NCBI GenBank assembly: GCA_002005505.1
Contig: KV908612.1
Location: 62,001-126,000 of the forward strand
DNA length: 64,000 bases
Direction of reading: 5' to 3'
DNA from: Botryococcus braunii
Lineage: Eukaryota > Chlorophyta > Trebouxiophyceae
The position numbers were made by a program, and so were the translations under genes. The stretch's first letter is position 1. Every line of letters begins with the position of its first letter. The notes beneath the pieces were generated by a model. That model worked only from the letters and a program-made list of their open reading frames with translations, had not been told where the DNA came from and made no database searches. Below are positions 1 through 64,000 of the stretch, one piece after another.

Positions 1-1
1 A

Positions 2-1534
2 TATTGGAAGGCTGCTATGCAGGAGGAGCAAAACTCCTTAGATGCTCATGAGGTGATGGAGTTTGTTCCAAGACCTCGTGGTCACAAAGTAATCCCAGTT
101 CACTGGATTTTCTCAGTGAAAATGGATGCTCATGGTAATGTGCTTAGGTTCAAGGCTAGGCTGGTAGCTCAAGGGTGTAGGCAAATTCCAGGAGTGGATG
201 TAATGGAGGTATTTGCTCCCACCAGCAGTTATGGATCTAGAAGAGCTTTGCTGTCAGTGGCTGCACAGGAGGGTCTTGAAATTCACCAGGTGGATGTCAA
301 GACTGCATTTTTAAATGGTGAATTAGAGGAGGAGGTCTATGTCACACAACCTCCTGGGTTTGAGAATGGGGATGGGAACACTGTGTGTCGCTTGAAGAAG
401 GCACTGTATGGCCTGAAGCAAGCTCCAAGGGCATGGCATAAGACCCTTAATGAGAAGCTACTTACCATGGGGTATGAGGTGTGCAAGAGTGATGCTGGGG
501 TCTATGTGAAATGTTCCGTGGATGGAGGGAAATCCTTTGTGCTGATTTATGTTGATGATCTGTTGATAGTTTCCAAGGGCATGAGTGAGATTGAGAGAGT
601 GAAGGGGTTGCTTAAGCAGGAGTTCACCATTCATGATCTAGGAGAGGTGAAAGATTTTTTGGGCTGCCAAGTGATGAGAGATAGAAAGAAAGGGTTGATT
701 TCTTTGAGCTGCGTCCCCAAGATTGATGCCCTAGTTGAGAAATTTGGGCTGGATCTGGAGTTTGTGGGGCCTGACACCCCTATGACTAAGGATTTTGTGG
801 CCACACAGCGACCTATGTCTAAGGACAACAGTGCCAGCATTGGAGCTGGGAGTCCCTTACCACCAGGTCACAGATATTGTGAACTGGTTGGGTCACTGTT
901 GTACATTGCCAACACCACTAGGCCTGATATTTCCCAGGCTGTGGGAGTGCTTTCCAGGTATAGGATTACTCCCACCACTGCTCACTGGAATGAAGCCATC
1001 GGAGGGTTGAAATATCTGATGGCTACCAGGGATCTTCTGTTAGTACTTGGAGGGAAGGACACAGAGCTGGAGGGCTTTGTGGATGCAGATTATGGTGGTG
1101 ATCAGGATCACAGGTTTTCCACTACTGGTTACGTAATTCGTGTGTTTGGAGGAGCTGTAGTTTGGGGAAGCAAAAAGCAGTCTGCAGTGGCCACATCCAC
1201 TGTAGAGGCTGAGTTTATGGCGGCAAGTGCAGCTGTCAAAGAGGCCAATTGGATGAAGGGATTCCTGGAAGAAATTGGTATTTCTCCATGGATTGTGAAG
1301 ATCCACTGTGATAATCAGGGATGCATCAATCATCTCAGAAATCCAGTGTTCTCTAAGCATACCAAGCACATTGCAATCAGCTTTCATTTTGCTCGGGAAG
1401 CTATTGCATTGGGGCAGGTTGATGTGAAATACGTTCCTTCTGCTAGGAATGTGGCAGACATATTTACCAAGCCTCTGACAAGGCAGGTATTTCAGAGCCA
1501 TCGTGAGGCTCTGGGATTGGCCAAGTTTTTGTGA
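2..1534 (+). CDS. Copia Pol: reverse transcriptase and RNase H (5'-truncated by window)
   Basis: The frame is open from base 2 and continues the Pol polyprotein of A1, which would copy element RNA into cDNA in the virus-like particle. The RT begins with the Copia fingers motif VIPVHWIFSVK near residue 30. The YVDD catalytic motif is near residue 180 ([13 protein letters not shown]), and the connecting segment contains [14 protein letters not shown]. The RNase H carries GFVDADYGGD, STVEAEFMAA and CDNQGCINHLRN, and the frame ends at a natural stop after GLAKFL. No stop or frameshift is visible, so this half could still be functional. It is very similar to the end of element I (55582-58698). Confidence 0.93.
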   Translation, partial: YWKAAMQEEQNSLDAHEVMEFVPRPRGHKVIPVHWIFSVKMDAHGNVLRFKARLVAQGCRQIPGVDVMEVFAPTSSYGSRRALLSVAAQEGLEIHQVDVKTAFLNGELEEEVYVTQPPGFENGDGNTVCRLKKALYGLKQAPRAWHKTLNEKLLTMGYEVCKSDAGVYVKCSVDGGKSFVLIYVDDLLIVSKGMSEIERVKGLLKQEFTIHDLGEVKDFLGCQVMRDRKKGLISLSCVPKIDALVEKFGLDLEFVGPDTPMTKDFVATQRPMSKDNSASIGAGSPLPPGHRYCELVGSLLYIANTTRPDISQAVGVLSRYRITPTTAHWNEAIGGLKYLMATRDLLLVLGGKDTELEGFVDADYGGDQDHRFSTTGYVIRVFGGAVVWGSKKQSAVATSTVEAEFMAASAAVKEANWMKGFLEEIGISPWIVKIHCDNQGCINHLRNPVFSKHTKHIAISFHFAREAIALGQVDVKYVPSARNVADIFTKPLTRQVFQSHREALGLAKFL

Positions 1535-1552
1535 GGAAAAGGCAAGGGGAAG

Positions 1553-2258
1553 TGTTATAATAGTGACAGAACATTTTGGTGCCTTTCCCTCAGAAGAGTA
1601 ATAGTGGCCAGATCAGCTTCAATGAATAATCGGTGGCAGAACCTGGGAGTTTCGCCAGAACTCATCTAGACCAGTTATACGTTGATTAGGAAGGATGAGG
1701 TAATCAGACACGGTTTGCTAGAAAGAATTTATGACACCGGCGTGCAAGGACGAGGCACTTGATTGGGACACTAAAGGCACTTCGGGTGCTTATCTCTTGA
1801 CTGTTGCCTATCAAGTCCTCATTCACATTCGGTCACTGCTTGTTCTCCTACACACAACAAGAGTACCGACGAGCTAATCACCCTTCGTGCCCGGGTCATA
1901 CAGGTAACCTGACGTTACGAGCCTGAAGCCTCACTGACAATGGGTTAGGAAAGGTCTAGGTAATATTATTAAGTTGGTGCTAATGTTTTCCTCATTGATA
2001 CACTGATAATGCAGACTATCGGTAGTTACGTAGATTAAGTAGTTTGAATTACGGAGCGATGAGAGAAAGCAAGTAGCATTGTAATGACTTGATTGGGACA
2101 CTAAAGGCACTTCGGGTGCTTATCTCTTGACTGTTGCCTATCAAGTCCTCATTCACATTCGGTCACTGCTTGTTCTCCTACACACAACAAGAGTACCGAC
2201 GAGCTAATCACCCTTCGTGCCCGGGTCATACAGGGAACGCTGAACTCAGAAGTTTACA
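1553..2258 (+). repeat. 3' LTR of A1, with duplicated internal module
   Basis: 706-bp LTR, TGTTATAATAG...GTTTACA, directly after the polypurine tract. A 148-bp module occurs twice without visible difference, at 1757-1904 and 2087-2234. The first copy ends CATACAG followed by GTAACC (5' splice-site-like). The second ends CATACAG followed by GGAACG. Each copy carries a small hairpin, GGCAC-TTCGG-GTGCT. The enclosed GT...CAG segment behaves like an intron on paper. Confidence 0.9.
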
Positions 2259-3120
2259 ATATCCACTTGGTGGATCTCAAGATTCTGTGTGGCAGCCACT
2301 GCCAGCACAGCCCTCCTTGCCCCATAGCTGCTGGTGGGTGCAAATACCTCCCCAACATCTATCCCAGGGATCTGTCTACACCCTTGGGCAACTAACCTCG
2401 CTTTAAAGCGAGTAACATTCCCATGTGCATCAATTTTAGTGGAGAATATCCAATGGACAGGAATCACTTTTTGTCCATGTGGTCTGTCCACATACTCTAG
2501 AACCTCATGGGTATCAAGGGAATCCATCTCTTCCCTCATTGCTTGTTGCCAAAAATCCCACTGAGGGGAGCATTGGGCTTCCCTCAGGTTAGATGGCACG
2601 TGAACCTTTCCCAGCTTGACATAAGGTACATTTTGTACCTTATGCTGAGACTCTGCAGTACTGTCAGCACTCCTGGGACTGTTGTCTTTTATATCCCTCT
2701 GATCCTGGTTCCCAAAATAAGGTACATTTTGTACCTTATGTTGAGATCCTGCAGTACAGCCAGAACTGCCAGAGCCCTCCCCAACTCTCTCTCTTGAACT
2801 GTCAGACTCATGCGCTCCACCATTACAATCTCTCACCTTTCTCAATGCAGGTGGAAACAGCAGCTCTCTCTCTCTCTCTCCTGGACTCACACCTAGGTAC
2901 ACTACTCTGACTTTCCTGAGCTGCGCCTACTGTGTCAGGCTGCACCCCATAAGCATGACTGGTTCCCAGCTCAACTTGACTACGTGCTTCCCCTGCTGCT
3001 GGCACTTCTAGCCCACTACTCTTCTCGCTAACATCTTCTCCAAGCATAGCCTCCCCTGTCTCAACCTGCCTCTGCAAATCAGGGAGACCTACCAAGGGTG
3101 GCTCACTCACAAGTACCTGG
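2259..3120 (-). pseudogene. Copia Pol of C: linker and RT start, broken
   Basis: Continuation of the C polyprotein after the D insertion. Reading from 3120 leftwards, a low-complexity linker (SEPPLVGLPDLQRQVETG) and arginine/glutamate runs encoded by GA microsatellites are followed by the RT start (HGQKVIPVHWIFSTK) as far as LEIHQVDI, where A1 interrupts it. The frame changes around the CT run at about 2866-2882, a likely slippage site. Two 19-bp palindromes of the form AAGGTAC-N5-GTACCTT lie at 2623-2641 and 2719-2737. Confidence 0.85.
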
Positions 3121-3596
3121 TGTCGAAGAATGCACAAGTTAGAGAGAATTTCCAAGTTGTGAGAGAGAGAGAGACAAGGCCGGATGGCCGACAAGTTGGA
3201 CGCTCTTTCCAATTACAAGTAACCCCCACCTCACGGAGCTTCCACTCCCTACTTGTGGTCTACTAAGCTTCCAAATTACCTGAGTGCGTGTCTTCCCGTG
3301 GCTTACGTCTCTATCCGTTCCTTCCCGTGGTTCGTGATCGTGTGTTCACGTTCCTCCAATGGTAGCGCACTAGTCCACCAAACCTCTACAATAGTATCTA
3401 GAAAATATCCTAGAATCCTACTATGAGAGTAACGTCCATAACTATCCAATGGAATTCGACGGCTAGGAAGCCAAGGCTAGACGCTAGGCACGTGCGTACT
3501 CGCGTTGCTCATACGACATGTGCACCACATGTGCGCCTAGGCTAGGGGGTAAGGGAAATGTCCAGAAATGCCGGGAAATCCCTACATTCCATCACA
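3121..3596 (-). repeat. 3' LTR of D
   Basis: 476 bp, TGTCGAAG...CATCACA as read on the plus strand. Its partner is 9480-9957. A purine tract (AAGGGGGG on the minus strand, near 3600-3608) next to the inner edge is the likely polypurine tract. No duplicated module is seen here, unlike the Copia LTRs in the window. Confidence 0.93.
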
Positions 3597-4577
3597 TCAT
3601 CCCCCCCTTAATTCCTGCATGTCCTCATGCAGCCACATACACACATACAGTAGACCACAATTATAAGGGAATGGTCGTCACCGAACAGCCCATCCACCAG
3701 CGCCGTTAGACCCTTGCCGAATGGGTTACATTAGGGTCCCCGCCTCCAAGTTATTCCCCTATCATCCCAAGCAATTGACTAAAGCGTCCATTTTTTTTTT
3801 TGGTTTTTAATTTATTTATTAGGTGTGCTTTATTCCAGTCCTAAGTACAATACTGTACGATATGATACGACACGGTACGATAATTACGATAAATTACGGC
3901 GAACTACGACGAACGTTGACCTTATTCCTTTCGAACTATCCAAGTCCGCCTTTATTGACACATCCCTATTTATTATTTATTAAAACAATACAATGCTTGT
4001 GACACAACCGATAAACAATCCGAACAAGATAAATATAACACAGGTGTAGCTCAGTCCACAATGCTTTCCTGAAGTGGCTATCCATACAACACAGTTTCTT
4101 TATGATACATTGTCCGTACTGTACACATACTGTACACATAAGGTACACATATAGTACATAGAAAGAAATCCATCCCAAGATGCCAAGTAGTCCATATCCA
4201 AGGGCTCCAAGTAGCCCATATCCAAGGGTTCCAAGTCACTTCTGTACTTCAAGCCCACGTCCCAAGTGCTAGTTAAGCAGACTGCGGTTGCGCGCCATGT
4301 GTACTTCAATTCCCATCCCTGAATGCAGAACCCCGAGTTCAATGCATCGAAGCGGTACGAGGCCTCATGCCACACATACCGAGGTAGGCAACCTACCCCG
4401 TCCCTTGTCCCAAAGTACACAAGATATACAGTCCCTACCATAGGTCCCGTCCCATGTATTCCCAGACACCAGGTGGGAACTCCACAAGTGGAATGAGGGG
4501 GACAACCGTCCGGAGGGGCCCGTTCAAGGGAAGGTGTCGCGCAGCGCCACCTGGTCCCAAATGGGCGGGGCGAGCCC
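3597..4577 (-). other. 3' non-coding region of D
   Basis: About 980 bp between the chromodomain stop and the 3' LTR with no convincing reading frame. It contains short imperfect repeats of a CCAAG-rich unit around 4190-4245 and AT-rich stretches near 3790-3830 and 3960-4000. I see no gene here. Confidence 0.6.
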
Positions 4578-5336
4578 CTAGAGTCTATGATAGGTATTAA
4601 CCAGCCCGGGATGGGTCTCGAATGCCTCCTGAGATTCCCATGAGTCCTTTGTGGCCCCATGGCCTGCCCACTTTACAAGGTACTCGAGAAAGGGTGTGCC
4701 ATCCTCAAAATGGTAGGAGAACCCATCCTTGTCGTGCAACAGCCGGTGATCGACTAGTGCATCCACTACCCACTCCAGGTGAGTGGTGCCATCCGCTTTG
4801 GTGATGACTTTTGGGGGGCAGTATCCACGCGACTGCGCCTCCTCACGTGTCCAGTATGGCTTCAAATAGCAGACATTTATGCGGGGGTGGATGTCCAACC
4901 GGTCCGGAAGATCCAGTGTGACGAAGTTAACGTTGTCGGGCGTGACCGCCATGACCCTGAAGGGTCCCACGTGCCTGGGCTGCAGCTTGCTGAATTTGTT
5001 TGAAGTTAGCGTGGGGGCCGCACGGGTTGAAAGGAGGACATAGTCCCCTTCCTGGTAGATGGCCTCCCTCCTATGCCGGTTGGCATAGGCCGTCTGACGG
5101 TCTTGAGCTGCACGCAAACACTTCCATTTCCTTGTGGGGATTTGTAAAGGGTGTAAGAGTCCTGCGGGTAACTGGTTTGAGGCCTTCACCCGCTGGCATG
5201 AATCACAATACTTCACATACTCCCGCACATCCTCCGCCATTCCCGGCCACCACCAGTCCCGCTTCACTAGATCATACATCTTCGCAAAGCCTGGATGACC
5301 AACAGAAGGAGGTTCATGCAAAGCTTTCAATATGTC
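4578..5336 (-). pseudogene. Gypsy integrase of D, catalytic core deleted, with chromodomain
   Basis: The protein starts in the zinc-binding region (VGHPG, then CDSCQRVKA) and reaches PTRKWK. It then jumps directly to AAQDRQTAYANRHRR, which normally lies after the catalytic core, so the roughly 200 residues carrying the DDE triad are absent in frame. The C-terminal GPFRVM region and a chromodomain (FLEYLVKWAGHG, KDSWESQEAF) are intact; in chromoviruses this domain directs integration to modified chromatin. An in-frame TAG at 5337-5339 separates it from RT. D could only have moved with integrase supplied in trans, or the deletion came after insertion. Confidence 0.85.
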
Positions 5337-6947
5337 CTACCGCAGATTCCTAGCAACTGGACCTTCCTTATCCCGGACTTCATAAAATGCAGGCACATAT
5401 TTTCTTCCCTCCCTTCCAAATTCCCAAACCCCGTCCGTAAAGTGAACTTTTCTCCTATTTGCCCTTGTTCCCAACCACGAATCATGTGCGTAAGCACCCT
5501 TCAACAATTCCAAGAAGGTGTCACACCCGTCAGACCCGAGGGTGATGGAGCCCGAGCGGGCCCTCCCGTCCCCATCCATCGAGGTTGCAGTGATCCCCTT
5601 CCCGGGGTTGGGCTCCGTGGAGACGTTGCGCTGCTGTTGTCCCTGGAGCTGTCCCTGGAGGACTGGGTTCCTGGACAACGCATCCGCAACGTTAGTCTTT
5701 CCAGGCTCCCAAACCCAAAGAATGTTGAACTCCTGCAACTTCTCAGCCCACCGTGCCCTCCGAGGGCTTAAACCAACCTGTTGCTGAAGAAAAGTGTTAC
5801 ACTTATGATCTGTGGTGACAGTGACTTGTTTCCCTAGGACATAACATCTCCATTCAGTCAAGGCATACACTACAGCAAGTAACTCCCTCTCAGTTGCAGA
5901 ATAGTTCCTTTCTGCACTATTGAGCTTCTTACTGTAATAAGCAATGACTCGACCTTCCTGCAATAGTACAGCGCCAACCCCAAAATCACTCGCATCACAA
6001 ATTACCTGGAAGGGTTTACGAAGGTCTGGCAGTGATAGTATGGGTGCCTGTATTAATGCATCCTTGAGAGCCGCAAGGGCCTCATCTTGCTCCTTTCCCC
6101 AAGTCCAAGAACTTTTGCTACTTGACAGTTTAGTCAAAGGAGCAGCAAGTGAGCTGAACCCCTGAATAAATTTTCGAAAATAATTTGCAAGCCCCAAAAA
6201 TCTACGCACGTCGGTGACGTTTTGGGGTGTGGGCCAATCCTTGACTACCTCCACCTTTTGGGGATCCACTTTCAGTCCATCCTTGCCAATGATATGCCCG
6301 AGGTATTTGAGTTCTGAGCATAAGAATTCACATTTGGCAAGTTTTGCAAACAATTCCTTTTCCCGAAGGCGTTGGAACACCTTCCGAAGATGAGCATAAT
6401 GCTCCTCTTCATCCCGACTGAAAATTAGAACATCGTCAAGGTACACTACCACAAACCCTTCCCTTATGAAATCATGAAAGATTTCATTCATTAGGCGTTG
6501 AAAGGTAGCGGGGGCGTTGGTGAGTCCAAAAGGAAGCACTAAGAACTCATACAGCCCAAAGGGTGTACGAAACGCTGTTTTAGGAATGTCTTCCTCCTTT
6601 AGCCTTACTTGATGATAACCACTGAGGAGGTCCAGACTTGAGAAAATCTTAGCACCTTTAAGTTTATCAAGCAAGTCGTCTATGCGAGGGAGAGGGTACC
6701 TATCATGAATGGTGATTTTATTTAATGCCCTGTAGTCTATAACCATTCGGTATGTGCCCTCCTTCTTCCTCACAAACAAGACCGGTGAAGCATATGGTGA
6801 ACATGAGGGGCGTATGTGTCCCTTAGAAAGTAGTTCATCCACAGTTCGCTCACATTCCTCAGTTTCTTCCACGGACAAGCGGTAAGCAGGACGGTTTGGA
6901 GGAGTTACACCTTCCTGCACATTAATAGTGTGATAGACTTGTCGGTG
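5337..6947 (-). pseudogene. Gypsy reverse transcriptase and RNase H of D
   Basis: Well preserved Ty3-type RT. Visible motifs include RMVIDYRALNKITI, FSSLDLLSGYHQVRL, LPFGLTNAPATFQRLMN and the catalytic YLDD in VVYLDDVLIFS. The RNase H has FGVGAVLLQEGRVIAYYSKK and the connection has TDHKCNTFL and NVADALSRNP. The frame is open for 527 codons from an internal methionine at 6920. An in-frame TGA (6948-6950) separates it from the protease and a TAG (5337-5339) from integrase, so pol is disabled by point nonsense changes. Confidence 0.88.
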
Positions 6948-8120
6948 TCAGGGTAGTCCTGGTAGCCCATTTGGAAAAATGTCCTTGTATTCCCGGAGCA
7001 AGTGTGCTAGCCGCTCAGGCTTTTTAGCACAAATTTCCTCTAGAGGGTCCGAAGGCTTACCCGTGGTGACCTCGGATTCTCCCTCTTCCTCTTCCTTTTC
7101 CTCTTCCCTTTCCTCTTCCTCTTCCACTTCCTTCTCCACTTCTAGGCAACTCGCCATATCCGGGGCCGTGCCCGAGGTATCCCCCGGCGCAGAGTTGTGT
7201 AAGGAAGTCCCGGATGATTCCGTCGAGGGGTCGTCCATGTCCACCAAAGGTGGCATCTCTTCCTGTTCATCCCAACCAACATGTTCATCCTTGGCCATGA
7301 CATTGAACAAGCAGGTTTTCCAATGATCCCGTTTCCCTTTCCTGGTGTTTCCTAATTTGATTCCCCATCCCAACTTCTTTCCCAAGCCTTTGCCATGTTT
7401 GTTTAACAAGACCCATTTGTTATTGTGTCTAATATGAGCCTTGCCAGCTCTCACATTAACATTAGCATGTCGTGGTGCTAGCCAATCCTGTCCCAAAATA
7501 ATGTCAATTCCTTCCATTATTGAGTCACACACAAGAAAGGAGTGTCTCGTAATGATAGATGGAGCAAACCGGACACTCAAATCCACTTTCCCATTTGTGT
7601 GTGTTACTGTCCCATCAGCAAGTGTGACTGGTGAAGTCCTCTTGTTATACCTCAAACCTTGCAAAACTTTTTCCCGGACAAAAGAGTGTGTGGCCCCGGT
7701 GTCCATTAAAGCTTTACATTGTTGTCCCCTTGCCATGACAGGAAATGTGAGGTTAAGAGGTGCAGCACTTGACGTTGAACCCAACTGACAAGATGCTTTT
7801 GGTGCTGCATAAGCTAAAACAAAGGAAAAAGGAAATGTACATTGCTGCCCTTGAAAAGAAAAGCATTCCCCTTTTGAGCCCCTAGCAAGAATTTTCAGGT
7901 TTGCGCGAGAGCGTAACCGCAAAAAGAAACTCCTACTTTTCCACACCTTCTGGCCTATCACAAAGCATGCACTGACTTGTGAATTTTCTTTTCGTTTAGC
8001 AAGAAAAGATTCAATACAAGTCTCAGCTTTGTGTTTGCCAGGAACAATCAGAGGTGTATTCCAACTTCCCAAGGACTTCTGAACAAGAAAAGTTAAATAT
8101 GAAAAACAAATTTCATTCAT
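6948..8120 (-). CDS. Gypsy protease region of D
   Basis: The ATG lies two bases after the gag stop and in another frame, the usual arrangement for a separately started or frameshifted pol. The aspartic protease active site is ALMDTGATHSFV, with a flap-side LADG and DIILGQDWL downstream. A very acidic stretch (EVEKEVEEEEEREEEKEEEE) precedes the RT. The first roughly 130 residues resemble the start of the H pol frame (SACFVIGQKVWKS). The frame ends early at the TGA before RT. Confidence 0.82.
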   Translation of the reverse strand: MNEICFSYLTFLVQKSLGSWNTPLIVPGKHKAETCIESFLAKRKENSQVSACFVIGQKVWKSRSFFLRLRSRANLKILARGSKGECFSFQGQQCTFPFSFVLAYAAPKASCQLGSTSSAAPLNLTFPVMARGQQCKALMDTGATHSFVREKVLQGLRYNKRTSPVTLADGTVTHTNGKVDLSVRFAPSIITRHSFLVCDSIMEGIDIILGQDWLAPRHANVNVRAGKAHIRHNNKWVLLNKHGKGLGKKLGWGIKLGNTRKGKRDHWKTCLFNVMAKDEHVGWDEQEEMPPLVDMDDPSTESSGTSLHNSAPGDTSGTAPDMASCLEVEKEVEEEEEREEEKEEEEGESEVTTGKPSDPLEEICAKKPERLAHLLREYKDIFPNGLPGLP

Positions 8121-8122
8121 GG

Positions 8123-9361
8123 TTAATCTTGTTTAGGGCCCTTGCGCTTCCCTTTCCCTTTCCAATGTTTTCCCTTGTTAAATCCCTTAGGCCCAATGTG
8201 TGAGGGAGGTGAAACACCTTGCAGTGGTGCTGCCACTGGTTGATTGTTTCCTTGCCTCGGATAGAATCCAGGCTGAAAATTTGATGGGGTGTGCCCACTA
8301 GCTTGAGCTTTGGCAGCTAGATATTGCTTTTTAGCAACACACTGCCATGACTCGTGGCCTAGTTTATGACAAAAATAGCATTCCCTATCCTTTGGAATAG
8401 AGGTTCTGGAATCAATTTTTCTCCCGGACCCAAAAGGGGGTGCTCCCACCAAACCCAAGGAAGGTGGTGCAGGGGGCTGTTGTTCCACCACTCCTGCTGC
8501 CACTTGAGGTGTCTGGGTGTAGACCCTCTTCCTCTTGGGTCCCTGTGCATCCACATATGTGCTTTTGAGACTTGCCTCATATTTAACAACATAAGTGCAA
8601 ATGTCTTCCAGATCAGTGAAAGGACTGCCTGTTGCAGGGTTCATAGTGCATGCAAGTTTGAGAGGAGTATTAAGACCCTTGGTAAAAAGATGTAACTGGT
8701 CTTGCATGGCTATTTGATAGTCAACCTCTATATCTGCTAAGAGAGACATAAATCTTTCAATATATCTCTCGACAGTCTCATTTCCTTGAAAGACTTTGTC
8801 TAATTTTGCCCTGGCAATGGCCACTGTGTCTGTGGAATCATATCTTTTAACCATAAAAGTTTTAAAATCCTTCCATTCCAATGTATGCTCATGTATCCCT
8901 TCCTTTTCTAGTTTCCTTACATGTGTGTCCCAAACTTTTGTGGGTCTTTCTTCCATCAATTGCACTCCCAAGGCCACCCACTTTCCTGCAGGCACATTGG
9001 TTAGTTTTGCATAGCCTTCCAACTTCCTTGCAAAATAGCAAAAAGATCCCCTCTTTCCCGAAAACAAAGAAGGAGGAGTTGCTCTTACTTGTCCACTAGG
9101 GCGAGGAGTCTCCTCCACCCCATCCCCTCCAACTTGCCTTTCGGCAAGAAGCTTTTCCTTAAATTCCAAAAATAACTGCTCCTTTATTTTATTGGTTAAC
9201 TTGATCTTCTTTGTCTTTGGTGTGGACGGAGCGGGCGACGGATCGCGAGATGCCCCCTCCATCAAGTCCTCTACCAGCTCCCCTGAGCTTTCCAACGCTT
9301 CCAAAAATTCTCTTTCTTCCGAAGAAAGGTTTTTAAACTTCCCAGAAGAGGGCGGTGACAT
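8123..9361 (-). CDS. Gypsy Gag of D
   Basis: 412-residue Gag that would form the particle and bind element RNA. It has a capsid-like central region (VERYIERFMSLLADIEVDYQ, a Ty3-type retrotransposon-gag motif). One CCHC zinc knuckle, CYFCHKLGHESWQC, lies near residue 330, and the C-terminus is very basic (KGKHWKGKGKRKGPKQD). It is intact. The start is 118 bp inside the 5' LTR edge and matches the usual leader length. It is homologous to the Gag of H. Confidence 0.9.
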   Translation of the reverse strand: MSPPSSGKFKNLSSEEREFLEALESSGELVEDLMEGASRDPSPAPSTPKTKKIKLTNKIKEQLFLEFKEKLLAERQVGGDGVEETPRPSGQVRATPPSLFSGKRGSFCYFARKLEGYAKLTNVPAGKWVALGVQLMEERPTKVWDTHVRKLEKEGIHEHTLEWKDFKTFMVKRYDSTDTVAIARAKLDKVFQGNETVERYIERFMSLLADIEVDYQIAMQDQLHLFTKGLNTPLKLACTMNPATGSPFTDLEDICTYVVKYEASLKSTYVDAQGPKRKRVYTQTPQVAAGVVEQQPPAPPSLGLVGAPPFGSGRKIDSRTSIPKDRECYFCHKLGHESWQCVAKKQYLAAKAQASGHTPSNFQPGFYPRQGNNQPVAAPLQGVSPPSHIGPKGFNKGKHWKGKGKRKGPKQD

Positions 9362-9465
9362 CTACGACCCACATATAAGAGTTAGGACCTTCCATCGAAC
9401 GATCTCCCTCCTACGACTTTCCTCCTTCCACCACGCGAAAGACTTGCAGAGAACAATTCGGCATC

Positions 9466-9477
9466 TCGCCGATACCA
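9466..9477 (-). promoter_or_regulatory. Primer-binding site of D
   Basis: On the minus strand TGGTATCGGCGA begins two bases after the 5' LTR end. It would pair with a tRNA ending TCGCCGATACCA. The same 12-mer follows the LTRs of G and H. Confidence 0.8.
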
Positions 9478-9479
9478 GA

Positions 9480-9957
9480 TGTCGTAGAATGCACAAGTTC
9501 GAGAGAATTTCCAAGTTGTGAGAGAGAGAGAGAGACAAGGCCGGATGGCCGACAAGTTGGACGCTCTTTCCAATTACAAGTAACCCCCACCTCACGGAGC
9601 TTCCACTCCCTACTTGTGGTCTACTAAGCTTCCAAATTACCTGAGTGCGTGTCTTCCCGTGGCTTACGTCTCTATCCGTTCCTTCCCGTGGTTCGTGATC
9701 GTGTGTTCACGTTCCTCCAATGGTAGCGCACTAGTCCACCAAACCTCTACAATAGTATCTAGAAAATATCCTAGAATCCTACTATGAGAGTAACGTCCAT
9801 AACTATCCAATGGAATTCGACGGCTAGGAAGCCAAGGCTAGACGCTAGGCACGTGCGTACTCGCGTTGCTCGTACGACATGTGCACCACATGTGCGCCTA
9901 GGCTAGGGGGTAAGGGAAATGTCCAGAAATGCCGGGAAATCCCTACATTCCATCACA
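9480..9957 (-). repeat. 5' LTR of D
   Basis: 478 bp, matching 3121-3596 with a handful of substitutions and one GA-unit length difference. It is flanked on the right by CCTGG (9958-9962), the second TSD copy. Confidence 0.93.
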
Positions 9958-12900
9958 CCTGGCCTGAGCCAGGGTCATGCATGGGGACCCCTGAGTCCCT
10001 CCTAGCCTGGCGCTGTTCATAACGCTGATCCCTTGTGAGGGTGGTTCCTGGGGGAAGTCTATGTTGAGACTTCCCCTGGAACCTGACCCCCTCCTACATC
10101 TTCTGCAGTTTGTCTAGCTGCGAGTGCGTTTCAGCACCCCCCCGAGCTAAATTTTGAAGATGGCCCAGCACTGACCATGACTGCCGTGAGGTCTCTGAAG
10201 TGGCAGGGGAACCATCCTGGCTGCTGGGGGCTCCAGCCACAGGTCCGACTGAGCTCCTCAGCCTGCTGTGATCCTCTAGAGAGCTGGCAGTGGTAGCAGG
10301 AGATCCAGTGGGCTTGCACTCCACCACTGGGTCATCCTCTGCTTCCCAAAAATTCACGGGAATGGCTGTTGGTGAGCTGGGGACATTGGAATTGCCTCCC
10401 CTGCCCTGCGAGGACGCTCCTGAGAGCCGTTGAGAGGATCCAGGTTGCACCTTAGACATACCCACTCTCTCCCCTCCTCTCAAATGCTCAAGGAATGTAA
10501 CATCCCTGCTCTCTTTCCATACACCATTGCCTACGTACACTCGATAGGCCTTGGACTGTGGGCAATACCCAGTGAACATGCCTGGAATGGTCTTTGGTCC
10601 AAATACAGACCGCTGACCTGGGGGAATGTGAACATGTGCCACACAGCCCCATGTGCGCAAGGAAGCAACATCAGGCTTTACCCCATAGAACATCTCAGTA
10701 GGGGTCAGAGGCCTGCCTGTGGTGGGGCCCACGTTGTACAGCAGGGTGGCAGACTCCAGTGCCTCCTTCCACAAGGAAGGGTCGACTGCAGCGTGCACCA
10801 ACAGGGTCCTTGTGCGCTCCTTCAGAGTCCGATTCATGCGCTCAGCAAGTCCATTTTGCTGAGGCGTGGATGGAGCTGAGGTCTCCATTTTAGTGCCCTG
10901 CTGAGCACAAAATTCTTTGAACTGTTGATTCAGAAATTCTGTCCCTCTGTCAGATCTCACACACTTCACCACTTTCTCATGAAATGTCTGCCAGTACTTC
11001 AAGAGCTCAATGAGGGCCTTGGGAATGGCTTCTTTCGACTTCACTGCCAATGAGGCTATCAGATGGGATTTTTCATCAACAACAGTAGCCCAAAAACGCT
11101 CTCCTGTGATTGCAGCTGGTGAAATGGGACCCACAGTGTCCACATGCACTCTATCTAAAACACTCTATGCAGGCCTAGAGGAAGCTGGAAAGGGGGGGCG
11201 AGAATGTTTCCCTTGTATACATGACTCACACTGGGGAGAACACTCTGAGCATGGAGCAAGGGACACATTGATCCCAGTCACCAGGTCTTCGTTGTCCAAC
11301 CTTGTCATGCTCTTAACCCCAGGATGCCCCAACCTTGCATGCCACAGTAGTCGATCTGTACACACGTGCCCTTTCCTGGCATGATACGAGGCAACATGAG
11401 GACTGGACTGTGGCTGCGCATCATGCTGGCTCTTGACGGGACACACCCATTCTAAAAAAAACAGCCCTCGCTCTCTGGCTATCTTACCAGACCAGGCTGC
11501 TGGGCCTTTCATGGTCGTGTACCCACCTGCACTGTCAGTGAGGAATGATGCTCCATCCTGAATGGCTCCTGTGACAGAAATCAGATTAGTGTGTGCAGTG
11601 GGCACACACTGCACATTATGCAGCCAAAACACCTCTTGTCTGGCATTGACCAGACACACAGACCCAGTTGCAACTATCCCTCCTTTGGCGTCAGAAGTGG
11701 CCAAATGAAGAGGGAGGGGTTGGGCATGCAGGACTGGGTTGTGTAGTAAAGACAGATCATTTACAAGGTGCACCGATGCACCACTATCTATCAGCCACGA
11801 GGTACTGCAAGCCCCATGAGACGTAGGGGTAAGCACATTCAACGAAACGAACATAGGCTCACCAGCACCTGGAGGAGGTGGTGGTGGGAGATGCCAGCCT
11901 GGGAAGAAGGGGAAGATAGTGGACACAGATCCAGGAGCATGTGAGGGTGCCACGGGAGGGCCTCCTCTGGACTGGCCAGCATCCCACCAGCTGGCTTGTT
12001 GCTGAGGAGCTCCAGTGCCCCACCACGCAGCTGGGCCCGCACTTGCAGCTTGCATTGTGCCACGTAGAGCTTGCAGCCTCTTCAGTTCCAGGCACTCCCT
12101 CCAGAAATGTCCCGTCTCGTTGCAGAAGCGACACGCCAGTTCCTCCTTTGGCCTCCTGCCACGTCCAGACCCTCGCCCCCTGCCTCCAGCGTTGTGAGCA
12201 GAAGGGCCATGGGGGGCCTGACCATCAGCAGGTGCTCCAGCTCCCACTCCTGGTGCTGCTCCAGCGCCCGGTGCAGCTCCAGCGCCTTGGGGAGGCCCAG
12301 GGATTCCACCCTGAGCTGGCACGGCTGCTGCTGCTGCTGCCATAACTGCTGCAGCTGATGCTGTGACTTGCACTGACTCTGCCAGCGGGATATCCTAGTA
12401 CTCCAAGTTCTCAATGGCAGTGAGGATCGTCTCCAGCATGTTGTAGGGGTCTGACTTGGCGGAGGTAATTGCCCAAGCGTCGTTCTGCAAGACTGCAGGT
12501 AGTCCCTTATACATATACCTGCAGATCTGGCGGTCGCTCAGCTGATGGTTATTGGCCTCCAGGGAGGCGGCAATACTGATGACTCGGTGGCACCATTCTT
12601 GCACTGTCTCTCCCTTTACCATGCCCTGTTTGAGCCCCTTGATCCACTTCTCGTTGATTTCCCTGTCCTTCCCTCCAGTGCAGCGGTCTGCCATCCACTG
12701 AATGAAGTCAAAAGCGCTCCCCCGCTGTTTGACTTCGTCGTGCCACATGGACGGGACAGACTGCAAAATGAAATGTTTTACTGCTGCGTTCTCTGCGGTC
12801 TTAGGCATAGCTGTCTCCAGCGCTCCCATTGCTCCTTTTTGCATTGCGCATGACTCCAGCTCTTCACGCCAGGCCCTGAAATTTGTGCGATCAGCCTTCA

Positions 12901-13105
12901 GCTGTGTAGACATCTTGGGATTGGAGGAGTTCATCGTGTATGCATACGAGCTGGCTGCAGTGCCTCCAGTGGTCTGTCCTGACTGTCCAGCTCCTGAGGA
13001 GGCCGTGTTGCCTCCTGCTGGTGTTGCCATAGTCTCTGTACTGCTGGAATTACTTTCAGAAACCTTGCTTTGGGAACGAGTTTGAGGTCTGGTCATACAC
13101 TTCAC
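9958..13105 (-). pseudogene. Copia Gag-protease-integrase of C with three in-frame stops
   Basis: One continuous minus-strand frame starting at ATG 13105, interrupted by TAG at 12395-12397, 11165-11167 and 10094-10096. Gag runs to about 12150 and ends in an RG-rich tract plus a zinc knuckle CRFCNETGHFWREC. The protease active site is SWLIDSGASVHLV (about 11790). The pre-integrase motif is HARLGHPGVKSM, and the integrase contains HVDTVGPISPAAI, RSDRGTEFLNQQ and NGLAERMNRTLKER, holding the DDE residues. The last segment reaches the linker before D. At 10094 and 11165 the stop replaces a codon that family B has as a CA-starting codon. It is inactive. Confidence 0.88.
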
Positions 13106-13496
13106 TTGCTCTCACAGCGTTCAGCCTGACATAGCTGGTTTAAGTATACCCTTCCGAAGTACACCACAGCACTTTCAAGTATTCCACCCTTTCGAGGTCT
13201 AGCATGTACCCTTAATATGCAAGATATGCAAAATATTCTTCAGCAATTCAATTGCTTGCCCACCCGGACCTACTGACGGTCTCACGACAACGACGACGGG
13301 TGATAATCTGAGGTCACTTCACGAAAAAAAAAACTTCCCAAGATATTGAAGACTCTGTCGGTAGGCCTTCTGAGTGAATATCCAGTTGTTCCTTTTTTAC
13401 TTCTTCTTGCCGTCAGGCGAGTCCGTGGAAAACCCAGTACAGATGCATCCGATGATGCAATGTACTCCTGTCTGCCCTTGGCTCAGCTGGAAGGGC
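13106..13496 (-). other. Leader of element C
   Basis: About 390 bp between primer site and gag start. I see no additional reading frame, unlike A-family elements, which carry an extra ORF here. Confidence 0.6.
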
Positions 13497-13510
13497 GTGG
13501 GCCCATAACC
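13497..13510 (-). promoter_or_regulatory. Primer-binding site of C (half-tRNA-iMet type)
   Basis: Minus-strand GGTTATGGGCCCAC abuts the 5' LTR. It is complementary to the anticodon arm of initiator methionine tRNA (GTGGGCCCATAACC, with the CAT anticodon), not to a tRNA 3' end. This is the internal priming known from Drosophila copia and yeast Ty5. The inner LTR end carries the tRNA-like GCCCATAACCT, so site and LTR end form a hairpin. Confidence 0.85.
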
Positions 13511-14211
13511 TGTAAAAGGTTATGGGCAGTGGCGTATCCTGTAAGCAAGCAGACAGGTCGTAAGTTCGTGCCTCTCCAGCTACAGTCCTTGACGACTGTC
13601 TGCTCTTTAGACACATGCAACTGCATGAACAAGACTGGCATCCTTATGTGCCCAGTATCTTTCCAAACCAGTTCCGTTACATGTTGATCTGTCAATGAGC
13701 ATCTACACACGGATAAGCTCCTGACGGCTGAAAGCAAGTACCTTCCTATACTCAATCAAGACTCCGTCCCTTAGCTGTTTGGGAGACTTGATTGTCCACT
13801 AAGATGGTTCACTTACAAACAAGCAATCAAACATGAACACATTACCAATACACACCCTGCGTCACCGCACCTGTAAGCAAGCAGACAGGTCGTAAGTTCG
13901 TGCCTCTCCAGCTACAGTCCTTGACGACTGTCTGCTCTTTAGACACATGCAACTGCATGAACAAGACTGGCATCCTTATGTGCCCAGTATCTTTCCAAAC
14001 CAGTTGCTCGACTATGCGGTGATCGCAGCTTTAATAGTCCTTTCACACTAACGCGTAATCTAAATCAGATTGTACCTTATGTTCGAAATAGACCTCCTCC
14101 GAACGTGTCTTGAGGTACCTTATGTGGATAGTGGACCCGTATCCTAATAATGTACATTTGAAGATCATCTAAAGCACAAGGCATTCTATAACGTATGTTC
14201 ACAACTCAACA
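13511..14211 (-). repeat. 5' LTR of C with duplicated module
   Basis: 701 bp. Read on the minus strand it starts TGTTGAGTTGTG and ends CCTTTTACA. A 135-bp module occurs at 14005-13871 (first in transcription order) and 13673-13539 (second), with no difference that I can see. The first copy ends TTACAG followed by GTGCGG, the second TTACAG followed by GATACG. A TATA-like TATTAAAG (minus strand, 14036-14029) begins 31 bases before the first copy, so transcription is expected to start at its first bases. Confidence 0.88.
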
Positions 14212-15805
14212 GTCATCCTGGTGCCAGCAGCATGCAGAGGTTCTCCAAGGAAGATCTGGTTACAGGAATCAATATCTCCCTTGCTCCCTGCTCTGAGTGC
14301 CCCAAGCACTGTGAATCGTGTATACAAGGGAATCACTCCAGACCTCCTTTCCCTGTATCTTCCAGGCCTGCACATAACCCACTCGATAGAGTCCATGTGG
14401 ATAGTGTGGGTCCCATATCACCTCCTGCCATCACAGGTGAACGATATTGGGTCACTGTAGTGGATGAAAGTTCACACCAAGTTGCCTCCCTGCCTGTGAA
14501 GTCAAAGGATTGCATCCCAAAGGCTGTGATAGACCTGCTCCGTTTTTGGCAGACCCAATGAGGCACGGTTGTGAAGTGTGTGAGGACTGACAGGGGTTTA
14601 GAGTTCCTGAACCAGCAATTCAAAGAGTTTTGTGCTCAGCAGGGCACTAAAATGGAGTCCTCAGCGCCCTACACGCCTCAGCAGAATGGGGTGGCGGAGA
14701 GGATGAATAGGACCCTGAAGGAGCGAACAAGGACTCTGTTGGTCCATGCTGCAGCAGACCCTTCCCTTTGGAAGGAGGCGCTTGAGACAGCTACCCTCCT
14801 CTACAATGTGGGTCCTACTTCAGGCAGGTCCCTGACCCCCATGGAATTATTCTTTGGTGTCAAACCTGATGTGTCTGTGCTGCGCACGTTTGGCTGTGTA
14901 GCCCATGTGCACATTCCCAGTGGCCAAAGGTCTGTTTTTGGGCCCAAGACCATCCCTGGGATGTTTACTGGTTATTGTCCCCAGTCTAAAGCGTATCGTG
15001 TGTACGTGGAGAATGGAGTGTGGAAGGAGAGTAGGGACGTCAGCTTTATCGAGCACTTGAGGGGGGCTGAGAGAGTGGGTCTATCAAAGGTCCAGCCTGG
15101 GTCTGTCTATGATTCTAGGATATCACCCCCCCTTGGCAGTGAGAATCTGGCAACGCCTCAAGCAATTCCCTCTGCTGCTCCACCCACGTTCTGGGATGAG
15201 GAGGATGACCATGGAGTGGAGACGCTTTCCACTGGGGCTCCTGGGACCTCTGGACTTTGTGCTGGGGATCAGTCTGGAGACGGGACCATAGCAGCACATG
15301 ACCAAGGAACCCCCACCAGCCTGGATTCTACTGTTGGGACCCCAGAACCATCTCAGCACTCGTGGTCGGTGCTTGAGCATATGCAGAATCTGGCCAGGGG
15401 GGGTGTAGAAACTCAATCCCAGGTAGAAAAAATGCAGAAGGTACAAGAGGGGTTGCGAATGCAGGGGAAGTCGCAAATTCCCCTTCCTCCAGGGACCACC
15501 CTTACAAGGGAGCAGCGTTATGTACAGCGCGTGGCTAGGAGAGAGCATTCTGACATCCCATTGCATGCCCCTGACCCAGGTCAGGCAATTGTGAGTGAGC
15601 CAAACATGGTTGGTCTCCCTGATATGCAGGGGCAGGTTGAGACAGTCGAGGCTATGTTCGGTGCAGATGTAAGAGATGAGAGTAGTGGGTTAGACATGCC
15701 AGCAGTAGGGGAAGCTGGTGCCCAATCCCAGTCACTGGCTAGTCATGCTTATGGTGTGCAGGCTGACATTGTAGGCGCAGCTCAGGCAAGTCTGGGTAGT
15801 GTGCC
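14212..15805 (+). pseudogene. Copia integrase of B2
   Basis: Begins within the HPGASSMQRFSKEDL pre-integrase motif and carries the integrase core (HVDSVGPISPPAI, RTDRGLEFLNQQ, NGVAERMNRTLKER). A TGA at 14559-14561 replaces the CGA arginine codon found in B1, a C-to-T change at CpG. The downstream frame is otherwise open to SLGSVP, where solo LTR E is inserted. Confidence 0.88.
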
Positions 15806-16500
15806 TGTTGTAATAGATAATAATATTTAGTGCCTTTCCCTCACAGGAGTAATATTGGCAATTCCGCCAGAGACAATAATACAAGACAAATCGGGCCGAG
15901 ACGTGACTCAGCACTAGGTTATGTACATTTGAATGTGGATAGCAGTAACGCAAGTTACACACACGTTTGTTGCAAGAAGGTAGTGGTGGCTGCGCAGCAA
16001 GGCAAGGCACTTGATTGGGACTATCACAGCACTTCGGGTGCTTCACTCACGTTGCCAATCAGTCCTTGATTGACAGTGTCTCTTTCTCTACTTCTCGTCA
16101 CACAGTAGAGCCGACACTGGTCTAACACCCTCCGTGCTGCCACCACACAGGTAATGTGTGCATAGTTAGGATAGCTTGTTTGAGACTCTGAATGCTTTTA
16201 GTTTATTATGTTAGGTGTATGCACTTGACTTTCCATTCATCGGACAATGAGACCACCCAGAACTGAGTGAGAACAGACTAGGGTAGTTTGAATTCCGTTG
16301 TTACGAGAGTGATAGAGTGCATGTTGTAATAGACTTGATTGGGACTATCACAGCACTTCGGGTGCTTCACTCACGTTGCCAATCAGTCCTTGATTGACAG
16401 TGTCTCTTTCTCTACTTCTCGTCACACAGTAGAGCCGACACTGGTCTAACACCCTCCGTGCTGCCACCACACAGGAATACGCCGAGCCCATAACCTAACA
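15806..16500 (+). repeat. Solo LTR E (A-like family) with duplicated module
   Basis: 695 bp, TGTTGTAATAG...CCTAACA, flanked by the perfect TSD GTGCC (15801-15805 and 16501-16505), with no internal region. This is the product of LTR-LTR recombination of a former element. A 142-bp module is present twice, 16009-16150 and 16333-16474, with no difference that I can see. The first is followed by GTAATG, the second by GAATAC, both after CACACAG. The 3' end contains GCCCATAACC, the tRNA-mimic also found in the B and C families. Confidence 0.92.
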
Positions 16501-16505
16501 GTGCC

Positions 16506-18380
16506 CAAGTGTGAGTCCAGGAGAGAGAGAGAGAGCTGCTGCTCCCCTCTGCATTGCGGAAGGTGCGAGAATGTAAGGGTGCTGCACATGAGTCCAGTAG
16601 TCAAGGAGAGAGAGAGAGACTTGAGAAGGAATCAGATAATCCCGGCAATACTGCCCAGTCCCAGCATAAGGTACATAATGTACCTTATTCTGGCAACCAG
16701 GGAGAGAGAGAGAGAGAGAAGGGAACAGCACCAGTAAGGCTGACAGCCCTGCTGCACCACAGCATAAGGTACAGAGTGTACCTTCTGTCAGGTTGGGAAA
16801 AGTTCACGTGCCCTCAAACTTGAGGGAAGCCCAGCGCTCACCTCAGTGGGAGTTTTGGCAGCAGGCAATGCAAGAGGAGATGGAGTCTTTAGACACCCAT
16901 GAGGTTATGCAGTATGTGGAAAGACCCCATGGGCAGAAAGTTATCCCTGTTCATTGGATTTTTTCTACAAAACGATGCACATGGGAATGTCACTCGGTTT
17001 AAAGCAAGATTGGTTGCCCAGGGTTGCAGACAGATTCCTGGTATAGATGTTGGTGAGGTTTTTGCACCTACCAGCAGCTATGGTGCTAGGAGAGCTGTGC
17101 TGGCAGTGGCTGCCACACAAAATCTTGAGATCCACCAAGTGGATATCAAGACAGCTTTTCTCAATGGGGAGTTGGAGGAAGAGGTCTATGTGACCCAACC
17201 ACCAGGATTTGAGAATGGCAACACGAGAGTTGTGTGCAAGCTCAGGAAGGCACTCTACGGTCTTAAACAAGCCCCACGGGCTTGGCACAAGACCTTGAGC
17301 GACAAGTTGAGCGTGATGGGGTATAGTGTGTGCAAGAGCGACGCTGGGGTATACATCAGGAGGGCCCCTGATGGTAATCTGTCGTTTATTCTTGTTTATG
17401 TCGATGATCTTCTCATAGTTGCCAGAGTGGTTGTAGAGATTGAGTGGGGGAAAGAGTTATTGAAGAAGGACTTCACCATCCATGATTTGGGAGAGGTGAA
17501 TGATTTCCTGGGGTGTCAGGTCCTACGCAATAGAGTTCAGGGCACTATTTCCATGAGTTGCACTCCCAAGATTGATGCTCTTGTGGAGAAGTTTGGCGTT
17601 GCTGATGATGGGCGTGTGGTTGATACCCCCATGTCCAAGGACTTCGTGGCTAGCAGCAGACCCGAGTCCTAAGATGGTATGTCACATGGGGCTGGTACCC
17701 CTCTGCCACCTGGTCATCGATACTGCGAGTTAATTGGATCGTTGCTGTACATAGCCAATACGACCCGGCCTGACATTTCTCAGGCTGTTGGAGTGTTGTC
17801 AAGGTATAGAATGACACCCACTACCTCACACTGGAATGAGGCCATTCGAGTGCTGAAGTACTTGAGAGATACCAGAGAGTTAGCTCTTACTCTGGGTGGA
17901 AAGGGCCCTGAGCTAGAAGGCTATGTTGATGCCGACTATGCTGGGGACCTAGACCACAGGTATTCCACCACTGGCTATGTTCTATCAGTCTATGGTAGGG
18001 CCGTGGTTTGGGGAAGCAAGAAGCAAAGCTCAATTGCTACCTCAACTGTGCAAGCTGAGTTTATGGCAGCTGGCCATATTGTGAAGGAAGCCAACTGGCT
18101 AAGGGGCGTCTTGGAAGAGATAGGGGCTGCACCTTGGAGGGTCAAAATTTTCTGTGACAACCAAGGATGCATTTCTAATTTACGGAACCCCCTGTATTCC
18201 AAATTCACAAAGCACGTTGCAGTAAGCTTCCACTACGCTAGGGAAGCTATGGCACTTGGGCAGGTAGATATCCTCTATGTGGAATCTGCTCGCAATGTGG
18301 CTGACATTATGACCAAGCCACTTGCCAAGCCCGTGTTTGTTGGTCATCGTGATTCACTAGGTTTGAGAAGATACACATAA
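16506..18380 (+). pseudogene. Copia RT and RNase H of B2, frameshifted
   Basis: Resumes at the linker (CESRRERE) and runs through RT and RNase H to the natural stop after GLRRYT. Damage: a frame change in the GA microsatellite near 16700-16720; two A bases fewer than B1 in the A-run near 16970, shifting the frame before DAHGNVTRFK; and a TAA at 17670-17672 where B1 has TCA. The YVDD motif ([11 protein letters not shown]), GYVDADYAGD and STVQAEFMAAG remain readable. Confidence 0.88.
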
Positions 18381-18400
18381 AGCATGCAGGCAAGGGGAAG

Positions 18401-19094
18401 TGTTGAGTTCTGAATATTATTATTGAATGCCTTGTGCTTTAAGTGATCTTCATGTGTGCACTATTAGGATATGGGTCCATTGAGAACATAAGGTACCTTG
18501 AGACACGGCAGATTCTGGACGTTTTCGAACATAAGGTACAATCCTATCTAGATCACACGTTTGTCGGATGAACTCTTAAGGCTGCCCCACCGGAGTGAAT
18601 ACCAACTGGTTGTGCAAGATGCTGGGCATTACCAGATGCTAGTCTTGTCCAACAGTTGTGTGTGACACTCAGCAGACAGTCGTACGGACTGTAGCTGGAG
18701 TAACTTCGTCTATTGACGACCTGTCTGCTTTGTACAGGTACGGTGCGGCAGTGTGTGTTGTATCATTGTTGCTATTGTGAGAGTGAACAAGCTTAGTGTA
18801 CCCTGTAGTCACTCAAACAGACAAGGGACAGTGACTTCAGGGAGTATAGGCATGTACTTGAACGTAGCTGTCTAGAGCCTGATCTAGTGATTGCTTGATC
18901 GGTGCTTGTGTACAAGATAATGATGTAACGGAACTGGTTGTGAAAGATGCTGGGCATTACCAGATGCTAGTCTTGTCCAACAGTTGTGTGTGACACTCAG
19001 CAGACAGTCATACGGACTGTAGCTGGAGTAACTTCGTCTATTGACGACCTGTCTGCTTTGTACAGGGAAAGCCGATTGCCCATAACCTTTTACA
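18401..19094 (+). repeat. 3' LTR of B2 with duplicated module
   Basis: 694 bp, TGTTGAGTTCTG...CTTTTACA, right after polypurine tract GGCAAGGGGAAG (18389-18400). Module copies lie at 18604-18737 (followed by GTACGG) and 18932-19065 (followed by GGAAAG), 328 bp apart, differing at about two positions. U3 contains AAGGTACCTT and a second AAGGTAC site. Confidence 0.92.
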
Positions 19095-19876
19095 GCCAGC
19101 TCTCTCGTTCCCTTAAGATATTTCAGCACCCTGATGGCTTCATTCCAGTGTGCTGTGGTAGGATTAATCCTATAACGAGAGAGTACCCCCACAGCTTGAG
19201 CTATATCAGGCCTGGTGGTATTGGCAATATACAATAGGGACCCAACCAGCTCACAATACCGGTTACCAGGAGGCAAAATGCTCCCAGCACCAATACTGTC
19301 ACTGTTGTCTTTAGACATAGGCCTCTGGGTGGCTACAGAATCCTTAGTCATTGGAGTGTCAGGCCCCAAGGACTCCAGATCCAGCCCAAATTTCTCTACT
19401 AGTGCATCAATTTTAGGGATACAGCTCAATGAGATGAGGCCTTTATCCTTGTCTCTCATCACTTGGCAGCCCAAGAAATCCTTCACCTCTCCCAAATCAT
19501 GAATGGTGAATTCTTGCTTGAGTAGCCCCTTCACTCTCTCAATCTTCCCCATGCCCTTGGAAACTATCAGCAGATCATCAACATATATTAGCACAAAGGA
19601 CTTCCCTCCATCTACTGAACACTTCACATAGACACCAGCATCACTCTTACACACCTCATATCCCATGGTATGCAACTTCTCATTCAGGGTCTTATGCCAT
19701 GCCCTGGGTGCTTGCTTCAGCCCATACAGAGCCTTCTTCAAGCGACACACAGTGTTACCATCCCCATTCTCAAAACCAGGAGGTTGTGTGACATACACCT
19801 CCTCTTCCAATTCACCATTCAAGAATGCTGTCTTGACATCCACTTGGTGGATCTCAAGACCCTCTTGTGCAGCCAC
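19095..19876 (-). pseudogene. Copia RT of element F (A family), inner fragment
   Basis: Minus-strand RT from [20 protein letters not shown] to [10 protein letters not shown], including [12 protein letters not shown]. It is open throughout but bounded by two insertions: G at 19877 and B2 at 19094. It is closely related to A1 and I. RNase H and the LTR of F lie beyond B2, outside the window. Confidence 0.9.
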
Positions 19877-20102
19877 TGTAAGAACAGTGGGTCCTTGTAC
19901 CTCCTTGTATGGTCAAGGGAGTACCCCGTGCACCAGATTCGTACATTCATACATATTTGCCTTTACCGCGTACGGCTATATTTGGCGTTCCGCCTGTGTT
20001 GTAAGCGAGTGCCGTTGGTAAATGTAAAGACTATTCATCCGAGATCTCAACTTGGTCTGCTTGCTCGCTCTCAAAACCTCTTCCGCTGAGCATGTCATGA
20101 CA
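19877..20102 (+). repeat. 5' LTR of G
   Basis: 226 bp, TGTAAGAACAG...GTCATGACA. It matches 26613-26838 with about one substitution (CTCCTTG against CTCGTTG), so the insertion is young. Confidence 0.94.
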
Positions 20103-20103
20103 A

Positions 20104-20115
20104 TGGTATCGGCGA
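20104..20115 (+). promoter_or_regulatory. Primer-binding site of G
   Basis: TGGTATCGGCGA, two bases after the LTR, the same 12-mer as in D and H. It ties G to a Gypsy helper. Confidence 0.8.
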
Positions 20116-22704
20116 CATCAGGTCGGCTTGTTTCTCGTTTTGAGCAGTAGACGAGGTTGAGAGCTCATGTAGTCATGCGACTTGTGCGGAGTGTTAGCCG
20201 TACAGGGCGTAGGAGTTCTGCTCCTTCTTCTTCTATTACGTATCAGATTATGATGATTTTTTGTGGCTCTTTTCCAGCTTTGATTAAATCGTTTCCTATC
20301 CTGGCCGTTTCCTACTCAATGCGCATGAGGGCGGATGCCGCATGGAAAACGACTCATCCAGAGATGGAACAGCCTGCATCTCTGCATCTGATTGGTTTGA
20401 TATCTTTTGATGCCTTAATGTCACAGATCCGTTGATGTCTTTGCGTTTAGATGTGTGTTGTTCGGAGTGAAGGATCGTTGGATTGCTTCCATGTCTTTTC
20501 CGAAGTTGCTTCGCTTGTGGCACGAACAACTGCATTTGTTGACATTTTGTGTGTAGATCTGAACAGGAAATGTGTCTTATCACGGAAGCTCGCCCATGGG
20601 ATCCCGTTGTGTTGTGCTGTGGCTCCGATTATGACACAGTTGTTTGCCTTCTTTGTATGGTTTGATGGATAGTGTCTTGCGGTGTGAGATATAGAATCCT
20701 TTAGACCTTGTTTCGCTCTTTGCCTGTCAGGCTTGGGGTTGTTTTGTGGGGATGTTTCTTTTGAGGGGTAGCTGCCTCAGAAGTTGCGTTTGTCCTACAG
20801 TTTGGTGATTTTGGGAGTCTCTTGAAAGGAATTTATGGGGAGTTGCCAAACGCTTTATTTGTCCTGTGTCTATGTTATATGTGTAGTTCCACTTGAAAGG
20901 GCAAAAGTGTCTGTGTTCACCCTTATGTGTAGGGTTGGACCACTGTGCGACGCTTCATCATATATTATCTTCCTTTGAGTTTTCCTTTCTTTTGGCAGTT
21001 GTTTGTGCAGATTGGGACGTGGGTCCACGTTGTTGCAACCCCTGCTGTATGGTTTTTGCTGCCTCCCTCATGTTTGTGTATACTGATGTCTCTAACCCTA
21101 GGCGCCGTTACGGGGTAGGCTCGGTCGAGTCGAGCTCAGTTACATGGTTAATTTCCAACAGCTTGTTTGTCAATGTATATCTGTCCCTGCCTTTGTTGTG
21201 GTGTGGATTGAGGGGTTCATGCCATGGGTTGTGGTTGGGTACTTCGCTGCGGTGTGGACATTGCTTGTTTGCTGTTTGGGATGTTGAGACGATTGACTAT
21301 AGATTTGTAATGCACTTGACATTGCTAAATCTCGTTTTGATTTGGACTGACAAAATCTGTTACAACAGATTGGGTTTGGGTACTGGCCATTATGTGCCTG
21401 CGTTACCTACCGTCGGCAGCTAGCTTGCTAGTCTGAATAGCATGGTGTTGGGTTTACATATAAGGCTCTCTACCTTCCTGAGTCCCTACTTGCTCTGTTT
21501 CCTCTTTGCAGTAGTAGCTGTTGTTTGCATTGTCTATAGCGTTTATAATATTTCATCTTCGTTTTCGTCGTCGACGCCGGTGGCATCGATGTCGTACCAG
21601 GTAACCTGTCAGGTACCTGTTTTGGACCTTTCGTCGTCGGGGGCGGTGTCGTCGTCGTCGTTGGTCTTGTTTTACATGTCGTGTGCCCTTAGGAGACGTC
21701 CTGATGAGGCATATGTGCTGGTTTCCTTATTTCACTTTGCATGCTGTAGTTTACAGTTGCTTTTGGAGTTCTTTGGTTCTTTGCTTGCTTAGATCCAGAG
21801 TGTGCCCTGTGTAGTCACATGTGTGTCAAGGCATGTGCAGGTAGGTGCCCATGGGATCTGGACTTGACAGGCGTCCGGTACGGATGTGCTCGGCTGTCAC
21901 CCAGTCTTTTTGGTCACTGTATTTGGCTTCTGATGGAATATCTTCTGCCTTCTCTTGTTTGGGATTGGTCTTGGAGGCAGCTGCTCATGTTGAAGTCAGC
22001 TGCAACCTCATCGCCCCCATCCAGCTACGTAACCCGAGCTTTGTTTATCGTATATGATGTACCTGTATGTTTTTCTGATTGTGTGTTGCTTATATGTTTG
22101 TTTTAGTCACCTTGGTGTTTGCCACTCACGTTGTCCTTCACTTCCAATGATGTGCTCATCATTGTGCATGTGTGCATGTTTGTGTGTGTGTCAATCTCCT
22201 TGCATTACTTGTGTAAGTGAGTGCCTTCGGCCTTGCTGCACTCCTTGCGGATTTCTACTTCTTCCTTGTTTGTGTTGCAGTTGGGAGAGGAGAGCTTGTG
22301 GAGCAACCAGCTATACATGTAGCTACATGGATGAGTATGGGCTTCTTATTATTGGTGGCATGGACTTGGAGCTTCTTCTTCAGCAACAAGCGATTTCTTG
22401 GCTGCATTTGTTATCTGGGAGGGGTGGGATCTGGGAGGGTACAGTTCATGTGATGCTCATGTGGAATCATGACATCTTTAAGAGTGGGTCAGGTTCTACG
22501 TATTTTCAGCATATGACATTCTTGTGCCTTAGCATTATTTGTTTTCGTGCTTCTGTGGTCACGCCCGGCATCGACACTTAGACCACTGTTTGGCCTTTTT
22601 GGGGTGTTTTGCTGTTAGATTATTTTGGATATTTTTGTAGGAATGAGACTTGTACACGTACGTGTACTTGTACCTGCGATATTACAATTGGTTGTGGTCC
22701 CATC
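20116..22704 (+). other. Internal non-coding region of G, left part
   Basis: About 2.6 kb without a frame I can assign. It is T- and GT-rich on the plus strand, with open stretches of up to about 176 codons of low-complexity, cysteine-rich composition that look like chance. TCGTCG runs occur around 21560-21660. Possibly captured host sequence; I recognise no product. Confidence 0.5.
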
Positions 22705-22915
22705 AATTCCTATTCCTATAGATATTTCTCCCCCTGATATCCTATTCCTATAGATTTTAGTGACCCTGATATCCCACTGCTATAGATTTTACTGACCCTG
22801 ATATCCCACTGCTATAGATTTTACTGACCCTGATATCCCACTGCTATAGATTTTACTGACCCTGATATCCCACTGCTATAGATTTTACTGACCCTGATAT
22901 CCCACTGCTATGACA
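22705..22915. repeat. 32-bp tandem repeat in G
   Basis: About six head-to-tail copies of a 32-bp unit containing CCTGATATCCCACTGC followed by TATAGATTTTACTGAC. The first copy is diverged (CCTATTCC), the middle ones are nearly identical and the last is cut short. There are no unique spacers, so it is a minisatellite. Confidence 0.88.
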
Positions 22916-23874
22916 CTCATCCTACACCTATAGTTAAATATCCACCCTGATATCCTTCTGCTACTTTACATAACAAGCTGCTACAACTAGAATGCCATTA
23001 CTCTACTTTTTCACTCTCCTAATATAAAACAAAACCACTCCTGCTTGAAGACTAATCCATAGCCCTGAACTGTGGCAACAAACGAAAGCCAAACCTGACA
23101 ACAAGATGGGGAAATGTCCCAAATAATCTACTAAAAGCCAAACCTGACAAGGAGATGGGGAAATGGCCCCAATAATTCTACTCACTTTCAGACCAAAATA
23201 ATCAATCGTGAGAAAAACATCAACAACTAATATGTATGAAAATAAATCTATTGCCTTGAACAACCTCTTTGCAAACGCCAAAGAAACAGAAGGAACTACG
23301 GTGGTAGAAATTGCCTCACCCGGCAGACATACCCCTCCAACAATCAGTGATCTTGCTCCTCATTGCCAACCTATCAGCAGCATTGACACCGTGTTGAAAC
23401 CGTTACTCTGATGCTACATTTAGCAAAGTTTGACCAGCTCCCGCGTGCTGGTTGTCTCTCAGCGGTGTGTTGTTGCTGCCATTGGCTGATTCTCAAAACC
23501 GCCTGGAAAGCGGTACCGATTACCATTTGCCACGCAGTCCCCCAACGACTACATGGATATTCGCTTTGTTGTAGTACTTCGAATCTGGGGATTCCTGCAA
23601 AGCCAACGTCCTTCTCAGCACACACCAGACCAAAAAAATCATCTATGCTGTAAGACGGCATCCCATGATAACTAACTCTTTCCTGCTTTTCAAGCACTTT
23701 GCAGGATTGCGTCCGTGAAGCAGAATGACAACATCAGTACAAACAGTACAACTAAAAACCATGAGGGTCCTTTCCAGTTCATTCCACAATTGACCATCAA
23801 AAGACCCTTGCAACGCAGAGGATACAACACAACTCGGAGCGCATGCGAGCGCGTGGGCGTGGGCGTGGACGTGG

Positions 23875-23894
23875 GCACACACACACACGCACAT

Positions 23895-23976
<82 letters not shown>
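23875..23976. repeat. (CA)n microsatellite in G
   Basis: Roughly 100 bp of CA dinucleotides with a few interruptions at the left end. Open frames across it code only for threonine-histidine or cysteine-valine runs and are not genes. Confidence 0.95.
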
Positions 23977-23979
<3 letters not shown>

Positions 23980-24005
23980 AAGAACAGAAAAGGGGAAGGA
24001 CTTAC

Positions 24006-24245
24006 TTCTGAGATATTTATGGCCTCAAAATTTAGCCAAGTCGTCCAACTCGTCTTCCTGTACTCATCAGTTCCCACCAAAGTCATCAACCATAACCAAA
24101 ACCAAGTTCCATCAAAATCAAAAGATTGCTGCATACATAGGGAATCAAGAATAACTAACACCTGAAGCAGATGAAGCATTTTTACCTGGAGATCCATGAG
24201 CTCGGGATCAACAAGGGACGCCTTGCAAAGAGCGCTGACATCAAC
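24006..24245 (-). other. Possible captured host exon in G
   Basis: On the minus strand, ATTTGCTGCAG precedes position 24245 and a good donor GTAAGTCC follows 24006, enclosing 240 bases (80 open codons, beginning VDVSALCKASLVDPELMDLQ). The splice-site quality and the orientation opposite to G suggest a transduced host gene piece. I do not recognise the protein. It could also be a chance open stretch. Confidence 0.35.
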
Positions 24246-24389
24246 CTGCAGCAAATTGTACCAGGCTGTCAAGGGTGAATATTTTTCAAATAAAAAAACT
24301 ATACGAAAAAAAGAAAGACATACATTGTCCCTGCTCATTTAAATTACATCTGTTTGACTGTGACAATCAAGGCAAACATTTGAAGTTTA

Positions 24390-25790
24390 GCAGCAGCGAC
24401 AACACAAAGGATTACTATCTGCAAAGAAGCAACGATGCAAGCAGAGCAGGAAATCACGAGGGCAGCAAACTCACGAACAGCATATGTACCTGCTGGCGAC
24501 ATGCAACATCTGCCGTAAAGGTTGCTGATGTCCACTGCCAGATTCTTGCAGCAAGAGCAGAAACACTTCAAGGAGGAGCTCTGAACGCCTGGATTTCAAG
24601 GTCGAATGCAAAAAACAAGCAGCAACAGCGACAGCACATAGGATTAACTATCTGCAAGCAAAGATGCCGCGATGGGAGCAAGGCAGGAAATCGTGAGGGC
24701 ACCGAAAGCCAAGCACAGCGTGTACCTGCTGCCCGGGACATGAGACATCTGCTGAAAAGGTTACTGATATCCCAATGCAATACTCCTGCAGCAAGACGAG
24801 GAACACTTCAAGGAGGAGCTCTGCACGCCTATATTTCAAGGTTGAATGCAAAAAACAAGCAGCAGCAGTGACAGCACAAAGGATTAAGTATCTCAAAGAT
24901 GCAGCGATGCGAGAAAGGCTGGAAATCGTGAGGGCTCCAAAAGTCAAGCACGGCGTGTACCTGCTGCCCAGGGACATGAGACATCTGCTGAAAAGGCTAC
25001 TTATGTCCACTGCCAGCCTCCTGCAGCAAAAGCAGAAACACTTTAAGGAGAAGATCTGCACGCATGGCAGTCAAGAGCGAATGCAAAAAACAAGTAGCAG
25101 CAGCGACAGCAGAAAGGATTACTTTCTGAAAGAACAGAAGCAGCGATGCAAGAAAAGCAGGAAATCATGAAGGCTCCAACAGTCAAGAACAGCGTGTACC
25201 TGCTGGATGGCGACGTGCGACATCTGCTGACAAGTTTGCTGATATCCACTGCAAGACTCCTGCAGCAAGAGCAGAAACACTTCAAGGAGGAGCTCTACAC
25301 GCCTGGATTTCAAGGTCGAATGCAAGAAACAAGCAGCAGCAGCGACAGCATAAAGGATTACTTTCTGCAAGCAAAGAAGCAGCGATGCAAGCAAAGCAGG
25401 AAATCATGAGGGCTGCAAAGTCACGAACAGCATATGTACCTGCTGGCCGGCGACTTGCGACATCTGCTTATAATTTTGCTGATATCCACTGCAAGCCTCC
25501 TGCAGCAAGAGCAGAAACACTTCAAGGAGGAGCTCTCCACGCCTGGATGTTAAGGTCGAATGCAAAAAGCAAGCAGCAGCAGCGACAGCAGAAAGGATTA
25601 AGTAACTGCAAGCAAAGAAGCAGAGATGCGAGCAATGCAGGAAATCGTGACGGCACCGAAAGTCAAGAACAGCGTGTACCTGCTGGCCGGCGACGTGCGA
25701 CCTCTGCTGACAAGTTTGCTGATATCCCCTGCAAGACTCCTGCAGCAAGAGCAGAAACATTTCCAGCCTGTAATCTACGTGTGGAAGGAG
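24390..25790. repeat. ~240-bp tandem array in G
   Basis: About six imperfect copies of a 235-240 bp unit. The anchor GCAGCAAGAGCAGAAACA recurs near 24548, 24786, 25021, 25260, 25500 and 25740. On the minus strand each unit repeats a TTGCTGCAG acceptor-like site followed by a short block ending CAG|GTACA, an exon-like pattern that weakly resembles the 3' part of 24006-24245. The array may be an amplified exon-intron unit. Chance open frames of 70-137 codons cross it on both strands. Confidence 0.75.
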
Positions 25791-25993
25791 AGTGACAAGC
25801 TATGGGACGCAGTAAAGTTACCTGCCACGAATCGGGGCAGGCAGATCCGAACGGGATACAGGTTGCCGGCTCCTGCCACTCCATCCCTTTTCTCCTTGTT
25901 CCGAAAACGATTCACTTTCAAATGCGCATTTACAAAGAGCATCTTCCAGGAAAGTTTGGCACAGAGGAACGGCCAAACAGTGGCCTAAATCTT

Positions 25994-26177
25994 TTAGACC
26001 ACCGCTATATGGGGATCTGGGGTGGTACTCGCGAAATAATTCCACCGCTTCTCGGTACCAGGGGATTTTTCGAAAACCCTCGGCTTCGCCTCGGGTTTTC
26101 GAAAAATCCCCTGGTACCTCAAAGCGGTGGAATTATTTCGCTTGTACCACCCCGATCCCCATATAGCGGTGGTCTAA
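25994..26177. repeat. Fold-back (inverted repeat) element in G
   Basis: About 184 bp in which two arms of roughly 86 bp, starting TTAGACCACCGCTATATGGG, are near-perfect inverted copies (about five mismatches and one indel) around a 13-base loop. A partial copy is at 43444-43521. It is probably a small fold-back or MITE-like element. Confidence 0.85.
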
Positions 26178-26612
26178 CTAATACTTATTGTCCTAGTATC
26201 AGTGGGTTTCCACACCATTAACCCATCGTCTTGTGGGAGTTGCTGTTAGCATTTGGTGGCCGGATGTAAGGCTTGTAAGCCCTGCCCCTGGGTGATATGC
26301 TGTGGAAGTGCAGACAGTCTCCCCTTGAGTTGACTTGCGCTAGGAGGGATGCTCCTGTAAGTCAGGATCCTCCTTTGTTGCCAAAGAAGGGAATTGTTCC
26401 TCTTTTCCCTGTCTAGGTAACTTTCTAGCGCTAGAATGGAGTTCTTCTCTGCCATGTTTGGTATCTGCCATTTTAATAACCTTCCTCACGAGTGTTGTGG
26501 GTTGGTTAGTTTCAGATCAATTGGTCTCGTTGCTTCTTGATCTGCCTTCATGATCTTGCTTTTTGTGAAGGAGGGCCCTTGCCCGTTCATCCTCGTTCCA
26601 AGGGGGAGGGAA

Positions 26613-26838
26613 TGTAAGAACAGTGGGTCCTTGTACCTCGTTGTATGGTCAAGGGAGTACCCCGTGCACCAGATTCGTACATTCATACATATTTGCCTTT
26701 ACCGCGTACGGCTATATTTGGCGTTCCGCCTGTGTTGTAAGCGAGTGCCGTTGGTAAATGTAAAGACTATTCATCCGAGATCTCAACTTGGTCTGCTTGC
26801 TCGCTCTCAAAACCTCTTCCGCTGAGCATGTCATGACA
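26613..26838 (+). repeat. 3' LTR of G
   Basis: 226 bp partner of 19877-20102, followed by the TSD GCCAC. Confidence 0.94.
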
Positions 26839-27005
26839 GCCACTGAAAGCAGTGCTCTCCTAGACCCATAACTGCTAGTTGGTGCAAACACCTCCATGAC
26901 ATCTACACCAGGGATTTGCCTACATCCCTGAGCTACCAACCTTGCCTTGAACCTTAGCACATTACCATGAGCATCCATTTTCATTGAGAAAATCCAGTGA
27001 ACTGG
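26839..27005 (-). pseudogene. Copia RT of element F, upstream fragment
   Basis: Minus-strand PVHWIFSMKMDAHGNVLRFK through SRRALLSV, the part of F's RT that directly precedes 19876 once G is removed. It is cut at 27005 by the H LTR, with the likely H TSD ACTGG (27001-27005). The rest of F lies beyond H. Confidence 0.88.
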
Positions 27006-27304
27006 TGTAACAGGAATAGTCGCGTGTTATAGGAAAATGACCGGACCACGAGGATTTGGACCTCCATAAAGGTCCCTTCGTGAGTTATGTTCCTCCACGC
27101 CAAGAAGTGGCTACTTCACGCGCCAAGGGAGTGACCCCTTACTTGACACGGCGCATTGGCGATGGAGACAGGGACACACTTAGAACAGGATAGAATAAGG
27201 CTTTGGCAGAGGAAGGACCGGGCCGGACTGGACGGGTACTGAGGTGGAGCCCAAACAAGTTGTCACCATTGTTCCCGCATCCTTTGGCCGTTTCTACTGT
27301 ATCA
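27006..27304 (+). repeat. 5' LTR of H
   Basis: 299 bp, TGTAACAGG...CTGTATCA. The left edge is where F's RT frame is cut; the right edge is the base before CTGGTATCGG. There is no second copy in the window, so the boundaries rest on the TG...CA ends and the primer site. Confidence 0.75.
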
Positions 27305-27305
27305 C

Positions 27306-27317
27306 TGGTATCGGCGA
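27306..27317 (+). promoter_or_regulatory. Primer-binding site of H
   Basis: TGGTATCGGCGA one base after the LTR, identical to D and G. Position 72 of the matching tRNA would be U paired with A1, as in initiator tRNAs, but the tRNA identity is not proven. Confidence 0.78.
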
Positions 27318-27405
27318 GAGGGGCCAAATTTTGAGCTCCTCTCGTTGAAAAAATTTCCCAAAGAAGTTTTTCAGAGAATTCTATAGATTCGGATTGGGTT
27401 AGTTG

Positions 27406-28099
27406 TGTGAAAGGTTATGGGCAATCGGCTTTCCCTGTACAAAGCAGACAGGTCGTCAATAGACGAAGTTACTCCAGCTACAGTCCGTACGACTGTCTGC
27501 TGAGTGCCACACACAACTGTCGGACAAGACTAGCATCTGGTGATGCCCAGCATCTTTCACAACCAGTTCCGTTACATCATTATCTTGTACACAAGCACCG
27601 ATCAAGCAATCACTAGATAAGGCTCTAGACGGCTACGTTCAAGTACATGCCTATACTCCCTGAAGTCACTGTCCCTTATCTGTTTGAGTGACTACAGGGT
27701 ACACTAAGCTTGTTCACTCTCACAATAGCAACAATGATACAACACACACTGCCGCACCGTACCTGTACAAAGCAGACAGGTCGTCAATAGACGAAGTTAC
27801 TCCAGCTACAGTCCGTACGACTGTCTGCTGAGTGCCACACACAACTGTCGGACAAGACTAGCATCTGGTGATGCCCAGCATCTTTCACAACCAGTTGGTA
27901 TTCACTCCGGTGGGGCAGCCTTAAGAGTTCATCCGACAAACGTGTGATCTAGATAGGATTGTACCTTATGTTCGAAAACGTCCAGAATCTGCCGTGTCTC
28001 AAGGTACCTTATGTTCTCAATGGACCCATATCCTAATAGTGCACACATGAAGATCACTTAAAGCACAAGGCATTCAATAATAATGTTCAGAACTCAACA
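27406..28099 (-). repeat. 3' LTR of B1 with duplicated module
   Basis: 694 bp. In transcription order the 134-bp module is at 27896-27763 (followed by GTACGG) and 27568-27435 (followed by GGAAAG). The polypurine tract is GGCAAGGGGAAG (minus strand, 28111-28100). U3 contains AAGGTACCTT. Confidence 0.95.
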
Positions 28100-28119
28100 C
28101 TTCCCCTTGCCTGCATGCT

Positions 28120-31100
28120 TTAAGTGTATCTTCTCAAACCTAGTGAATCACGATGACCAACAAACACGGGCTTGGCAAGTGGCTTGGTCATAATGTCAGC
28201 CACATTGCGTGCAGATTCCACATAGAGGATATCTACCTGCCCAAGTGCCATAGCTTCCCTAGCGTAGTGGAAGCTTACTGCAACGTGCTTTGTGAATTTG
28301 GAATACAGGGGGTTCCGTAAATTAGAAATGCATCCTTGGTTGTCACAGAAAATTTTGACCCTCCAAGGTGCAGCCCCTATCTCTTCCAAGAAGCCCCTTA
28401 GCCAGTTGGCTTCCTTCACAATATGGCCAGCTGCCATAAACTCAGCTTGCACAGTTGAGGTAGCAACTGAGCTCTGCTTCTTGCTTCCCCAAACCACGGC
28501 ACTACCATAGACTGATAGAACATAGCCAGTGGTGGAATACCTGTGGTCCAGGTCCCCAGCATAGTCGGCATCAACATAGCCTTCTAGCTCAGGGCCCTTT
28601 CCACCCAGAGTAAGAGCTAACTCTCTGGTATCTCTCAAGTACTTCAGCACTCGAATGGCCTCATTCCAGTGTGAGGTAGTGGGTGTCATTCTATACCTTG
28701 ACAACACTCCAACAGCCTGAGAAATGTCAGGCCGGGTCGTATTGGCTATGTACAGTAACGATCCAATTAACTCGCAGTATCGATGACCAGGTGGCAGAGG
28801 GGTACCAGCCCCATGTGACATACCATCTGAGGACTCGGGTCTGCTGCTAGCCACGAAGTCCTTGGACATGGGGGTATCAACCCCACGTCCATCATCAGCA
28901 ACGCCAAACTTCTCCACAAGAGCATCAATCTTGGGAGTGCAACTCATGGAAATAGTGCCCTGAACTCTATTGCGTAGGACCTGACACCCCAGGAAATCAT
29001 TCACCTCTCCCAAATCATGGATGGTGAAGTCCTTCTTCAATAACTCTTTCCCCCACTCAATCTCTGCAACCACTCTGGCAACTATGAGAAGATCATCGAC
29101 ATAAACAAGAATAAACGACAGATTACCATCAGGGGCCCTCCTGATGTATACCCCAGCGTCGCTCTTGCACACACTATACCCCATCACGCTCAACTTGTCG
29201 CTCAAGGTCTTGTGCCAAGCCCGTGGGGCTTGCTTAAGACCGTAAAGTGCCTTCCTGAGCTTGCACACAACTCTCGTGTTGCCATTCTCAAATCCTGGTG
29301 GTTGGGTTACATAGACCTCTTCCTCCAACTCCCCATTGAGAAAAGCTGTCTTGATATCCACTTGGTGGATCTCAAGATTTTGTGTGGCAGCCACTGCCAG
29401 CACAGCTCTCCTAGCACCATAGCTGCTGGTAGGTGCAAAAACCTCACCAACATCTATACCAGGAATCTGTCTGCAACCCTGGGCAACCAATCTTGCTTTA
29501 AACCGAGTGACATTCCCATGTGCATCGTTTTTTGTAGAAAAAATCCAATGAACAGGGATAACTTTCTGCCCATGGGGTCTTTCCACATACTGCATAACCT
29601 CATGGGTGTCTAAAGACTCCATCTCCTCTTGCATTGCCTGCTGCCAAAACTCCCACTGAGGTGAGCGCTGGGCTTCCCTCAAGTTTGAGGGCACGTGAAC
29701 TTTTCCCAACGTGACAGAAGGTACACTCTGTACCTTATGCTGTGGTGCAGCAGGGCTGTCAGCCTTACTGATGCTGTTCCCTTCTCTCTCTCTCTCTCCC
29801 TGGTTGCCAGAATAAGGTACATTATGTACCTTATGCTGGGACTGGGCAGTACTGCCGGGATTATCTGATTCCTTCTCAAGTCTCTCTCTCTCTCCTTGAC
29901 TACTGGACTCATGTGCAGCACCCTTACATTCTCGCACCTTCCGCAATGCAGAGGGGAGCAGCAGCTCTCTCTCTCTCCTGGACTCACACTTGGGCACACT
30001 ACCCAGACTTGCCTGAGCTGCGCCTACAATGTCAGCCTGCACACCATAAGCATGACTAGCCAGTGACTGGGATTGGGCACCAGCTTCCCCTACTGCTGGC
30101 ATGTCTAACCCACTGCTCTCATCTCTTACATCTGCACCGAACATAGCCTCGACTGTCTCAACCTGCCCCTGCATATCAGGGAGACCAACCATGTTTGGCT
30201 CACTCACAATTGCCTGACCTGGGTCAGGGGCATGCAATGGGATGTCAGAATGCTCTCTCCTAGCCACGCGCTGTACATAACGCTGCTCCCTTGTAAGGGT
30301 GGTCCCTGGAGGAAGGGGAATTTGTGACTTCCCCTGCATTCGCAACCCCTCTTGTACCTTCTGCATTTTTTCTACCTGGGATTGAGTTTCTACACCCCCC
30401 CTGGCCAGATTCTGCATATGCTCAAGCACCGACCACGAGTGCTGAGATGGTTCTGGGGTCCCAACAGTAGAATCCAGGCTGGTGGGGTTTCCTTGGTCAT
30501 GTGCTGCTGTGGTCCCGTCTCCAGACTGATCCCCAGCACAAAGTCCAGAGGTCCCAGGAGCCTCAGTGGAAAGCGTCTCCACTCCATGGTCATCCTCCTC
30601 ATCCCAGAACGTGGGTGGAGCAGCAGAGGGAATTGCTTGAGGCGTTGCCAGATTCTCACTGCCAAGGGGGGGTGATATCCTAGAATCATAGACAGACCCA
30701 GGCTGGACCTTTGATAGACCCACTCTCTCAGCCCCCCTCAAGTGCTCGATAAAGCTGACGTCCCTACTCTCCTTCCACACTCCATTCCCCACGTACACAC
30801 GATACGCTTTAGACTGGGGACAATAACCAGTAAACATCCCAGGGATGGTCTTGGGCCCAAAAACAGACCTTTGGCCACTGGGAATGTGCACATGGGCTAC
30901 ACAGCCAAACGTGCGCAGCACAGACACATCAGGTTTGACACCAAAGAATAATTCCATGGGGGTCAGGGACCTGTCTGAAGTAGGACCCACATTGTAGAGG
31001 AGGGTAGCTGTCTCAAGCGACTCCTTCCAAAGGGAGGGGTCTGCTGCAGCATGGACCAACAGAGTCCTTGTTCGCTCCTTCAGGGTCCTATTCATCCTCT

Positions 31101-33333
31101 CCGCCACCCCATTCTGCTGAGGCGTGTAGGGCGCTGAGGACTCCATCTTAGTGCCCTGCTGAGCACAAAACTCTTTGAATTGCTGGTTCAGGAACTCTGA
31201 ACCCCTGTCAGTCCTCACACACTTCACAACCGTGCCTCGTTGGGTCTGCCAAAAACGGAGCAGGTCTATCACAGCCTTTGGGATGCCATCCTTTGACTTC
31301 ACAGGCAGGGAGGCAACTTGGTGTGAACTTTCATCCACTACAGTGACCCAATATCGTTCACCTGTGATGGCAGGAGGTGATATGGGACCCACAGTATCCA
31401 CATGGACTCTATCGAGTGGGTGATGTGCAGGCCTGGAAGATACAGGGAAAGGAGGTCTGGAGTGTTTCCCTTGTATACACGATTCACAGTGCTTGGGGCA
31501 CTCAGAGCAGGGAGCAAGGGAGATATTGATTCCTGTAACCAGATCTTCCTTGGAGAACCTCTGCATGCTGCTGGCACCAGGATGACCTAACCTAGCATGC
31601 CACAGAGATCTCTCGCTACACACGTGTCCTTTCCTAAGATGAGACGCCTCAGCCATGTGATCAATATGTCTGCAGCCAACTTGCTGCCCTCTGACAGGAC
31701 TAACAAACTCCAAAAAAAACAGACCTCGTGCGCGGGTGATATCTCCACACCACCCTTCAGGTCCCTTCATGGCTGTGTAACCACCTGCAGTGTCAGTCAG
31801 GAAAGATGCTCCATCCTGAATTGCACCAGTGACTGAAATGAGGTTGGTATGCGCAGAAGGAACACACTGCACATTGTGCAGCCAGAATACTTCGTGCCTT
31901 GCATTCACAAGGCATACAGACCCAGATGCAATGATTCCTCCCTTGGCGTCTGAGGTTGCCAAGTGCAGAGGAAGAGGCTGTCTATGCATAACTGGATTAT
32001 GGAGCAATGAGAGATCATTGACTATATGCACAGAGGCACCACTATCTATTAACCAAGATGTGCTGCTAGCTCCATGCGAAGTTGGGGCAAGCACATTGAG
32101 AGAGATAAACATCGCCTCACCAGAAGGAGGGGGTGGAGGTGGTAAATGCCACCCCGGAAACGTGTGTTGACTTGTTGGATAGTTATATGCTGAAGGAGGT
32201 CCAGGGCTGGAAGCGGATGAAGGCGGGCCACCCCGGCCAGATCCATGGTCCCACCAGGCTTGAGGAGACGACTGTGGGCCTCCCTGGCCCCAGTAAGCTG
32301 CAGGCCCAACGCTTGCCGCTTGCATGTTTTGATGCAGAGCCTGCAGCTGCCTGAGCGGTCCGCAGTCAGTCATGAAGTGGCCCTTTGCCTTGCAGAAGTG
32401 GCATGTAAGCTCCTCTCTGGGCCTTCTTGCCCTGCCAGGTCCACGCCCCCTGCCACCAAAAGTAGTTGCAGAGGGGCCAGCGGGAGGCTGTTCGTTTGCT
32501 GGTAGTGCTGCTCCAACTCCCGGTACTGCTCCCACTCCTGGTGCAGCTCCAGCGCTTGATGACGCTCCAGCTACCCCCCCAGAGGGACCAGCCACTGCTG
32601 CAGCTGCCATGGCCTGAGGTGTTCCCTCTGCAGGTGGGTCCTTGTACCCACGGCTGGCTGCGGCGCGCAGGATTCTTTGAATCAGCTCCAATGGCGGCTT
32701 GTCGGTTGCCATAACCTCCAGGGACTCGAGCCTCAGCACAGGAGGGAGGCCCTTCACCATCAGCTCCCCAACATTGTGGTCCAAGAGGATGAACGCGTTC
32801 TTTCTGAGACTTGTAGCCAGATCCATCATTCTGTAGAGGTAGACCTTGAGTGTCTCCCCTGTCTTGATGCCCTGCTCCATTTCCTTGTACCACTCAAGGT
32901 TGATGTCTTGGTTGCTCCCTCCAGTGTGACTGTTCTTCACCCACGCGATGAAGTCGAACGCTGCTTTGTGGCATGAGATCTGAGAATGCCAGATGACTGG
33001 AACTGACTGGATCAGCCACTGCTTGATGGCTGAGTTCTCCACCGACCCTGGCATTGGCCTCTCCAAAGCCGCTCTGACCCCCTTGGTGTTTGCGCACGCC
33101 TCCAAATTTTCATACCAAAATTCAAAATTGCGCCCTCCATCATCAAGCATGACAGTCATCTTTGGATTAGAGGTATTGGGGATGTAGGCTGCCTTGTCAA
33201 TCTCCACCTTTGGTTCTGCAGTGGCTGATTGTGTCCCGGTCATAGACTGCCCTGGAGTGGCCCCACTGACTTCTCCAGGTTGAGACATTGCTGTTTCACT
33301 GCTACTTTCCTTTTCTTTGCCCCTTTTTGTCAT
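28120..33333 (-). CDS. Intact Copia Gag-Pol polyprotein of B1
   Basis: 1737 codons without a stop, in the Ty1/Copia order Gag-PR-IN-RT-RH. The Gag zinc knuckle CHFCKAKGHFMTDC lies near residue 311 after a GRGRGPGRARRPR basic tract. The protease SWLIDSGASVHIV is near 428 and the pre-integrase HARLGHPGASSM near 580. The integrase core has HVDTVGPISPPAI (near 645), RTDRGSEFLNQQ and NGVAERMNRTLKER. A long acidic/RE-rich linker follows. RT starts near 1260 with the YVDD box near 1410 ([11 protein letters not shown]), and RNase H near 1590 (GYVDADYAGD, STVQAEFMAAG, CDNQGCISNLRN). The ATG follows a 390-bp leader. It is the reference for judging damage in B2 and B3. Confidence 0.96.
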   Translation of the reverse strand: MTKRGKEKESSSETAMSQPGEVSGATPGQSMTGTQSATAEPKVEIDKAAYIPNTSNPKMTVMLDDGGRNFEFWYENLEACANTKGVRAALERPMPGSVENSAIKQWLIQSVPVIWHSQISCHKAAFDFIAWVKNSHTGGSNQDINLEWYKEMEQGIKTGETLKVYLYRMMDLATSLRKNAFILLDHNVGELMVKGLPPVLRLESLEVMATDKPPLELIQRILRAAASRGYKDPPAEGTPQAMAAAAVAGPSGGVAGASSSAGAAPGVGAVPGVGAALPANEQPPAGPSATTFGGRGRGPGRARRPREELTCHFCKAKGHFMTDCGPLRQLQALHQNMQAASVGPAAYWGQGGPQSSPQAWWDHGSGRGGPPSSASSPGPPSAYNYPTSQHTFPGWHLPPPPPPSGEAMFISLNVLAPTSHGASSTSWLIDSGASVHIVNDLSLLHNPVMHRQPLPLHLATSDAKGGIIASGSVCLVNARHEVFWLHNVQCVPSAHTNLISVTGAIQDGASFLTDTAGGYTAMKGPEGWCGDITRARGLFFLEFVSPVRGQQVGCRHIDHMAEASHLRKGHVCSERSLWHARLGHPGASSMQRFSKEDLVTGINISLAPCSECPKHCESCIQGKHSRPPFPVSSRPAHHPLDRVHVDTVGPISPPAITGERYWVTVVDESSHQVASLPVKSKDGIPKAVIDLLRFWQTQRGTVVKCVRTDRGSEFLNQQFKEFCAQQGTKMESSAPYTPQQNGVAERMNRTLKERTRTLLVHAAADPSLWKESLETATLLYNVGPTSDRSLTPMELFFGVKPDVSVLRTFGCVAHVHIPSGQRSVFGPKTIPGMFTGYCPQSKAYRVYVGNGVWKESRDVSFIEHLRGAERVGLSKVQPGSVYDSRISPPLGSENLATPQAIPSAAPPTFWDEEDDHGVETLSTEAPGTSGLCAGDQSGDGTTAAHDQGNPTSLDSTVGTPEPSQHSWSVLEHMQNLARGGVETQSQVEKMQKVQEGLRMQGKSQIPLPPGTTLTREQRYVQRVARREHSDIPLHAPDPGQAIVSEPNMVGLPDMQGQVETVEAMFGADVRDESSGLDMPAVGEAGAQSQSLASHAYGVQADIVGAAQASLGSVPKCESRRERELLLPSALRKVRECKGAAHESSSQGERERLEKESDNPGSTAQSQHKVHNVPYSGNQGEREREGNSISKADSPAAPQHKVQSVPSVTLGKVHVPSNLREAQRSPQWEFWQQAMQEEMESLDTHEVMQYVERPHGQKVIPVHWIFSTKNDAHGNVTRFKARLVAQGCRQIPGIDVGEVFAPTSSYGARRAVLAVAATQNLEIHQVDIKTAFLNGELEEEVYVTQPPGFENGNTRVVCKLRKALYGLKQAPRAWHKTLSDKLSVMGYSVCKSDAGVYIRRAPDGNLSFILVYVDDLLIVARVVAEIEWGKELLKKDFTIHDLGEVNDFLGCQVLRNRVQGTISMSCTPKIDALVEKFGVADDGRGVDTPMSKDFVASSRPESSDGMSHGAGTPLPPGHRYCELIGSLLYIANTTRPDISQAVGVLSRYRMTPTTSHWNEAIRVLKYLRDTRELALTLGGKGPELEGYVDADYAGDLDHRYSTTGYVLSVYGSAVVWGSKKQSSVATSTVQAEFMAAGHIVKEANWLRGFLEEIGAAPWRVKIFCDNQGCISNLRNPLYSKFTKHVAVSFHYAREAMALGQVDILYVESARNVADIMTKPLAKPVFVGHRDSLGLRRYT

Positions 33334-33705
33334 ACTATTGTCACTTCACCAGCCAAACTTACTCATAAACTTCTGGAATGCAGCAATACCCTACAATTCC
33401 CTCCATGTCATGGAAATTTACCAGCCAGTCTTGCACAGTAGTAGCAGATATGTTCCCCTCAGAAGTTTGCGCCGGAGTCCGGCCCGACTCACTCAGTGCT
33501 TCTAGACAACGTCTATGAATGATAAAGCACAGCTAAAACTTCAATTATGAATTTCCCAGAAAGGTAAACTGTGAGTAAGATAATGGTCCTGGTACACTCG
33601 AGTTCCCTTGCGCCGCTGCGCCATGCTCGAGCTCCTTTGTTGACGCTTACGTCTGACCCATCCGTAGACGACCTTCACTCCTGCTTTTACTTGGCTCAGC
33701 TGGAA
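33334..33705 (-). other. Leader of B1
   Basis: About 370 bp between primer site and gag ATG. No conserved upstream ORF is seen. It is presumably the packaging/dimerisation region by analogy with other LTR elements. Confidence 0.55.
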
Positions 33706-33709
33706 GGGC

Positions 33710-33723
33710 GTGGGCCCATAACC
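33710..33723 (-). promoter_or_regulatory. Primer-binding site of B1 (half-tRNA-iMet) and mimic hairpin
   Basis: Minus-strand GGTTATGGGCCCAC directly after the LTR, complementary to the initiator-tRNA anticodon arm. GCCCATAACCT at 33714-33724 and AGGTTATGGGC at 33730-33740 are an 11-bp perfect inverted repeat around 5 bases, joining the LTR end to the primer site. Confidence 0.87.
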
Positions 33724-34417
33724 TGTGAAAGGTTATGGGCAATCGGCTTTCCCTGTACAAAGCAGACAGGTCGTCAATAGACGAAGTTACTCCAGCTACA
33801 GTCCGTACGACTGTCTGCTGAGTGCCACACACAACTGTCGGACAAGACTAGCATCTGGTGATGCCCAGCATCTTTCACAACCAGTTCCGTTACATCATTA
33901 TCTTGTACACAAGCACCGATCAAGCAATCACTAGATAAGGCTCTAGACGGCTACGTTCAAGTACATGCCTATACTCCCTGAAGTCACTGTCCCTTATCTG
34001 TTTGAGTGACTACAGGGTACACTAAGCTTGTTCACTCTCACAATAGCAACAATGATACAACACACACTGCCGCACCGTACCTGTACAAAGCAGACAGGTC
34101 GTCAATAGACGAAGTTACTCCAGCTACAGTCCGTACGACTGTCTGCTGAGTGCCACACACAACTGTCGGACAAGACTAGCATCTGGTGATGCCCAGCATC
34201 TTTCACAACCAGTTGGTATTCACTCCGGTGGGGCAGCCTTAAGAGTTCATCCGACAAACGTGTGATCTAGATAGGATTGTACCTTATGTTCGAAAACGTC
34301 CAGAATCTGCCGTGTCTCAAGGTACCTTATGTTCTCAATGGACCCATATCCTAATAGTGCACACATGAAGATCACTTAAAGCACAAGGCATTCAATAATA
34401 ATGTTCAGAACTCAACA
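33724..34417 (-). repeat. 5' LTR of B1 with duplicated module
   Basis: 694 bp, same as 27406-28099 by eye. Modules at 34214-34081 and 33886-33753 in transcription order. The expected transcription start is near the first base of the first module, about 30 bases after a degenerate TATA (TCTTAAGG). Confidence 0.95.
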
Positions 34418-34537
34418 AGTTGTGGTGTGTGTGGCGCTTTTAGGGGCCTACGACTCGGGTCACCGAGTTTAGGGCCCCCACCCGGACTTTCTCGATTTCC
34501 TGTGTCACCGAGCCTCGCCAGCACTGACAGCTCAGAA

Positions 34538-35870
34538 ATGGCTAGACGACAAGTCGAAGAGCTGCAGGCTGCTTTGGCCGAGGCCGAGGGGCGTGAAGCG
34601 GCAATGGCTGCCGAACTGGCTGAGTTACGACAACAGGCAGAAAACGCTGAAGTTGCGGCTCAAAACCCCGCGAACCCACAGGCAAGAATCCCGACCGTTC
34701 GAACCCACTTACCGGAAAAATTCGAGGGACGCAGGGACGATCTCCAACAATTCCTAGACGATGTGAGGTCATATTGTGAACTCACCGGTGTGCCCGCGAA
34801 CCTCAGGGTTGACTACGCAGTGCGCTGCTTAGGAAAGAGCGTGAAAAAGGTGTGGTTAACAAAAAAAAGCAGCTTACGTGAGGCAAAATCCAGGTGCTGT
34901 CGTAGATTTAGCTCTCTTTGGGGATCTGTTGTCTTCTGTCTATGATAACACTGATAAGGTTGCAAAGGCAAGGGATAAACTTGATTCCGTAGATCAGGGC
35001 AACGAATCAGTTGAGAAGTATGTTGAGCGCTTTACAACCTTGCTAGCAGAGGTAGAAGTCAGTGGGGACCTATCCATGGGGGAGAAAATCCATAGGTTTC
35101 GTAAAGGCCTACGTGAGGATTTAAAGAAGAATTCAGCAATTAACCCTACAACAGGCAAAGGTTTTGATGATTTGGATGCCTTGATAAGTTTACTCACACG
35201 GTACGATGCCGCGGTGGGCGGGCCCTTACAGGCAAAGAGACTGAGAACCGGCCCCGGGGGCCCTAACTCAAGCATTGCAACCGCCACCGTTGGCCCAGCA
35301 CCGCACGTTGCTGGCGTCGGACAGGACTGGACAATCCCCTACTACAGTCATGAATTTGGGATGATGGCAGCTGCACCGATGGTGGCAGCGCCAATCCAGA
35401 TGGCCCATGGTTACCCTGCGCCGCTCGCCACGGTCGCCGCGATCCAAGGCGCGACTCCTTATCCCCGCAGGGATGGTTTACCTCCCGAGTATCGGAGGGA
35501 CACTAGAGTTGCCTTTCCCCTCAACAGAAGCTGTTACGCGTGCAATACCCCTGGCCATGAATCTTGGTTTTGCCCACTCAAAAAACTTAGAGAGGACCCT
35601 AACGCCTATCTTAGTCAACAACAGTGGGACATCTTGCAACACATTGTGAAGGCCAGACAGGAGGTAAACCAGCCTGCTCCACCAATTCCAGGTCTGGCTG
35701 GTGATTTGCTGCGGCGACGGGTAGGAGGGGGCCACAACAACTTTAGGTCCCTCGGTGTGGGAGCAGCCCCTATGCAAGGGTGGACTGCACAGGGTGGGGC
35801 CGGACGGGGAAGGAGAATCAGAGGACGGGGCCGTGGGCGAAGCCGGGCAAGGGGACGCGGTAGGCCATGA
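34538..35870 (+). pseudogene. Gypsy Gag of H, one frameshift
   Basis: Starts MARRQVEELQAALAEAEGRE with a predicted coiled coil. The frame shifts in the A-run at about 34859-34867 and continues NPGAVVDLALFGDLL to the end. The capsid motif VEKYVERFTTLLAEVEVSGD parallels D. The zinc knuckle is CYACNTPGHESWFC and the tail is arginine/glycine-rich (GRGRRIRGRGRGRSRARGRG). The single frameshift would truncate Gag after about 110 residues. Confidence 0.87.
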
Positions 35871-36111
35871 GTGGAGTTTGAGAAGGAAACCTCCACACTT
35901 TTGTTCCTTGGGAATCTTTTCATTCTTCTATCGAGCAACGTTGTTCTGAGTTTTTGCATTGTTCTTTTTCTAGAGGCCCTTTGACAATACCCTACCCGAT
36001 GGAACGTCTAAACCGAAATTTGTTGCAGTACCTATAGGTAAAGCTGAGGACACCTTATCCACTTTCGCTCGTGAGCAACAAGCAAATAAACATTTAAGTG
36101 CTTGTTTTCTA

Positions 36112-38532
36112 ATGGGTAGTAAAGTGGCGAAATCCAAGGCAGTGTACCCATGGCTAAAAGGCATGAGAGTTATCCTGCAAGGTACCAAGGGACCTGATGT
36201 CCCCTACTCCTATGTAGTTTACCATGCCGGACCCAAATTTAGCGTATCTTTTGCTCAAGCTTTTTCAAATAGGCATTTAGCAATGCTTTTTCATGTTAAC
36301 TGTACTGGTGTGAAGGGCGTCGCTTTAGTCGATACCGGGGCGACGCACTCGTTCGTTAGACATGACTTCCTAGCTACTCTCGGAGTGAGGCTGTCAAAGA
36401 AGTGTGTGGATGTCCAGCTTGCAGATGGGCAGACCATGCGCTCGGCGGGGACAGCTAAGCTCAGGGTGCACTTATCTCAAACATATGTGGAACAGAGGGA
36501 TTTCATTGTCTGCGAAACTCTGTTGGATGGGGTGGACTTAATCCTTGGTGAGGATTTTCTGAAAGAAAGAAAAGCGTTAATTGACTACAATCATGGCGCA
36601 GTTCATCTTAAACCGCCTCATTCCTCACACTACATTACACTCCTCAACCCGCTGCCCCCTAGTGAAAGAGGTACCTTACCGGCGCAAAAAGTGAATGTTA
36701 TAAGTGAGGGTCAAGCTAGGCGGGCTATGCGAAAGGGTTGTCCAGGGTTTTGGGGGGTTGTGCGAGAGGCAAGGAGTGGACAGGACTCAGTTTGTGCAAC
36801 ACACTATCTCCATAGGGTTGCAGTGGCAACTACAGAGGGGGATAATCCTTGGGACGAAGACAGCGGAGCCACCGGCCTAAATTTAAACGAAAACTCCCGG
36901 CGTGTTATTGAGGGCATGAAAGACAAGCCACAGGACTTGAAGCAATTGTTGTTAGAGTTTTTGGATGTTTTTCCAGAGAAATTGCCAGATTTACCTCCAG
37001 ACAGGGGCATCGTGCACACTATACCTATGACACCCGGCCATACGCCGCCCTGTCGCCCCACTTATAGGTTGGCTGAACCAGAAGTGGCGGAGTGTCGGAG
37101 GCAGGTTGAGGAATTACTGGCACAGGGTTTCATCAGGCCGAGTGCATCACCGTATGGTAGCCCCATATTGTTTGTGAGAAAGAAAGACGGAACATTCCGA
37201 ATGGTTATAGATTACAGGGCAGTTAATAACTTAACAAGGAAGGACAAATATCCGTTGCCACGGATAGACGATCTTCTGGACAAGCTGCAGGGTTCAAAGT
37301 TCTTTACCTCTTTTGATCTCTTGTCAGGTTACCATCAAGTGCGATTACATGAATCTGATGTTCCCAAAACCGCTTTTAGAACACCCTTAGGTTCATTTAA
37401 ATTTTTGGTGCTTCCTTTTGGTCTCACGAATGCTCCCTCCACGTTTCAGAGACTGATGAACAGTGTGTTTCATGATTTTATTCGAGAGGGTTTTGTTGTG
37501 GTTTACCTAGATGATTTGTTGGTATACAGCAAGTCCAGGGAACAGCACTTAGAGCACTTAACTTGCATCCTTACTCGGCTGAGAGAGGAAAAACTTTATG
37601 CAAAATTATCCAAGTGTGAGTTTTTTGCTGACGAGTTGCGGTATTTGGGACATGTCGTGGGGCGCGACGGCATCAAAGTTGACCCTGCCAAAGTTCGGAC
37701 TATTGTGGACTGGCCAACACCCACGGGGAGCACGCACGTACGACAATTCTTGGGACTAGCCAACTACTTCCGCAAGTTCGTCCCGGGTTACAGTACGCTT
37801 GCGGCCCCCTTAACCCGGCTCACTGGCAAAGTTCCTTGGACGTGGGGAGAAGCTGAAGAGCACGCGTTTCAAAGTTTAAAAGAAACTTTGTCCAATGCTC
37901 CTGTACTAGCACCCCCAGACAGTAGCAAGCCTTTCAAAGTGATCTCAGATGCCAGTGACTATGGGGTGGGTGCAGTACTATTGCAAGAAGGTAGACCTGT
38001 AGCATACTTCAGTAAAAAGCTTAGTAATGCCGAACGCAATTATTCCACAACTGAGAAAGAGCTTGCAGGTGTGTTGTATGCCCTCAAGGAGTGGAGGTGT
38101 TACTTATTAGGGCAAACTTTCACAGTTGTTACGGACCATCGCGCGAATAGTTTTTTGCAAACCCAAACCCTACTCTCACCCAGACGGGCGCGCTGGGCGG
38201 AGTTTCTACAGTTATTCGACATCCAATGGGAATATGCACCGGGATCCACTAACCCTGCTGACCCATTGTCTAGGAGTCCTCACTTAGCCGGGGCCCACGT
38301 CCGAGCCCTAGCTCGGGCCCAGGCTGGGGTTCAGGCGTCGGTTCAGGCTAGGGCAGGGCCCCTGGGGGAGCACTCTCCCCCTGTCGGAGTAGGAGCGATG
38401 GGGGTTGGGGAGGCTGCAGACTCCACCACCCTACCCACGCCGATGGACGGGTTGAGGGGATGGGGAAGGGTTTTAAGTGAGGCATATGAGATAGATGATT
38501 GGCTCCATCGTAAACAAAATCGCCGCAAGTAA
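36112..38532 (+). CDS. Gypsy protease, RT and RNase H of H
   Basis: 806 codons. The protease active site is ALVDTGATHSFV. RT motifs are RMVIDYRAVNNLT, FTSFDLLSGYHQVRL, LPFGLTNAPSTFQRLMN and the catalytic YLDDLL in VVYLDDLLVYS. RNase H motifs are YGVGAVLLQEGRPVAYFSKK and TDHRANSFLQ. The frame may begin upstream of the ATG, since SACFL just before it matches the corresponding position in D. It ends prematurely at TAA 38530-38532 before integrase. Confidence 0.87.
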   Translation: MGSKVAKSKAVYPWLKGMRVILQGTKGPDVPYSYVVYHAGPKFSVSFAQAFSNRHLAMLFHVNCTGVKGVALVDTGATHSFVRHDFLATLGVRLSKKCVDVQLADGQTMRSAGTAKLRVHLSQTYVEQRDFIVCETLLDGVDLILGEDFLKERKALIDYNHGAVHLKPPHSSHYITLLNPLPPSERGTLPAQKVNVISEGQARRAMRKGCPGFWGVVREARSGQDSVCATHYLHRVAVATTEGDNPWDEDSGATGLNLNENSRRVIEGMKDKPQDLKQLLLEFLDVFPEKLPDLPPDRGIVHTIPMTPGHTPPCRPTYRLAEPEVAECRRQVEELLAQGFIRPSASPYGSPILFVRKKDGTFRMVIDYRAVNNLTRKDKYPLPRIDDLLDKLQGSKFFTSFDLLSGYHQVRLHESDVPKTAFRTPLGSFKFLVLPFGLTNAPSTFQRLMNSVFHDFIREGFVVVYLDDLLVYSKSREQHLEHLTCILTRLREEKLYAKLSKCEFFADELRYLGHVVGRDGIKVDPAKVRTIVDWPTPTGSTHVRQFLGLANYFRKFVPGYSTLAAPLTRLTGKVPWTWGEAEEHAFQSLKETLSNAPVLAPPDSSKPFKVISDASDYGVGAVLLQEGRPVAYFSKKLSNAERNYSTTEKELAGVLYALKEWRCYLLGQTFTVVTDHRANSFLQTQTLLSPRRARWAEFLQLFDIQWEYAPGSTNPADPLSRSPHLAGAHVRALARAQAGVQASVQARAGPLGEHSPPVGVGAMGVGEAADSTTLPTPMDGLRGWGRVLSEAYEIDDWLHRKQNRRK

Positions 38533-39338
38533 AGCTTCCATAGTGGCTTGTGGAAGCGCGGTGCGCGCATTTACGTTCCCTCTCACCATATGAGTTCTGA
38601 CGGTGTCGAACGTAACCTTCGTAGAGAAATCCTGGAAAATTTGCATGGACCACCTATAGTTGGTCATCCAGGCAGGGACAGACCCTCGAATTAGTTCAAC
38701 GTTCCTGGTGGTGGCCAGGGATGGCCTCAGATGTGGCTGACTTTGTGGCCCAATGTGACTCGTGTCAACGTGTCAAAGCCCCAGCACACTTACCTGTAGG
38801 GTTACTACACCCTCTAGAAATACCTGACAGAAAGTAGCAATCAATGTCTATGGACCTAATCACTGGACTGCCAAGAACTAAGGAACGGTATGACGCTATC
38901 TGGGTTGCTGTTGATAGGTTGTCAAAGTATGCGCACTTTGCTCCGACGACCACTGACGCAAGTGCAGAAGTGATAGCTCAACTGTTGCGGACCCGTGTCT
39001 TCACCTTGCATGGGTTTCCCACTCACATTGTGTCAGACAGAGATCCTAGATGGGTGGGTCGCTTCTGTCAAGAGCTCTTTCGGTTGACCGGTTGTCGCTC
39101 TGCGCTATCTACAGCGTTTCATCCGCAGACCGACGGTCAAACGGAACGAATTTATAGGATCTTGGAGGACTACTTGCGTCATTACGTCACTGGAAGACAC
39201 AACGACTGGGATAAACATTTGTGTGAGGCTGAATTTTCTTACAACAACACTTTTCAGCAATCAATCAACACTACTCCCTTTAGATTGACCTTCGGTCAGG
39301 ATCCCACGATTCCCTTCAGGAAGTCTATGAAGGTGTGA
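38533..39338 (+). pseudogene. Gypsy integrase of H, truncated and broken
   Basis: After the TAA the integrase zinc-binding region continues (GHPGRDR, CDSCQRVKA) with a frame change near 38680. A TAG at 38836-38838 sits at the expected tryptophan of RKWQS. The core SMDLITGLPRT, IVSDRDPRWVG and HPQTDGQTERIY holds DDE residues. The frame ends at 39338, just before an AC microsatellite, without the C-terminal domain. Confidence 0.85.
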
Positions 39339-39353
39339 CATCTTCTGTACGTG

Positions 39354-39476
<123 letters not shown>

Positions 39477-39649
39477 AACAGAGGGGGGGGAGGAGAGAAA
39501 GGGGGGAGCGCACACGTACCCGCCGAGACAGAAACCCAATAGTGCATGCCTGCGCATGTCTGAGGGGGGGGATGGGGGAGAGAGAGACATAAGCAGAGAG
39601 GGAACACACACAGAGAGGTGGGGGAGAAAGTGAGGGATAGAGGTTTGAG

Positions 39650-40720
39650 GTATGCTACCTGCACATCATTGAAGATATGTCGCTGCCGATCGTTTGTTTG
39701 GAAGCATTGGGCATGATATTCGGTGTCCGTCATTCGGGGCGTCGATGTTTGGGGAGCTTCAACAATAGGTGCATTGATGGGCTGCACACGAGGTGCGTTG
39801 GATGCGGGATGTGGGTTGCGCTCTGCCAGCCAGTCGTCGAAATACGGGGATAGGTTGCGTTCACGTTGTCAGCTGCACGGATAGCATCATATTCTGGATC
39901 TGGTTCAGCCTCCTGATTATCTGCACCCTCATCATGTGCTCCTTCGCCTTCTAAATCTAGGTACTGCCGGCCAAGGGTCTCCAGATCTATTGTGGTGAAG
40001 TGATCATCAGTACAGATGCGTTCCGCACGTTCGTACTCATGAAATGCAGCCATAATGGTACCATCACAAACCTGCGACGGCACACTTTGGTTGTACCTCC
40101 CAGCCATAGTGTGCTGCAGGATGAATGCAAGAAGCATGGAGGCCAGCATCTCAGTGTACTCACCAGTTGGCTTTCGTCCCGATATGGAACGTACTGGAGC
40201 AGCAAGCTGTATTAGTAATCTTGCCCATGGCTATCGGCAGTCATCCTTGGATACATACTAACAACAGCTGGCTTAGAACATGGACGTACATAGCGCACTT
40301 GTCCAGTCGAGAGAATAATCTTCTGATCTTCCTCTCCAGACGTAGTAAGTTCGTAGTCACTGCATGCATGCAGAGTGTGTAAACACCAGTATACATCATC
40401 ATACTGTATTAATATTCCAAAAGACGCAGGAAATCTGTGGGGCATACCGTACAAAGTGCAGGAGACAGACGTCTTTCAGATGCTAAGGGCGGAAACGATA
40501 AAACTCATGCTTTGTGGCACTGAAAGGGCAAGGTGAGTCGGGGTCATTCTCGTGTGCCTCAGCCAATCCCCAACGATCGACGAGGCGGGGGCGATTGTCT
40601 GGTTGTGCAACACAAAGAGTTTCCATGATGCGTGACGTTCCTCTGAATGCTATGCCACAGAGCTTATATGCCAGCTCTTGGAAGCTGTGACATCGGTGCC
40701 GGAAGCAGGTCATTCATGTT
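39650..40720 (-). pseudogene. Possible Helitron-type Rep/helicase remnant
   Basis: Minus-strand fragments PAVVSMYPRMTADSHGQDY, LLLQYVPYRDESQLV and YTEMLASMLLAF, an acidic stretch, then TNDRQRHIFNDVQ, are spread over frames with a stop (TAA after QDY) and a frame change. The order (PAVV..., LLxxYxPxRxExxL, QRxIFxxV) resembles the region before and into the Pif1-like helicase of Helitrons. No Walker motifs are seen. This is a tentative reading. Confidence 0.35.
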
Positions 40721-41219
40721 TGATGTTTCGGCTGCAAGATACACATGTAGAGTCAGAGTACAATTGAAGGAAAGAATGTATATATGCATATAGCTTGAAG
40801 ACAGCGTACCTTCTTCGAGACGCTGACCGTTGGGCGGCTGCTTTCTGCTGTCGCTGCTGCTGCTGCCAAAGTAACAACGAAGCAGAAGTGCTTTGAAATT
40901 GTGGTGGCTGCATGGAGACAAACAGAACATGTACATGTACACAGAAGCAAAGATATGATTTACATGTACGCAATCGGCAATCCGGTATGCCGAATTGATA
41001 TAGGAAAGGAAAAAACGAAGCAAAGACAACATGTAGATCTGCAAGAAAGCAAAGAGAAGACAGAGATGTAGGCGGTGGACAGTTCAATAAACAATAAAAG
41101 GAGAGTGTGGCGCAGGTGGTGTTGTCGGGCCTGTTTTGTTCAGGTGTCGGGCCTGTTTTGGAGCTATTTTTGTGGTACTTCGGGTACATCCGAGTCGGAG
41201 GCGCCTGTACTTCCGACTC
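40721..41219. other. Non-coding stretch, nothing recognised
   Basis: Mixed low-complexity sequence with CTG/CAG-rich trinucleotides around 40830-40870 and no supported gene. Confidence 0.5.
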
Positions 41220-41297
41220 GGAGGGCATGAAGATGAGTCATGAAGCATGAGCAGGAGTACAGGAAGGGGCGAAACATACGTAACTCGAGCAGCGAGG
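41220..41297. repeat. Imperfect repeat unit (ATGAAG...ACTCGAGCAGCGAGG)
   Basis: A unit ending TAACTCGAGCAGCGAGG recurs at about 42225-42280 and 42285-42350. The three copies look like a short tandem array split by the LTR-like unit at 41298-42198. Confidence 0.65.
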
Positions 41298-42198
41298 TGT
41301 TAGAAAAATAGACACTAATATGTATACCTTAGGTATTTTAGCAACATGTTGGGTCATTTCCATATTAGCATGTTTGTGAGCCACATCAATTCATTTCAAG
41401 GGTTTATGATACTTACAATGCTCATAAACAATAAGGTACAGTCATAGTTCACTCGGGTGTATTTGAACTGTATGGTCTTTAAGGTAAATTGACACTCATA
41501 GTGGTTTATAGAGGCCCTTGTACAATTTCGGCCTGTTTTCTGCCAGTTTTCTAGTAAGGTATACTTATTCCGGATTTCATCGATCGTGAGACTTAAAGTC
41601 CTGCGGTCCTTGGTGTTTGATTCGAGGTTCGTATCGGTGGTGAGTTAAAGTTCCGAGTCACTTAGATTCGAGACTATCATCGACCGAGATTCGTACTGTT
41701 CATCGATGACCATGTCGAATCATAACGTACATTGAAATTCCAGTGCATAGTACTGATGGCATGCAAACTTGATCATGCCCGTACGCTTTCAAGATCTGGA
41801 GTTGCAAACCTGTCAGGAGGCTAATAAATGTGCAGTCTCCTTAGTATAAATAGGAATTGCCTTACAGGGTCAGTCAGTCTTGAGTTCCCTTATCAAGCTC
41901 CTGTCCCGTTTGCTTGGTCGTGTTTTGTCCACTTCTGCAAGCTTTTGTTGGGCACAGTTCACTTACTCTAAAGAGTGTGAGTTACAGGAAATTGCAACAT
42001 CATTAGATTAGTGGTTATTGTAACAAGTCTTGAGTTCCCTTATCAAGCTCCTGTCCCGTTTGCTTGGTCGTGTTTCGTCCACTTCTGCAAGCTTTTGTTG
42101 GGCACAGTTCACTTACTCTAAAGAGTGTGAGTTACAGGGAGTAACATTCCAATCTCAATTTCTACAAATTCTGTTTTGATGATGCCATTACAGCAAAA
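41298..42198 (+). repeat. Candidate solo LTR with TATA box and duplicated module
   Basis: Starts TGTTAGAAAA and is flanked by CGAGG on both sides (41293-41297, 42199-42203), interrupting a repeat array. A clear TATAAATA at 41845-41852 begins 31 bases before a 113-bp module at 41876-41988. The module repeats at 42026-42138 (one difference seen) after a short 37-bp spacer. Here the first copy is followed by GAAATT, not GT, so no donor is preserved. The right end is not CA, so the boundary is uncertain. Confidence 0.5.
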
Positions 42199-42350
42199 CG
42201 AGGCAGGGGCCATGCAGCCGGAGCAGCCCAGGAGTGCAGGAAGGGGCTAAATATATGTAACTCGAGCAGAGAGGATGGGCCATGAAGCCAGCGCGGCCCT
42301 GGAGAGCAGGAAGGGTCGATGCTCATCTAACTCGAGCAACGAAGACGGGG

Positions 42351-43443
42351 ACCATATTCAAACCGTATAGCCCCGGCTGGGAGCCGTGGGCAAAAATCCC
42401 CTCACCCCCCCAAATAAGTTATTCCCACCCGTAATTTGGGCACTGCTTCTCAGGGATTCGCCTTTTCCTGCCACTGAAGGCATTAAATGGTCCCTTTCGT
42501 GCCTGCAAGTTCTGTCCGTAAAAACAGAGTTTGGTTCATTCCTATAGCAGTAGTAGCATCACAATATCATTTTTGACAAAAACCAGAAAATCCATCGTAA
42601 ACGGCGGGCCCCATCCCATCTCTTGCCCCTTTTTTCCTAGCCAACACCGAATCCCGGCTTCCGATTGGGGCCCCATGCAGACCTCAAGTCCCCCCACGAG
42701 TCCGCCCAAAACTCCCCTCTTTTGGTCAGCTGGGCCCTAGAGAGAAGGAACAAAGCCCTTTTGTTCTCAAAAACTGCCGAGCGCATGCCTCCTTAACCTC
42801 GATCTCCTTATGTCCGCTACAACGGAGCCCCCACAGCACCGAATAACGCCAAACTTTGTGACAACAATCTTAAATAGGAATAATACTTTGCCTCAAGTTT
42901 AATCGGAAGAAGCTTTCATGCTCAAGACGCTGCAGCGTCTTGTTTCCAAGGCCCTGTTTGCTTCCGCGAGGCTCGTACTGAGGGGGGTCTCTAACGCGAC
43001 GTGGCACCGTCTTTAAGGGCGGACCGGGGAGAGTTTATACCAGCGTGGCAGTCACGTGTACTGATGTACTATGACGTGCTGGAGTTTCAGAGCCGACATT
43101 AATTTTCTTGCGAAATGCCACACGAATTACGCCAAGTGACGGCCAGGGTGGGAATAACTTAGAAAAAGTTTTAAGTGTGGATGACCCGGCACACGCGGAG
43201 ACGAGATTATGTAAGCACCACCAATAGTCCCCATGGCCCCCATACCTACACGAAGGCCCTTGGCCTCCACCCAGCATAAGCAAGCCCTTGAAGAAAATCA
43301 CAGACAGACCAATGTGCATACAATTAGTTCCTGGTTTGTGGCGGGCGCCCCCGTCATCCGGATAGATCCACAGCATCCCCAGCAACCTATGGATGTACAC
43401 GGAAACAGGGACGTGGTAAATATATAACTTATTTAGGGGGGTG
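42351..43443. other. Non-coding stretch, nothing recognised
   Basis: About 1.1 kb without a supported gene. Open frames of 64-121 codons occur on both strands but show no family features. Confidence 0.5.
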
Positions 43444-43521
43444 CCTGGTACCTCGAAGCGGTGGAATTATTCCGCTTGTACCACCCCGATCCCCATATAG
43501 CGGTGGTCTAACTAATACTTA
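43444..43521. repeat. Partial copy of the fold-back element
   Basis: Matches the right arm of 25994-26177 from CCTGGTACCTC to GGTGGTCTAACTAATACTTA with a few substitutions; the left arm is missing. Confidence 0.82.
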
Positions 43522-43564
43522 CACGAGTAGAATATGTTCCGACAGCAACGGATAATTTGCGTCA

Positions 43565-44327
43565 GTGTCGGCTGCTGTCAAAGACGGTTGCACATTTGCG
43601 GTGAATGCCAAGGGAGAGTATGTGGCTGTCATGTGCAAGGCAAATGATTTCTTGCGTGATATTGATTCTAAGGGGAGCTTATATTTTCTGTCTCACAAGA
43701 ATGGGCTATGCGCGTGGGGAGGTGCAGCAGCATTACTGGTTACCACAAGAGAAGATACTGAATTGTGGCACAAACGCTTGGGTCACCCTGGGATAGTATG
43801 CGTGTCAAGGATGTTGAAAGAGAAAATGATCAATGATGTGAAAGGAAGTGTAAATGAAGTAGAGAGTTGTGACTCACTCTGATGGGTGCATTCGGGGGAA
43901 GCAGACTAGGACGCCCACACCTCCCTCCACTGCGGCTGAGTCGACCGAAAGACTTCAGCTAGTCCACATGGACGTAGTTGGTGAACTGCCAGTGGCTGGG
44001 CGGAATGGAGAGAAGTATATGCTGGTCCTTTTCACCGACTTCTCCCATAGAGTCCAGATTCTAACCTTCAGTTCAAAGGCTGAGGTAGGGGCACTTGTCC
44101 AAGAAGTTCTCCTTAATTGGGAGGTGCCAACAAAATGTAAAGTTGGCACTATTAGGACAGATAGAGGGACTGAGTTTGTGAATCATGATCTAGCAAATTT
44201 CTTTGCACGGAAAGGGATTACTCATCAGACCTCTGCTCCATACACACCCCAGCAAAACGGGAAGGTGGAGAGGATAAATAGGGTGATCACTAACAATAAA
44301 CAGGAACACAAGTCTCGCCAAAGCTAA
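43565..44327 (+). pseudogene. Copia pre-integrase and integrase fragment of another lineage
   Basis: Two overlapping frames. The first ends with ELWHKRLGHPGIVCVSRML and the second has HMDVVGELPVAGRNG, RTDRGTEFVNHDL and SAPYTPQQNGKVERINR. These are the Copia GAG-pre-integrase and integrase core with DDE residues. A frame change lies near 43870. The sequence differs clearly from families A, B and C and breaks off after VITNN. Confidence 0.8.
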
Positions 44328-44938
44328 AAACGCAAAAAGACACTTTTATTGGAAACAAGAAAGAAAAGATTTTGAAAAAACGGCTTTACAAAATTAGCCG
44401 GGCGTGCCGGCGTGGCAGGTTGACTGATGGATTCGAAAACGGGGGCCACTTTTCGACAGCACTACACACAAGCGCAGTAACTACGTTTCAAGAAAGACAC
44501 CCTTCATGTTGTGTGAATAGGGCTACTGATTGCGTGTTCTTAGTTTTAAGCGCACTTCTTCCCTCGCATCTGTACACAATTTTCACCAGTGGACACCGTT
44601 TTCACTAGACAGGCTCGCGTTTTGCAACATATTGCTTGGCTTTGTTGTTGATAGATTTGAGAAGCAATTTTGTGTCAGGGGTGGGTGGCAAGGGAGGGAC
44701 CTGAGCTCTTTGAGTGCCTCTGTGGGGGCCGGGGAAAAGCGGCTTGTCCTTTGGCACTGGAGGCTTGGACTAGGTGGTGTTTTGTTGGATTAGGGCCCCT
44801 ACAGTTGAGAGCTGCAAATCAGGGGGCCATCCTTAATTGGGCATATAAGAAAGCACACGGCTGCAAACAGAAGTACAAGCTCACCGGGAGGTAGCCCAAC
44901 GAACAGCCTTGATACTACATTAAAATTGGGAGAATCCC
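44328..44938. other. Non-coding stretch, nothing recognised
   Basis: About 600 bp between the Copia fragment and the Gypsy tail with no supported gene. Confidence 0.5.
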
Positions 44939-45442
44939 ATGCCTGGCACATGCGCTATAGCACTTCCCCTCGAAGCCAGTGTTGTACAAAGTTTTGTCCT
45001 TGGGTGCGGTGACTTCGTGCTGGTGGATCGCGACTTCTGTGCAGTGCATCGCAAACTCCCACACACCTTTGCGCCTCGTCGCGTGGGACCCTTCAAGGTC
45101 CTCGACTTACCTGGTCCCAATGCATACCGCCTGGACTTCCCTGACGGCTATGACCAATACCACCCAATGGTCATTGTAAATTCCCTCACCCTCTACCGCA
45201 CTGCAGAGGGAGCGTGAGCACGCCGCCACCGCCATCGCACCTTGTCAACAATCACATTGAATACGAGGTTGAGACCATTCTGGATCACAAGCCGCGCACC
45301 GATGACCGCGGCCGTGCTCTGTACGACCCGGACGGGTCCCCTCATTTGCAGTATCTCGTCCGTTGGAAGGGCCACGACCCAAGCGAGGACAGTTGGGAGC
45401 CACTCAACCACTTCACGCGCTGCCACAAAAAAATGGAAGAAT
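44939..45442 (+). pseudogene. Gypsy integrase C-terminus and chromodomain, frameshifted, split by I
   Basis: The first frame gives the integrase C-terminal region (APRRVGPFKVLDLPGPNAYR, then FPDGYDQYHPMVIVNSL). After a frame change near 45215 a chromodomain follows (YEVETILDHKP, LQYLVRWKGHDPSEDSWEP). Element I is inserted at AGAAT; the frame resumes at 59452 and ends at TAG 59514-59516. It may belong to H or to another chromovirus; the sequence linking it to the H integrase is absent. Confidence 0.82.
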
Positions 45443-46172
45443 TGTTATAATAGTGAAAGAACATTTTGGTGCCTTTCCCTCAGAAGAGTAATTGTGGCCA
45501 GATCAGCTCCAATTACCAGTGGGAACATTCATTAGAATGAGTAATAGGTGGCAGAACCTAGGAGTTCTGCCAGAACCAATCTAGACCAATTTTACGGTGA
45601 TGAGGGAGGATGAGGTAATCAGACACGGTTTGCTCGAAAAGCTATATGCTCCTGGCTCGAAGAAATGAGGCACTTGATTGGGACATCAAAAGCACTTCGG
45701 GTGTTTGTTGTTTAACTGTTGCCAGTCAAGTCACCTCATTCACAGTCGCCACTGCTTGTTAACCGACGTACAACAAGAGTGTCGCCGGGCTAAACACCCT
45801 CGTGCCGGGTCATACAGGTAAACTGTTGTCAGGGCATTACGTGCACAAGAACAATGGATTAGGAAAGGGTCTAGATAATGTGTATTAGAAATGTGCTAAT
45901 GTTTTAGCTCATCGGACATCGGTAATGCAGACTATCAGTAACTTCGTAAATAGAGTAGTTTGAATTGCTGAGTGATGAGAGAGAGCAATAAGCATTGTAA
46001 GACTTGATTGGGACATCAAAAGCACTTCGGGTGTTTGTTGTTTAACTGTTGCCAGTCAAGTCACCTCATTCACAGTCGCCACTGCTTGTTAACTGACGTA
46101 CAACAAGAGTGTCGCCGGGCTAAACACCCTCGTGCCGGGTCATACAGGGAACGCCGAACTCAGAAGTTTACA
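45443..46172 (+). repeat. 5' LTR of I with duplicated module
   Basis: 730 bp, TGTTATAATAG...GTTTACA. The 146-bp module occurs at 45672-45817 (followed by GTAAAC) and 46002-46147 (followed by GGAACG), 330 bp apart, with one difference seen (ACCGACG against ACTGACG). Each carries the AAAGCACTTCGGGTGTTT hairpin. Confidence 0.94.
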
Positions 46173-46187
46173 GGTTATGGGCCCACC
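46173..46187 (+). promoter_or_regulatory. Primer-binding site of I (half-tRNA-iMet)
   Basis: GGTTATGGGCCCACC abuts the LTR and is the exact reverse complement of GGTGGGCCCATAACC, the anticodon arm of plant-type initiator methionine tRNA. The A-family LTR end lacks the GCCCATAACC mimic seen in B, C and E. Confidence 0.87.
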
Positions 46188-46238
46188 ACTCTTCTGCGGG
46201 GGCATGTAAAATGTATGACTCGGGCAAAGTATTCTGCT

Positions 46239-46763
46239 ATGGCGCGAAAGAGACCAACCGGACGCATGAGCACGGGCGGACGTAGACCTCCTCCACCTCC
46301 ACCTCCTCCTCCGACATATAACGAGCGAAGAAAGGCAGGAGGAGAGAAAGGACCACGAACGATAGAAGAACGAGCATTCCTGGTAAAGGACTTTGTAAAC
46401 GAAGCTCACGGACGGGGAGCACTCACGCCTCCTCGGTGGTTCCGAGAACGCTTTCCGATATATCCAGCTTATAAATTCACTGTGTGGGAAATCTCATTCA
46501 TCAACGGAGAGCCTGGATATCTAACACGAGCAATTTTTGAGAGGTGCCTACAGCAAACGGGAGGACCGTCACACGAAACTTATTGGACAGAGAAGGCAGC
46601 CTACGCAGCCATTGAGCTAGCTTTGAGCAGCCTGGGAGACGACTTCATTGATGGTCTAATTCTCTGCGGCGAGGGCGAATTCCACGTGGACGAGTGGGTC
46701 ACAGAGGACGACAGTGAGGACGAGGACGGAGACTCCAGACTGTCAGAAAGGAGCGACGACTGA
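46239..46763 (+). CDS. Extra upstream ORF (174 aa) of A-family Copia, unknown function
   Basis: Lies between primer site and gag, a place normally without a gene in Copia elements. The N-terminus is basic (MARKRPTGRM) followed by a run of nine prolines. A conserved middle (RTIEERAFLVKDFV, RFPIYPAYKFTVWEISFING, LTRAIFERCLQQTGG) leads to a very acidic tail (WVTEDDSEDEDGD). There is no signal peptide, membrane segment or motif I know. Comparison with the L copy (62797-63321) gives about 24 synonymous and 9 amino-acid changes, so it is a selected protein. Its TGA (followed by C) is in frame with the gag ATG 15 bases later. It could be an accessory or anti-silencing factor, or an alternative Gag N-terminus; both are speculation. 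Confidence 0.85.
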   Translation: MARKRPTGRMSTGGRRPPPPPPPPPTYNERRKAGGEKGPRTIEERAFLVKDFVNEAHGRGALTPPRWFRERFPIYPAYKFTVWEISFINGEPGYLTRAIFERCLQQTGGPSHETYWTEKAAYAAIELALSSLGDDFIDGLILCGEGEFHVDEWVTEDDSEDEDGDSRLSERSDD

Positions 46764-46778
46764 CCAGTACCAAACAGC

Positions 46779-47589
46779 ATGAAGAAGAAGGGTACCAGCA
46801 CCAGCTCTGAATCCAAGTCAGCAGGAGAGGAGTCCACATCAACTCCTACCAGGGAACCTTGCACTCCCAGTACCTCAAGGGGGGAAGGAGACACCCTTCC
46901 CAAGGTCATTGCCACACAGGTCAAGGTCCATATAAAACTGCAACGTAAAGGCCAGAACTTTGTGGTGTGGGACAATGCTTTCACTGCAGCAAATGATGCA
47001 AAGGGTTCTTTGCCCGCCATCCAACAAGCTATGCCTGGGACTACCCATAATGCTGCAGCATTGTTGTTACTGTATGAATCAGTTCCTGAAGACTGGTTGG
47101 GGGAGCTGTCAAGTAAACCATCGGCATATGATGCATATGTGCATATTTGTAGGAAAATTGTGGGAGGCTACAATCCTCAGGCCAATGCTGACTGGCTAAA
47201 GGAGATGTCCCGTGGCATGAAACAAGGTGAAACAATTTCCCAGTACGTCAATAGGATGATCAATCTGAAAGGTTGCTTGAAGAGAAATGGTCATGATCTC
47301 CTGGATGGGCACGTGGCCACACAGATTGTGCAGGGCTTGCCTGCAGCTGCCAACTCCCCTGGACTACTGCCTACAGCCGTGGCTTATCCCCTGAACCAGC
47401 TGGCAGACCTCATCTCCACCACAGCAGAAGCAACGGGCTATAATGATGACCCAGATCTGCCTGCAGCGGTCATGACAGCACAGCCAATGCTGACTGCAGC
47501 AGTCCCTGCCCCTACTGCATGTGCTGTGACTCAGACAAGACAGCCTGCATACACAGAGGCCCAGGTGGAGGTACGTGGTACGTGCAACT
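46779..47589 (+). pseudogene. Gag of I, N-terminal part, split by B3
   Basis: MKKKGTSTSSES start, then a Copia-type Gag (LLLLYESVPEDWLGELSS, WLKEMSRGMKQGETISQYVN). The frame runs to the first half of the zinc knuckle (GTCN), where B3 inserted with TSD CAACT. The second half is at 54279 onwards. The start codon lies in the same frame as the preceding extra ORF. Confidence 0.88.
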
Positions 47590-47955
47590 TGTAAAAGGTT
47601 ATGGGCAATCGGCTTTCCCTGTACAAAGCAGACAGGTCGTCAATAGACGAAGTTACTCCAGCTACAGTCCGTACGACTGTCTGCTGAGTGTCACACACAA
47701 CTGTTGGACAAGACTAGCATCTGGTAATGCCCAGCATCTTTCACAACCAGTTGGTATTCACTCCGGTGGGGCAGCCTTAAGAGTTCATCCGACAAACGTG
47801 TGATCTAGATAGGATTGTACCTTATGTTTGAAAACGTCCAGAATCTGCCGTGTCTCAAGGTACCTTATGTTCTCAATGGACCCATATCCTAATAGTGCAC
47901 ACATGAAGATCACTTAAAGCACAAGGCATTCAATAATAATGTTCAGAACTCAACA
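47590..47955 (-). repeat. 3' LTR of B3, single-module form
   Basis: 366 bp with only one module (47619-47752) joined directly to U3 on one side and to the GGAAAGCC tail on the other. This is exactly what removing the GT...CAG segment would give, and equally what recombination between the two modules would give. Polypurine tract at 47956-47967 (minus strand). Confidence 0.93.
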
Positions 47956-47975
47956 CTTCCCCTTGCCTGCATGCT

Positions 47976-50900
47976 TTATGTGTATCTTCCCAAACCTAGT
48001 GAATCACGATGACCAACAAACACGGGCTTGGCAAGTGGCTTGGTCATAATGTTAGCCACATTGCGAGCAGATTCCACATAGAGGATATCTACCTGCCCAA
48101 GTGCCATAGCTTCCCTAGCGTAGTGGAAGCTTACTGCAACGTGCTTTGTGAATTTGGAATACAGGGGGTTCCGTAAATTAGAAATGCATCCTTGGTTGTC
48201 ACAGAAAATTTTGACCCTCCAAGGTGCAGCCCCTATCTCTTCCAAGAAGCCCCTTAGCCAGTTGGCTTCCTTCACAATGTGGCCAGCTGCCATAAAATCA
48301 GCTTGCACAGTTGAGGTAGCAACTGAGCTCTGCTTCTTGCTTCCCCAAACCACGGCACTACCATAGACTGATAGAACATAGCCAGTGGTGGAATACCTGT
48401 GGTCCAGGTCCCCAGCATAGTCGGCATCAACATAGCCTTCTAGCTCAGGGCCCTTTCCACCCAGAGTAAGAGCTAACTCTCTGGTATCTCTCAAGTACTT
48501 CAGCACTCGAATGGCCTCATTCCAGTGTGAGGTAGTGGGTGTCATTCTATACCTTGACAACACTCCAACAGCCTGAGAAATGTCAGGCCGGGTCGTATTG
48601 GCTATGTACAGCAACGATCCAATTAACTCGCAGTATCGATGACCAGGTGGCAGAGGGGTACCAGCCCCATGTGACATACCATCTGAGGGATTCGGGTCTG
48701 CTGCTAGCCACGAAGTCCTTGGACATGGGGGTATCAACCACACGCCCATCATCAGCAACGCCAAACTTCTCCACAAGAGCATCAATCTTGGGAGTGCAAC
48801 TCATGGAAATAGTGCCCTGCACTCTATTGCATAGGACCTGACACCCCAGGAAATCATTCACCTCTCCCAAATCATGGATGGTGAAGTCCTTCTTCAATAA
48901 CTCTTTCCCCCACTCAATCTCTGCAACCACTCTGGCAACTATGAGAAGATCATCGACATAAACAAGAATAAACGACAGATTACCATCAGGGGCCCTCCTG
49001 ATGTATACCCCAGCGTCGCTCTTGCACACACTATACCCCACCACGCTCAACTTGTCGCTCAAGGTCTTGTGCCAAGCCCGTGGGGCTTGTTTAAGACCGT
49101 AGAGTGCCTTCCTGAGCTTGCACACAACTCTCGTGTTGCCATTCTCAAATCCTGGTGGTTGGGTCACATAGACCTCTTCCTCCAACTCCCCATTGAGAAA
49201 AGGTGTCTTGATATCCACTTGGTGGATCTCAAGATTTTGTGTGGCAGCCACTGCCAGCACAGCTCTCCTAGCACCATAGCTGCTGGTAGGTGCAAAAACC
49301 TCACCAACATCTATACCAGGAATCTGTCTGCAACCCTGGGCAACCAATCTTGCTTTAAACCGAGTGACATTCCCATGTGCATCGTTTTTTGTAGAAAAAA
49401 TCCAATGAACAGGGATAACTTTCTGCCCATGGGGTCTTTCCACATACTGCATAACCTCATGGGTGTCTAAAGACTCCATCTCCTCTTGCATTGCCTGCTG
49501 CCAAAACTCCCACTGAGGTGAGCGTTGGGCTTCCCTCAAGTTTAAGGGCACGTGAACTTTTCCCAACCTGACAGAAGGTACACTCTGTACCTTATGCTGT
49601 GGTGCAGCAGGGCTGTCAGCCTTACTGGTGATGTTCCCTTCTCTCTCTCTCTCTCCCTGGTTGCCAGAATAAGGTACATTATGTACCTTATGCTGGGACT
49701 GGGCAGTACTTCCGGGATTATCTGATTCCTTCTCAAGTCTCTCTCTCTCTCCTTGACTACTGGACTCATGTGCAGCACCCTTACATTCTCGCACCTTCCG
49801 CAATGCAGAGGGGAGCAGCAGCTCTCTCTCTCTCCTGGACTCACACTTGGGCACACTACCCAGACTTGCCTGAGCTGCGCCTACAATGTCAGCCTGCACA
49901 CCATAAGCATGACTAGCCAGTGACTGGGATTGGGCACCAGCTTCCCCTACTGCTGGCATGTCTAACCCACTACTCTCATCTCTTACATCTGCACCGAACA
50001 TAGCCTCGACTGTCTCAACCTGCCCTTGCATATCAGGGAGACCAACCATGTTTGGCTCACTCACAATTGCCTGACCTAGGTCAGGGGCATGCAATGGGAT
50101 GTCAGAATGCTCTCTCTCAGCCACGCGCTGTACATAACGCTGCTCCCTTGTAAGGGTGGTCCCTGGAGGAAGGGGAATTTGTGACTTCCCCTGCATTCGC
50201 AACCCCTCTTGTACCTTCTGCATTTTTTCTACCTGGGATTGAGTTTCTACACCCCCCCTGGCCAGATTCTGCATATGCTCAAGCACCGACCACGAGTGCT
50301 GAGATGGTTCTGGGGTCCCAACAGTAGAATTCAGGCTGGTGGGGGTTCCTTGGTCATGTGCTGCTATGGTCCCGTCTCCAGACTGATCCCCAGCACAAAG
50401 TCCAGAGGTCCCAGGAGCCCCAGTGGAAAGCGTCTCCACTCCATGGTCATCCTCCTCATCCCAGAACGTGGGTGGAGCAGCAGAGGGAATTGCTTGAGGC
50501 GTTGCCAGATTCTCACTGCCAAGGGGGGGTGATATCCTAGAATCATAGACAGACCCAGGCTGGACCTTTGATAGACCCACTCGCTCAGCCCCCCTCAAGT
50601 GCTCGATAAAGCTGACGTCCCTACTCTCCTTCCACACTCCATTCCCCACGTACACACGATACGCTTTAGACTGGGGACAATAACCAGTAAACATCCCAGG
50701 GATGGTCTTGGGCCCAAAAACAGACCTTTGGCCACTCGGAATGTGCACATGGGCTACACAGCCAAACGTGCGCAGCACAGACACATCAGGTTTGACACCA
50801 AAGAATAATTCCATGGGGGTCAGGGACCTGCCTGAAGTAGGACCCACATTGTAGAGGAGGGTAGCTGTCTCAAGCGCCTCCTTCCAAAGGGAAGGGTCTG

Positions 50901-53189
50901 CTGCAGCATGGACCAACAGAGTCCTTGTTCGCTCCTTCAGGGTCCTATTCATCCTCTCCGCCACCCCATTCTGCTGAGGCGTGTAGGGCGCTGAGGACTC
51001 CATCTTAGTGCCCTGCTGAGCACAAAACTCTTTGAATTGCTGGTTCAGGAACTCTGAACCCCTGTCAGTCCTCACACACTTCACAACCGTGCCTCGTTGG
51101 GTCTGCCAAAAACGGAGCAGGTCTATCACAGCCTTTGGGATGCAATCCTTTGACTTCACAGGCAGGGAGGCAACTTGGTGTGAACTTTCATCCACTACAG
51201 TGACCCAATATCGTTCACCTGTGATGGCAGGAGGTGATATGGGACCCACAGTATCCACATGGACTCTATTGAGTGGGTTATGTGCAGGCCTGGAAGATAC
51301 AGGGAAAGGAGGTCTTGAGTGTTTCCCTTGTATACACGATTCACAGTGCTTGGGGCATTCAGAGCAGGGAGCAAGGGAGATATTGATTCCTGTAACCAGA
51401 TCTTCCTTGGAGAACCTCTGCATGCTGCTGGCACCAGGATGACCTAACCTAGCATGCCACAGAGATCTCTCGCTACACACGTGTCCTTTCCTAAGATGAG
51501 ACGCCTCAGCCATGTGATCAATATGTCTGAAGCCAACTTGCTGCCCTCTGACAGGACTAATAACTCCAAAAAAAACAGACCTCGTGCGCGGGTGATATCT
51601 CCACACCACCCTTCAGGTCCCTTCATGGCTGTGTAACCACCCGCAGTGTCAGTCATGAAAGATGCTCCATCCTGAATTGCACCAGTGACTGAAATGAGGT
51701 TGGTATGCGCAGAAGGAACACACTGCACATTGTGCAGCCTGAATACTTCGTGCCTTGCATTCACAAGGCATACAGACCCAGATGCAATGATTCCTCCCTT
51801 GGCGTCTGAGGTTGCCAAGTGCAGACGAAGAGGCTGTCCATGCATAACTGGATTATGGAGCAATAAGAGATCATTGACTATATGCACAGAGGCACCACTA
51901 TCTATTAACCAAGATGTGCTGCTAGCTCCATGCGAAGTTGGGGCAAGCACATTGAGAGAGATAAACATCGCCTCACCAGAAGGAGGGGGTGGAGGTGGTA
52001 AATGCCCCCCGGAAACGTGTGTTGACTTGTTGGATAGTTATATGCTGAAGGTGGTCCAGGGCTGGAAGCAGATGAAGGCGGGCCACCCCGGCCAGATCCA
52101 TGGTCCCACCAGGCTTGAGGAGACGACTGTGGGCCTCCCTGGCCCCAGTAAGCTGCATGCCCAACGCTTGCCGCTTGCATGTTTTGATGCAGAGCCTGCA
52201 GCTGCCTGAGCGGTCCGCAGTCAGTCATGAAGTGGCCCTTTGCCTTGCAGAAGTGGCATGTAAGCTCCTCTCTAGGCCTTCTTGCCCTGCCAGGTCCACG
52301 CCCCCTGCCACCAAAAGTAGTTGCAGAGGGGCCAGGTGGGAGGCTGTTCGTTTGCTGGTAGTGCTGCTCCAACTCCCGGTACTGCTCCCAGTCCTGGTGC
52401 AGCTCCAGCGCTTGATGACGCTCTAGCTACCCCCCCAGAGGGACCAGCCACTGCTGCAGCTGCCATGGCTTGAGGTGTTCCCTCTGCAGGTGGGTCCTTG
52501 TACCCACGGCTGGCTGCGGCGCGCAGGATTCTTTGAATCAGCTCCAATGGCGGCTTGTCGGTTGCCATAACCTCCAGGGACTCGAGCCTCAGCACAGGAG
52601 GGAGGCCCTTCACCATCAGCTCCCCAACATTGTGGTCCAAGAGGATGAACGCGTTGTTTCTGAGACTTGTAGCCAGGTCCATCATTCTGTAGAGGTAGAC
52701 CTTGAGTGTCTCCCCTGTCTTAATGCCCTGCTCCATTTCCTTGTACCACTCAAGGTTGATGTCTTGGTTGCTCCCTCCAGTGTGACTGTTCTTCACCCAC
52801 GTGATGAAGTCGAACGCTGCTTTGTGGCATGAGATCTGAGAATGCCAGATGACTGGAACTGACTGGATCAGCCACTGCTTGATGGCTGAGTTCTCCACCG
52901 ACCCTGGCATTGGCCTCTCCAAAGCTGCTCTGACCCCCTTGGTGTTTGCGCACGCCTCCAAAGCTTCATACCAAAATTCAAAATTGCGCCCTCCATCATC
53001 AAGCATGACGGTCATCTTTGGATTAGAGGTATTGGGGATGTAGGCTGCCTTGTCAATCTCCACCTTTGGTTCTGCAGTGGCTGATTGTGTCCCGGTCATA
53101 GACTGCCCTGGAGTGGCCCCACTGACTTCTCCAGGTTGAGACATTGCTGTTTCACTGCTACTTTCCTTTTCTTTGCCCCTTTTTGTCAT
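47976..53189 (-). pseudogene. Copia Gag-Pol of B3 with several frameshifts
   Basis: Collinear with the B1 polyprotein. Frame changes relative to B1 lie near 52337 (one base more), 52008 (one base fewer in a C-run), 51559 (one base fewer) and 48688 (one base more). The longest open part (48583-51609) covers integrase and most of RT, with RTDRGSEFLNQQ, NGVAERMNRTLKER and [11 protein letters not shown] preserved. RNase H follows in another frame to GLGRYT. Confidence 0.93.
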
Positions 53190-53565
53190 ACTATTGTCAC
53201 TTCACCAGCCAAACTTACTCATAAACTTCTGGAATGCAGCAAGACCCTACAATTCCCTCCATGTCATGGAAATTTACCAGCCAGTCTTGCACAGTAGTAG
53301 CAGATATGTTCCCCTCAGAAGTTTGCGCAGGAGTCCGGCCCGACTCACTCAGTGCTTCTAGACAACGTCGATGAATGATAAAGCACAGCTAAAACTTCAA
53401 TTATGAATTTCCCAGAAAGGTAAACTGTGAGTAAGATAATGGTCCTGGTACACTCGAGTTCCCTTGCGCCGCTGCGCCATGCTCGAGCTCCTTTGTTGAC
53501 GCTTACGTCTGACCCATCCGTAGACGACCTTCACTCCTGCTTTTACTTGGCTCAGCTGGAAGGGC

Positions 53566-53579
53566 GTGGGCCCATAACC
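53566..53579 (-). promoter_or_regulatory. Primer-binding site of B3 with mimic hairpin
   Basis: Minus-strand GGTTATGGGCCCAC next to the 5' LTR. With the LTR end it forms GCCCATAACCT-GTAAA-AGGTTATGGGC, as in C and B1. Confidence 0.85.
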
Positions 53580-54273
53580 TGTAAAAGGTTATGGGCAATC
53601 GGCTTTCCCTGTACAAAGCAGACAGGTCGTCAATAGACGAAGTTACTCCAGCTACAGTCCGTACGACTGTCTGCTGAGTGTCACACACAACTGTTGGACA
53701 AGACTAGCATCTGGTAATGCCCAGCATCTTTCACAACCAGTTACGTTACATCATTATCTTGTACACAAGCACCGATCAAGCAATCACTAGATAAGGCTCT
53801 AGACGGCTACGTTCAAGTACATGCCTATACTCCCTGAAGTCACTGTCCCTTGTCTGTTTGAGTGACTACAGGGTACACTAAGCTTGTTCACTCTCACAAT
53901 AGCAACAATGATACAACACACACTGCCGCACCGTACCTGTACAAAGCAGACAGGTCGTCAATAGACGAAGTTACTCCAGCTACAGTCCGTACGACTGTCT
54001 GCTGAGTGTCACACACAACTGTTGGACAAGACTAGCATCTGGTAATGCCCAGCATCTTTCACAACCGGTTGGTATTCACTCCGGTGGGGCAGCCTTAAGA
54101 GTTCATCCGACAAACGTGTGATCTAGATAGGATTGTACCTTATGTTCGAAAATGTCCAGAATCTGCCGTGTCTCAAGGTACCTTATGTTCTCAATGGACC
54201 CATATCCTAATAGTGCACACATGAAGATCACTTAAAGCACAAGGCATTCAATCATAATGTTCAGAACTCAACA
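53580..54273 (-). repeat. 5' LTR of B3 with duplicated module
   Basis: 694 bp with modules at 54070-53937 (followed by GTACGG) and 53742-53609 (followed by GGAAAG). Both copies share the three diagnostic bases that separate B2/B3 from B1. Confidence 0.94.
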
Positions 54274-54278
54274 CAACT

Positions 54279-55534
54279 ACTGCCACAAAAAGGGGCACTT
54301 TTGGAGAGACTGCCGCAAGAGACAGAGGGACGCAGAAACCCAGAGGAATGTGGTAGCAGCAGTGCAGCAACTGGCAGGCATGTGGCCCCAAGGTCAGTTT
54401 CCTTGAGGACCCCAGCCCCCTCCAGCAGTCCAGCATGTCTTCCCTGCAGCGGGAGCGTTCCCACTGCTGCATCCACCACCTGGTCCACCATCTCCCCCGC
54501 CAGAAGGTATGCCACACGTGGTATCCTATAATGTTCTCAAACCATGCAAGGGGAGAATATCCAAACAGTCCTGGTTGGTAGACAGTGGAGCGTCAGTCCA
54601 TCTTGTCAATGATCTGTCACTGCTGCATGCTCCCACAGTACATGCTGCACCCATCCCTCTGCAGCTGGCCACGTCTGATGCAACAGGAGGAATTACTGCC
54701 ACTGGATCAATCTGTCTATTGAACCAGCAATCTATCCCGCTGTGGCTGCATCATGTTCAGTGTGTTCCCTCTGCAACGATGAACATCTTGTCTGTGTCTG
54801 CTGCCCTTCGTGATGGAGCCTGCTTTACCACAAACAGCATGGGTGCATTTACCACAGTCTCTGGCCCGAATGGCTGGAAGATGCCCATCAGAGCAAAAAA
54901 GGGTCTTTATTATGTACATGACTGCTTATCTGTTCCCCCAGTGCAACGTTTGTTACCAGTGGCAGCTGCAGTGAAGAACAAATCCAGGAAAAACCTGCAG
55001 CATGACTGTGCGAAACGATTTCTGTGGCACAGCAGAATGGGACATCCGGGTGAACCATGGATGCAGCGCCTGAGCAACGAACAGCTGGTCACAGGCATTG
55101 ATACTTCCCTGTCAACATGTGAGAACTGTCCAAAGTATTGTGAAGCATGTATTGAGGGAAAGCATACCCGTCCTCCCTTTGGTAAAAGTTCCAGGCCTGC
55201 AATAAATCCCCTTGACAGAATCCATATTGACACTGTGCGCCCCATTTCACCAGCAGCAATCTCTGGGGAACGCTTTTGGGTGACTGTAGCTGATGAGGCG
55301 TCTGGATGGAAAGCTGTCCTACCAGTAAAGTCAAAGGATGTAATTGCCTCAGTTGTCCGGGACCTGATTCTATTTTGGCAGACAGAAAGAGGGACCACTG
55401 TCAAGTGCATTCGGTGTGACAGAGGCACAGAATTTATTAAATATAGATTCAAGGAGTTCTGTGCGTCTCAGGGCACTAAGCTGGAGATGTCTGCACCCTA
55501 CACTCCTCAGCAGAGCGAGCCAACAGGACCCTGA
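54279..55534 (+). pseudogene. Gag end, protease and integrase start of I
   Basis: Resumes with the second half of the zinc knuckle (YCHKKGHFWRDC), then a TGA at 54404-54406 in frame. The protease is SWLVDSGASVHLV. The pre-integrase is HSRMGHPGEPWMQRL and the integrase has IHIDTVRPISPAAI and RCDRGTEFIKY. After TPQQ about eleven bases are missing compared with other elements (near 55514), which loses NGVA and shifts the frame to a stop at 55534. Confidence 0.88.
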
Positions 55535-55581
55535 AGGAGCGAACCAGAACCCTCCTCAATTTTGCAGGTGCCAGTCCATTC

Positions 55582-58500
55582 ATGTGGAAAGAGGCCCTAG
55601 AGACAGCCTGCATCCTCCTGAACATGGGACCCACTACAGGCAGGCCTCTCACTCCTTGTGAATTATTCATGGGATACAAGCCAGATGTATCACTTCTTCG
55701 TACTTGGGGATGCCTGGCATTTGTGCATGTGCCTGATCAGCAGAGGGGGGTATTTGCACCAAAGGCTGTGCCTGGCATGTTCACTGGTTATTCACCAGTG
55801 TCCAAGGCATATCGTATTTATCTGGGAGGGGGAGTCTGGAGAGAGAGCAGAGATGTCCAATTTGTGGAACACATCCGAGGAGCCTCTCGAGTGGGAATGT
55901 CCACTCTCCTTAACCAACCTCAGCAGTTCTCATATCCGGAAGGTTTGCCAGCCCAACAGCCCCTCAGCAACCCGGCAGCTTCCTCACCTCAGTGCAGCAC
56001 TCGGAATCAGGCTGTTAGCGCTCCTTGCCCCAGCAGCAGACCCGACAGCACCCTCCCACGACCCCCTGATCAGGCTGCAACCGAGCCTGCCTGTCAGGGG
56101 AAGCCTTCCCAAGAAGAGGGCACTCCAGAAATTGTTCCTGGACCGAGTGAGGAACCACTTCAGCTGGATCTGGACCAGTCCGGGGTACTGGATACACTTC
56201 AGCAACTTGCGCGAGGAAGCTCTGACAGTGGGCAGCATCAACGGACCTTGGAGCGAGCACAGCAGTCACTCCGGAATGCTCCTCCCGCTATTGCCAATCC
56301 TCCTCTGGATGGACTGTCTCGGGCTCAACGCTATGAGCAACGAGCTGTTGCTCGAGAAATCCTGCTGGCACAGGATAGGGGAGAGAGTTGTGAGAGAGAG
56401 GGGCTGACTGAGGGTGACACTAAGTCACATGGACCAGGGGAAGTGCAGGATTTGAGTCAGGTGCAAGAGAGACCTGTTTCAATTGTGAGTGAAGAGAGGG
56501 GGACAGTCTCTGATCAGACTGAAAATGGTCCAAGTGAGCTGAGATGCATGGGTGGGACCTGTTCAGTGCCTGAGGGAACTGTTAGAGATGTGAGATCTGT
56601 CTGTAATGCCCAAAGACAATGTGGTGCCAGCCACACAAGTGTGGGCTATGCTTGTGAGCGTGCTGCTGGGCCTGCGCCCCAGCGCTCATGTTTGGTGGGG
56701 AGCAGACAGAGAGAGAGAGAGACATGGGCACAACACCAAGACATACCAAGTGTCCAATCTGTGCAGAGTGGTTCAATTGCCTGTGAGAGCTCTGACGAGG
56801 CTGAAGCACGTCAGTCATGTAAGAGTGTGGATGAGGAGGTGAATCGGAAGCTTGGACAGCGTGAGAATTTGCCCAATTACAAGAGCTTTCCGAGAGATAC
56901 CTGTGTCTGGGAGGATGATGTGAGAGTGCGAAGCAATAAGCTCGAAAGGGCAAACTGTGAGTCTCAGAGAGAGAGAGAGCAGCGAGGAAAGTCAGAATCC
57001 TCACAAACTGCACCCACGTGCAGTGCGGCGACATTCAGCGAAAGAGTAGTGGGTGAAAGAGAGAGTGAGAGCAAGCCAGATCAGGGGAAGCACACAGGGG
57101 TACGGTTTGGGAAAATTAGTGTGCCTTCCAGTTTGAAGGAGGCACAGAAGTCCCCTCAGTGGGAATATTGGAAGGCTGCTATGCAAGAGGAGCAGAATTC
57201 TTTGGATGCCCACGAGGTCATGGAGTATGTCCCTAGACCTCGTGGCCATAAAGTAATTCCAGTTCATTGGATCTTTTCACTGAAAATGGATGCCCATGGT
57301 AATGTGCTGAGGTTCAAGGCTAGGCTGGTAGCTCAAGGATGCAGGCAAATTCCTGGAGTAGATGTCATGGAAGTCTTTGCCCCAACTAGCAGTTATGGAT
57401 CCAGGAGAGCCTTACTGACAGTGGCTGCACAAGAGGGTCTTAAAATTCACCAGGTGGATGTCAAGACTGCTTTCCGGAATGGAGCATTAGAGGAGGAGGT
57501 TTATGTCACACAACCTCCTGGGTTTGAAAATGGGGATGGTAACACAGTGTGTCGCTTGAAGAAGGCTTTGTATGGCCTGAAGCAAGCTCCAAGGGCATGG
57601 CGTAAGACCCTTGATGAGAAGCTGCATACCATGGGCTATGAAGTGTGCAAGAGTGATGCTGGTGTCTATGTGAAGTGTTCAGTGGATGGAGGAAAGTCAT
57701 TTGTGTTGATTTATATAGATGATCTGCTGATAGTTTCCAAAGGCATGGGAGAGATTGAGAGAGTGAAGGGTTTGCTCAAGCAAGAGTTCACCATTCATGA
57801 TTTAGGAGAGGAAAAAGATTTTCTGGGTTGTCAAGTGATGAGAGATAGGGATAAAGGGCTAATTTCGTTGAGCTGCATCCCTAAGATTGATGCACTGGTT
57901 GAGAAATTTGGGCTGGATCTGGAGTCTGTGGGGCCCGACACCCCTATGACTAAAGATTTTGTAGCCACACAGAGGCCTATGTCCAAGGACAACAGTGACA
58001 GCATTGGTGCTGGGAGCCCCCTGCCACCAGGACACAGGTATTGTGAACTGGTTGGGTCACTGTTGTACATTGCAAATACCACTAGGCCTGATATTTCACA
58101 GGCTGTGGGAGTGCTTTCCAGGTACAGGATTACCCCTACTACCGCTCACTGGAATGAAGCCATCAGAGTGCTGAAATATCTTAAGGCAACCAGAGATCTC
58201 GTTTTGGTCCTTGGAGGGAAGGACACAGAGCTTGAGGGTTTTGTTGATGCAGATTATGGTGGGGACCAAGATCATCGGTTTTCCACTACAGGGTATGTCA
58301 TCCGAGTGTTTGGTGGAGCTGTAGTTTCGGGGAGCAAGAAGCAGTCTGCAGTTGCCACATCCACTGTAGAAGCTGAGTTCATGGCGGCAAGTGCAGCTGT
58401 CAAAGAGGCCAATTGGATGAAGGGATTCCTTGAAGAAATTGGGATTTCCCCATGGATTGTCAAGATTCAGTGTGATAATCAGGGATGCATCAATCATCTC

Positions 58501-58698
58501 AGAAATCCAGTGTTCTCTAAGCACACTAAGCATATTGCTATTAGCTTCCACTTTGCGCGGGAGGCTATTGCACTGGGTAAAGTTGATGTGAAATACGTTC
58601 CTTCTGCAAGGAATGTGGCAGATATATTCACGAAGCCTTTAACAAGGCAGGTTTTTCAAGGACATCGTGAGGCTCTGGGTTTGGCCAAGTTTTTGTGA
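55582..58698 (+). CDS. Copia integrase end, linker, RT and RNase H of I
   Basis: 1038 codons from an internal methionine (WKEALETACILLNMGPTTGR); the correct frame is already open from about 55515 after the small deletion. A long RE-rich linker with GA-repeat-coded arginine/glutamate runs precedes RT (HKVIPVHWIFSLK). The catalytic box is YIDD here (LIYIDDLLIVS) instead of YVDD. KTAFRNG replaces the usual KTAFLNG. RNase H (GFVDADYGGD, STVEAEFMAA) ends at GLAKFL. It cannot be expressed as part of a full polyprotein because of upstream breaks. Confidence 0.9.
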   Translation: MWKEALETACILLNMGPTTGRPLTPCELFMGYKPDVSLLRTWGCLAFVHVPDQQRGVFAPKAVPGMFTGYSPVSKAYRIYLGGGVWRESRDVQFVEHIRGASRVGMSTLLNQPQQFSYPEGLPAQQPLSNPAASSPQCSTRNQAVSAPCPSSRPDSTLPRPPDQAATEPACQGKPSQEEGTPEIVPGPSEEPLQLDLDQSGVLDTLQQLARGSSDSGQHQRTLERAQQSLRNAPPAIANPPLDGLSRAQRYEQRAVAREILLAQDRGESCEREGLTEGDTKSHGPGEVQDLSQVQERPVSIVSEERGTVSDQTENGPSELRCMGGTCSVPEGTVRDVRSVCNAQRQCGASHTSVGYACERAAGPAPQRSCLVGSRQRERETWAQHQDIPSVQSVQSGSIACESSDEAEARQSCKSVDEEVNRKLGQRENLPNYKSFPRDTCVWEDDVRVRSNKLERANCESQREREQRGKSESSQTAPTCSAATFSERVVGERESESKPDQGKHTGVRFGKISVPSSLKEAQKSPQWEYWKAAMQEEQNSLDAHEVMEYVPRPRGHKVIPVHWIFSLKMDAHGNVLRFKARLVAQGCRQIPGVDVMEVFAPTSSYGSRRALLTVAAQEGLKIHQVDVKTAFRNGALEEEVYVTQPPGFENGDGNTVCRLKKALYGLKQAPRAWRKTLDEKLHTMGYEVCKSDAGVYVKCSVDGGKSFVLIYIDDLLIVSKGMGEIERVKGLLKQEFTIHDLGEEKDFLGCQVMRDRDKGLISLSCIPKIDALVEKFGLDLESVGPDTPMTKDFVATQRPMSKDNSDSIGAGSPLPPGHRYCELVGSLLYIANTTRPDISQAVGVLSRYRITPTTAHWNEAIRVLKYLKATRDLVLVLGGKDTELEGFVDADYGGDQDHRFSTTGYVIRVFGGAVVSGSKKQSAVATSTVEAEFMAASAAVKEANWMKGFLEEIGISPWIVKIQCDNQGCINHLRNPVFSKHTKHIAISFHFAREAIALGKVDVKYVPSARNVADIFTKPLTRQVFQGHREALGLAKFL

Positions 58699-58716
58699 GG
58701 AAAAGGCAAGGGGAAG

Positions 58717-59446
58717 TGTTATAATAGTGAAAGAACATTTTGGTGCCTTTCTCTCAGAAGAGTAATAGTGGCCAGATCAGCTCCAATTACCAGTGGGAAC
58801 ATTCATTAGAATGAGTAATAGGTGGCAGAACCTAGGAGTTCTGTCAGAACCAATCTAGACCAATTTTACAGTGATGAGGGAGGATGAGGTAATCAGACAC
58901 GGTTTGCTCGAAAGGCTTTATGCTTCTGGCTCGAAGGAATGAGGCACTTGATTGGGACATCAAAAGCACTTCGGGTGTTTGTTGTTTAACTGTTGCCAGT
59001 CAAGTCACCTCATTCACAGTCGCCACTGCTTGTTAACCGACGTACAACAAGAGTGTCGCCGGGCTAAACACCCTCGTGCCGGGTCATACAGGTAAACTGT
59101 TGTCAGGGCATTACGTGCACAAGGACAATGGATTAGGAAAGGGTCTAGATAATGTGTATTAGAAATGTGCTAATGTTTTAGCTCATCGGACATCGGTAAT
59201 GCAGACTATCAGTAACTTCGTAGATAGAGTAGTTTGAATTGCTGAGTGATGAGAGAGAGCAATAAGCATTGTAAGACTTGATTGGGACATCAAAAGCACT
59301 TCGGGTGTTTGTTGTTTAACTGTTGCCAGTCAAGTCACCTCATTCACAGTCGCCACTGCTTGTTAACCGACGTACAACAAGAGTGTCGCCGGGCTAAACA
59401 CCCTCGAGCCGGGTCATACAGGGAACGCCGAACTCAGAAGTTTACA
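58717..59446 (+). repeat. 3' LTR of I with duplicated module
   Basis: 730 bp after polypurine tract GGCAAGGGGAAG (58705-58716). Modules at 58946-59091 (followed by GTAAAC) and 59276-59421 (followed by GGAACG). Confidence 0.94.
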
Positions 59447-59516
59447 AGAATATAGAGGGAGTCACGGGCTCCCGCCATTGCCTCCCAAGGGCACGACTTC
59501 CAGGGTCCACCCTTAG
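59447..59516 (+). pseudogene. C-terminal end of the chromodomain ORF
   Basis: Second TSD copy (AGAAT) and the last 21 codons of the frame at 45214-45442 (YRGSHGLPPLPPKGTTSR), ending in TAG 59514-59516. Confidence 0.75.
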
Positions 59517-59819
59517 TGAACATTATTCATGAATGCCTTGTGCTTCAGGTGATCATCACATGTACACTATTAGAATATGGGTTCATTGAGAACATAAGGT
59601 ACCTTCAGACACGGTAGAGTGTGGACGTTTTCGAACACAAGGTACAATCAGATCTAGATCACACGTTTGTGTGAAGAGGACTATTAAAGCAGCGATCAGA
59701 GCACATGCGAGCAACTAGAATGGAAAGATGCTGGGCACGTAAGGATGCTAGTCTTGTTCATTTAGTGCATGTGTCTAATAGCAGACAGCCGTCAAGGACT
59801 GTAGCTGGAGCGACACTTA
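59517..59819 (+). repeat. C-like LTR, 5' part, cut by J
   Basis: Starts TGAACATTATTC and follows the U3 of the B and C families (ATAAGGTACCTT, then TTTTCGAACACAAGGTACAATC). A TATTAAAG at 59682-59689 precedes the beginning of a module, which is broken at 59819 by the J LTR. The first ten bases of the B-type LTR start are absent. Confidence 0.78.
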
Positions 59820-60542
59820 TGTTATATTTTAGAAGAAAGACATGTGCCTTTCCCTCAGGAGAGTAATAGTGGCCAGACCAGCGCTGATCAGGTAGCGGGA
59901 ACAATCCTAGAATGAGTAATAGGTGGCAGAACCTAGAAGTTCTGCCGGGACCAATCTAGTCCAATTTCATTCGATTAGAGAGAATGAGGTAATCAGACGC
60001 GGTTTGCTAGGAAGGATATATGTCGCTGGCACGAAAGGGCGAGTCACTTGATTGGGACTATAAAAGCACTTCGGGTGTTTGTCTCTTAACTATTGCCAGT
60101 CAAGTCGTCTCACACAGTCGTCACTGCTTGTTTCTCGACACACAACAAGAGTGCCGCCGGACTAAACACCCTCGTGCCGGGTCATACAGGTATACTGATG
60201 TTGTAGCACTGAATCCACAAGGACAATGGATTAGGAAGAGGTCTAGCTAATGTGTTTTAAGCGAGTGCTAATGTTTTAGCTCATCGGACACTGGTAACAC
60301 AGACTATCGGTAGTTACGTAGGTGGAGTAGTTTGAATTACTGAGTGATGAGAGAGAACAATAAGCATTGTAAGACTTGATTGGGACTATAAAAGCACTTC
60401 GGGTGTTTGTCTCTTAACTGTTGCCAGTCAAGTCGTCTCACACAGTCGTCACTGCTTGTTTCTCGACACACAATAAGAGTGCCGCCGGACTAAACACCAT
60501 CGTGCCGGGTCATACAGGAAACGCCAAGCACAGAAGTTTTCA
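59820..60542 (+). repeat. 5' LTR of element J (diverged A family)
   Basis: 723 bp, TGTTATATTTTAG...GTTTTCA. The 144-bp modules at 60046-60189 (followed by GTATAC) and 60374-60517 (followed by GAAACG) differ at three positions. Both carry a clear TATAAAAG (60059-60066 and 60387-60394), so each copy could be a promoter. Confidence 0.9.
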
Positions 60543-60557
60543 GGTTATGGGCCCACC
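60543..60557 (+). promoter_or_regulatory. Primer-binding site of J
   Basis: GGTTATGGGCCCACC directly after the LTR, half-tRNA-iMet type. Confidence 0.85.
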
Positions 60558-60608
60558 AACTCTTATGCTGGGCATGTAAAATGTATGACTCGAGCAAAGT
60601 AATCTGTG

Positions 60609-60815
60609 ATGGCGCGAACGAGGCAAAGCGGACGTATGCACACGGGCACAGCTGGACCTGCTAGACGACCACCACCTCCTCCTCCAAAATATAACGAGCG
60701 TAGGAAGGCAGGAGGAGAGAGAGGACCACGAACGATCGAAGAAAGAGCATTCCTTGTAAAGGACTTCGTCAGTGAAGCTTACGGACAGGGAGCCCTCACG
60801 CCTCCTCAGTGGTTC
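60609..60815 (+). pseudogene. Extra upstream ORF of J, cut by K
   Basis: MARTRQSGRMHTGTAGPARR, a proline run, and the conserved RTIEERAFLVKDFVSEAYG as far as PPQWF, where the K LTR is inserted (expected TSD GGTTC, 60811-60815). It is the most diverged of the four copies, yet the framework is kept. Confidence 0.87.
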
Positions 60816-61548
60816 TGTTATAATAGTGATAGAACATTTTGGTGCCTTTCCCTCAGAAGAGTAATAGTGGCCAGATCAGCTCGGATTAACCAGCGGGAAC
60901 ACTCATTAGAATGAGTAATAGGTGGCAGAACCTAGGAGTTCTGCCAGAATCTATCTAGATCAATTTCACATAGATTAGGGAGAATGAGGTAATTGGACAC
61001 GGTTTGCTTGAAAGGATTTATGACGCCGGCGTGCAAGGGCGAGGCACTTGATTGGGACATTAAAGGCACTTCGGGTGCTTATCTCTTGACTGTTGCCTAT
61101 CAAGTCCTCATTCATATTCGGTCACTGCTTGTTCTCCTACACACAACAAGAGTGCCGACAAGCTAATCACCCTTCGTGCCCGGGTCATACAGGTAATCTG
61201 ACGTTGAGTGACAGAAGCCTCATTGACAATTGGTTAGGAAGAGGTCTAGGTAATGTTATTAAGTTGGTGCTAATGCTTTTGCTCATTGAACACTAGTAAT
61301 GCAGACTATCGGTAGTTGCGTAGATTAAGTAGTTTGGATTACGGAGTGATGAGAGAAAGCAAGTAGCATTGTAATGACTTGATTGGGACATTAAAGGCAC
61401 TTCGGGTGCTTATCTCTTGACTGTTGCCTATCAAGTCCTCATTCATATTCGGTCACTGCTTGTTCCCCTACACACAACAAGAGTGCCGACGAGCTAATCA
61501 CCCTTCGTGCCCGGGTCATACAGGAAACGCCAAGCTCAGAAGTTTTCA
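60816..61548 (+). repeat. 5' LTR of element K (A family)
   Basis: 733 bp, TGTTATAATAG...GTTTTCA. Modules at 61046-61192 (followed by GTAATC) and 61377-61523 (followed by GAAACG), two differences seen. The module sequence is of the A1 type and differs strongly from that of L. Confidence 0.92.
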
Positions 61549-61563
61549 GGTTATGGGCCCACC
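61549..61563 (+). promoter_or_regulatory. Primer-binding site of K
   Basis: GGTTATGGGCCCACC directly after the LTR. Confidence 0.85.
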
Positions 61564-61619
61564 AACTCTTATGCGGGGCATGTAAAAGAAAATGTATGAC
61601 TCGAGCAAAGTAATTTGCA

Positions 61620-62001
61620 ATGGCGCGAAAGAGGCAAAGCGGACGCATGAGCACGGGCGGAGGTAGACCTCCTCCTCCTCCACCTCCTCCTCCAACATAT
61701 AACGAGCGAAGAAAGGCAGGAGGAGAGAAAGGACCACGAACGATTGAAGAACGAGCATTTCTGGTAAAGGACTTCGTCAACGAAGCTCACGGACGGGGAG
61801 CACTCACGCCTCCTCAGTGGTTCCAAGATCGCTTTCCCATATATCCAGCCTATAAATTTACACTGTGGGAAGTGTCGTTCATCAACGGAGAGCCGGGATA
61901 TCTGACACGCGCAATCTTTGAAAGGTGCCTACAGCAAACGGGAGGACCATCACACGATGCATATTGGACAGAGAAGGCAGCCTACGCAGCCATTGAGTTA
62001 G
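61620..62001 (+). pseudogene. Extra upstream ORF of K, cut by L
   Basis: Starts MARKRQSGRMSTGGGRPPPP and is open through YWTEKAAYAAIEL, where the L LTR interrupts it (expected TSD GTTAG, 61997-62001). The acidic tail is beyond L, outside the window. Confidence 0.88.
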
Positions 62002-62730
62002 TGTTATAATAGTGACTGAACATTTTGGTGCCTTTCCCTCAGAAGAGTAATAGTGGCCAGATCAGCTCTAATTACCAGTGAGACCACTTATTAAAATGAG
62101 TAATAGGTGGCAGAACCTAGGAGTTCTGCCAGAACCAATCTAGACCAATTGCACGTTAATAAGGGAGGATGAGGAAATCAGACACGGTTTGCTCGAAAGG
62201 ATATATGCTCCTGGCTCGAAGGGTTGAGGTACTTGATTGGGACATCAAAAGCACTTCGGGTGTTTGCTATTTCACTGTTGCCAGTCAAGTCATCTCATTC
62301 ACAGTCGACACTGCTTGTTACTCGACACACAACAAGAGTGTCGCCGGGCTAAACACCCTCGTGCCGGGTCATACAGGTAAACTGCTGTTAGGACATCACA
62401 TGCACAAGAACAATGGATTAGGAAAGGGTCTAGATGATGTATAATAGAAAGGTGCTAATGCTTAGCTCATCGGACATCGGTAATGCAGACTATCAGTAAC
62501 GTCGTAGATAGAGTAGTTTGAATTGCTGAGTGATGAGAGAAAGCAATAAGCATTGTAAGACTTGATTGGGACATCAAAAGCACTTCGGGTGTTTGCTATT
62601 TCACTGTTGCCAGTCAAGTCATCTCATTCACAGTCGACACTGCTTGTTACTCGACACACAACAAGAGTGTCGCCGGGCTAAACACCCTCGTGCCGGGTCA
62701 TACAGGGAACGCCGAACACAGAAGTTTACA
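62002..62730 (+). repeat. 5' LTR of element L (A family)
   Basis: 729 bp, TGTTATAATAG...GTTTACA. The 146-bp modules at 62231-62376 (followed by GTAAAC) and 62560-62705 (followed by GGAACG) look identical. Confidence 0.93.
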
Positions 62731-62744
62731 GGTTATGGGCCCAC
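62731..62744 (+). promoter_or_regulatory. Primer-binding site of L
   Basis: GGTTATGGGCCCAC directly after the LTR, half-tRNA-iMet type. Confidence 0.85.
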
Positions 62745-62796
62745 AACTTTTCTGCTGAGGCATGAAAAATGTATGACTTGGGCAAAGTAGTCTGCG

Positions 62797-63321
62797 ATGG
62801 CGCGAAAGAGACCAACCGGCCGTATGAGCACGGGCGGAAGTAGACCTCCTCCACCTCCACCTCCTCCTCCAACATATAACGAGCGAAAAAAGGCAGGAGG
62901 AGAGAAAGGCCCACGGACGATAGAAGAACGAGCATTCCTGGTGAAGGACTTCGTCCACGAAGCACACGGACGGGGAGCACTCGCGCCTCCTCAGTGGTTC
63001 CGAGAGCGTTTTCCGATATATCCAGCTTATAAATTCACTGTTTGGGAAATCTCATTCATCAACGGAGAGCCAGGATATCTGACACGAGCAATTTTTGAGA
63101 GGTGCTTACAGCAAACGGGAGGTCCATCGCACGAAGCTTATTGGACGGAGAAAGCCGCCTACGCAGCGATTGAGCTAGCTTTGAGCAGCCTGGGAGACGA
63201 CTTCATTGATCGTCTAATTCTCTACGGCGAGGGAGAATTCCACGTAGACGAGTGGGTCACAGAGGACGACAGTGAGGACGAGGACGGAGACTCCAGACGG
63301 TCAGAAAGGAGCGACGACTGA
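62797..63321 (+). CDS. Extra upstream ORF (174 aa) of L, intact, unknown function
   Basis: Same length and layout as 46239-46763: basic start, nine prolines, conserved middle (RTIEERAFLVKDFV, FPIYPAYKFTVWEISFING) and acidic tail (TEDDSEDEDGDSRRSERSDD). Its TGA is followed by CAG and is in frame with the gag ATG at 63337, with no other stop between. The preserved length, frame and spacing in two separated copies support a functional unit with gag. Confidence 0.87.
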   Translation: MARKRPTGRMSTGGSRPPPPPPPPPTYNERKKAGGEKGPRTIEERAFLVKDFVHEAHGRGALAPPQWFRERFPIYPAYKFTVWEISFINGEPGYLTRAIFERCLQQTGGPSHEAYWTEKAAYAAIELALSSLGDDFIDRLILYGEGEFHVDEWVTEDDSEDEDGDSRRSERSDD

Positions 63322-63336
63322 CAGGGTCCAAACAGC

Positions 63337-64000
63337 ATGAAGAAGAAGGGTACCAGCACCAGCTCAGAATCTAAGTCAGCAGGAGAGGAGTCCACATCAA
63401 CTCCTACCAGGGAGCCTTGCACTCCCAGCACCTCCAGAGGGGAAGGAGACACCCTTCCCAAAGTCATTGCCACTCAGGTCAAGGTACATATAAAACTGCT
63501 ACGTAAGGGCCAGAACTTTGTGGTGTGGGATAATGCTTTCACTGCAGCAAATGATGCCAAGGGTTCGTTGCCAGCCATTCAACAAGCTATGCCTGGGACC
63601 ACCCACAATGCCGCAGCATTGTTGTTGCTGTATGACTCAGTACCAGAAGACTGGTTGGGGGAGCTGTCAAGTAAGCCATCGGCATATGATGCATATGTGT
63701 ATATTTGTAGGAAGTTTGTGGGAGGCTACAATACTCAGGCCAATGCTGACTGGTTAAAGGAGATGTCCCGTGGCATGAAACAAGGAGAAACCATCTCTCA
63801 GTATGTCAATAGGATTATCAATCTGAAAGGTTGCTTGAAACGCAATGGACATGATCTTCTAGATGGGCACGTGGCCACCCAGATTGTGCAGGGCCTGCCA
63901 GCAGCTGCCAACCCCCCTGGACTACTGCCTACAGCCGTCGCTTATCCCTTGGACCAACTAGCAGACCTCATCTCCACCAAAGCAGAAGCAACGGGCTACG
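63337..64000 (+). CDS. Gag of L (runs past window end)
   Basis: MKKKGTSTSSESKSAGEEST start, collinear with the Gag of I. It contains LLLLYDSVPEDWLGELSS and WLKEMSRGMKQGETISQYVN and is open to the window edge. The rest of L, and the right halves of K and J, must lie beyond. Confidence 0.9.
   Translation, partial: MKKKGTSTSSESKSAGEESTSTPTREPCTPSTSRGEGDTLPKVIATQVKVHIKLLRKGQNFVVWDNAFTAANDAKGSLPAIQQAMPGTTHNAAALLLLYDSVPEDWLGELSSKPSAYDAYVYICRKFVGGYNTQANADWLKEMSRGMKQGETISQYVNRIINLKGCLKRNGHDLLDGHVATQIVQGLPAAANPPGLLPTAVAYPLDQLADLISTKAEATGY

What the first reader, a model, noticed from the sequence alone, without database searches (positions are those of the whole stretch)
45443..46172. LTRs built around an intron-like segment: duplicated module with CAG|GT after copy 1 and CAG|G(G/A)A after copy 2
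Seen directly: full LTRs of the A, B, C and E families (A1, I, J, K, L, B1, B2, B3-right, C, E) hold a 134-148 bp module twice, about 330 bp apart. After copy 1 the next bases are GTAACC, GTAAAC, GTATAC, GTAATC, GTAATG, GTACGG or GTGCGG; after copy 2 they are always GGAA, GAAA, GAAT or GATA. The joint is always ...CAG. The span from the GT to the end of copy 2 thus has a donor and an acceptor, and splicing would leave one module. In C the copy-1 start is 31 bases after a TATA-like box, where transcription should begin. Inference: module = R region plus first exon, and the 5' LTR carries an intron generated by duplication of a CAG|G site. I know of no described retrotransposon lineage with this LTR architecture.
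Basis: partly seen in the sequence, partly recalled or inferred. Interest (0 to 1): 0.88.

Follow-up and report, generated by a model that had tools for sequence, protein, structure and literature searches.

The report
Retrotransposon LTR with self-restoring intron
In a genome that looks like a green alga's, a large family of jumping genes carries in its end repeats what looks like an exon, an intron and a second copy of that exon, and the mutation pattern suggests the second copy is rewritten at each jump, so the intron would survive copying through RNA, where introns are normally lost.

Summary
The LTRs belong to Ty1/copia elements of a 176-Mb genome, probably of a chlorophyte alga (not named). 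Each standard LTR reads U3 - module (134-147 bp) - spacer - module - short tail; the spacer begins GT after ...CAG and copy 2 ends ...CAG|G. The two modules of one LTR differ by 1.2% on average, modules of different families by 40%. Variants found on two or more contigs sit in both copies (7 of 7 sites); one-copy variants are private (34 sites). So the copies are made equal at, or near, every transposition, with sharp borders. A TATA-like box lies 28-30 bases before copy 1 in 14 of 16 families. TGTAA, the chlorophyte poly(A) signal, lies 6-8 bases before copy 2. The base just before copy 2 is hypervariable (222 sites, against 17 one base further out) even in otherwise identical elements, as expected where a cDNA end meets its acceptor. 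Best model: RNA starts at copy 1; splicing removes spacer and copy 2 from the 5' leader; poly(A) cleavage cuts the 3' LTR before its acceptor; reverse transcription rebuilds exon-intron-exon. No RNA data were available: start, splicing, cleavage and direction of copying are inferred. My searches of open papers listed no such layout.

The parts
45443..46172 (+).
   Evidence: TG...CA, target duplication AGAAT with 59446; copia gag/pol in the interior
45643..45648 (+). TATA-like box, 29 bases before copy 1
45672..45817 (+). module copy 1, proposed R start plus exon 1
45818..46147 (+). proposed intron: GT donor 45818-45819, spacer, copy 2, ...CAG acceptor 46145-46147
45996..46000 (+). TGTAA, proposed poly(A) signal, used in the 3' LTR
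   Evidence: position rule from PMC1868727
46001..46001 (+). joint base before copy 2, hypervariable across the genome
46002..46147 (+). module copy 2, proposed new copy of exon 1
46148..46172 (+). U5 tail
46173..46184 (+). putative primer-binding site GGTTATGGGCCC
   Evidence: directly after the LTR; match to the initiator tRNA is recalled, not tested
58717..59446 (+). 3' LTR of the same element, modules 58946 and 59276
47590..54273 (-). nested A-type copia element; 5' LTR double, 3' LTR (47590-47955) single-module
   Evidence: TSD CAACT, one 328-bp unit missing
27406..34417 (-). complete A-type copia element, both LTRs double-module, pol 28120-33333
   Evidence: TSD AGTTG; pol domains
15806..16500 (+). 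solo LTR of family C, modules 16009 and 16333
   Evidence: TSD GTGCC
13511..14211 (-). LTR of family E, modules 13870 (copy 1) and 13538 (copy 2)
1553..2258 (+). LTR, modules 1757 and 2087
59844..62730 (+). three further LTRs: 59844-60542, 60816-61548, 62002-62730

Best explanation
These are Ty1/copia elements whose LTR holds a spliceosomal-type intron that is restored at each jump. (1) RNA starts at the first base of copy 1. (2) In the 5' LTR transcript copy 1 is exon 1; splicing GT...CAG removes the spacer, the UGUAA poly(A) signal and copy 2 and joins exon 1 to the U5 tail. (3) In the 3' LTR, UGUAA directs cleavage about 10 nt into copy 2, before the acceptor, so this copy of the intron cannot be spliced and stays in the RNA. 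(4) Minus-strand strong-stop DNA copies tail and exon 1 up to the cap, pairs through the first bases of the module with the RNA 3' end and is extended through spacer, copy 1 and U3. The new LTR is U3 - copy 1 - spacer - [exon 1 - tail]: the intron is back and copy 2 is a new copy of the parent's copy 1. Shown: the copies are made equal at or near each transposition, with fixed borders and a variable joint base; the signals lie where the model needs them. Inferred: RNA start, splicing, cleavage site, direction of copying.
For: Modules of one LTR 1.2% apart, of different families 40.5%. Shared variants in both copies 7 of 7, one-copy variants private at 34 sites (69 distinct LTRs of three families). 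Divergence of the two copies (9 of 3975) is like that of two LTRs of one insertion (28 of 9832). Sharp borders. GT after copy 1 in 12 of 12 window pairs and 17 of 17 families, while after copy 2 the second base is G 6, A 7, C 1, T 2 of 16. TATA-like box at -28 to -30 of copy 1 in 14 of 16, pyrimidine before copy 1 in 17 of 17 but G (15) or C (2) before copy 2. TGTAA at -6 to -8 of copy 2 in the 8 window families and L085, which were not chosen by it. Joint base: 222 against 17 sites, 29 of 29 LTR pairs sharing the base, six copies (five of L108-L113, plus L088) identical to the common copy except at this base. Single-module elements with both LTRs single and matching target duplications, 6 of 6 read, are the expected by-product.
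Against: No RNA evidence. Donor context is weak (+5 is G in only 4 of 17) and the homologous start of the spacer is also well kept further in (+7 T 16 of 17, +8 G 15 of 17), so GT conservation alone is not decisive; within the three families the six bases after CAGG do not vary, but some 10-17% of neighbouring columns do, so no variation in 18 columns is not significant. Families C and L070 lack the TATA-like box; the box patterns were chosen after looking. The joint base alone would also fit an RNA start at copy 2. The T variant (64 of the first 100) may partly be a subfamily. 89 A-type single LTRs keep C before the module (the pattern demanded it), so end-on transfer is not shown for them. 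No poly(A)-tailed copies were found.
Confidence: 0.78

Rival explanations
1. Template jumping without splicing: RNA starts at copy 1 but is unspliced; during strong-stop synthesis the reverse transcriptase jumps from copy 2 to copy 1, deleting the spacer, and the product then pairs with copy 2 of the 3' LTR.
For: Direct repeats invite jumps; single-module elements exist.
Against: It would have to occur in nearly every cycle and as far as the module's last bases: I and L078 differ 4 and 8 bases before the joint and each has the change in both copies. It leaves GT and CAG unexplained and leaves a poly(A) signal in the 5' leader.
Confidence: 0.1
2. Ordinary U3-R-U5 LTR with RNA start at copy 2 and TGTAA just upstream; copy 1 is a duplicated U3 part kept alike by gene conversion.
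For: TGTAA directly before copy 2 and the variable joint base fit an R that starts at copy 2. U3-located poly(A) signals are known in RSV, MMTV and HTLV-1 (PMC3694450 background).
Against: No TATA-like box near -30 of copy 2 except in L070; this route inherits each copy separately, so it does not predict shared variants in both copies or equality at birth.
Confidence: 0.05
3. Gene conversion, or repeated gain and loss of whole units, keeps the repeats alike; no role in RNA.
For: Three-module LTRs (L084, two places) and 89 one-module A LTRs exist.
Against: Old copies have drifted (L074 5.9%, L079 3.8%, L087 3.7%), so conversion does not go on in place; borders do not erode in 16 families; a birth-linked variable base at one border is not expected.
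Confidence: 0.05

Closest known systems
Foamy viruses, 5' LTR poly(A) control (PMC3694450; abstract and background section seen)
   Same: A splice donor in the LTR transcript upstream of the poly(A) signal; [quoted passage not shown]
   Different: The acceptor is not in the LTR, no exon is duplicated and no intron is restored (recalled for the acceptor); foamy viruses are retroviruses, these are copia elements.
Intron-bearing plant LTR elements Ogre, EVADE, BARE1 (PMC12786077; passages seen)
   Same: LTR retrotransposons with functional introns.
   Different: There the intron yields a subgenomic mRNA (short GAG or similar); here it would lie inside the LTR, in the RNA that is itself copied.
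Copia of Drosophila and Osser of Volvox (recalled)
   Same: Copia domain order; GGTTATGGGC directly after the LTR resembles the complement of the initiator-tRNA anticodon arm (recalled).
   Different: No double-module LTR known to me there.
Chlorophyte UGUAA poly(A) signal (PMC1868727; passages seen)
   Same: UGUAA peaks about 17 nt before the cleavage site in all chlorophytes tested there but Pyramimonas.
   Different: Here it is placed inside a proposed intron.

Membership tests
Ty1/copia LTR retrotransposon | integrase before RVT_2 reverse transcriptase in one pol | tested here: met
   window:28120-33330:-: rve 636-737, RVT_2 1244-1489
Ty1/copia LTR retrotransposon | LTRs TG...CA with 5-bp target duplication | tested here: met
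   AGAAT, CAACT, AGTTG in the window; 6 of 6 single-module elements read
Ty1/copia LTR retrotransposon | tRNA primer-binding site next to the 5' LTR | tested here: inconclusive
   GGTTATGGGC next to the LTR; host tRNA not compared
Spliceosomal intron | GT...AG ends conserved | tested here: met
   17 of 17 families GT; CAG|G at copy 2 end in the 16 readable
Spliceosomal intron | spliced RNA observed | not testable with these tools
   no RNA data held
Spliceosomal intron | branch-like box before the acceptor | tested here: inconclusive
   CTAAC, CTTAAC, CTAAT or similar some 20-30 bases before CAG in many families, weak in A and E; read by eye, algal consensus not known to me
Foamy virus type of LTR | donor upstream of the poly(A) signal in the LTR transcript | tested here: met
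   GT after copy 1, TGTAA downstream
Foamy virus type of LTR | retroviral pol rather than copia pol | tested here: not met
   RVT_2 copia pol; works partly alike, not a member
Chlorophyte poly(A) signal | UGUAA about 17 nt before mapped cleavage sites | not testable with these tools
   signal present, cleavage sites not mapped

The most novel reading that the evidence does not exclude
A retrotransposon intron that escapes loss by reverse transcription: splicing removes it from the 5' leader, poly(A) cleavage cuts the 3' copy before its acceptor, and strand transfer rebuilds exon-intron-exon, so that exon 1 writes its own 3' splice site in every generation. The base before copy 2 (usually G, where copy 1 has C) is then a DNA trace of the RNA cap or of untemplated addition at the cDNA end.
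Probability: 0.72. Interest if true: 0.9.

Novelty: new variant of a known kind. Interest (0 to 1): 0.82.

Why it matters
Passing through spliced RNA is the classic way to lose an intron. Here a retroelement seems to pass its own spliced RNA through reverse transcription and keep the intron, by storing it in the 3' LTR behind a poly(A) site. It would be a simple answer to the old problem of how two identical LTRs can ignore poly(A) at one end and use it at the other. It also leaves, in thousands of natural copies, a DNA record of where RNA starts and how first-strand transfer ends, so the process can be studied from a genome alone.

Tried and rejected
Tried without result: searches for an LTR intron in print (listings only, apart from passages of PMC12786077) listed no such layout; poly(A)-tailed copies to map the RNA 3' end (0 matches, 6 for the reversed control); relatives in viral contigs (none); rbcL to name the host (no match); partner LTRs of the old copies L074, L079 and L087 at the usual spacing (none); host assembly by contig number in papers (irrelevant). 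One search is void (minus-strand loci not turned) and was redone. In one search the script took a wrong CAGG for I and E after copy 1; one search gives the corrected columns.

Rejected: fungal host, my first guess (nearest named pol relative is Micractinium; 35 light-harvesting matches). Conversion in place (old copies). RNA start at copy 2.

Full report
What is there. The window is C312:62001-126000 of a 176-Mb assembly in 989 contigs. The LTR at 45443-46172 is the 5' LTR of a Ty1/copia element; its 3' LTR is 58717-59446, with target duplication AGAAT, and a second copia element (47590-54273, duplication CAACT) sits inside it. The host is a photosynthetic eukaryote (35 matches to the light-harvesting family), probably a green alga: the highest-ranked named relative of the pol is Micractinium conductrix (41% over 53%; a 91% match is unnamed), and one light-harvesting exon is closest to the chains 9kqp_3 and 6zzx_3 (the table names the latter oddly, I recall it as Chlorella photosystem I). 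Size, GC and richness in LTRs resemble Botryococcus braunii race B (170.2 Mb, 983 units, 50.8% GC; PMC11286282, passages), but the numbers are not the same and the name is not established.

The module pair. Twelve LTRs in the window hold a direct repeat, 135-152 bp as listed, 324-332 bp apart; 12 of 12 have CAG|GT after copy 1. A scan of the window and all loci held at that time for repeats 250-420 bp apart found 116 pairs: 109 share a CAGG joint and 109 of these have GT after copy 1. That count is dominated by large families, the script preferred the strand with GT where both offered a joint, and one of the 109 has the same bases after both copies and may not be a module. Of the 7 without a readable joint, 4 are cut by the start of a locus and 3 (window 1757, L048, L075) failed the script's rule. 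From 17 families or subfamilies (8 in the window, 9 fetched), GTA or GTG follows copy 1 in 17 of 17, while the second base after copy 2's CAG is G 6, A 7, C 1, T 2 of 16 (L075 has no readable copy-2 end). Against too much weight on this: +7 is T in 16 and +8 G in 15 of 17. Of the 20 regions fetched, L069, L077 and L086 showed no module pair.

Concerted evolution. In 16 families (L075 dropped) the two modules of one LTR differ by 1.2% on average and modules of different families by 40.5%. In three families with many copies the rest of the LTR differs by 1.0-3.7% between insertions but the two copies of one LTR by 0.34-0.56% (73 rows, 69 distinct LTRs; fetched were the best 8, 30 and 30 of 40 scored for each query, from 787, 1896 and 1071 candidates). 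Of 51 variable module sites, 7 carry a variant found on two or more contigs, all in both copies; 10 more are in both copies within one contig; 34 are in one copy only, and none of these changes recurs on another contig (one site has two different private changes). Fourteen LTR pairs lying 4-16 kb apart on one strand differ by 28 in 9832 bases, the two copies within their LTRs by 9 in 3975 (four of these pairs overlap in one array, and not every pair need be one insertion). So the copies are equal at birth and later drift like two LTRs; old copies reach 3.7-5.9% (L087, L079, L074).

Borders and signals. The two copies agree in 16 of 16 families at each of the first ten module bases and in 0, 2 and 2 of 16 at -3, -2 and -1. 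At the other end they agree in 16 of 16 through CAG|G (15 of 16 at one position), in 2 of 16 at the next base, and by chance or constraint in 14 of 16 at the one after, mostly A. A TATA-like box (patterns chosen after looking) starts at -28 to -30 of copy 1 in 14 of 16 families, not in C and L070; near -30 of copy 2 only L070 has one. Copy 1 is preceded by C or T in 17 of 17, copy 2 by G in 15 and C in 2. TGTAA starts 6-8 bases before copy 2 in 16 of 16, but seven of these families were fetched because of it; the independent ones are the 8 of the window and L085. Six of 16 have further TGTAA words elsewhere. Genome-wide there are 2357 such borders against 1 for the reversed control. In chlorophytes UGUAA peaks about 17 nt before the cleavage site (PMC1868727, passages), which puts cleavage about 10 nt into copy 2, before its CAG.

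The joint base. For A- and E-type LTRs, 222 copies genome-wide have a base other than G right before copy 2, but 17 have a base other than G one position further out (same stringency). In the first 100 listed, A-type copies have T 64, C 11, A 10 and E-type A 8, T 4, C 3; 29 pairs lie 5.8-6.6 kb apart on one strand, like the two LTRs of an element, and 29 of 29 share the base, while none of the 17 has a partner on its contig. Pairs with G on one side could not be seen in that list, and descent may explain part of the T class. Six places were read (of 12 asked for): L108, L110, L111, L112 and L113 match the commonest A copy over the 313 bases compared except at this base (T, T, C, A, A), L109 has one more change; L088 (C) also matches. 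A base that changes at birth in otherwise identical copies is what one expects where the end of a cDNA copied from a capped RNA end joins its acceptor. Untemplated addition is reported for the Tf1 enzyme (PMC3185545, passage) and for MMLV (PMC6885630, listing only). That the usual G comes from the cap is my inference. This base marks an RNA end at the module's first base; it does not by itself say which copy.

How it most likely works. If RNA starts at copy 1, and copy 2 is a new copy of copy 1 joined to the U5 tail, then the copied RNA must have exon 1 next to the tail, which is the product of splicing GT...CAG. The 3' LTR keeps the spacer because the RNA ends before the acceptor. Strand transfer through the first bases of the module then rebuilds both. 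This explains why one sequence, CAG|G, serves as the exon side of the donor and as the acceptor, why a poly(A) signal sits inside the intron, and why the modules do not drift between generations. RNA start, splicing, cleavage and direction are inferred.

By-products. 89 A-type LTRs have one module; by my count of the list 18 pairs lie 5977-5994 bases apart, which is the usual 6318 less one unit. Six such elements were read: both LTRs are single, target duplications match in 6 of 6, and five are 0-1 base from the common double LTR less one unit; the script's table shows two more because it cut the last two bases. No TGTAA is left in these LTRs. They arose before integration, as expected if exon-1 strong-stop sometimes pairs with copy 1, though jumping would give the same. 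The window's nested element has a double 5' and a single 3' LTR, so other losses are later. Three-module LTRs exist (L084; two places). From the first 100 places, sorted by eye, A-type borders are roughly 33-41%, so A doubles outnumber singles by something like ten to one; the direct count did not complete (and later).

Comparison. In foamy viruses a donor also precedes the poly(A) signal in the LTR, and U1 bound there suppresses the 5' site (PMC3694450, abstract and background). Intron-bearing plant elements named in PMC12786077 (passages) use splicing to make a second mRNA. I saw nothing in these on a duplicated exon or a restored intron. My searches cover open-licence PMC papers only.

Noticed in passing
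33724-33768 and similar LTR ends of A and E: The U5 tail of A-type LTRs contains GCCCATAACC, the inverted complement of GGTTATGGGC that directly follows the LTR; tail and primer site could pair.
   Followed up: no
46239-46763: A 174-residue frame before the gag-like frame 46779-47594 in the I-type element has no Pfam match.
   Followed up: no
24389-25766: Tandem array of about six 235-240 bp units.
   Followed up: no
22676-22931: Tandem array of 32-bp units.
   Followed up: no
34878-38532: Ty3-type gag and protease-RT-RNaseH frames beside the copia elements.
   Followed up: no
L018, L019, L026 (contig C477): Three E-type LTRs about 3.3 kb apart share one copy-1/copy-2 difference; fits daughters of a parent whose LTRs differed, or tandem duplication.
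   Followed up: no
L084 and L107 (contig C10): A three-module LTR about 6.6 kb from a closely similar two-module LTR; whether they are one element was not checked.
   Followed up: partly
L031 and L032 (contig C1): Two E-type LTRs almost back to back on opposite strands share a private copy-2 change.
   Followed up: no
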